Source: Clostridia bacterium | GTDB lineage: Bacteria; Bacillota; Clostridia; Oscillospirales; CAG-272 | DNA length: 32,164 nt | Assembly (NCBI GenBank): GCA_017938205.1 | Contig: JAGBCA010000060.1 | Span: 1 to 32,164, forward strand | Direction: 5' to 3' | In this document: positions 1 to 32,164 of the stretch, piece after piece | How positions within the stretch are numbered: the stretch's first letter is position 1 | Layout: every line of letters starts with the position of its first letter | The notes under the pieces: generated by a model | What the model was told of the DNA's origin: nothing | The model's database searches: none | The model's input: the letters and a program-made list of their open reading frames with translations, nothing else | Program-made: the position numbers and the translations under genes

Positions 1-150
1 AGGAGAAATCGTCGGATGACGAGCGAGAGGTGTACAAGGGTACACCGAGCGAGGAAACGGCGATAGAATAAAAAACGAATTCAAACGGAGAAAACCGTAG
101 GTTTTCAACCTCGATACCATTTAAATACCTATATAACAAAATATAACAAA

Positions 151-187
151 AGTGGAGGCACTATTTCAATGTCTCCACTCGTTTTTT
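151..187 (+). terminator. Bidirectional hairpin terminator
   Basis: Arms AGTGGAGGCA and TGTCTCCACT pair over ten positions with one G-U, followed on the plus strand by CG and six T. On the minus strand the same stem is followed by TTTTGTTATATTTTG. It can therefore end a plus-strand gene lying left of the window as well as the minus-strand hydrolase operon arriving from the right. Confidence 0.75.
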
Positions 188-256
188 ATTCGGTTATCCC
201 TAAATGCGACAGCCCCTTGTTTTTTATTCGGTTGCACCTGAATGCAACAGCCCCTT
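181..256. repeat. Tandem 38-bp repeat, two copies
   Basis: Copies lie at 181-218 and 219-256 and differ at five positions. Each begins GTTTTTTATTCGGTT and ends ACAGCCCCTT. The second copy contains the hairpin GTTGCA-N6-TGCAAC and ends on the last base of the stop codon of the hydrolase gene at 256. The upstream motif GAATAAAAAACG at 66-77 is the exact reverse complement of 180-191. The remainder of 1-150 holds a short GTGTAC/GTACAC hairpin near 32-47 between two CGAGCGAG words, and no gene that I can support. Confidence 0.7.
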
Positions 257-1737
257 TATTTTGCGTGTGCGACAAACTCTCCCTGATAGCCGTGCAGGAA
301 ATCCTCCGCCGTCTTGGAGGCGGTCACCACCACGAGATCGGGGTTCTTGAAGGAGAGGATGATGCAAAGATTGCCGAAGTATCGGTCAATGATACGAACG
401 CGCAGCTGCAGCTTCTTTTCCTCTCTCCAAGCCGCCGCAGAAGCGCATTTGTAGAAAAAGCCCTTCGTATATTCGCCGCCCGTGCCGTCCGAGTATCCCT
501 CCTCGGGGAAGCTTGTAAAGCAGTTTTCACACATAGAGAAAGGCAAAACCTTTGCGCCCGTTTTGTTCGTATAGCGCAGCTCTCCGCCCTTTTCACCGTC
601 AAAATGTAAAGAAAACTTCTCAAATCCGAGCGCGTTTTCCTCTGCGATAAATTCTTTGTCCTGCACCTCTTTTGCAAAAGGAACGCTCTTCTTTCCGGAC
701 ACAGATGCAAGCTTCAAGCCGGCAATATAATCGCAAAGCTTTTTGTATGCCTCGGGATTTTCAGGCAGGGGCGCATCCTTCATATGCTTTGCAATGATGT
801 GGCGGTAGCCCTGCAGGATCAGCTGACGGGAGGCGGCAAAGCCCTGGTTATCCGAGGTGATCGTGAAGATCAGCTGCTTTTCGGGAATGACGTAGGTATC
901 CTGGTTGCCCATACCGAGGAAGCCGAAGCCATCCTTGATGCACCAGATCTGATAACCGTAGCCCTGCGCAGTCATATGCTCAAAGCCGGTCTCATTGCAA
1001 TCTCGAAGGGGTGAGATCGCCTCCTTAATAAACGCCTCGTTCATGATACGCTTTCCGTCCACCGTGCCGCCGTGCATCAGGAAGCGGGCAAAGGATGCCA
1101 TATCACGGGGCGTGCAAAGAAGTGCGGAATCCGCCCAGCTGTCACCGCCGCGCGCCTTCAGGATCTCGGCATTCTTAAAGGTTCCGAGATGGCAGAAAAC
1201 CTTCTCGTAAAGATAGTCAAACAGGCTCTTTTTGCTCACGCGCTCCACCAGCGTACCAAGGATCTGCGATCCCGCGCTGTCATAATACCAGGAGGTGCCG
1301 GCAGGCTTCTTTGCCTCGTTATAGACGAAATAGTTCTGCACGCGGTCCTTTGCCTTCGAGGAAAACCAATAATCCCACTTTGTGGTGGAGGTTGTCATCG
1401 TCAGCATCTCGCGGATCGTCTGCTGCTTCATATACTCCGAGGGCTCGGTCTCGATCTCGTCCTTGAAATAATCATAGATCTTATCGTCAAGAGAGATCTT
1501 ACCCTCCTCGGCAAGCAGACCAACGGCAATGGCCGTGTAGCTCTTCGTCTGCGAATACATTCTGTGGCAAAAATCCTTGTCAAAGGGTTTCCAATATGCC
1601 TCGGTAAGGATCTTGTCGTCCTTCATGATCAGCAGGCTGTGCGTGGAAAGTCCCGAATCCTCAAGGAACTCAAGATAATCCAGAACGCGTTCGCTCTCAA
1701 TGCCGCAGGACTCCGGTGTTACCTTCTCAAACAACAT
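256..1737 (-). CDS. Serine hydrolase, class C beta-lactamase family (copy 1)
   Basis: The protein is 493 residues and belongs to the beta-lactamase/penicillin-binding/esterase fold. Visible catalytic motifs are S62-Q-T-K65 (nucleophile Ser and general-base Lys) and Y152-D-S154 in the context WYYDSAGS. The KTG position is probably replaced by G-x-G in GFLGMGNQD. There is no signal peptide or membrane segment, so a cytoplasmic esterase or amidase is likelier than a true beta-lactamase. The C-terminal 150 residues or so extend past the core fold. AAGGAG sits just upstream of the ATG. It lies 19 bp after its paralogue on the same strand and is probably co-transcribed from the promoter at 3286-3314. 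Substrate is unknown; proximity to the TRAP importer suggests processing of an imported compound, which is inference. Confidence 0.85.
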   Translation of the reverse strand: MLFEKVTPESCGIESERVLDYLEFLEDSGLSTHSLLIMKDDKILTEAYWKPFDKDFCHRMYSQTKSYTAIAVGLLAEEGKISLDDKIYDYFKDEIETEPSEYMKQQTIREMLTMTTSTTKWDYWFSSKAKDRVQNYFVYNEAKKPAGTSWYYDSAGSQILGTLVERVSKKSLFDYLYEKVFCHLGTFKNAEILKARGGDSWADSALLCTPRDMASFARFLMHGGTVDGKRIMNEAFIKEAISPLRDCNETGFEHMTAQGYGYQIWCIKDGFGFLGMGNQDTYVIPEKQLIFTITSDNQGFAASRQLILQGYRHIIAKHMKDAPLPENPEAYKKLCDYIAGLKLASVSGKKSVPFAKEVQDKEFIAEENALGFEKFSLHFDGEKGGELRYTNKTGAKVLPFSMCENCFTSFPEEGYSDGTGGEYTKGFFYKCASAAAWREEKKLQLRVRIIDRYFGNLCIILSFKNPDLVVVTASKTAEDFLHGYQGEFVAHAK

Positions 1738-1756
1738 AGTATATTCTCCTTAAAAT

Positions 1757-3235
1757 TTATTTAGCGCGTGCAAGAAATTCGCCTTGATACTCTGAAAGAA
1801 AATCCTCCGCCGCCTTGGTGGCCGTCACCACCACGAGATCGGGGTTCTTAAAGGAGAAGATGATGCAGAGATTGCCGAAATATCGGTCAATGATACGAAC
1901 GCGCAGCTGCAGCTTCTTTTCCTCTCTCCAGGCCGCCGCAGAGGCGCATCGATAGAAAAATCCCTTTGTGCGCTCGCCGCCCGTTTCGTTCGAATATCCC
2001 TCCTCGGGGAAGGTCGTGAAGGTGTTTTCACACATAGAGAAAGGCAAAACCTTCGCGCCCGTTTTGTTCGTATAGCGCAATTCTCCGCCCTTTTCACCTT
2101 CAAAATGCAAAGAAAACTTCTCAAATCCGAGTGCATTTTCCTCTGCGATAAATTCCTTGTCCTGCACCTCTTTTGCAAAAGGAACGCTCTTCTTTCCCGA
2201 AATTGAGCGTAGCTTCAGCCCATCGATATAATCGCAAAGCTTTTTATAAGCCTCGGGATTTTCGGGCAAGGGCTCATTTTTTGCTTGCTTTGCCACCATG
2301 TTGCGGAAAACGGGCAGGATCATCAGGCGCGAGGGCGGCAAGCCTTGGTTATCCGAGGTGATCACGAAGATCAGCTTCTTTTCGGGGATCACGAGCGTGT
2401 CCTGATCTCCCATGCCGCGGAAGGCAAAGCCGTCCGGCTGGCACCAGATCTGGTAGCCGTAGCCCTGCGCATTCGGCGTTTCAAAGCCGATCAAGCAGTT
2501 ATCTCTAAGGGGTGAGACCGCCGCGCGAAGATAATCCGCGTTCATGATATATTTTCCGTCCACCGTGCCGCCGTGCATCACAAAGCGAGCGAAGGAAGCC
2601 ATATCTCTCGGCGTGCAGACGAGTGCGGAATCGCCCCAGCTATCGCCGCCGCGCGCCTTCAGGATGGTTGCGGTCTTAAAGGTGCCGAGATGGCAGAACA
2701 CCTTTTCGTAAAGGTAATCAAAGAGAGATCTTCCGCTAAGTCTTTCCACAAGTGTGGCAAGGATCTGCGAGCCGCCGCTATCGTAATGCCAGGTGGTTCC
2801 CGCAGGCTTTTCTGCACCGTTATAGGCAAAATAATGCTGCACGCGGTCCTTTGCGCCCGAAGTAAACCAGGGAACGTATTTCGTGGTCGCAGTCGTCATC
2901 GTCAGCGTTTCTCTGATCGTTTGCGCCTTGAGAAATTCCGAGGGCTCGGTCTTTAGCTCGTCCTTAAAATAATCATAGATCTTATCATTCAGAGATAGCT
3001 TTCCCTCTTCCTCAAGAAGGCCGATCGCAACACCGACGTAGCTCTTGGTCTGCGAATACATTCTGTGGCAAAAATCCTTGTCAAAGGGCTTCCAATACGC
3101 CTCGGTAAAGACCTTATCGTCCTTCATCATCAGAACGCTGTGCGTCGTCATTCCCGCATCTTCAAGATACTCTAAAAAATCCAGGATACGACCGCTGTCC
3201 ACGCCGCAGGATTCCGGCGTTACTCTCTCAAACAT
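1757..3235 (-). CDS. Serine hydrolase, class C beta-lactamase family (copy 2)
   Basis: This 492-residue paralogue of the following gene carries S61-Q-T-K64 and Y151-D-S153 (WHYDSGGS), so the Ser/Lys/Tyr set is intact. Like copy 1 it lacks a signal peptide. By eye the two proteins agree at roughly 70-75% over the catalytic part and close to 90% over the last 165 residues, where DNA similarity is also high. Divergence is concentrated around the substrate pocket, for example the stretch after ISPLRD/VSPLRD and around GFGFLGMG versus GFAFRGMG. AGGAGA lies upstream of the ATG. It is the first gene downstream of a consensus promoter that overlaps the TRAP permease stop codon. Confidence 0.85.
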   Translation of the reverse strand: MFERVTPESCGVDSGRILDFLEYLEDAGMTTHSVLMMKDDKVFTEAYWKPFDKDFCHRMYSQTKSYVGVAIGLLEEEGKLSLNDKIYDYFKDELKTEPSEFLKAQTIRETLTMTTATTKYVPWFTSGAKDRVQHYFAYNGAEKPAGTTWHYDSGGSQILATLVERLSGRSLFDYLYEKVFCHLGTFKTATILKARGGDSWGDSALVCTPRDMASFARFVMHGGTVDGKYIMNADYLRAAVSPLRDNCLIGFETPNAQGYGYQIWCQPDGFAFRGMGDQDTLVIPEKKLIFVITSDNQGLPPSRLMILPVFRNMVAKQAKNEPLPENPEAYKKLCDYIDGLKLRSISGKKSVPFAKEVQDKEFIAEENALGFEKFSLHFEGEKGGELRYTNKTGAKVLPFSMCENTFTTFPEEGYSNETGGERTKGFFYRCASAAAWREEKKLQLRVRIIDRYFGNLCIIFSFKNPDLVVVTATKAAEDFLSEYQGEFLARAK

Positions 3236-3249
3236 ATAGCTTTCTCCTA

Positions 3250-3282
3250 AAAAATAAAGACTGCCGAATGCTCTCGACAGTC
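3250..3282 (-). terminator. Terminator of the TRAP operon
   Basis: On the minus strand GACTG-T-CGA pairs with TCG-G-CAGTC across a six-base loop (one mismatch) and is followed by TTTATTTTTTAGG. It lies directly after the permease stop codon. Its 5' arm falls around the expected start site of the promoter at 3286-3314, so transcripts from that promoter should lack some or all of that arm. Confidence 0.65.
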
Positions 3283-3285
3283 CTT

Positions 3286-3314
3286 ATTATATACTTTTCT
3301 ATTTGGCTTGTCAA
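3286..3314 (-). promoter_or_regulatory. Consensus sigma-A promoter for the hydrolase pair
   Basis: The minus strand reads TTGACA (3314-3309), a 17-base spacer and TATAAT (3291-3286), a perfect match to the housekeeping consensus. The -35 box overlaps the TGA stop codon of the TRAP permease gene. The expected start site near 3277-3280 falls inside the terminator hairpin. Confidence 0.8.
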
Positions 3315-5470
3315 GCCTTGGGCGTTGTCTTTTTTGCCAAAAGGCGATCAAAAAACAGATGGGAGAGAACGGCAAGTGCGATCAGCGCAACACCGATGAT
3401 GTCCGTCAAGCCGTCCGGCATGATGAGAAGCAGTCCGCCCACCGCGAAGGCCACGGTCTCCCAGATCTTATTTTTATGAATGAAGAAGTTTTCCAGCGCC
3501 GCAGAAAGTGAGAAGCATCCGATCAGCGAGGTGGCTAAGATCTGCACCACTCCGAAGAAATGCGCCTCGTATCCCTCGCAAACGAGAAGAAGCGATGGGC
3601 TGAGTGCAAAGATATACGGGATGATAAACGCCGTGATGGCAAGCTTGGTTGCGTTCACACCCGTGCGAAGCGGGTTGGAATCCGCAATGGCCGAGCCCGC
3701 ATAAGCCGCAAGCGCCACGGGAGGCGTAATATCCGCCACGATGCCGAAGTAGAAAACGAACATATGCGCCGCGAGGATCGGGATCCCCATTTCGACGAGA
3801 ATGGGCGCCGTGGTGGTCGCCATAATAATGTAGTTCGCCGTGGTGGGAACGCCCATGCCAAGCACGATGCAGGCCAGCATCGTTAAGAACAAAGCGAGCA
3901 GAACGCTCTGCTTTGCAATGGGAACGATGGTGGTTACCAGCGTTGCGCCAAGCGCCGTCAGCGTAACGACGCCCGAAATAATGCCCGCAATGCCGCAAGC
4001 AACAGAAACACCGATCGAGTTCGTGATACCGCCCTCAAAGGCCGCGAGCGAGGTCTCAAGATCCAGCGGTGCGCCGCGCGTGAAGGCACTGCATACGACC
4101 GCCGCAGCCATCGCCGCAAAGACGAATTTTCCGTGCCAGAAGGCATCCACGGCACCCATAGCATTCAGAATATAATAAAGACCGAGGATCGCCGCAGGGA
4201 TCAGCGGCAGACCCACAGCGCGGAGCAAAGCAACGCGCCCTTCCTTCGTTTTGAAGGAGGTCTGATCTTTCTTAAAGACGTGCGCATCAAAGAGATTGAC
4301 AACGAGAGCGCAAAGGATCGCGTAGCAGGCACTCATGCCCGAGGGGAAATAGTTCATGCAGATCACGAGCACCACCACGGGGAGCAAAAGATACCCCTTG
4401 GAAAGCAAAAGCTTAAAGAAGCTCGGAAGCGTTTCCTTGGGAAGTCCCTTCAGACCGCGCTTCTTTGCTTCCAGATGCACCATAATAAAGATGCCGGCAA
4501 AATAAAGCAGTGCGGGCAGAATGGCGGCAATTGCGATCGTGGCATACGGAACGCCCGTGATCTCCGCCATCAGGAAGGCGGCCGCGCCCATAATGGGAGG
4601 CATGATCTGACCGCCCGTGGAGGCGGCGGCCTCTACGGCGGCGGCAAACTCGGGCTTATAGCCCGTTTTCTTCATGACGGGGATGGTAACGCTGCCGCTG
4701 CCCACGGTGTTTGCCACCGAGCTTCCGGAATACATACCCTCCAGCGCCGAGGAAATAACCGCTACCTTGGCAGGGCCGCCCGCAGACGAGCCCGCGATCG
4801 AATTGGCAAGATCCACGAAAAACTGGCCGATGCCCGTTTTCTCAAGAAACGAGCCGAGAATGATAAAGAGAATTATAAAGTTTACACACACGTCGATCGG
4901 CGTGGAAAAGATACCGCCCGAGGCATTGAAAAACATCTCGTAGCAGAAATTGCGGAGCATGGTCTTGGGATTTTTTGCGAGATACGTAAAGGCGTAGATC
5001 ATAAACGCACCCGCAACGAAAAGGATCGGAACGCCCACGGCACGGCGGCAGGCCTCGATCAGAAGCAGGAGCGCAACCAGCGCGATCACGATCTCCAACG
5101 TTCCGATGCGCTTGCCGACCTCCACCAGATAATCGCGGCGGATCACAGGATAAAGATAGGTGCAAATAACGAGAGCGATCAGAACGAAATCGTACCACGG
5201 AACGTAATTCTTCAGCTTAGTTTGCTTTTTGTATACCGGGAAGGTAAGGTACACGAATACGAGTATGATCCCCACGAAAAGGGGCTTGGAGAGCTCACCC
5301 GGTATGGTGAACACAAGCGAAAGCGCCATCATAAAGAGCGCCGCAAGGATCTTTCCGTAGCGCAGAGCGAAGGCACGCCATCCGTCAAAAACACGGACGT
5401 TGGACTCTCGGTCCACCTCCTTCATGATCTCCTCGGCGGTTTTAGGTTGATGTAAATTTTCGTTTTGCAA
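3311..5470 (-). CDS. TRAP transporter permease, fused 4TM/12TM (TAXI type)
   Basis: This 719-residue polytopic membrane protein combines the small (DctQ-like) and large (DctM-like) TRAP subunits, as is usual for TAXI systems. The N-terminal 130 residues or so contain four hydrophobic segments, and the DctM domain follows. A recognisable conserved block lies in the first half of the DctM part: GSSVANTVGSGSVTIP, then AAASTGGQIMPPIMGAAAF. A second, repeated block (GMGVPTTANYIIMA) lies further on, as expected for the inverted-repeat DctM architecture. Translation starts at a TTG preceded at close spacing by AGGAGGA (5478-5484); the next ATG, 15 codons in, has no comparable site. It pairs with the binding lipoprotein gene upstream for secondary, ion-driven uptake, probably of an organic acid. 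Substrate cannot be read from the sequence. Confidence 0.93.
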   Translation of the reverse strand: MQNENLHQPKTAEEIMKEVDRESNVRVFDGWRAFALRYGKILAALFMMALSLVFTIPGELSKPLFVGIILVFVYLTFPVYKKQTKLKNYVPWYDFVLIALVICTYLYPVIRRDYLVEVGKRIGTLEIVIALVALLLLIEACRRAVGVPILFVAGAFMIYAFTYLAKNPKTMLRNFCYEMFFNASGGIFSTPIDVCVNFIILFIILGSFLEKTGIGQFFVDLANSIAGSSAGGPAKVAVISSALEGMYSGSSVANTVGSGSVTIPVMKKTGYKPEFAAAVEAAASTGGQIMPPIMGAAAFLMAEITGVPYATIAIAAILPALLYFAGIFIMVHLEAKKRGLKGLPKETLPSFFKLLLSKGYLLLPVVVLVICMNYFPSGMSACYAILCALVVNLFDAHVFKKDQTSFKTKEGRVALLRAVGLPLIPAAILGLYYILNAMGAVDAFWHGKFVFAAMAAAVVCSAFTRGAPLDLETSLAAFEGGITNSIGVSVACGIAGIISGVVTLTALGATLVTTIVPIAKQSVLLALFLTMLACIVLGMGVPTTANYIIMATTTAPILVEMGIPILAAHMFVFYFGIVADITPPVALAAYAGSAIADSNPLRTGVNATKLAITAFIIPYIFALSPSLLLVCEGYEAHFFGVVQILATSLIGCFSLSAALENFFIHKNKIWETVAFAVGGLLLIMPDGLTDIIGVALIALAVLSHLFFDRLLAKKTTPKA

Positions 5471-5501
5471 GAAAAGGTCCTCCTAACTGCGAGAGTAAAC
5501 T

Positions 5502-5560
5502 AAAAAAGGATACGAGGTCAGAGGATCTACGCATCGGCGCACGGATCACAACGACCTCGT
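5502..5560 (-). terminator. Intercistronic hairpin between TRAP binding protein and permease
   Basis: On the minus strand ACGAGGTC (5560-5553) pairs with GACCTCGT (5519-5512), followed by ATCCTTTTTT. The loop has inner GATCC/GGATC-type pairing. Such a leaky terminator or 3'-end stabiliser would give more binding protein than permease, a common arrangement in binding-protein-dependent importers. Strength is inferred, not measured. Confidence 0.6.
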
Positions 5561-5587
5561 AAAAGAAGAAATTGCAAGAAGCGAAGA

Positions 5588-6616
5588 TTATTTCGTGTAG
5601 CCGTAGAACTCAGCGAAGGTAAGGCTCGTGCCGTTTGCCTTGTTCTCTGCCGCAAGATACTCCTCGTAATACTTCATAGCGCCTGCGTGCACGGGAGCAA
5701 CGCCGATACCGAGAAGCGCGGTCTTGATGTCCATAGCCTTACCGGTGTTGTGTGCGGCGGCAATGGCAGCCTGGTTCTCCCAGAGAGCCTTGGTCATTTC
5801 ATAAACGAGATCCTCGTCAAGATCTGCAGCGGCAATGTAGGTCGCCTTCACTGCAATGGTAACGGCGGGCTTACCTGCCTCGATGGACTTGGGATAATGC
5901 GCGTTGGTGATCTCGGCGCGCACGTAGTGCGGATACTGCGCCGTCAGAGCAGCGATCTGCGCATCGGGGATCGAAACAGCAACCATCTCGGTATTCGAGG
6001 TATCAAGCTCGGTGATCGCCGTGGTGGGAATACCTGCGGTGAAGAAGAATGCATCCAGCGTTCCTGCCTTGATGGCATCCACGGAAGGACCAACGCCAAG
6101 GTTCTGCACGCTGATGTCGTCAAAGGAAAGGCCTGCGGCGGCAAGGATCTGCTCCGCGTTCGTTACAACGCCCGATCCAACGTCACCAACAGAAACTCTC
6201 TTGCCCGCAAGATCCGCCACGGTCTTGATGCCGGAGGCCTTGGAGGCGATGATCTGGCAAACCTCGGGATACACCGTTCCGACAACGGCGAAGGAGGTGA
6301 TCTTATTGCCTGCGAAATTGTTCACGCCATTGTAAGCGTTCAGCATAACGTCATTCTGCACGATGGCAAACTGCGCATCTCCGTCTGCAATGGCCTCGAT
6401 ATTGGCCTTGGAGCCGCCCGAGGTAACAGCGGTGAACTTCGCACCCTCTACCTTATCGGTCAGGATGCCGGCAACCGCCGTGGTAAAGCCGTAATACGTA
6501 CCGGTAGGACCGCCGGTGCTGAAGGTGTAGGTCGTCTCCTCACCGCCGCCGCAAGATGTAAGCGCAAACAGCGCAAGCACAGAGGCGAGAGCGAGAGAAA
6601 GAATTTTTTTCATCAT
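5588..6616 (-). CDS. TAXI-family TRAP solute-binding lipoprotein
   Basis: The protein is 342 residues and starts with a lipoprotein signal: MMKK, a hydrophobic stretch, then the lipobox LTSC with Cys22 as the lipidated residue. It is followed by a short Gly-rich linker. The mature part begins TYTFSTGGPTGTYYG, a hallmark of TAXI proteins, and continues with NIEAIADGDAQFAIVQNDV, DLAGKRVSVGDVGSG and DAFFFTAGIPTTAI, all typical of this binding fold. It sits at the outer face of the membrane and delivers ligand to the fused permease encoded 117 bp downstream. Two ATG codons lie in tandem at the start; either could be used. The gene has its own consensus promoter at 6651-6679. Confidence 0.93.
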   Translation of the reverse strand: MMKKILSLALASVLALFALTSCGGGEETTYTFSTGGPTGTYYGFTTAVAGILTDKVEGAKFTAVTSGGSKANIEAIADGDAQFAIVQNDVMLNAYNGVNNFAGNKITSFAVVGTVYPEVCQIIASKASGIKTVADLAGKRVSVGDVGSGVVTNAEQILAAAGLSFDDISVQNLGVGPSVDAIKAGTLDAFFFTAGIPTTAITELDTSNTEMVAVSIPDAQIAALTAQYPHYVRAEITNAHYPKSIEAGKPAVTIAVKATYIAAADLDEDLVYEMTKALWENQAAIAAAHNTGKAMDIKTALLGIGVAPVHAGAMKYYEEYLAAENKANGTSLTFAEFYGYTK

Positions 6617-6650
6617 GATTCCAAATCTCTTTTATATAAAATATAGAGAT

Positions 6651-6679
6651 ATTATACCTTAAATCCATTGAAATGTCAA
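6651..6679 (-). promoter_or_regulatory. Consensus sigma-A promoter of the TRAP operon
   Basis: The minus strand has TTGACA (6679-6674), a 17-base spacer and TATAAT (6656-6651), giving a 5' leader of roughly 30 bases before the binding-protein ATG. It is divergent from the promoter at 6795-6823, with about 115 bp between the two -35 boxes. That gap is AT-rich and shows no further gene. Confidence 0.8.
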
Positions 6680-6794
6680 CAATTTTCTTATAGATTTTCA
6701 AAATATTCCGATTTTCGGCAGACGAACAGGCAGAAAATGAATTTTTATGCAACAAAAATGAATAAAATACAACCGCCTGCATTTCTTTTTTCTC

Positions 6795-6823
6795 TTGATT
6801 TTTCCCTTGCGCTATGGTACAAT
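6795..6823 (+). promoter_or_regulatory. Promoter of the nrnA-nrnA-surE operon
   Basis: TTGATT (6795-6800), a 17-base spacer and TACAAT (6818-6823), with TG at 6815-6816 forming an extended -10. The presence of the promoter here rules out the in-frame TTG at 6795 as a start for the following gene. Confidence 0.65.
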
Positions 6824-6863
6824 AAAGAAAAAGAAAATGCGCCACGCGCAAAACGGAGGCACT

Positions 6864-7811
6864 ATGTTTGAAAGCGTTCGCTCCCTGATAGAAAAATACG
6901 ATCGTATCATTCTCCACCGCCATCAGAATCCGGACGGTGATGCCCTGGGCGCACAGCTCGGGCTTTATTATCTGATAAAGGAAAATTATCCGAAAAAGGA
7001 AGTTCTCACCGTGGGAGACGGCAGCCGCCGCTACGGCTTTATGCTGGAAGGCAAGGAACCGGACGCGGTGGAGGATGCGGCATACCGCGATGCCCTCGCC
7101 ATCGTGCTGGATACCTCGGCCGCCGCCCTGATTGCGGACGACCGCTATAAGCTTGCGGCCGCAAGCGCACGCATCGATCATCATATTTTCTGCGAAAGGA
7201 TCTGCGAAACCGAGGTGACAGACACCTCCTTTGAAAGCTGTGCGGGGATGATCGCCGCCATGGCAAGAGAATGCGGCTGGCGCGTTCCGTCCGCTGCCGC
7301 AAAGGCGCTTTACACCGGAATGGTGACCGATTCGGGGCGCTTCCGCTACGATTCCACCACGGCAGAGACCTTCGCGCTTGCCTCCTTTCTGATGCAGACC
7401 CCCTTCTCCACCACGGAGATCTACAAAAATCTATATTCGGACGAGCTTGCAAACGTCAAGCTCCGCGCGCACTTCGTTTCTAAAATCCGGGTGACTGAGG
7501 CGGGTGTTGGCTACATATACACGACGAAGGAGGAGGTTGCCTCCCTCGCGGCAGACACCTTCACGATCTCGCGCGGCATGGTGAACACCATGAGCGATAT
7601 TCGCGGCATTGACACATGGGTGAACTTCACCGAGACGGAGGACGGCGTTTTGTGCGAGATCCGCTCTTCTATGCACAATATCAACCTCATTGCCGTAAAA
7701 TACGGCGGCGGAGGACACAAAAAAGCCAGCGGTGCAACGCTAAAAAACCGCGAGGAGGCTATGGCGCTCCTCGCAGATCTTGACCAAGTAAACAGTGAGG
7801 TTTCCCAATGA
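6864..7811 (+). CDS. nrnA: DHH/DHHA1 phosphoesterase, NrnA family (copy 1)
   Basis: This 315-residue cytoplasmic enzyme has the DHH motifs N22-P-D24-G-D26, VLD83TS and the signature D105-H-H107, then a DHHA1 domain ending in GGGGHKKASG. Members degrade short oligoribonucleotides (nanoRNA) from the 5' or 3' end depending on the family member, and many also dephosphorylate 3'-phosphoadenosine 5'-phosphate; some relatives act on linear or cyclic dinucleotides. The metal-binding Asp/His set looks complete. The ATG at 6864 is chosen because GGAGG lies at 6855-6859 and the promoter -10 ends at 6823. The stop codon overlaps the start of a second NrnA-like gene (ATGA), so translation is probably coupled. 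Confidence 0.9.
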   Translation: MFESVRSLIEKYDRIILHRHQNPDGDALGAQLGLYYLIKENYPKKEVLTVGDGSRRYGFMLEGKEPDAVEDAAYRDALAIVLDTSAAALIADDRYKLAAASARIDHHIFCERICETEVTDTSFESCAGMIAAMARECGWRVPSAAAKALYTGMVTDSGRFRYDSTTAETFALASFLMQTPFSTTEIYKNLYSDELANVKLRAHFVSKIRVTEAGVGYIYTTKEEVASLAADTFTISRGMVNTMSDIRGIDTWVNFTETEDGVLCEIRSSMHNINLIAVKYGGGGHKKASGATLKNREEAMALLADLDQVNSEVSQ

Positions 7812-8788
7812 ATACGGATAAAATGCAAAGAATTATTGACAAAATAGAGGAATACGAGCGAATTATCATCTTCCGCCACTTCCGCCCGGACGGCGATGCC
7901 ATCGGATCAACAAAGGGACTTCAGAGGATACTGCAGCTCTCCTATCCCGAGAAGGATATCCGACTGATCAATGCAGACAGCTCGGATTATCTCGCATTTC
8001 TCGGCGGCGAGGATGCCCCCGTGGAGGACGAGTTTTACAAATCGGCGCTTGCCATCGTGGTAGACACGGGAACGACCGACCGCATCTCCAACAAGAAGTT
8101 TGCCCTCTGCCGTGAGATCGCCAAGATCGACCACCACATTGACGATAAGCCCTACGGCAACGCAGCGTGGATCGAGGAGGAGCGCTCCTCCTCCTGCGAA
8201 ATGATCGCACATTTTTATAACACCTTCCGCGATCGGCTGAAGATCGACAGCGAGGCCGCCACCTACCTCTACACGGGCATGGTGACCGATTCGGGGCGTT
8301 TCCGCTACAGAGACGTTTCGGGCGAAACGATGCGCTTGGCGGGCATGCTGCTGGACGTTGGCGTTGATACCGAACATCTTTACGCAAACCTCTACATGAA
8401 GGAGATACATAACTTCCGATTCCAGGCCGCGGTCTATAAAAAAATGAAGATCACGGAAAATGGCGTTGCTTATCTTCACGTAACCAAGCGGATGAAGAAA
8501 AAATTCGGCCTCACGAATGAGGATGCAAGCGCCTCGGTCTCGTATCTTGATTCCATCAAGGGCTCTCTCATCTGGCTTGCCTTTATTGACGGTGACGACG
8601 GAAAGATCCGCGTGCGCCTGCGCTCGCGCTTCGTGCAGGTGCACGATCTTGCCACCAAGTATCACGGCGGTGGCCACGCCTGCGCCAGCGGTGCAACCGT
8701 TTATTCCAAGGCGGAGCTGAAGGCCTTGGTTGCCGATGCCGATGCACTCCTCAAGGAATATAAGGAAAACAATACGGGGTGGATATGA
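7808..8788 (+). CDS. DHH/DHHA1 phosphoesterase, NrnA family (copy 2)
   Basis: The protein is 326 residues with FRPD28GD30AIGS, VVD86TG, KID108HH110 and a DHHA1 glycine motif HGGGHACASG, so both the DHH and the DHHA1 nucleotide-binding parts are present. It is clearly paralogous to the gene before it (shared stretch TGMVTDSGRFRY) but diverged elsewhere. The two may divide the family's activities, for example nanoRNA cleavage versus pAp dephosphorylation; sequence alone does not say which does what. The ATG overlaps the preceding stop by four bases with GTGAGG upstream, and its own stop overlaps the surE start in the same way. Confidence 0.88.
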   Translation: MNTDKMQRIIDKIEEYERIIIFRHFRPDGDAIGSTKGLQRILQLSYPEKDIRLINADSSDYLAFLGGEDAPVEDEFYKSALAIVVDTGTTDRISNKKFALCREIAKIDHHIDDKPYGNAAWIEEERSSSCEMIAHFYNTFRDRLKIDSEAATYLYTGMVTDSGRFRYRDVSGETMRLAGMLLDVGVDTEHLYANLYMKEIHNFRFQAAVYKKMKITENGVAYLHVTKRMKKKFGLTNEDASASVSYLDSIKGSLIWLAFIDGDDGKIRVRLRSRFVQVHDLATKYHGGGHACASGATVYSKAELKALVADADALLKEYKENNTGWI

Positions 8789-9528
8789 AGGTACTGATCA
8801 CAAACGACGATGGCATTCTTGCCCCCGCTCTCCCCGCACTTATCTCGTTCGTGCAGAGCTTTGCCTCTGAGGTCGTCGCAGTTGCGCCCAAGGTGGAGCA
8901 GAGCGGCATGAGCCACGCCATAGATTTCACGCGCCCGATCGAGATCAAGCGCGTGGACGTTGCCCCCGGCGCAAGATGCTACTCCATGGACTCCACGCCC
9001 GCAGATTGCGTGCGCTTTGCGGTGCTGGGGCTGAAGGAGCACTTCGATCTCGTGATCTCCGGCATCAACCGAGGCTATAACCTCGGAAAGGATCTCGTTT
9101 ATTCGGGCACGGCGGGCGCGGTCTTTGAGGCCGCAAGGCTCGGCATCCCCGGCATTGCGATCTCCACAGGCTTTCACGATAGCGCCTTCGCGCTTGCTTC
9201 CCTGCCCTCGCTTCTTGCGTACTTTAAGGAAAACGGGCTGCTTGAAAAGCATCCCCTTTATAATATCAATATGCCTGAGGCCGCACCCAAGGGCGTGCGC
9301 ATCACGCGCCAGGGCGGTATCTATTATACGGACGAATTTAAGCAAACCGCCCCCGAGATCTACGAGCAGGTGGGCGAGCCCGCAAAGCAAACGGATCTTG
9401 ATCCCGAAGCGGATATCATAGCACTTTCCGAGGGCTACATATCCATCACACCCCTTTCTGCCACTCGCACGGACTTTGCCGCTTTAGAAAGAATAAAAAT
9501 CAAGAAATCATTTCAAAGCAAGCTTTAA
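8785..9528 (+). CDS. surE: 5'/3'-nucleotidase SurE
   Basis: This 247-residue cytoplasmic metal-dependent phosphatase removes 5'- or 3'-phosphates from nucleoside monophosphates and can trim short polyphosphate. It has the SurE opening MKVLITNDDG with metal ligands D8 and D9, S40 in VEQSGMSHA, SGIN95RGYN and YSGTAGAVFEAA, all hallmarks of the family. Length is typical. I place the start at the ATG at 8785 rather than the GTG six bases upstream, because the family usually begins directly at this strand and the ATG overlaps the previous stop (ATGA). Position after two NrnA-type enzymes makes a coherent chain from oligonucleotide to mononucleotide to nucleoside. Confidence 0.93.
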   Translation: MKVLITNDDGILAPALPALISFVQSFASEVVAVAPKVEQSGMSHAIDFTRPIEIKRVDVAPGARCYSMDSTPADCVRFAVLGLKEHFDLVISGINRGYNLGKDLVYSGTAGAVFEAARLGIPGIAISTGFHDSAFALASLPSLLAYFKENGLLEKHPLYNINMPEAAPKGVRITRQGGIYYTDEFKQTAPEIYEQVGEPAKQTDLDPEADIIALSEGYISITPLSATRTDFAALERIKIKKSFQSKL

Positions 9529-9552
9529 GGGGTTGTATACCATTTTAAGCAA

Positions 9553-9608
9553 AAGCCTCCGTCTTTGTTCCATGATGGAATAAACAAAGACGGAGGCTTG
9601 TTTTTTTT
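9553..9608 (+). terminator. Strong terminator after surE
   Basis: A 17-bp perfect stem pairs 9553-9569 (AAGCCTCCGTCTTTGTT) with 9583-9599, and the loop carries a small nested TTCCAT/ATGGAA element. G and eight T follow at 9601-9608. On the minus strand the stem is followed by TTTTGCTTAAAA, so it may also end the convergent lipoprotein gene at 9639. Confidence 0.9.
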
Positions 9609-9638
9609 ATGTTTTTTGGTAGTTTTCAAAAAGGCCGC

Positions 9639-10901
9639 TCACGCGGCAAGGAGCTTCTTTCCGTATTCCTCGGGAAGCAGGAAGACCGCAGAGGCCACGG
9701 CATCGCCAAGCGATTCGAGCGTGCCGAAATGCACCTCAATATACGGCGTGGGCTTATAATCGTACTTGCTTGAGATCGTGCCGCCGCCTGTAATATTGCC
9801 GAACATCTCGCCCCAGCCACCGAAGTAATTCAGATATTCCTGAAAATCGTTGTAGTGGTTATAGGTATAAAAAACGTGGTGCTCACCGCGCTCATACACG
9901 CCGTTGCCGTTCAGATCGTATTTTCCGTACACGATGCGAGCCGCGCCGCGCGTGATATTCATGCCATTGTTATACAGAGCGCAAGGAAAGCTCGGATCGC
10001 AGTCCGTTCCCGTTGTTCCTATATCCAGCTCCATATAGCGGAGACTTCCGCCACAGCCCATAATATTGGGCAGCACGGGCTGATACGGATAACGGCTTGT
10101 ATTTCCCGTAAAGCTTGTATGATTGACGCGCAGATACTCGCCCCATTCACTGTTTCTCGGCTGATCATCCTTGTCTGCGGAATAATTGGCAGGCACGTCG
10201 CCAAAGGCAAACACGTACGCCGCAACCTCCTCCAAGGTGATATATGCACCGCCGTAATACACAGTGAACACCGCCGTGCCATGCGAATCCACGACCGTAT
10301 AGGCATTGCCGCTCTCGGAATAATAGGTGCTTGTGTTGCGCAGATATTTTCCGCCCACCATGGGACGGTTGCTTGCGATCGTTGGGGCTTGATCGGGCGT
10401 TTCGAGCATACCGGACATCAGATTGTGTCGGCTGCGGTGATACGCATCCCAATAGCTTTTTGCAGGGGTATAATCGGCATAAAACGCCTCTACACTCACG
10501 TCCTTATACGGATCGTAGAGCGGGCCTGCCGCAATGCCGCCATCACCCGTGGCGGGCGGCGCAGACGACTTTTCCACCACGCGCACCTGCACGCTGTCCG
10601 AGAAGCCGGAGATCTCTGCCCGCACCTCGGAGAGGCCTACGCGCAGACCGAGAATACAACCCGTATCCGTCACCATGACCGCATCGTTGGTGGCACTCCA
10701 GGTGATATACGCGGCATCCTCCGCACTTAAATTGGTCGTCAGCCGATGCTCACCCTCCACCTCCACCTCAATGCTTTCCGCACCAAGGATGGAAAAGCTC
10801 TCGATCTTCGGCCCACCCGATCCCCCGCCGGGAATCGAGCAAGAAACAAGCAAGACCATAACAAGCAGAAGGCTGATTATGGATAATATTTTGTTCCGCA
10901 C
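9639..10901 (-). CDS. Lipoprotein with Big2-like and barnase-like ribonuclease domains
   Basis: The protein is 420 residues. A signal peptide ends in LLVSC (Cys21), followed by a Gly/Pro linker. Residues 32-110 resemble a bacterial Ig-like Big2 domain (ITWSATNDAVMVTDTG, GLSEVRAEI). Residues 220-360 match the barnase/guanyl-ribonuclease pattern: EVAAYVFAFGDVPANY at 225-240, then E291 in YMELDI, R322 in GAARIVYG and H349 in YTYNHYNDF, the same order as barnase E73, R87 and H102. Two insertions distinguish it, one around 243-285 and one (NGNGVYERGE) between R and H. I infer a surface-anchored RNase. Start is GTG, preceded by GAGGAAAAG; an ATG 14 bases upstream is out of frame. It has its own promoter and no linked barstar-type inhibitor, which an exported enzyme with a tight export route may not need. 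Confidence 0.72.
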   Translation of the reverse strand: MRNKILSIISLLLVMVLLVSCSIPGGGSGGPKIESFSILGAESIEVEVEGEHRLTTNLSAEDAAYITWSATNDAVMVTDTGCILGLRVGLSEVRAEISGFSDSVQVRVVEKSSAPPATGDGGIAAGPLYDPYKDVSVEAFYADYTPAKSYWDAYHRSRHNLMSGMLETPDQAPTIASNRPMVGGKYLRNTSTYYSESGNAYTVVDSHGTAVFTVYYGGAYITLEEVAAYVFAFGDVPANYSADKDDQPRNSEWGEYLRVNHTSFTGNTSRYPYQPVLPNIMGCGGSLRYMELDIGTTGTDCDPSFPCALYNNGMNITRGAARIVYGKYDLNGNGVYERGEHHVFYTYNHYNDFQEYLNYFGGWGEMFGNITGGGTISSKYDYKPTPYIEVHFGTLESLGDAVASAVFLLPEEYGKKLLAA

Positions 10902-10933
10902 TTTCTTTTCCTCATGTATCGTCGATATATATA

Positions 10934-10962
10934 ATTATATATCTTTTTGCTCTGTTTGTCAA
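10934..10962 (-). promoter_or_regulatory. Consensus sigma-A promoter of the barnase-like lipoprotein gene
   Basis: The minus strand reads TTGACA (10962-10957), a 17-base spacer and TATAAT (10939-10934). The -10 region sits in an alternating AT stretch. The spacing to the GTG start leaves a leader of about 25 bases. Confidence 0.8.
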
Positions 10963-10986
10963 TGGATGCAAGGCAGAAGAAGGAGC

Positions 10987-11019
10987 AAAAAGAACCACGC
11001 CCGAGGGCGTGGTTCTTTT
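10987..11019 (-). terminator. Bidirectional terminator after the multi-OB surface protein gene
   Basis: AAAAGAACCACGCCC (10988-11002) pairs with GGGCGTGGTTCTTTT (11005-11019). On the minus strand the stem closes on a CTCG tetraloop and ends in five T. It separates the long minus-strand operon from the independently promoted lipoprotein gene downstream. Confidence 0.85.
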
Positions 11020-11045
11020 GTTTGGGTATTGTTCAGCCAAAGATA

Positions 11046-14000
11046 TTATTCTGCAGCAGGAGCCGTGTACGTAATTTCAATGCTGCTGATGTAAATCTGA
11101 GTGGTAGAACCCGTAATTACGTTCTGAAGCTTAAAGGAATCAGAGTTGATATCCACTTCCCAAGTGGTGGAAGAACCGTCAAACGTAGTGGAGGTTTCGC
11201 CCACGGTAAGCTGACAATTCTTGTTGTTAGAAGAGTTCGTAAAGGTAACCTTAATGGACTTAATGGTATAGCCCTCAGCAATGGTAACGGTGAAGTAGGA
11301 GCCAACACCGGTGTCTCTTTTACCGTAAAGTCTGATTTGACCAGCCTGATTAAGACCACAGTTATTATTGGTGTCACCCTTATCGCCAATCACGCTAAAG
11401 ATTGTGGCATCCAAGCCAACGGTGGCAGCATCGTTGTTTCCGGTCATATTGGTGGTTTCAGCAGTGGTATATGCCATCGTTACGGTATTGGTATCAACCA
11501 CTGCCGCGCCTTCTACATATCCGCAAACGGAGCAAACGCCCTGAACCATATCGTGATCTGCATAATCGCCGATCTTGGTTCCGCAAACTACGCACTCAGC
11601 CTTCTTCTCACAGGTCGCCTCAGTGTACTGCGAGCAAACGTGTACTTCGTGCTCGATAAGAGATGCAGCCACGAACTGTGCAGAACCGTTGTGAGAGGAA
11701 AGAACACCATAAATCTTAATGGTATCGTATGCAACGGGCTTAACCTCCATATCCTTGTACTGGGTACCGCCGTTGCCCTTCTCACCAAGGTAAAGTCCAT
11801 AAACGGTGATGGTGTCCGTACCGTCGGTGATATACATATTACCATATGTGGTATTGTATACGCTGGTAATCATACCGGTTACGTAATACTTCTCCGTGGT
11901 AGTAGTCAGCACGCCGATCTTAAGCGCATCTGCGATAGAGATCGTAGCACCGTCCTCGGGAAGAACCAAACCGGTGCAGCCGCCACGGTCACACTTGAAG
12001 TCACCGTTCTCGTCCAGGTGGCCAAGAGCATCAACCTCATCGTCGGTGTAAGAATCGGTGCAATTGCAGGTGTAGGTGGTGTAGCCCTTCGCGGTACAGG
12101 TGGGATCCGTTACTACAGGGGTATAGGTATGCTGATGGTTAGAAACACCGCAGCCGGGGCGATCACAAATGCCGTCAACGAAGTTGTGTTCAAGAGCCGC
12201 GGTCTCGCTATCCGTGTAGGAATCTGCGCACCACTTGCAGGTATGCGTGGTGTAGCCCGCTACGCCGCACTTGGGAGCGGTAACCTCGTCGATGTAGTTA
12301 TGCTGGAGCCAGCCGCTCTTCATCTGCGTGGAGTAGTAATGACCGATCTTACCGTAAAGGGTGATCGTATCGCCAACGGCAGGCTTGGTTCCTGCAAGGT
12401 TCTCAAAGCGGATGTCACCGGTCTTATCGTAGATACCGTAAACGTAGAGATCGTTGGTTCCGTCGGTAAGATAAATATTACCGTACTTCAATGCGTTCGT
12501 ATCATCCTTGAAGCTCTTGATCGTACCGGTTACGTAATACTTATTGTCGGTATAATCGTCATTTTCCGTGAAGAGTGCGCCAAGCGCAAGTGCCTGCTCG
12601 ATCGTAAGAACGGAATCTGCAGCAGGAATAAACTTCTCGGTGCAGCCATCAAAGTCGCACTTGTAGTCGCCGTTCTCGTCCTTGTGGTTCACGATCTCGG
12701 TCTCTGCGCCGATGTAGGTATGGCCGCAGGAGCAGGAGAAGGTGGTGTAGCCCTTTGCAGAGCAGGTGGGAGCGGTCACAACCTCGGCGTAGCTATGCTG
12801 GTGGTTGGGATCGATCGGCTCACCGCAACGGTCACACTCGTTGTCCACGGTCTCGTTGAGGTGACCAAGAGAATTGGTCTCTGCGCCGGTGTAGGTATGG
12901 CCACAGGAGCAGGTGAAGGTGGTGTAACCGCCCGTAAGGCATCCGGGCTCGGTTACAGTTTCGGTGTAGCTATGCTGGTGGTTGGGATCGATCGGCTCAC
13001 CGCAAACGTCGCACTCGTTGTCCGCGATGTCGTCCTTATGGCCGAGAGCATCCTGATAATCATCCTTATAGGAATCGTTGCAGGAGCAGGTATAAAGGGT
13101 GTAGCCCTGCTCGGTGCAGGTGGGAGCTACAACGGTCGTCTGATAAGAGTGCTCGTGATCCTCGGCAACCTCAAAGGTGTAGAGGCAAGCAACGTAGTTC
13201 ATGGAAACCTTCGTATCGTTGGAAATAGAGAAGGTGGTGAAATCATTGTAGGTATTGATATAATACTTGGCACTGGTTTCTGCGGAGGTGTAAACCAGAG
13301 TATTATAGGTGGTATCGAAGGTGAAGTACTCTTCGGGAGCCTCGGTAATGAGCTCAAGGCTACCGGACTTGCTCGATGCAGTACGCTCATAAACGCGGAT
13401 GTAGGTCTTGGCTTCGCCATTCATGAAGTACATTCTGAACGCACCGTCCACGCCCTCAACAGCCTCAAGGTATACCAGCGTGGAAGCTGCTGCATCCTCG
13501 GTGCTGGCAAGGCGGTAGGTTACAGATTCGCTCTCGGTTGCGCCTGCGAAATAGAGCTTCTTGTTAAGAGTAAGCTGGTTCAGACGGAAGTAGTAGCCAA
13601 CGCCGGTCTGGGGAGCGGTTACGAGAACGTAGCCGTCAGACTCTTCCTCGACAGCCTCACCGGGAGTCGTATAAAGAGCGATCTTCTCAATACGAACCTG
13701 CGAAAGAAGTGCTGCAGAAACGAAGGAGGTAACATCCTCTTCAAAAGAGATAGTAACTATGTTGTTCTTACGGGTAATGGTTGCGCCCTCAACGGTCATA
13801 CCGTCAAAGCCCGTAATGTAATCGCTGTTGTTATACAGAACGAATACGATACGGCGGAAGGCAGATTCTGCCTCGATGGTGATCGTGGTGTGCTTGAACG
13901 CACGGGTAGCAAGGGTGCTTCCCTCGGTTGCATTGTAAAGAGCGTTCGTCTGCTCGGTGCCTCTGTCGTTGGTGTAGGTGATACCGTTTCCGGAGTGCAC

Positions 14001-15344
14001 GATCTTGTCCTCGGCGTACGACACGCGCGTGGTGGTGCCGGTCAGATCAAGCTCAATACCGCCCTCTTCGGCACCCTCTTCAACGTAATCCTCGCCGTTG
14101 AGCTTCAGAAGCGTACCGTCCTTCATCTGAGGATCGTCATACTTACCGATCACGCCCTTGACGGTAACCGTGTCACCAACTACGGGCTGAGGATCCATTG
14201 CATCGTATCTGGTGTTGTTCGCGGTGTAGAGGCCGTAAATGAGGATCTCCTTCTCGCCGTCGGTGATCAGCATATTGCCGTACTTCGTGCTGGAGATATT
14301 GGTGATCTCACCGGTGATCACGAACTTACCGGTGGAGTAGCTGTCCTTCTTGAACTTGTTACCAAGCTCGATCGCCTCTGCGATCGTGAGAGTGGAGCCG
14401 TCTGCGGGCTCGATGATCTGATCAAACGTGGGGTTGAGGGTGGATGCCTTGTCCGCCTTAACGAACTGAACGGCAAACTGCTCCTGGTTTGCAACTGCCT
14501 CCTCGGTCATAAACGAGCCCTCGGAGAGAGATGCGGTCGGATAAGAAGCGTGCGTTCCGATGCAGAACTCAGCGTTATCGATCATCGTGAACCAAGCGCC
14601 AACGTTCTGCTTGTGGTAGAATACGGCAGCATCGGTGGTGGAGAAGCCGAGATACTTGCTCGTCTTATCCTGGTTGTTTTCATCTTTGTAGGTCTCGATG
14701 TAGGCGTTTACGTAATTCTTTACGCCGTCGATCATGGTAAAGAACTTATAGCCGCCCTCTACCTTCTCAACCTGATAGATCGCGCCGTTTGCTGCGCCTT
14801 CGGCGCCTTCGATGAACTTATTCGCACCGTCTTGCGTTGTGTTCGTGAGGAACAGAAGCTTACGAAGCGAATACTGCACGATGAAGAGCTTGTAATCAAC
14901 GCCCTCCTGCGGCTCGGAAACGATCAGCGTATTGTCGTCGCTGATCACGGGAACCTTGCGGGTGAATTCCTTCGTTACCGTTTCGCCATCTGCATTCTTG
15001 ATGGTGGCGATCAGCTTGTAGGTGAAAGCGGTCTCATTGGTCGTGGGGATATCCACCGTCCAATAGCTTTCCTTGGCGCTCTTAACGATCTTAACCTTTT
15101 CGTTGTCGGTCTTCCAGGTTACCTCGTAGGTAACGCCTTCAACTACGACCTTTGCAACAACGTCAAAGTCATAAAGGTTTTCTGCGCCTTCCTTATCCTT
15201 CATAATGTTATGAAGGAAGTTTGCGGCTCCCGTCAGTGCCTCGTCCGGCTGCTCTTGCTGTTCGCGCCACTCGGAGCCGAAGCAAGCAGTCAGCATGGAA
15301 AGACACATCGCCAGGAGTATGAGGAGAGATAATGCTTTTTTCAT
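11046..15344 (-). CDS. Giant multi-OB-fold surface lipoprotein with Cys/His modules
   Basis: The protein has 1432 residues. The signal peptide ends in MLTAC (Cys21), so it is a membrane-anchored surface lipoprotein. Three similar OB-like modules start near residues 315, 910 and 1131, each with '.LTI.EA..LG', 'YYVTG.I', 'YGN..ITDG' and 'VYGLY'. Two related beta domains lie near 145-305 and 570-735. Six or so Cys modules of the type H.H.Y...V..PTC...GYTT.TC.C...Y, ending in D.NGD.KCD, occupy about 735-900, 1015-1120 and 1241-1281. A beta-sandwich module lies near 430-560 and another at the C-terminus (1281-1432). No catalytic motif is recognised. OB modules of this kind are often attached to secreted nucleases, which fits the nuclease gene 75 bp upstream. 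AAAGGG precedes the ATG. Function beyond binding or scaffolding is unknown. Confidence 0.82.
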   Translation of the reverse strand: MKKALSLLILLAMCLSMLTACFGSEWREQQEQPDEALTGAANFLHNIMKDKEGAENLYDFDVVAKVVVEGVTYEVTWKTDNEKVKIVKSAKESYWTVDIPTTNETAFTYKLIATIKNADGETVTKEFTRKVPVISDDNTLIVSEPQEGVDYKLFIVQYSLRKLLFLTNTTQDGANKFIEGAEGAANGAIYQVEKVEGGYKFFTMIDGVKNYVNAYIETYKDENNQDKTSKYLGFSTTDAAVFYHKQNVGAWFTMIDNAEFCIGTHASYPTASLSEGSFMTEEAVANQEQFAVQFVKADKASTLNPTFDQIIEPADGSTLTIAEAIELGNKFKKDSYSTGKFVITGEITNISSTKYGNMLITDGEKEILIYGLYTANNTRYDAMDPQPVVGDTVTVKGVIGKYDDPQMKDGTLLKLNGEDYVEEGAEEGGIELDLTGTTTRVSYAEDKIVHSGNGITYTNDRGTEQTNALYNATEGSTLATRAFKHTTITIEAESAFRRIVFVLYNNSDYITGFDGMTVEGATITRKNNIVTISFEEDVTSFVSAALLSQVRIEKIALYTTPGEAVEEESDGYVLVTAPQTGVGYYFRLNQLTLNKKLYFAGATESESVTYRLASTEDAAASTLVYLEAVEGVDGAFRMYFMNGEAKTYIRVYERTASSKSGSLELITEAPEEYFTFDTTYNTLVYTSAETSAKYYINTYNDFTTFSISNDTKVSMNYVACLYTFEVAEDHEHSYQTTVVAPTCTEQGYTLYTCSCNDSYKDDYQDALGHKDDIADNECDVCGEPIDPNHQHSYTETVTEPGCLTGGYTTFTCSCGHTYTGAETNSLGHLNETVDNECDRCGEPIDPNHQHSYAEVVTAPTCSAKGYTTFSCSCGHTYIGAETEIVNHKDENGDYKCDFDGCTEKFIPAADSVLTIEQALALGALFTENDDYTDNKYYVTGTIKSFKDDTNALKYGNIYLTDGTNDLYVYGIYDKTGDIRFENLAGTKPAVGDTITLYGKIGHYYSTQMKSGWLQHNYIDEVTAPKCGVAGYTTHTCKWCADSYTDSETAALEHNFVDGICDRPGCGVSNHQHTYTPVVTDPTCTAKGYTTYTCNCTDSYTDDEVDALGHLDENGDFKCDRGGCTGLVLPEDGATISIADALKIGVLTTTTEKYYVTGMITSVYNTTYGNMYITDGTDTITVYGLYLGEKGNGGTQYKDMEVKPVAYDTIKIYGVLSSHNGSAQFVAASLIEHEVHVCSQYTEATCEKKAECVVCGTKIGDYADHDMVQGVCSVCGYVEGAAVVDTNTVTMAYTTAETTNMTGNNDAATVGLDATIFSVIGDKGDTNNNCGLNQAGQIRLYGKRDTGVGSYFTVTIAEGYTIKSIKVTFTNSSNNKNCQLTVGETSTTFDGSSTTWEVDINSDSFKLQNVITGSTTQIYISSIEITYTAPAAE
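12701..13054 (-). repeat. 177-bp in-frame tandem duplication inside the surface protein gene
   Basis: Two 177-bp units (59 codons) lie at 12701-12877 and 12878-13054. They include a 40-base perfectly identical block at 12789-12828 and 12966-13005. Each encodes one Cys/His module with the GEPIDPNHQHSY linker. Because the unit is a multiple of three, loss or gain by recombination would keep the frame. Confidence 0.8.
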
Positions 15345-15419
15345 GATCTTGCCCTTTCTTTTTTTGTTTTATAGTGTTTTTTTAAAAACGCAAATTGAAA
15401 AATGAAGATTTTCGAAAAA

Positions 15420-16940
15420 TCAGCGTACGTTGAAGTCCCCCAAGGTGTAAGCCTTGATCTGATACTTTCCTTCGCCGTCCTCGGGCTGGTAGAACTCCAC
15501 GATGCCCTTCACGTCGATCGTTTTGTTTCTGAAATAGCTTGCGGTAACGAGCTCGCCGTCGCCGTCCTTGAGAACTGCGGTGCGGATGCTGATCACGGTG
15601 CCGTCCTCGGCCGTGCAGGTCAGCGTCATTGCGCCGTAATCGTCACTCGAGGTGTTGGAGGTGGTGTAAACGCTCGTGACGTAGAGATCCTTCATCGAAA
15701 CAGAGGAGGAAACGAGCAGCTGTGCGCTATTGAAGGTTACATATTTCTCGTAGCTTTCGCCTGCTTCATCCACCTTAGTAACGGGGATGGTCACGTCCTT
15801 TTCAAAATCCGCAGGATCGATCTCGGTGAACAGAGGCGTGTTGCCCTCGGAGAGAACCACCGTGTTTGCGGGATCCTCGGGGCGAAGAGGCTTATAGGTC
15901 AGGTTGGAGATCTGATAGGTGCCGAAGAAGCTCTGCACCGTTCCCGTGATGCGAACGCGGTTGCCCTGCGCAAGCTTGGTATTCAGGCCCGAAATATAGC
16001 CGTAGAATACCTGGATGCCGTAGGAGCGGTCGGTCACGGCGTCGTAGTCCTCCACGTACACCGTCCAATCGCTGTTGTGCACGACCGTGCCCTCAACCAC
16101 GACGTTCAGACCCTCGTACTCGGTGATATTGGTGCGCAGCTCCTTGAGCGAGACCTCAACGGCCTCGTCATAGGGGAAGGTTTCATCCTTATCACCCGAG
16201 AAAATGTAAAGGCTGTATGCCTTTGCCTGTGCCATAGCGGCAACGCAGGAGGCACCGTAGCGGCCCTCGGAGGAGGATGCGCCGCGGCCAAGTCCCTCCT
16301 GGAGAAGCTCCAGGTTCAGGCAGCGGTATTCCGCATCCGCCGTAGGCTTATACCAGATCCAGAGCAGGTATCTGCCGTTGCTGTCCTGCTCCCAGCTTGC
16401 GCCATCCGACTCAATGATGATCGAATGGGCATTTTCAAGCTTCGATTTGGTGAAATTCGAGGCGGGCTTACCCCATTCCTCGATCTTACCCGTGGATTCG
16501 GGTGTGTTTACGCCGAGATATCTCGCCTTGGCAATTCCGTTCGTTCCCAAGGTGGAATTGAAGTGTGTGGTATCACCGTCGATCAGATACTTAACGGTGA
16601 CCTCCTCCTTCAGCGTTTCGGAGCTCATGTCCAGCTTCGTCTGTGCAACGTAGTCCACCCACGCAGGCATTTCTGCGCCGCAGATGTCGCACATACCGTT
16701 TCTATCCGCACTCTTATGCGCTCTGCAAACGGACAGGGTGGTGTAGCAAATATCGCAGACACCGTTTTTATCCTCGTCCTTATGCGTAGCACACGGCTCA
16801 ACCGCCGCGGAGCAAACGTCACATTTTCCGTCGCGGTCCGCATCCTTATGCTGCGCGCAGGTCTGACAAGCGGCAAGAAGAGTTACTACGGTACAAAGCA
16901 GAAGAAGCAGGGACAGAAAGCGAAGAGAAATTCTTTTCAT
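15420..16940 (-). CDS. Staphylococcal-nuclease-like lipoprotein with OB domains
   Basis: The protein is 506 residues. The signal peptide ends LLAAC (Cys25). Residues 28-90 contain three repeats of the form C..HKD.D.NG.CD.C, which combine Cys pairs with an Asp-rich calcium-loop-like stretch. Residues 114-245 match the SNase/thermonuclease domain: ID121GD123TT, R140 in ARYLGVN, N145-T-P-E148, and R190 in NGRYLLWIW, corresponding to nuclease D21 (D123), R35, D40 (here N), E43 and R87. The three catalytic residues R, E, R are present; the Asn at the D40 calcium-ligand position also occurs in other family members. Two OB-like segments follow, near 260-350 and 375-505. I infer a surface nuclease. 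It follows the importer binding protein by 40 bp with no terminator visible, so it is probably in the same transcript. Confidence 0.87.
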   Translation of the reverse strand: MKRISLRFLSLLLLLCTVVTLLAACQTCAQHKDADRDGKCDVCSAAVEPCATHKDEDKNGVCDICYTTLSVCRAHKSADRNGMCDICGAEMPAWVDYVAQTKLDMSSETLKEEVTVKYLIDGDTTHFNSTLGTNGIAKARYLGVNTPESTGKIEEWGKPASNFTKSKLENAHSIIIESDGASWEQDSNGRYLLWIWYKPTADAEYRCLNLELLQEGLGRGASSSEGRYGASCVAAMAQAKAYSLYIFSGDKDETFPYDEAVEVSLKELRTNITEYEGLNVVVEGTVVHNSDWTVYVEDYDAVTDRSYGIQVFYGYISGLNTKLAQGNRVRITGTVQSFFGTYQISNLTYKPLRPEDPANTVVLSEGNTPLFTEIDPADFEKDVTIPVTKVDEAGESYEKYVTFNSAQLLVSSSVSMKDLYVTSVYTTSNTSSDDYGAMTLTCTAEDGTVISIRTAVLKDGDGELVTASYFRNKTIDVKGIVEFYQPEDGEGKYQIKAYTLGDFNVR

Positions 16941-16980
16941 TTCTTTATCCTACCGTATAAATGTTTTGATCGTTTAAAAA

Positions 16981-18402
16981 TTACTGACCGGACTGATATT
17001 TACATTCGGAGACCGCATTTGCGAAGGTGCTCTTGATGAAGGCATCGATCTCCGCGTCGGATGCCTTGGAGGCAAAGCATGCGGAGAGAAGAAGTCCTAC
17101 CTGATCACGCGCTACGGAGGAGCCGATGAATGCGGGAGATGCATAGTAAGACTCTGCCTGCGCGAGAGCCATCTGCACGCCGAGAGCCTGCACGTTGGAG
17201 GTGCCTGCGGTTGCAAGCCATTCCTGATAATGCTCATTCTCGATCGCGGACTTGATAACGGGCGTGTAGCCGTTGTTCATGGAAACGGATGCCTGGAAGT
17301 TGATATCTGTGGTAAGGAACTTCACGAACAGCCAGGAGGCGAGAACCTCTTGGGGATTGTTCTTCTTGAATACGCAAACGGAGGGGCCCTGGGAGATAAC
17401 CTTGGGCGCATTGGGGTTGATCTGCGGGATCTGTGCCACGCCAACCTCAAACTCGTATACACCGTTCACCTGCTCGGGCTGCTGATAAACCGTACCGCCC
17501 GTAGAGCCGATGCACATATAGGAACGCGTGCCCGTGGTAGCCGTACCGGTGAAGAGGTTCGAGGTGTAAGCGTTACTGTTCAGCGTCTTGGTGGTAACGA
17601 GCTTGTCCTGATACCAGGAGCGGAATCTCTTCACGAAGGCATAGTTTTCCGCATTGTCAAAAACGAAGTTTTCGCCGGTTGCGGAGGTGTAGGGAGAGCC
17701 AAGCTGCTCACACATGGTGATAAACCAGTTGGACTCGGAGTCGTAGCCGAGAGGAATGCACTTATCGCCTTCCTTTGCCTTGATCGCACGGCAAACGGCT
17801 TCCATCTCGTCCCAGGTGGTGGGAACGTCGAGATCGTTTTCCTCAAAGTAGGTCTTGTTGTAGTACAGCACCTCGGTGGACTTGGAGAGCGGCAGAGAGT
17901 ACATCTTGCCGTCACCGAATGCGGCACCCTCGGCAAGCCAGCCTGCAACGAAGTCTGCCTTCTGCTCAGCCGTGAAGCCGTAGGTCGCATCGTTCATCAG
18001 AATGTCCAGCGTCTGCACCGCGCCTGCCTCGTTATAGAGAGCCACGTGGTCGGGATAGCAGTACGCAATGTTGGGCTGATTGCCAACGGCAACCTCGGTC
18101 TTGATCTGATCGCGAACGCCGTCGTAATCGCCGAAGGACTGATGCTCAACGGTGATGTTGGGATACAGCTTCTTGAAGTCTGCAATGGCATCGTCAAGGA
18201 TGTCACGCAGGCCCGCGCCCATCGAGTGGTAGAAGGTGATGGTGATGGGGGTGTTCGTGTCAAAGCCGCCGGCAGGCATTTCAAAATCTGCCGCCGCGCC
18301 GCCGCCACCGCCGGTTCCGCCACCGCCGCAGGAGGTCAGAGAGCCGCAAACGCCAACCGTAAGGATGGCAACGAGAAGAAGTGTGGAAAGAATGCGTTTC
18401 AT
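16981..18402 (-). CDS. ABC transporter family 1 solute-binding lipoprotein
   Basis: The protein is 473 residues. The signal peptide ends SLTSC (Cys25), followed by a Gly-rich low-complexity linker. The mature part opens ITITFYHSMGAGL and continues IADFKKLYPNITVEHQSFGDY, NQPNIAYCYPDHV, PLSKSTEVLYYNKTYFEENDLDVPTTWDEMEAVC and PSVCVFKKNN, which is the family 1 extracellular solute-binding pattern. The FYHSMG opening resembles UgpB-type glycerol-3-phosphate binders as well as oligosaccharide binders, so the ligand is open. It is the fourth gene of an ATPase-permease-permease-binding protein operon. AAGGAAA precedes the ATG. Confidence 0.93.
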   Translation of the reverse strand: MKRILSTLLLVAILTVGVCGSLTSCGGGGTGGGGGAAADFEMPAGGFDTNTPITITFYHSMGAGLRDILDDAIADFKKLYPNITVEHQSFGDYDGVRDQIKTEVAVGNQPNIAYCYPDHVALYNEAGAVQTLDILMNDATYGFTAEQKADFVAGWLAEGAAFGDGKMYSLPLSKSTEVLYYNKTYFEENDLDVPTTWDEMEAVCRAIKAKEGDKCIPLGYDSESNWFITMCEQLGSPYTSATGENFVFDNAENYAFVKRFRSWYQDKLVTTKTLNSNAYTSNLFTGTATTGTRSYMCIGSTGGTVYQQPEQVNGVYEFEVGVAQIPQINPNAPKVISQGPSVCVFKKNNPQEVLASWLFVKFLTTDINFQASVSMNNGYTPVIKSAIENEHYQEWLATAGTSNVQALGVQMALAQAESYYASPAFIGSSVARDQVGLLLSACFASKASDAEIDAFIKSTFANAVSECKYQSGQ

Positions 18403-18435
18403 AACAAATTTCCTTTTCTATATGATTTTTTTGGA

Positions 18436-19365
18436 TTAACCCTTGATACCGCTTCGGGAAACGCCCTTCATAATATACTTGCGAAGGAATACGAATACGA
18501 GGAAAAGCGGTGCGGAAACAACGGCGATCGCCGCCATCTGCAGCGGCACGTCCGTTACACCCTCCGCAGAGGTAAACGCCGTACGCAGACCGTTCGTGAT
18601 CAGGCGGTGCGCTTCGTCATTCGCAACGAGGCGCGGCCACATATAGGAGTTCCACGAGCCCATCATCTTAAGGATCGTGATGGAGATCAGCGTGGGAAGC
18701 GCCAGGGGGATCATAACCTTCCAAAGATATTTCAGGTCGGTCGTTCCGTCCACCTTCGCGGCCAGGTACAATTCGTTGGGCACCTGCTGGAAGTTTTGCT
18801 TCAAAAGATAAATATAGAACACACTCACGAGGAAGGGCACGATCAGAACCGTGAAGGTATTGAGCCAGCCAAAGCTGTTGACCGTCTGATAGTTGGTGAT
18901 CGTGAAGAGCTCGCCGGGGATCATCATCGTGGCAAGCAGCGCCGCGAAGAGCAGGTTCTTTCCCTTAAACTCAAGGCGTGCAAAGGCGAAGGCCGAAAGC
19001 ACCGTGATGATCAGCGAAAGCAGCGTGGAAACAACGCCGACGAAGAGCGTGTTTGCAAACAGCTGTCCAAGCAGCAGATCCTCGTTCTGGAACACCTCCA
19101 CGTAGTTGTGGAAATCCCAGGTGTGCGGGATCAGCGTGGGAATCGGGCGGATATACTCGGGCATAGTCTTGACCGAGGACACCAGCATCCAATAGAACGG
19201 AAAAAGAACGATCAGCGCCATCACTCCAAGAAAGAGATAAAGCGCAGTTTGAACACAAATCTTTACAATTTTTTGCTTTGCAGAAACCTTTTGCATATCC
19301 CGCTCCCGCATCGTTTGCAGGGTGGCAGCGGAGGTCTCCGATACGTTTTTCGTTACTTCGGACAT
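18436..19365 (-). CDS. ABC transporter permease, MalG/UgpE type
   Basis: This 309-residue inner-membrane protein has about six membrane segments after a 35-residue charged N-terminus. The EAA loop that docks on the ATPase is visible as AAKVDGTTDLKYLWKVMIPLALP. An FPFYWMLVSSVKT segment after the first helix is typical of MalG-type permeases. Its SD sequence AAGGAGGTG overlaps the stop codon of the preceding permease gene, implying tightly coupled synthesis of the two subunits. It forms the translocation pore as a heterodimer with that permease. Confidence 0.94.
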   Translation of the reverse strand: MSEVTKNVSETSAATLQTMRERDMQKVSAKQKIVKICVQTALYLFLGVMALIVLFPFYWMLVSSVKTMPEYIRPIPTLIPHTWDFHNYVEVFQNEDLLLGQLFANTLFVGVVSTLLSLIITVLSAFAFARLEFKGKNLLFAALLATMMIPGELFTITNYQTVNSFGWLNTFTVLIVPFLVSVFYIYLLKQNFQQVPNELYLAAKVDGTTDLKYLWKVMIPLALPTLISITILKMMGSWNSYMWPRLVANDEAHRLITNGLRTAFTSAEGVTDVPLQMAAIAVVSAPLFLVFVFLRKYIMKGVSRSGIKG

Positions 19366-19377
19366 TTCGGCACCTCC

Positions 19378-20406
19378 TTAATAGTGGGTTTTCTTTTTGC
19401 TGACGTAGAGGTTGATCATCGTAACCACCAGGATGATCACAAAGAGGATCAGAGCCGCGGCCGAGGCCGTTCCCTCCTGGTTGCTGATCGCGCGGTAGAT
19501 AAAGCCGACCATCGTATCCAGCGTATAGGTGGGATCACCCGGCGCTCTCATGCTCTCGCCGAACACGCCGACGATCGAGGAATATTCCTTGAAGCCGCCG
19601 ATAAAGCCCGTGATGATAACGTATGCCAGCATGGGAGAAAGAAGCGGGATCGTGATACGGGTGAATACGCGCCAGCGCGGCGTGGCATCCACCTTGGCCG
19701 CCTCGTAATACTGCTTGTTGACGGATTGCAGACCGCCAAGCAGGATCAAAATCTTGAAGGGCAATGCGTTCCAGACGATATACACCACCATGACGGTGAT
19801 CATCGCCCAATACTCCGCGCCCTCGTTCATCCAGTTGATATATTCTCCGCCGAGCGCCTCGATCACGATGTTAACAACACCGATGAAGTCCGGGCGCGCG
19901 CCGCCGCCGATGATCATATTGAACATTGCGGCGAACACCATGCCGATGGCAATGGAGTTGGTTACGTACGGAAGGAAGAAGATCGTCTGCAAGGCTCTCG
20001 AAAACCACTTGATGGAATTGAGGCAGACCGCGATCAGAAGTGCAAGGAAGGTGGAGATCGGCACGGTCAGCACCGTGAGAAGCATCGTGTTCTTCAACGC
20101 CGTCAAAAAGCCCTTGTATTCAAGAACGCGCGTGAAATTGCCGAGGCCGAAGGAAAACGTATCGCCGCGCACATCCTTCATCGTGGTGTATCCCTCAAGG
20201 AAGGCCATACGGACGGTGTTGAAGATCGGCCAAACCGTGAAGATCAGAAGAAGCACGATCGCAGGCGCAAGATAGATCCAGCCCTTATAGCGATCGAATT
20301 TTTTATAGAGGATATTAACGCAGAAGCCCTGCCATATTTTCTCTTTGAAGAAGGCCGAGATGCTCTGCCATACCCTCCCAAGGAGAGTAGCGTTTTTCTC
20401 TGCCAT
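19378..20406 (-). CDS. ABC transporter permease, MalF/UgpA type
   Basis: This 342-residue permease has a first membrane segment at about 46-68 (GWIYLAPAIVLLLIFTVWPIFNT) and the EAA loop YYEAAKVDATPRWRVFTRITIPLL, which identifies a carbohydrate-type permease. I use the ATG at 20406, preceded by CGAGGTG, rather than an upstream in-frame start that would overlap the ATPase gene by 15 codons. The ATPase stop codon ends one base before this start. The last segment is followed by a short basic tail (SKKKTHY). Confidence 0.93.
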   Translation of the reverse strand: MAEKNATLLGRVWQSISAFFKEKIWQGFCVNILYKKFDRYKGWIYLAPAIVLLLIFTVWPIFNTVRMAFLEGYTTMKDVRGDTFSFGLGNFTRVLEYKGFLTALKNTMLLTVLTVPISTFLALLIAVCLNSIKWFSRALQTIFFLPYVTNSIAIGMVFAAMFNMIIGGGARPDFIGVVNIVIEALGGEYINWMNEGAEYWAMITVMVVYIVWNALPFKILILLGGLQSVNKQYYEAAKVDATPRWRVFTRITIPLLSPMLAYVIITGFIGGFKEYSSIVGVFGESMRAPGDPTYTLDTMVGFIYRAISNQEGTASAAALILFVIILVVTMINLYVSKKKTHY

Positions 20407-20407
20407 T

Positions 20408-21511
20408 TCACTGCACCTCGAAATAGATTCTTTCCTCGGTCTCCTTATCAAAGAGGAAGACCTTGTGCGGCTTCAGGGTGTAGCGGATCTGCTTCTGATC
20501 GGGAGCCACGCTGTAATCCGCATCCACGATGGAGCGCACGCTCGGCGTCAGCATCGCGGCGTTTTTCGAAACGATGCTCACGTCACGGCCCATCACGTCA
20601 ACGCCGAGGATCTCGCAAGAGAGGCCGCCGTTTTCATCCGGGATAAAGCCCTCGGGACGGATGCCAACGTATACGGCCTTGTCCGCAACGCCGGGCACGG
20701 AGAGCACGCACTCACCGCCGATATAAAGCTTCTCTGCCTTGACCTCACCCTCAAACACGTTGATGGGAGGCGTTCCGAGGAACTTTGCAACGAAGAGGTT
20801 GCAGGGATCGTCATAGATCTGCTGGGGCTTGCCCGTCTGCTGCACAACACCGAGCTTCATAACCACGATCACATCGGAGATGGACATTGCCTCCTCCTGG
20901 TCATGCGTTACGAAAATGGTGGTGATGCCGGTCTCCTTCTGGATCCTGCGGATCTCCTCACGCGTCTGCAGGCGCAGGCGTGCATCCAGGTTGGAAAGCG
21001 GCTCGTCAAGAAGCAGAACGCGCGGCATTTTTACAAGCGCACGCGCAATGGCAACACGCTGCTGCTGACCGCCCGAAAGCTCGCTGGGCTTTCTGTCCAT
21101 CAGCTCGTCGATCTGCACGAGCTTTGCCACCTCGTAGGCACGGGCGAGCATTTCCTCCTTGAGAAGCTTGTCCGCTCCGCGCAGGTTCTGCAGCGGGAAA
21201 AGAATATTCTGCTTCACCGTCATATGCGGATAAAGCGCATAGTTCTGGAAAACGAGACCGATGCCGCGGTTCTCGGGCGTCAGCTCCGTTACGTCCTCAT
21301 CACCGAAAAAGATCTTTCCGGAGGAGGGCTTCTGCAGGCCGCTGATCATATAGAGCGTGGTGCTCTTTCCGCAGCCGGAGGGGCCAAGCAGACCAACCAG
21401 CTTGCCGTCCGGAATGGTGAAGTTGAAATTGTTCACCGCAACGACCTCCTCGCCGCTCTTCTTATTGCGGCTGGGGAAAATTTTCGTAAGATTCTGCAGC
21501 TCGACTTTCAT
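20408..21511 (-). CDS. ABC transporter ATP-binding protein, UgpC/MsmK/MalK type
   Basis: The protein is 367 residues. The nucleotide-binding domain has Walker A GPSGCGKST (43-51), a Q-loop at Q89, signature LSGGQ (145-149), Walker B VLLLDE (165-170) and switch H203 in VTHDQEEA. The C-terminal 120 residues or so form a TOBE/MalK-like regulatory domain (VGIRPEGF). The ATG at 21511 has GGAGG immediately upstream and lies downstream of a clear promoter, so an upstream in-frame start at 21601, which would precede the transcription start, is excluded. As first gene of the operon it is directly exposed to control at the palindrome at 21566-21586. Enzymes of this type often energise more than one sugar importer. 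Confidence 0.95.
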   Translation of the reverse strand: MKVELQNLTKIFPSRNKKSGEEVVAVNNFNFTIPDGKLVGLLGPSGCGKSTTLYMISGLQKPSSGKIFFGDEDVTELTPENRGIGLVFQNYALYPHMTVKQNILFPLQNLRGADKLLKEEMLARAYEVAKLVQIDELMDRKPSELSGGQQQRVAIARALVKMPRVLLLDEPLSNLDARLRLQTREEIRRIQKETGITTIFVTHDQEEAMSISDVIVVMKLGVVQQTGKPQQIYDDPCNLFVAKFLGTPPINVFEGEVKAEKLYIGGECVLSVPGVADKAVYVGIRPEGFIPDENGGLSCEILGVDVMGRDVSIVSKNAAMLTPSVRSIVDADYSVAPDQKQIRYTLKPHKVFLFDKETEERIYFEVQ

Positions 21512-21565
21512 AAAACCTCCATGCTTTTCAAAAGCAAAAATATGAGGGAGGGCGCGCCTCCCATA

Positions 21566-21586
21566 CGCCGAATATATCGTTCGGCG
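21566..21586. promoter_or_regulatory. 21-bp palindrome downstream of the importer promoter (putative operator)
   Basis: Arms CGCCGAA and TTCGGCG flank a seven-base centre. It lies about 10-30 bases after the expected transcription start of the ABC operon, where a bound repressor would block transcription. The complete 21-base sequence recurs in reverse orientation at 21714-21734. It would also form a hairpin in the 5' leader. No regulator gene is present nearby. Confidence 0.6.
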
Positions 21587-21601
21587 TAATATTTTATACA
21601 T

Positions 21602-21630
21602 ATTATAACATATGAAAACAGAAATTGCAA
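21602..21630 (-). promoter_or_regulatory. Promoter of the ABC importer operon
   Basis: The minus strand reads TTGCAA (21630-21625), a 17-base spacer and TATAAT (21607-21602). The region 21587-21682 is AT-rich and otherwise featureless. The leader to the ATPase ATG is about 85 bases and contains the palindrome at 21566-21586 and a further GGGAGG/CCTCCC-type hairpin around 21546-21562. Confidence 0.75.
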
Positions 21631-21682
21631 CATTATTTTAATTTTTTAGGCATATTTGCCGAACATTTTCCTAAAAGATGCC

Positions 21683-21717
21683 AAAAAAAGGCGCAGTTTT
21701 CTCCGCCCCACTGCGCC
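21683..21717 (-). terminator. Second terminator-like hairpin upstream of the importer
   Basis: On the minus strand GGCGCAG (21717-21711) pairs with CTGCGCC (21696-21690), followed by seven T (21689-21683). Its 5' arm is also the 3' arm of the hairpin at 21710-21738, so the two structures exclude each other. Confidence 0.6.
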
Positions 21718-21734
21718 GAACGATATATTCGGCG
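21714..21734. promoter_or_regulatory. Reverse-oriented second copy of the 21-bp palindrome
   Basis: This is the exact reverse complement of 21566-21586, with centres 148 bp apart. Flanking bases extend the pairing to eleven per arm (ACTGCGCCGAA at 21710-21720 with TTCGGCGCAGT at 21728-21738). It lies between the two terminator hairpins and upstream of the importer -35 box. Confidence 0.6.
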
Positions 21735-21738
21735 CAGT

Positions 21739-21785
21739 AAAAAACTCTCCCCGACCGCGTGCAAAAAAGCACCGATCGGGGAGAG
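21739..21785 (-). terminator. Terminator of the RDD gene
   Basis: On the minus strand CTCTCCCCGA (21785-21776) pairs with TCGGGGAGAG (21754-21745), with further G-C pairs inside, followed by six T (21744-21739). It lies 31 bases after the RDD stop codon. Confidence 0.85.
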
Positions 21786-21815
21786 CTCCGTTATATGAAA
21801 TTTTCCGCCGCAAGA

Positions 21816-22580
21816 TCAGAAGTATTTTTTCTCCTGTGCCTTCTGCGCGGCCACCTTTTCCTTATATTCAAGGAGTGCCTGCTCGGACGGGAAGATCAGC
21901 TGACTCGCAAGATCCACCGCCACAGTGGAGGCGATCACATCGTGAAGAACGAGGCGGTTTTTCGTGGTAACGAGAAGCGCGAGCTGAAGAATCGGGATCG
22001 CAAGTGCAATCATTACGGCAACCGAGCCGGCAGAGCCGAGCATGACCATCAAAAGGATCAGCACAGGGATCATCGTTTCCACCGTGTATTTCACCAATAT
22101 CGAGCGAACGAAGAGCGCCGCCCCCGAAAGGCAAACGCCGTTATACTGCATAATGCCGATGCCGAACATCTTTTTTCCGAGCGTCTGGCCGTTTTTGAAA
22201 AGGAGCGGAACAACAAGCTCCAAAAGCACGAACGAGAGCAGAAGCCCGACCACCGTGATCACGATGGAAAGATTGAACATCAGGCCGTACACGCGCAGGG
22301 CGTTTTCATCCGCCTTGATCGCGGTGTCTGCCGCCTCGTATTTTGCCTTCGCCTCGTCCGAGAGCGCGTCGTATTCCTCTGCCGAGATGTCAATATCAAT
22401 GCCGTATTCCTTCTCATATGAAAGACGGATCGCATCGTATTCTCTCGAATAGCGGTTATATCCCGTTGCCCACGAAAGCAGCGTGGCTGCCAGAGAAAAA
22501 GCGATCAGGATCATCATCGTATCAAATATAAACGCCGCGATCCTTTTCAGCACCGAGGCCTTTTGCAAATCGTACTGCAT
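21816..22580 (-). CDS. RDD family membrane protein
   Basis: The protein is 254 residues. It begins with the RDD-like arrangement KRIAAFIFDTMMILIAFSLAATLL (Arg and Asp in the first helix). A charged extracellular or cytoplasmic segment at about 43-85 carries YEKEYGIDIDISAEEYDALSDEAKAKYEAAD. Further membrane segments follow, and the conserved loop NGQTLGKKMFGIGIM is diagnostic of the family. The role of RDD proteins is mostly unknown; some act in ion or small-molecule transport. The ATG at 22580 has GGAAGG upstream and lies after its promoter at 22614-22642, which excludes the longer reading from 22634. Confidence 0.85.
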   Translation of the reverse strand: MQYDLQKASVLKRIAAFIFDTMMILIAFSLAATLLSWATGYNRYSREYDAIRLSYEKEYGIDIDISAEEYDALSDEAKAKYEAADTAIKADENALRVYGLMFNLSIVITVVGLLLSFVLLELVVPLLFKNGQTLGKKMFGIGIMQYNGVCLSGAALFVRSILVKYTVETMIPVLILLMVMLGSAGSVAVMIALAIPILQLALLVTTKNRLVLHDVIASTVAVDLASQLIFPSEQALLEYKEKVAAQKAQEKKYF

Positions 22581-22613
22581 GGTATACCTTCCCTTACAAG
22601 CTTCTATAAAATC

Positions 22614-22642
22614 ATTGTAGCACAAGTGCCGCATTTTTTCAA
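22614..22642 (-). promoter_or_regulatory. Promoter of the RDD gene
   Basis: The minus strand reads TTGAAA (22642-22637), a 17-base spacer and TACAAT (22619-22614), with TG one base before the -10 giving an extended -10 element. Confidence 0.7.
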
Positions 22643-22707
22643 GATATATCGAAAATTTTGCAAAAAAAGCGCATCCAAAACAACAAAAATCAGATCGTTT
22701 TTTGAAA

Positions 22708-22726
22708 ATTTTTGACCGTCAAAAAT
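22708..22726. promoter_or_regulatory. Perfect 19-bp palindrome (possible operator)
   Basis: ATTTTTGAC and GTCAAAAAT flank a single C. It lies about 65 bp upstream of the RDD promoter -35 box and about 200 bp upstream of the plus-strand promoter. It could be a protein-binding site or a chance AT-rich palindrome. Confidence 0.35.
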
Positions 22727-22920
22727 CCTTTTCAAATCCAAAAAACGCAAAAAATCAGCAAGTTTTGCAAATAATAATTTGCATTTTATGTATTTTTCAC
22801 AAAAAGGACATAGCAAAAAATTGTCTAGCCATCATCAAAAAGCAAAAGTATTTTTTGTTCTTTTTTCGTTTTCCGTTTTTCACCCATCGGAACTTTTTTT
22901 GAAGTCTTGCGCCACGATGG

Positions 22921-22949
22921 TTGACAATCGCGAAAAGGTATGTTAAAAT
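22921..22949 (+). promoter_or_regulatory. Promoter of the plus-strand housekeeping operon
   Basis: TTGACA (22921-22926), a 17-base spacer and TAAAAT (22944-22949). The expected start is near 22957, about 28 bases before the first ATG. It probably drives genes from 22985 onward, because gaps between them are short. Confidence 0.75.
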
Positions 22950-22984
22950 AATAAGAAAAGATTTTATATGTTTTTGGAGGAACT

Positions 22985-23620
22985 ATGCTGCTTACAGAAC
23001 GCATTTGTGTTATGAATATGGAAAACGCCATCCGCGGTGCAAGAAATCCCATGAACAGCTGGGCGCGCATGGACAGCACCTACGACGAAAAGGGGAATTT
23101 CATCCTCGGTGAAAACGACCTTTCCTTGGCGCACCGCCTTGCCAAGGCAGGAACCGACCACCGCAAGTTTCTGCGCCAGATCTTCGTTTCCATGGATATC
23201 ACGGCTCCTCTCTATTGGTGGAAGGAGTTCGATACCTACAAGGTGGGAACGGTGGCAAACTCCTGCTCCACGATGCATAAGATCCAATCCCTGCCCTTCA
23301 CGCGCGACGCCTTCTCGCACGACCATCTGACAGAGGAGGGGCTTGCCGCGCTGGATACGCTGATCGCCTTCCTTGAGAGCGAAAGAGTCCGCTTCAACGA
23401 AACGAAGGATAAGAGCGCATGGCACAACATCATTCAGCTTCTCCCCTCCTCCTTCAATCAGCTGCGCACCGTTACGCTGAATTACGAGGTGCTGATCAAT
23501 ATTTATTACGCGCGCCGTCATCATAAGCTTGACGAATGGCACACGCTCTGCCGCGCGATCGAGCAGCTGCCCTACGCAAAGGAGCTCATCCTCGTGAAGG
23601 ATGAAGTTGAGGCAAAATAA
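22985..23620 (+). CDS. Conserved protein of unknown function, possible distant ThyX-like fold
   Basis: The protein is 211 residues with no signal peptide or membrane segment. GGAGG precedes the ATG. I recognise the pattern DITAPLYWWKEFDTYKVGT followed by NSCSTMHKI, and near the C-terminus NYEVLINIYYARRHHKLDEWHTLCRAIEQLPY, as a conserved family seen in clostridia and phages. The arrangement (a polar central motif with Ser-x-Ser-Thr-Met, then a helix with Arg/His and a Trp) is reminiscent of flavin-dependent thymidylate synthase, but the ThyX signature RHR..S.NE.S.RY is not present. I cannot assign an activity. It opens the nadE-pth-mfd operon. Confidence 0.75.
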   Translation: MLLTERICVMNMENAIRGARNPMNSWARMDSTYDEKGNFILGENDLSLAHRLAKAGTDHRKFLRQIFVSMDITAPLYWWKEFDTYKVGTVANSCSTMHKIQSLPFTRDAFSHDHLTEEGLAALDTLIAFLESERVRFNETKDKSAWHNIIQLLPSSFNQLRTVTLNYEVLINIYYARRHHKLDEWHTLCRAIEQLPYAKELILVKDEVEAK

Positions 23621-23643
23621 TCATTGTTTTCGGAGGTTTCAAT

Positions 23644-25521
23644 ATGAAGCACGGATTGATACGGGTCGCAGCCATCACGCCCGCTGCCAAGGTGGCCGAC
23701 CTTACTTATAACTGCGAGGCGATCGTTTCTGCCGCCAAGAAAGCCGCAGAGGACGGCGCTCGCATCCTCACCCTGCCCGAGCTTTCGCTCACAGGCGCGT
23801 GCCTTGGGGATCTGTATTTTTCCGAGGCGCTGACCGCCGCCGTCGAGCGTGTGCTTGCGCGCTATATGGAGGAAACGGCATCCCTCTCTCTTCTCTCGGT
23901 CATCGGCCTGCCCGCCCGTATTGAGGGCAGGCTTTATAACGCCGCCGCCGTGGTATACGGCGGCAAGCTTCTCGGTCTCGTTCCGAGATGCCGCATCCCG
24001 CGCGCCGATCTGCGTGCGCAGGATCGCCTGTTCAGCGAGGGCAAAAAAGGCGTGCGCACCGTTTCCTATGCAGGACAGCAGACCGCCTTCGGCGCTTCTC
24101 TGCTTTTTGTCTGCGATACGCTTCCCTCGCTCCGCATTGCCGTTTGTATGGACGATCCCGCGCGTTATGAAGGAAGTGCCACGCTTCTTTGCGTTCCCAC
24201 CGCCGAGCCCGCAGGCGCAGGCAGCACGGCGCTTCGCCGTACCCGTCTTTCTGCCGCCGCGCCCGCACGCATTCTTCTTTCGGCCAATGCAGGTGCCGGC
24301 GAGAGCGGCACGGATCTTGTCTTTGCTTCGCATTCTCTTCTCGCCTTCGGCGGACGTATCCTTACGGAAACCGCACCGTTTTCGGACGGTGTGCTGCTCT
24401 GCCGCGAGGTAGATACCGCGCTTGCCGAGCAGCGTCTTGCCGAAACGCGTGGGGACTGCGCGGAGGAGGTCGCTGTTTCCTTCTCTCTTCCGATGGAAAA
24501 AACGCGCATCACGCATCCGCCGCGCAGGCTCTCCTTCCTTCCGGAGGGAGAGGCGGCACAAAAGGAGCGCTTCTCGGAAATTCTTGAAATACAGGCCCGC
24601 GGCCTTGCCGCACGCTTCACGCGTGCTTACGCAAAAAGCGGCGTGATCGGCGTTTCGGGAGGGCTGGACTCCACCCTTGCGCTTCTGATCGCCGTGCGTG
24701 CCGCCGATCTTTGCGGCATGAAGCGTGAGCAGATCGTTGCCGTCACGATGCCGGGCTTCGGTACAACGGCACGCACCAAGGGCAACGCGGAAAAGCTTTG
24801 CGAATCTCTCGGCGTTTCGCTCCGTTGCATTGACATCACCGCCGCCGTGCGTGTGCATTTCAAGGACATCGGGCATCCCGAGGACTGCTTTGACGTTGTA
24901 TATGAAAATGCGCAGGCGCGTGAGCGCACGCAGATCCTTATGGATATTGCCAACGCGGAGGGTGGCCTCGTGATCGGCACGGGCGATCTTTCCGAGCTTG
25001 CGCTCGGCTTCGCGACCTACAACGGAGACCATATGTCCATGTATGCGCCGAACGCCGCCGTTCCGAAAACGCTGATGCGCTATCTCGTTTCCCATCTGGC
25101 CGATGCCGCCGAGGCCGAGGGTCGCGGCGAGGAGGCCGCCATTCTCAGAGACGTGCTGGCAACGCCCGTCAGCCCCGAGCTTCTTCCCCCGAAGGACGGA
25201 GAGATCGCGCAGTGCACGGAAAATATCGTCGGCCCCTACGAGCTGCACGACTATTTCCTCTACCATCTGGTGAGAAACCGCTTCTCCCCCGATAAGATCC
25301 TTCGTCTCGCCCTGGAAAGCTTCAAGGGCATCTACGATAAGGAGACCGTCAAGGGCTGGCTGAAGCTCTTCCTTCGCCGCTTCTTCTCTCAGCAGTTCAA
25401 GCGCTCCTGCCTGCCGGACGGGCCGCGCATCGGCTCGGTCACGCTCTCTCCGCGCGGCGGCTTCGTGATGCCGTCGGATGCGAATGTTGCAGTTTGGCTC
25501 TCCGCCCTTGATAACGAATAA
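23644..25521 (+). CDS. nadE: Glutamine-dependent NAD+ synthetase
   Basis: The protein is 625 residues in two parts. The N-terminal nitrilase-like glutaminase domain (about 1-290) has E46 in LPELSLTG and C168 in IAVCMDD, plus GESGTDLVF; the expected catalytic Lys is Arg (R115 in LVPRCRIP). The C-terminal ammonia-dependent synthetase domain has the ATP pyrophosphatase loop SGGLDS (338-343), GTGDLSELALGF and DHMSMYAPNAAVPKTL. It makes NAD+ from deamido-NAD+ with ATP. GGAGG lies upstream of the ATG and the gap from the previous gene is 23 bp. The synthetase half looks fully functional; the glutaminase half may be altered. Confidence 0.94.
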   Translation: MKHGLIRVAAITPAAKVADLTYNCEAIVSAAKKAAEDGARILTLPELSLTGACLGDLYFSEALTAAVERVLARYMEETASLSLLSVIGLPARIEGRLYNAAAVVYGGKLLGLVPRCRIPRADLRAQDRLFSEGKKGVRTVSYAGQQTAFGASLLFVCDTLPSLRIAVCMDDPARYEGSATLLCVPTAEPAGAGSTALRRTRLSAAAPARILLSANAGAGESGTDLVFASHSLLAFGGRILTETAPFSDGVLLCREVDTALAEQRLAETRGDCAEEVAVSFSLPMEKTRITHPPRRLSFLPEGEAAQKERFSEILEIQARGLAARFTRAYAKSGVIGVSGGLDSTLALLIAVRAADLCGMKREQIVAVTMPGFGTTARTKGNAEKLCESLGVSLRCIDITAAVRVHFKDIGHPEDCFDVVYENAQARERTQILMDIANAEGGLVIGTGDLSELALGFATYNGDHMSMYAPNAAVPKTLMRYLVSHLADAAEAEGRGEEAAILRDVLATPVSPELLPPKDGEIAQCTENIVGPYELHDYFLYHLVRNRFSPDKILRLALESFKGIYDKETVKGWLKLFLRRFFSQQFKRSCLPDGPRIGSVTLSPRGGFVMPSDANVAVWLSALDNE

Positions 25522-25542
25522 AACGCAAAGAATAGTTTACAA

Positions 25543-26169
25543 ATGAATATTTTTGATTTATTTAAGAAGATCGAGAGCGGCGGCACTTCTGCGGCCGCGC
25601 CGATCGAATTTCTGATCGCGGGACTCGGAAACCCCGGAAAGGAATACGAGAGAACGCGCCACAACGCGGGCTTCGTTGCCGTCGATGCGATCGCAGAGAG
25701 CCTTGGCGTTAAGATCGACCGTGCAAAGTTTCGCGCTCTGATCGCCGAGGTCAGCCTCGGAGGCAAAAGAGGCCTTCTGATGAAGCCGCAAACCTTTATG
25801 AACCTTTCGGGCGCGGCCATTGCGGAGGCGGCCTCCTTCTATAAGATCCCGCCCGAGCGCGTGCTCGTTTTAGTAGACGATATCAGCCTTGCCCCCGGGC
25901 AGATGCGCATTCGACGCAAGGGCTCTGCAGGCGGCCACAACGGCCTCAAAAGCATCATTGCCGAGCTCGGAAGCCAGGAATTTCCGCGTATCAAGCTTGG
26001 TGTTGGGCAGAAGCCAAGCCCCGATCACGACCTCGTGAACTGGGTGCTCGGCAAGCTTCCCGAAGAGGACAACAAGGCCTTTCTCTCGATTCTTGATGAC
26101 GTTGCCGCCTCCGCCACCCTGATCGTGAAGGGCGATATTGAAACGGCTATGTGCCGTTTTTCACATTAA
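25543..26169 (+). CDS. pth: Peptidyl-tRNA hydrolase
   Basis: The protein is 208 residues. It releases peptidyl moieties from tRNA that has dropped off the ribosome. Key residues of the family are present: N30 in GLGNPG, catalytic H40 in RHNAG, N87 in KPQTFMNLSG, D112 in LVDDISL and N133 in GGHNG. About 20 residues precede the usual start of the fold (MNIFDLFKKIESGGTSAAAP), an extension that is not needed for the core enzyme. A start at an internal codon is possible, but none has a better ribosome binding site. The order pth then mfd is widespread in Firmicutes. Confidence 0.95.
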   Translation: MNIFDLFKKIESGGTSAAAPIEFLIAGLGNPGKEYERTRHNAGFVAVDAIAESLGVKIDRAKFRALIAEVSLGGKRGLLMKPQTFMNLSGAAIAEAASFYKIPPERVLVLVDDISLAPGQMRIRRKGSAGGHNGLKSIIAELGSQEFPRIKLGVGQKPSPDHDLVNWVLGKLPEEDNKAFLSILDDVAASATLIVKGDIETAMCRFSH

Positions 26170-26172
26170 AGC

Positions 26173-29100
26173 ATGAGAATTACCGAGCTCATACGGTGCG
26201 ACCGTGAATATAAAAGCGTTGTCCTCGCTTTAGAGGAGCAGCTGCATACCGAGAGGCCGCTCCCCCTCGTTGTTAACGGTCTGCAGGGGGGCGCAAGTGA
26301 TGCCTTTCTTGCCGAGATCGTCAGAGACGGGCGCGCGCTGACGGGCACCGCCGTCCTGCTTCTTGCAGAAAACGAGGATGCGGCAGAGCGCATCTGCGCG
26401 TTGCTTTTGCGCGGCGGCCTGCGCGCCTCCGTGTTTAAATCGCGCGACCTTGTATTTCATAGCATTTCCGCCTCCCACGACACAGAGCGTGAGAGGCTAT
26501 CCGTCTTGTCCTCGTTGATGACGGGGCAGCTGGATGCCGTCGTCACCACGCCGTCGGCCGCTCTGCTCCACACCATGCCGCGAGAGGTGCTTGCCGAAAC
26601 GGCGGTGCAGCTTGCGGTAGGGGACGAGATCTCTCCCGATACTCTGCAAAAAAAGCTGACCGCCCTTGGCTTCACCGCCGTGGACATGGTGGAGAGTGCG
26701 GGACAATTTGCCCGTCGCGGCGGTATCGTAGATATTTTTGCAAACGCCGATCTCTCCCCCGTGCGCATCGAATTTTTCGGTGACGAGATCGACCGCATGG
26801 AAAGCTTTGACCCCGAAACACAGCGCGTGGATGCCCCCTGCCCCTCCTTACAGATCCTGCCTGCGGCAGAGGTCCCCGTTACGCCCGAGGCGCGCGCCGC
26901 CATTTTGCGCGCGTTAGAAAAGCTCAGAAAAAACGCCTCGGATCCCGAGATCGCCGCAAGGCTGGAGAGTGAGGCAGCAGCCGCGCGAGACGGTCTGCCG
27001 ATCCCCTTTCGCGATCGTTTTCTCGGCTTGATCTACGAAAGACCCGCTACCCTTCTTTCTTATTTTGACGAAAGCCGGCGACCGCTCGTTTGCCTCATCG
27101 GAACAGCCGCCGCCGAGGATAATATAAAGCGCTTCACCTCTCATATGGCAGACGAGCGCTCCACCCTGCTTTCTCTTGGCCTCACAACGGAAAGAGCCGC
27201 CGATTTTGCGGCGGATAAGAGCGATCTTGAAGCCTTTTTCGGTCGCTCCGTTCCCTTGCACCTCAATCCCTTTTCGGGTGGTGTCAGCGGTAGGCTCGGA
27301 GGGCTTTTCGGCTTCCGTTGCCGCCGCACGGTGGCATACGGTGATAACGGCGCTATGCTCCACGAGGATCTTTCAACCTTCCGCAAATCTCTCTACCGCA
27401 CGCTGATCGTTTGCGAAAACAAGGTTGGTGCCGAGTCGCTGAAGGACTCCTTGGCATCCGAGGATATTGCGGCGGTACCTCTGTACGAAAACACGGATTT
27501 TGACTATAAATCTTTACAAAACGGCGTTGTTTACATCACTGTAGACCCGCTCGAGGTCGGCTTTGATCTTCTTATGCCGAAGATCGCCGTTCTCTCGATG
27601 CACAAGGATCTCGGCCGTGCCGTTCTGGCAAACCGCCGTCGCTCTCGCATACTTCGGCGTGCGGGCGGTGCAGGTCAGCGTCTGCTCTCGCACGCGGATC
27701 TTTCCGTAGGTGACTACGTGGTGCACGCAAACTACGGCATCGGCCTCTTTGAGGGCATCAGCACCGTCACGGTTGGCGGTGTGACCCGTGATTATATCAC
27801 CATCCGCTACGCGGGAACGGATAAGCTCTTCGTTCCCTGCGACAGGCTGGAAATGATCGGCAAATACATCGGCGCCAAGGACAAGGACGGCAAGGTAAAG
27901 CTCTCCACCATGGGCGGCACGGATTGGTCGCGCATGAAGAGCCGCGCAAAAAGCGCGGCCAAGGACATTGCAAAGGATCTGGTGGAGCTTTATGCGCGCC
28001 GACAGCGCACCCCCGGCTTCGCCTTTCCGCCGGACTCGGAGATGGAGGACGAATTTGCCGCCGCCTTCGAATACGAGCCGACCGCCTGCCAAATGCGTGC
28101 GATCGAGGAGATCAAGGCGGATATGCAGCGTCCCATGCCCATGAACCGCCTGCTTTGCGGTGACGTTGGATTTGGAAAGACCGAGGTTGCTCTGCGTGCA
28201 GCCTTCAAGGCCATTCTCGGCGGCAAGCAGGTCGCCATCCTCGTGCCAACGACGATCCTGGCGCTCCAGCATTATCAGACCGTATTGTCGCGTATGCGCG
28301 GCTATCCGATCCGTGCAGAAATGCTCTCCCGCTTCTGCACGCCAAAGCAGCAGGAGGCGATCCTGCGCCGCGTGGCGCGCGGAGAAACGGATATTCTGAT
28401 CGGCACGCACAAGCTCCTCTCCAAGAAGCTCGTATTCAAGGATCTCGGCCTTCTGATCGTGGACGAGGAGCAACGCTTCGGCGTTGCGCAAAAGGAAAAG
28501 CTCCGCCAGATGGCCGCGAACGTCGATACACTTACGCTGACGGCTACACCCATTCCACGCACGTTAAGCATGGCGATGAACGGCATTGCGGATATGTCGA
28601 TCTTGGACGAAGCGCCGGTGGATCGCCGCCCCGTGCAGACCTACGTTTTAGAGCACGATGATGTGGTGATCTCGGACGCCATACGCCGCGAGCTTTTGCG
28701 CGGCGGCCAGGTCCTCTATCTTTACAACCGTGTGGATAACATCGACCTCGTGGCAGGACGGCTGATGAAGGAATTTCCCGAAGCAAAGATCGCATACGCG
28801 CACGGACAAATGGAGCGTGAGGAGTTGGAGGATATCTGGCAGCTGCTGGTACGCGGCGAGCTGGATCTGCTCGTTTGTACCACGATCATCGAAACGGGCA
28901 TCGATCTCCCCGGCGCAAACACCCTTATTATTGAAAACGCCGACCGCATGGGACTTGCCCAGCTGCATCAGATCCGCGGCCGTGTGGGACGCGGCTGCCG
29001 TCAGGCCTACGCTTACTTTACCTACCGTCCCGGAAAGGTTCTTTCCGAGGTGGCGGAAAAGCGTCTCTCCACCATCCGCGCCTATGCCGAATTTGGCGCA

Positions 29101-29724
29101 GGCTTCCAGATCGCCCTGCGAGATCTGGAGATCCGCGGTGCGGGCAACCTTCTCGGCGCAGAGCAGCACGGATACATTGACGGCGTGGGCTACGAGCTCT
29201 ACGTGAAGCTGCTTTCCGAGGCGGTGCTTGAGGAGCAGGGCAACGCGCCCGAGCCTCCCTTTGAGGCAACCGTTGATTTCCCGCAAAACGCGCATATCAG
29301 CGAGCGGTACATTGCCTCCTCTGCCACGCGCATGGAAATGTATAAAAAGATCTCTCTCATTGCAAACGAGGCAGACCGTATGGATATCATCGACGAATTT
29401 ACAGATCGATTCGGCGAGCCTCCGAGGGAGGTCGTTTTGCTGACAAAGCTTTCGCTCCTGCGTGCGCTTTCGGAGCAAAGCCGCATTCGCCGCACCGAGC
29501 AAAAGGACGAGCGCCTCTTTTTCTACCCCGAGGCACCGGATCTTGCGGCTTGGTCCGTCGTTTTTGAAAAGATCCCCGGCCTCATCCTGCGCTCCGCCCC
29601 AACGCCGACCGTGACGTACAGGCTCGGCAAGGGACAGCGCGGCGAGGATACCGCCCTGCAGATCCTGCTCTGCTACGTTGCGGCAAAAAAATCCGAAAGC
29701 AAAGGAGAAAACGCATCCCAATGA
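26173..29724 (+). CDS. mfd: Transcription-repair coupling factor
   Basis: The protein is 1183 residues, near the family norm. It displaces RNA polymerase stalled at DNA damage and recruits UvrA. Visible parts in order are an N-terminal UvrB-like region, with AARRGGIVDIF-type sequence (FARRGGIVDIFANADLSP) at about 176-195; an RNA polymerase interaction domain starting at LSVGDYVVHANYGIGLFEG; a helicase core with GDVGFGKTE (K669), DEEQ (764-767), LTLTATPIPRTL and QIRGRVGRG; and a C-terminal domain (SATRMEMYKKI, FTDRFGEPPREV). No good SD sequence lies before the ATG, three bases after the pth stop, so translation is probably coupled. The stop overlaps the next start. Confidence 0.97.
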   Translation: MRITELIRCDREYKSVVLALEEQLHTERPLPLVVNGLQGGASDAFLAEIVRDGRALTGTAVLLLAENEDAAERICALLLRGGLRASVFKSRDLVFHSISASHDTERERLSVLSSLMTGQLDAVVTTPSAALLHTMPREVLAETAVQLAVGDEISPDTLQKKLTALGFTAVDMVESAGQFARRGGIVDIFANADLSPVRIEFFGDEIDRMESFDPETQRVDAPCPSLQILPAAEVPVTPEARAAILRALEKLRKNASDPEIAARLESEAAAARDGLPIPFRDRFLGLIYERPATLLSYFDESRRPLVCLIGTAAAEDNIKRFTSHMADERSTLLSLGLTTERAADFAADKSDLEAFFGRSVPLHLNPFSGGVSGRLGGLFGFRCRRTVAYGDNGAMLHEDLSTFRKSLYRTLIVCENKVGAESLKDSLASEDIAAVPLYENTDFDYKSLQNGVVYITVDPLEVGFDLLMPKIAVLSMHKDLGRAVLANRRRSRILRRAGGAGQRLLSHADLSVGDYVVHANYGIGLFEGISTVTVGGVTRDYITIRYAGTDKLFVPCDRLEMIGKYIGAKDKDGKVKLSTMGGTDWSRMKSRAKSAAKDIAKDLVELYARRQRTPGFAFPPDSEMEDEFAAAFEYEPTACQMRAIEEIKADMQRPMPMNRLLCGDVGFGKTEVALRAAFKAILGGKQVAILVPTTILALQHYQTVLSRMRGYPIRAEMLSRFCTPKQQEAILRRVARGETDILIGTHKLLSKKLVFKDLGLLIVDEEQRFGVAQKEKLRQMAANVDTLTLTATPIPRTLSMAMNGIADMSILDEAPVDRRPVQTYVLEHDDVVISDAIRRELLRGGQVLYLYNRVDNIDLVAGRLMKEFPEAKIAYAHGQMEREELEDIWQLLVRGELDLLVCTTIIETGIDLPGANTLIIENADRMGLAQLHQIRGRVGRGCRQAYAYFTYRPGKVLSEVAEKRLSTIRAYAEFGAGFQIALRDLEIRGAGNLLGAEQHGYIDGVGYELYVKLLSEAVLEEQGNAPEPPFEATVDFPQNAHISERYIASSATRMEMYKKISLIANEADRMDIIDEFTDRFGEPPREVVLLTKLSLLRALSEQSRIRRTEQKDERLFFYPEAPDLAAWSVVFEKIPGLILRSAPTPTVTYRLGKGQRGEDTALQILLCYVAAKKSESKGENASQ

Positions 29725-30941
29725 CGAAAACTTCAACAAGCGCCACACCCGTGCGCTCACATTTTATAAGAAATCTTTTGATCGTTTTCCTTTGTGCATT
29801 GCTGGTGCTCGGAATCGTTCTCGGAGCGATCAGCATCGCGCGCGACCAAAGAACCTACGCGCGCCACAGCGGAACGATCGCAGACCGCGCGATCTATTCC
29901 TACCTTTTATCCTACTATAAATTCAATCACATGCGTGTGCTTGCGGGCATGGATGGCGCGGAGGACACAGAGGCCTTCTGGAGCTCCGTGGATGAAAAAA
30001 GCGGAAAAACGCAAGGAGAGCTCCTCGCCGAGGGCGCAAAAAATTACGTGACCCGCGTGCTGATCAGTGCCTCGCTCTTTGACTCAGCCGCGACCGCCGC
30101 ACAAAAAAGAGAGGCAAAGGCGGCGGCAAAGCAGGCGGCAGAGGAGATCCTGACCTACCGCGCAGACGGCGATATTGACGCCTTCAATGAGATCACCGCG
30201 CCCTTTGGCTACGCCTACGAGGATCTCGAGGGCATTGCCTTGCTTCTTTACAAGGCGGAAAACGCACAAGCGCTTTTCTACGGCATCGGCGGAGAAAACG
30301 CCAAAAGCCGTCTTTCCGAATGCAATCTCTATATGAAAGAAAACTATTCGGCCGTGCATCTTCTCTTTATCCGCACAGAAAACACCTTCAGCACCACCGA
30401 GGACGAGGATGGGAATATCACGATCGACACCGATGAAAACGGTGCCAACGTGACCCGCCCCCTGCGCACCGACGAAAGCCTGAAGCGCGAGGAAACAATG
30501 CAGCTTCTGGATGCCGCCATTTCGGCAGGCACACTGACAAAATCCTATTTTGAGGGAAAAATGAAGGAGCACTACGGGGCGTATCCCGAGGGCTCCGCCA
30601 CACTCTTTTATTTCGCGGACGGAACGGATTATACCGAGGGCTTCCGGCAATCGATGGGTGAGCCGATCCTTTCTGCCGCAGAAGAGCTTTCTATTGGCGC
30701 TTGCAAAAAGATCGCCTACGAGCACGGCTACTGCTATGTATATAAGTGCAACACGGAGGACTACGCCTTCTCCAAGGAGGACTACGAGCACTGCTTCTCC
30801 GATTTTTACGAAAACGTGGCAAACCACCTCTTCACCGAGGACGTTGCCGTTTTCGCAGATGACGTTGTTTTCAAGAAACGCGCCGCCACCGTTGCCATCA
30901 CCACTCTGCCTTATAAAAATCTGATCCATGTGAGGTTCTAA
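29721..30941 (+). CDS. Membrane-anchored PrsA/SurA-like protein (putative foldase)
   Basis: The protein is 406 residues with one hydrophobic segment at about 19-41 (LIVFLCALLVLGIVLGAIS) and no lipobox, so it is a signal-anchored extracytoplasmic protein. The exported part is mostly helical and charged (AAQKREAKAAAKQAAEEIL). A central stretch, YSAVHLLFIRTENT, resembles the start of a parvulin domain ('.a.HIL'), but the rest of a parvulin core is not obvious. Its place directly after mfd, by ATGA overlap, matches the position of PrsA/SurA-type proteins in many clostridia. I infer a chaperone-like role. Prolyl isomerase activity is doubtful. Confidence 0.6.
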   Translation: MTKTSTSATPVRSHFIRNLLIVFLCALLVLGIVLGAISIARDQRTYARHSGTIADRAIYSYLLSYYKFNHMRVLAGMDGAEDTEAFWSSVDEKSGKTQGELLAEGAKNYVTRVLISASLFDSAATAAQKREAKAAAKQAAEEILTYRADGDIDAFNEITAPFGYAYEDLEGIALLLYKAENAQALFYGIGGENAKSRLSECNLYMKENYSAVHLLFIRTENTFSTTEDEDGNITIDTDENGANVTRPLRTDESLKREETMQLLDAAISAGTLTKSYFEGKMKEHYGAYPEGSATLFYFADGTDYTEGFRQSMGEPILSAAEELSIGACKKIAYEHGYCYVYKCNTEDYAFSKEDYEHCFSDFYENVANHLFTEDVAVFADDVVFKKRAATVAITTLPYKNLIHVRF

Positions 30942-30945
30942 CCCG

Positions 30946-31881
30946 ATGAAAACCTTTATCGTTGCTCTCGGAGCCGTTGCCGTGCTCCTTGCCGTGGCCG
31001 TTCCCGGCTACGTTCTCAAAAAGAAAAAAATGGTGGGCGAGGATTGTATGCCCTCTCTCTCCAAGATCCTTCTCTACGTTTGCCAGCCCTGCCTGAGCGT
31101 TTATACCTTCAAAAGCGCGACCTTCTCCGCCGCGATGCTCGGCAGGATCGGTATTTTTGCCCTGCTTGCTCTGCTCGTGCAGATCCTGATGCTCGGCATC
31201 GCCTTTCTGCTCTTCCGCAGGCGCATGAAAAATCCCCTCTACCGCATCATGACGATTGCCTGCTCGCTCGGCAACTGCGCCTTTTTCGGCATTCCGATCT
31301 TAGAAGCGCTGTTTCCCGAAACGGCCGCAGGCCTCCTGATCTATACCTCCGTGTACGCGATCATTATGAACATTATCGGATGGACGCTGGCTGCTGCCAT
31401 CATCTCGCAGAATCTCAAATATGTCAGCGTGAAAAAGATCTTTCTCAATCCCGCCATGTTCTCTCTGCTGATCGCCATTCCCTTCTTCGTGTTTGAGATC
31501 CCGCTCCCCGAAAGCGTGGACAGCATGGTTGCCCTGATTGGAAGAATGTCAACGCCGATCTCCATGCTCATTATGGGTATGCGCCTCGCAACCACGAATT
31601 TCAAGCAGATGTTCACCACCAAGCAGATCTATATCTCCATCGCCATGAAGCAGTTTCTTATGCCGATCCTCGCGCTTCTGATGATCGTCTTTCTTCCCGT
31701 AGACAGCGGCATGAAGGCCGTGCTCTATATTATCTGCTGCTGCCCCGTTGCCTCCGTGGTTCTCAACTTTTCGGAGATCCTCGGCGAAGGGCAGAAGGAG
31801 GCGGCCTCCACCGTGCTTCTCAGCACCATCCTCAGCATACTGACGCTCCCGATCATGACGCTGCTTCTCCCCCTGCTTTGA
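30946..31881 (+). CDS. AEC family transporter
   Basis: This 311-residue, strongly hydrophobic protein has about ten membrane segments in two halves, typical of the auxin efflux carrier family. Recognisable parts are the opening VPGYVLKKKKMVGEDCMPSLSKILLYVCQPCLSVYTF, CSLGNCAFFGIPILEALF, RMSTPISMLIMGMRLA and CCPVASVVLNFSEILG. Bacterial members move organic acids such as malate or other small anions; the substrate here is unknown. It starts four bases after the preceding stop with a weak ribosome binding site, so it is probably translated from the same message. Confidence 0.9.
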   Translation: MKTFIVALGAVAVLLAVAVPGYVLKKKKMVGEDCMPSLSKILLYVCQPCLSVYTFKSATFSAAMLGRIGIFALLALLVQILMLGIAFLLFRRRMKNPLYRIMTIACSLGNCAFFGIPILEALFPETAAGLLIYTSVYAIIMNIIGWTLAAAIISQNLKYVSVKKIFLNPAMFSLLIAIPFFVFEIPLPESVDSMVALIGRMSTPISMLIMGMRLATTNFKQMFTTKQIYISIAMKQFLMPILALLMIVFLPVDSGMKAVLYIICCCPVASVVLNFSEILGEGQKEAASTVLLSTILSILTLPIMTLLLPLL

Positions 31882-31915
31882 TCCGCGGGATGCATATAAA
31901 AAAGGCAAGAGTTTA

Positions 31916-32164
31916 GCGTAGTGCCCTTAAGGACACTACGCAACTAAGTTTGCCCTGGGGGCAAGTGAAGTTTACCACGTGAACCCCCAAAGCTCGACTT
32001 CGCTCGCTTCGGGGAACCCCTATGTAAGTGAAGTTATCCTGCGGATAGTGAAGTTTTGCCTTCGGCAAAGTGGGCAAACTTAACTTCACTCGGTGCGTAA
32101 AAGTTGCAAAGCAACTTTGCACGAACTTCACTGCAAAGCAACTTCACTTTCGCGTAAGCGAAAA
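31916..32164. repeat. Hairpin array with GTGAAGTT/AACTTCAC units
   Basis: The element fills the rest of the window and probably continues past it. GTGAAGTT occurs at 31965, 32028 and 32048, and its reverse complement AACTTCAC at 32082, 32124 and 32140. Between them lie small hairpins: 31950-31964 (TTGCCC/GGGCAA), 32035-32047 (TATCC/GGATA), 32055-32069 (TTTGCC/GGCAAA), 32101-32117 (AAGTTGC/GCAACTT) and 32148-32163 (TTTCGC/GCGAAA). An 11-bp inverted pair TAAGTTTGCCC (31945-31955) and GGGCAAACTTA (32072-32082) could close the first half. A 26-bp near-palindrome, GCGTAGTG...CACTACGC, at 31916-31941 leads it and may act as terminator for the operon. Confidence 0.75.

What the first reader, a model, noticed from the sequence alone, without database searches (positions are those of the whole stretch)
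6864..21511. Possible extracellular nucleic-acid foraging locus
Two predicted surface nucleases of unrelated folds (barnase-like at 9639-10901, SNase-like at 15420-16940), a 1432-residue multi-OB surface lipoprotein and a full ABC importer lie together on the minus strand. Back to back with them is an operon of two NrnA-type phosphoesterases and SurE. Together they could cleave RNA and DNA outside, import a product, and finish oligonucleotides or nucleotides inside. Importer, SNase and OB protein show no terminator between them, suggesting one transcript. The functional link is inference, because family 1 binding proteins usually bind sugars or glycerol phosphates.
Basis: partly seen in the sequence, partly recalled or inferred. 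Interest (0 to 1): 0.75.

Follow-up and report, generated by a model that had tools for sequence, protein, structure and literature searches.

The report
Gut bacterial nucleic-acid foraging locus
A conserved block of genes, found mostly in bacteria from animal guts, appears to cut DNA and RNA at the cell surface and pull short fragments in through a dedicated pump, so that the bacteria can feed on nucleic acids.

Summary
In the 80 best named loci found with the SNase (50 titled from ruminant gut), the importer's binding protein is directly upstream of the SNase in 79 of 79 uncut cases; permeases, ATPase and an RDD protein follow, and an OB-type lipoprotein lies downstream in 75 of 79. NrnA1, NrnA2 and SurE are all present in 35 of 50 loci with 8 kb or more downstream, nucleoside-salvage genes in 19 of 50. 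New clue on cargo: the binding protein's nearest solved relative, by sequence and fold, is a Thermus ABC protein crystallised with the dinucleotide UpG. Of eight positions mutated in its entries, six are invariant in 59 locus proteins. NrnA enzymes cut 2-4-mers. Proposed route: surface nucleases, dinucleotide or short-oligonucleotide import, NrnA/SurE, nucleoside catabolism. The barnase-like gene is an accessory (12 of 80 loci) with its own promoter-like site. Related loci are published in Izemoplasmatales and mycoplasmas, so this is a new variant of a known kind. Ligand and activities are untested.

The parts
21816..22634 (-). RDD-family membrane protein, first gene of the conserved unit; role unknown
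   Evidence: Pfam PF06271 32.9 bits, cut-off 24.1; directly upstream of ATPase in 67 of 68 uncut loci
21602..21630 (-). promoter-like site ahead of the ATPase gene (TTGCAA-17-TATAAT, 10 of 12)
   Evidence: consensus match only
20408..21511 (-). MalK/UgpC-type ABC ATPase
   Evidence: Pfam ABC_tran 131 bits; UgpC model 338 bits, under its cut-off of 432; start set from homologues
19378..20406 (-). importer permease A (UgpA/MalF type)
   Evidence: PF00528 69 bits; in place in 70 of 71 uncut loci
18436..19365 (-). importer permease E (UgpE/MalG type)
   Evidence: PF00528 59 bits; in place in 73 of 74 uncut loci
16981..18402 (-). lipoprotein solute-binding protein, CUT1 type, proposed to bind dinucleotides or short oligonucleotides
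15420..16940 (-). surface lipoprotein nuclease: SNase domain plus C-terminal region with a sub-threshold OB match
   Evidence: PF00565 over cut-off; OB 18.4 bits vs 27; staphylococcal nuclease E 1e-11 by profile; D121, D123, T124, R140, E148, R190 invariant in 81 of 81
11046..15344 (-). 1432-aa surface lipoprotein with three OB-like repeats, proposed to capture nucleic acid
   Evidence: internal repeats; lipobox pattern; this type of gene next to SNase in 75 of 79 loci
10934..10962 (-). sigma-70-like promoter, 12 of 12 (TTGACA-17-TATAAT), just upstream of the barnase-like gene
   Evidence: consensus match only
9639..10901 (-). surface lipoprotein with a barnase-like C-terminal RNase domain (accessory); Ig-like N-terminus in several homologues
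   Evidence: hhalign to canonical barnases 98.7%, E 2.9e-16; E291, R318, R322, H349 invariant in 13 of 13; Big_2 in 6 of 13
9634..9647 (-). terminator-like hairpin at the end of the barnase-like gene
   Evidence: number of such sites is within shuffle expectation
8785..9528 (+). SurE 5'/3'-nucleotidase
   Evidence: TIGR00087 169 bits, cut-off 135
7808..8788 (+). NrnA-type DHH-DHHA1 phosphoesterase, copy 2
   Evidence: PF01368 and PF02272 over cut-off; NrnA equivalog model 256 bits, under its cut-off of 350; motif residues conserved in 40 aligned
6864..7811 (+). NrnA-type DHH-DHHA1 phosphoesterase, copy 1
   Evidence: PF01368 and PF02272 over cut-off; NrnA model 229 bits, under cut-off; motif residues conserved in 39 aligned

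Best explanation
A nucleic-acid utilisation locus (0.8 for this, whatever the cargo). Most likely route, about 0.5: lipid-anchored SNase cuts DNA and RNA at the cell surface, helped in some species by the barnase-like RNase, while the multi-OB lipoprotein holds the polymer near the membrane. The CUT1-type importer takes up dinucleotides or very short oligonucleotides. Inside, the paired NrnA-type enzymes cut these to mononucleotides, SurE removes phosphate, and nucleosides enter the deo/salvage pathway (Tdk, DeoD, Pdp, Cdd, DeoB, DeoC) for bases, carbon and phosphate. Shown by sequence: gene content, conserved order, intact catalytic residues, kinship of the binding protein to a UpG-binding protein. 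Inferred: nuclease activities, the ligand, the direction of flux and the role of the OB protein.
Against: The ligand is untested and identity to the Thermus protein is only 21-22%. N81 is D here, a change of charge, and the single-sequence alignment sets three of the eight positions one residue off from the multiple alignment. UgpB is close behind in fold score. A paralogous importer keeps the same pocket in 12 of 12, mostly with no locus-type nuclease recognised beside it, so the pocket does not prove a nuclease link. SNase and SBP distances correlate only 0.10-0.22 with those of NrnA/SurE. The triad occurs in G017, G029 and G034, which lack the SNase orthologue, and is on another contig from the SNase in G013. 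Pdp is not enriched in locus carriers: 6 of 9 against 13 of the other 27 genus genomes. Barnase-like genes are absent from most loci. One extra SNase copy in G001 (L079) has lost the Arg equivalent to R190. Surface and cytoplasmic nucleotidases both occur nearby, so nucleoside or nucleotide import is not excluded.
Confidence: 0.8

Rival explanations
1. A variant inside the foraging reading: the importer carries nucleosides or mononucleotides, and NrnA/SurE are general housekeeping enzymes that often sit nearby.
For: A UshA-type 5'-nucleotidase lies near 16 of 80 loci and would make nucleosides outside; mycoplasma and Izemoplasmatales papers propose nucleotide or nucleoside uptake (passages); SNase/SBP distances hardly correlate with NrnA/SurE.
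Against: The nearest solved binding protein holds a dinucleotide; NrnA substrates are 2-4-mers; the NrnA-NrnA-SurE set is near 35 of 50 loci.
Confidence: 0.3
2. The importer carries glycerophosphodiesters (UgpB-like) or sugars; the operon is for general scavenging and the SNase is a passenger.
Against: 79 of 79 adjacency to an SNase with intact catalytic residues, and frequent salvage genes nearby.
Confidence: 0.12
3. The nucleases are competition or defence weapons, or enzymes that dissolve biofilm or host traps, rather than feeding enzymes.
For: Barnase folds occur in secreted toxins (recalled); mycoplasma surface nucleases take apart extracellular traps (PMC9740415 passages).
Against: No barstar gene on the window contig (four elsewhere in that genome), and none found in the six other genomes carrying this barnase-like gene among those searched, all draft, while canonical barnases in six relatives sit next to barstar; lipobox patterns and a tight tie to an importer.
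Confidence: 0.06

Closest known systems
Putative DNA- or nucleic-acid-degradation loci of Izemoplasmatales (Wasmund 2021, PMC8289736; X. coldseepsis, PMC8397711; Hujiaoplasma nucleasis, PMC10470597; passages read)
   Same: Extracellular nucleases, phosphoesterases and ABC transporters together. The H. nucleasis locus has an extracellular ribonuclease and NrnA, many of its genes are up on DNA plus RNA, and the strain grows better with them.
   Different: Two of the three reports list phosphate transporters, one EddB, one a lamin-tail protein; none of these was recognised among the window proteins scanned (EddB not tested). A CUT1 importer related to a UpG binder, an NrnA pair with SurE and the OB lipoprotein are not described in the passages read; their supplements were not seen.
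Mycoplasma SNase-ABC operon (MAG_5030-5070, PMC3585158; review PMC9740415; passages read)
   Same: SNase lipoprotein, a predicted sugar-type binding lipoprotein and an ABC importer in one transcript; nucleotide-precursor import proposed.
   Different: No barnase, NrnA pair, SurE, RDD or OB lipoprotein described in the passages read. Homology of the importers was not shown here: the P68 model matched CUT1 proteins in general.
T. thermophilus dinucleotide (UpG)-binding ABC protein, PDB 7c0f series (Chandravanshi 2021, FEBS J; seen only as PDB titles and as a citation; paper not held)
   Same: Nearest solved relative of the SBP by sequence and fold; most pocket positions conserved or conservatively changed.
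   Different: 21-22% identity; its genomic context was not examined here.
B. subtilis YhcR (recalled, not from a call)
   Same: OB-like domains plus SNase in a surface nuclease.
   Different: YhcR fuses a 5'-nucleotidase; here a UshA-type nucleotidase is a separate gene near some loci.

Membership tests
SNase (PF00565) | Pfam cut-off and catalytic residue set | tested here: met
   37.4 bits vs 21; D121, D123, T124, R140, E148, R190 invariant in 81 of 81; residue roles partly recalled
Barnase / ribonuclease (PF00545) | Pfam curated cut-off | tested here: not met
   16.2 bits vs 24 in the window protein; 13 of 13 members match weakly, best E 5.7e-4. Called barnase-like only.
Barnase / ribonuclease (PF00545) | profile similarity and catalytic Glu, Arg, Arg, His | tested here: met
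   hhalign 98.7%, E 2.9e-16; E291, R318, R322, H349 invariant in 13 of 13; residue roles recalled from barnase. The same profile found no barnase among PDB sequences at E up to 10.
Barnase / ribonuclease (PF00545) | barnase fold | tested here: inconclusive
   predicted model is poor there (mean pLDDT 55)
CUT1-type ABC importer | family 1/8 SBP, two BPD permeases, MalK-type ATPase in one operon | tested here: met
   the MalK OB domain hit is just under cut-off (25.3 vs 27)
Dinucleotide-binding SBP (7c0f type) | nearest solved relative by sequence and fold | tested here: met
Dinucleotide-binding SBP (7c0f type) | pocket residues kept | tested here: inconclusive
   six of eight columns invariant, but N81 is D and position 246 varies; depends on the alignment. 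That the eight are contacts is inferred from mutant titles.
Dinucleotide-binding SBP (7c0f type) | binds a dinucleotide | not testable with these tools
   needs purified protein
NrnA oligoribonuclease | NCBIfam equivalog cut-off NF053633 (350 bits) | tested here: not met
   229 and 256 bits; DHH/DHHA1 domains and motifs present, so NrnA-type only
SurE | TIGR00087 cut-off | tested here: met
   169 vs 135 bits
Izemoplasmatales DNA-degradation locus | clustered extracellular nucleases, phosphoesterases, ABC transporter | tested here: met
Izemoplasmatales DNA-degradation locus | phosphate transporter and lamin-tail nuclease in the locus | tested here: not met
   no lamin-tail hit in the OB protein; no phosphate-permease hit over cut-off among the 15 window proteins scanned with Pfam
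Mycoplasma SNase-ABC operon | SBP and importer homologous to the mycoplasma ones | tested here: inconclusive
   P68 model matches 42 of 398 genomes, none over cut-off; no mycoplasma sequence was compared
Barnase-barstar toxin pair | barstar gene beside the RNase | tested here: not met
   none on the window contig

The most novel reading that the evidence does not exclude
Gut Clostridia eat DNA and RNA as dinucleotides: a dedicated ABC importer takes up dinucleotides made by surface nucleases and hands them to a paired NrnA. That would be a new nutrient-uptake route, would give the Thermus-type dinucleotide-binding family a role in nucleic-acid feeding, and would make NrnA a catabolic as well as a housekeeping enzyme. 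The paralogous importer with the same pocket, also present in other families of the order, would be a second such route.
Probability: 0.45. Interest if true: 0.85.

Novelty: new variant of a known kind. Interest (0 to 1): 0.68.

Why it matters
Nucleic acids are a plentiful food in the gut (general knowledge), yet I found no description of a dedicated feeding locus in gut Clostridia in the searches made (listings only). The SNase type recurs widely: 372 relatives in the species collection, and 50 of the 80 kept titles name a ruminant gut site. The locus gives a concrete, testable path from polymer to metabolite and suggests that the transported unit may be a dinucleotide rather than a nucleoside.

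Tried and rejected
P68 lipoprotein similarity as a link to mycoplasma operons: rejected, because the model matches CUT1 binding proteins widely, 42 of 398 genomes, none over cut-off. K174 as evidence for a phosphate pocket: dropped, because the same lysine stands in the Thermus protein and in distant CUT1 proteins. OB lipoprotein as proof of nucleic-acid use: dropped, because a paralogous importer also carries short OB-type lipoproteins (of two tested, one passes the Pfam cut-off). Barnase structure by prediction: model poor, so no fold search was run with it. The profile of 13 barnase-like proteins against PDB sequences gave five matches at E up to 10, the best two on the Ig-like N-terminus, none a barnase. 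Fusion of SBP with long N-terminal parts (L084, L081, L080): Pfam on L084 gave no informative extra domain. Rfam at gathering thresholds: no match in the window. A claim that dinucleotide feeding is unpublished rests only on search listings, read as titles and abstract starts, apart from PMC12718374, whose section 9 was read.
Full report
What is there. The window lies on contig C55 of a 2.36 Mb draft genome. On the minus strand, from 22634 down to 9639, lie an RDD protein, a MalK/UgpC-type ATPase, two permeases, a binding protein (SBP), an SNase lipoprotein, a 1432-aa lipoprotein with three OB-like repeats, and a lipoprotein with a barnase-like domain. Facing them on the plus strand are two NrnA-type proteins and SurE. 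With starts set from homologues, the gaps are 1 bp (ATPase-PermA), 12, 33, 40 and 75 bp down to OB, then 144 bp to the barnase-like gene. A 10-of-12 promoter-like site precedes the ATPase and a 12-of-12 site precedes the barnase-like gene, so the latter is probably transcribed on its own; no minus-strand terminator-like site falls in the SBP/SNase/OB gaps, though some fall inside genes. Overall counts of such sites are near the shuffle expectation (17 promoter-like against 12.4 with sd 3.3; 17 terminator-like against 15.8 with sd 4.3), so these are leads only.

Are the nucleases intact? In SNase the residues D121, D123, T124, R140, E148 and R190 are invariant in all 81 proteins aligned (window plus 80 loci). 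Outside that set, a second, contig-end copy in G001 (L079) has Ser where R190 stands. The link to staphylococcal catalytic residues is by motif and partly recalled; the profile match to staphylococcal nuclease is E 1e-11. For the barnase-like protein, Pfam's Ribonuclease model scores 16.2 bits against a cut-off of 24 in the window protein, but every one of the 13 aligned members matches it (best E 5.7e-4). A pairwise profile comparison with six canonical clostridial barnases, one of which matches barnase itself at E 5e-23 or better, gives 98.7% probability and E 2.9e-16. The Glu, two Arg and His positions are invariant in 13 of 13. A profile search of PDB sequences did not find barnase and the structure prediction was poor. 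No barstar gene lies on the window contig; G000 has four elsewhere, and the six other genomes where one search found this gene strongly (G001, G002, G006, G011, G012, G022, all draft) have none. Canonical barnases of G023, G027, G030, G042, G050 and G054 sit next to barstar.

Conservation of the block. Among 35 same-genus relatives searched, SNase orthologues (over 100 bits) occur in 7 and the barnase-like protein in 6. An alignment of nine SNases was used to scan the named species collection: 372 relatives were found and the best 80 kept; 50 of the 80 titles name a ruminant gut site, the other 30 do not name one of these. In these 80, counting only genes not cut by a contig end, the gene directly upstream of SNase is SBP in 79 of 79, then PermE 73 of 74, PermA 70 of 71, ATPase 69 of 70, RDD 67 of 68. 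The next gene downstream is the OB-type lipoprotein, recognised by similarity, in 75 of 79; of the four misses, three are lipoprotein-like ORFs without a clear match and one is an unrelated ORF. The loci were chosen by SNase similarity and many are related, so these are not independent events. A search of 391 genomes drawn from the class found, besides the window's own, four genomes in three other families. Three of them carry the importer-SNase-lipoprotein order (L247, L248, L250; the SBP of L250 is only 32% identical), and in the fourth (L249, cut by a contig end) SNase and lipoprotein face a fused NrnA-NrnA protein of 666 aa and SurE.

Neighbours. Of 50 loci with at least 8 kb downstream, NrnA2 and SurE are present in 36 each, all three of NrnA1, NrnA2 and SurE in 35, nucleoside-salvage genes in 19 and the barnase-like gene in 10; over all 80 the counts for NrnA2, SurE, salvage and barnase-like are 39, 40, 19 and 12. 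Where NrnA2 is present, the three are adjacent in 36 of 39 and NrnA2 is on the strand opposite to SNase in 37 of 39. The salvage reference genes, from G002, G011 and G012, each pass the cut-off of at least one NCBIfam model: thymidine kinase, DeoC, DeoD, DeoB, cytidine deaminase, pyrimidine-nucleoside phosphorylase, uridine kinase; in the 80 loci they were recognised by BLAST to these. In G012 thymidine kinase lies between the barnase-like gene and NrnA1. The window's genome keeps a Tdk-DeoC-DeoD-DeoB-Cdd-Pdp cluster on another contig. Recurrent unlabelled neighbours are an NT5C-guanylate kinase fusion (20 loci; in 14 an ORF of that size is directly upstream of RDD on the same strand), a UshA-like 5'-nucleotidase (16) and an HD protein, perhaps a dGTPase (9); each was named from one representative. 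In total 53 of 80 loci have at least one nucleotide or nucleoside gene, NrnA2 and SurE included, besides the two nucleases, at E 1e-10 with no identity floor.

Results against a single inherited unit. Across loci, pairwise distances of SNase, SBP, PermE and RDD correlate (rho 0.46-0.65), as do those of NrnA1, NrnA2 and SurE (0.54-0.60), but SNase or SBP against the NrnA/SurE genes gives only 0.10-0.22. The ATPase is odd: 0.45-0.57 with NrnA/SurE, 0.34 with RDD and 0.14-0.20 with SNase, SBP and PermE; OB could be compared in at most 16 loci (0.18-0.37). In the genus, the closely related NrnA2 (over 60% identity) is in 8 of 9 genomes with the SNase or barnase-like gene and in 3 of the other 27 (G017, G029, G034). 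G013 has both on different contigs. Pdp is not enriched: 6 of those 9 genomes and 13 of the other 27 have it, at E up to 1e-30. So the importer-SNase-OB unit is tight, the NrnA-SurE unit is a frequent partner, and salvage genes are linked in a minority.

Mechanism and link to known systems. NrnA-like enzymes of three Firmicutes prefer RNAs of 2-4 nucleotides, and B. subtilis NrnA also cuts a DNA dinucleotide (PMC9757072, abstract and passages). That SNase leaves 3'-phosphorylated mono- and dinucleotides, and that barnase leaves 3'-phosphate ends, is recalled. These fit a path of surface cutting, dinucleotide import, NrnA, SurE and nucleoside catabolism. Izemoplasmatales carry loci with nucleases, phosphoesterases and ABC transporters (PMC8289736, PMC8397711), one with an extracellular ribonuclease and NrnA, many of whose genes are up on DNA plus RNA (PMC10470597); mycoplasmas carry a co-transcribed SNase-ABC operon (PMC3585158). 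These four were read as passages. The locus here is therefore a new variant of a known kind. Its distinct points are the dinucleotide-binder-like CUT1 importer, the NrnA pair with SurE, the OB lipoprotein and the wide presence in Clostridia, largely from ruminant gut.

Verdict. I put 0.8 on a nucleic-acid foraging function and 0.45 on the full dinucleotide-feeding case.

Noticed in passing
L200-L209, L074:1-4406, L099: A paralogous CUT1 importer (SBP about 30% identical) in the same genus and other families is followed in several loci by a short OB-type lipoprotein and keeps the same pocket residues in 12 of 12; in G012 it lies directly upstream of the nuclease locus.
   Followed up: partly
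L132:558-1670: A fusion of NT5C 5'-nucleotidase and guanylate kinase domains near 20 of 80 loci; in 14 an ORF of that size is directly upstream of RDD.
   Followed up: partly
L249:396-2396: The two NrnA-type proteins are fused into one 666-aa protein in another family of the class, suggesting that the pair works as one unit.
   Followed up: partly
L084:1575-5498, L081:7413-9848, L080:2-1861: SBP relatives with long N-terminal extensions (up to about 890 extra residues); no importer permease or ATPase was recognised in the fetched stretches, one of which begins at a contig end.
   Followed up: no
window 256-3235: Two tandem, closely similar serine hydrolases; the second scanned matches the Beta-lactamase family in Pfam, the first was compared by eye only.
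   Followed up: no
window 3311-6616: A TRAP transporter with an NMT1-like binding protein, which also matches Pfam Phosphonate-bd; a 12-of-12 promoter-like site lies at 6679-6651.
   Followed up: no
window 22985-23620: A 211-aa protein with no Pfam match, 92-93% identical in L100 and L102, next to NadE.
   Followed up: no
L073:5152-6711, L074:14957-16306: Barnase-like homologues in G022 and G012 carry a domain similar to the repeats of the big lipoprotein, so domains are shuffled between locus proteins (the same protein in L106 tested).
   Followed up: partly
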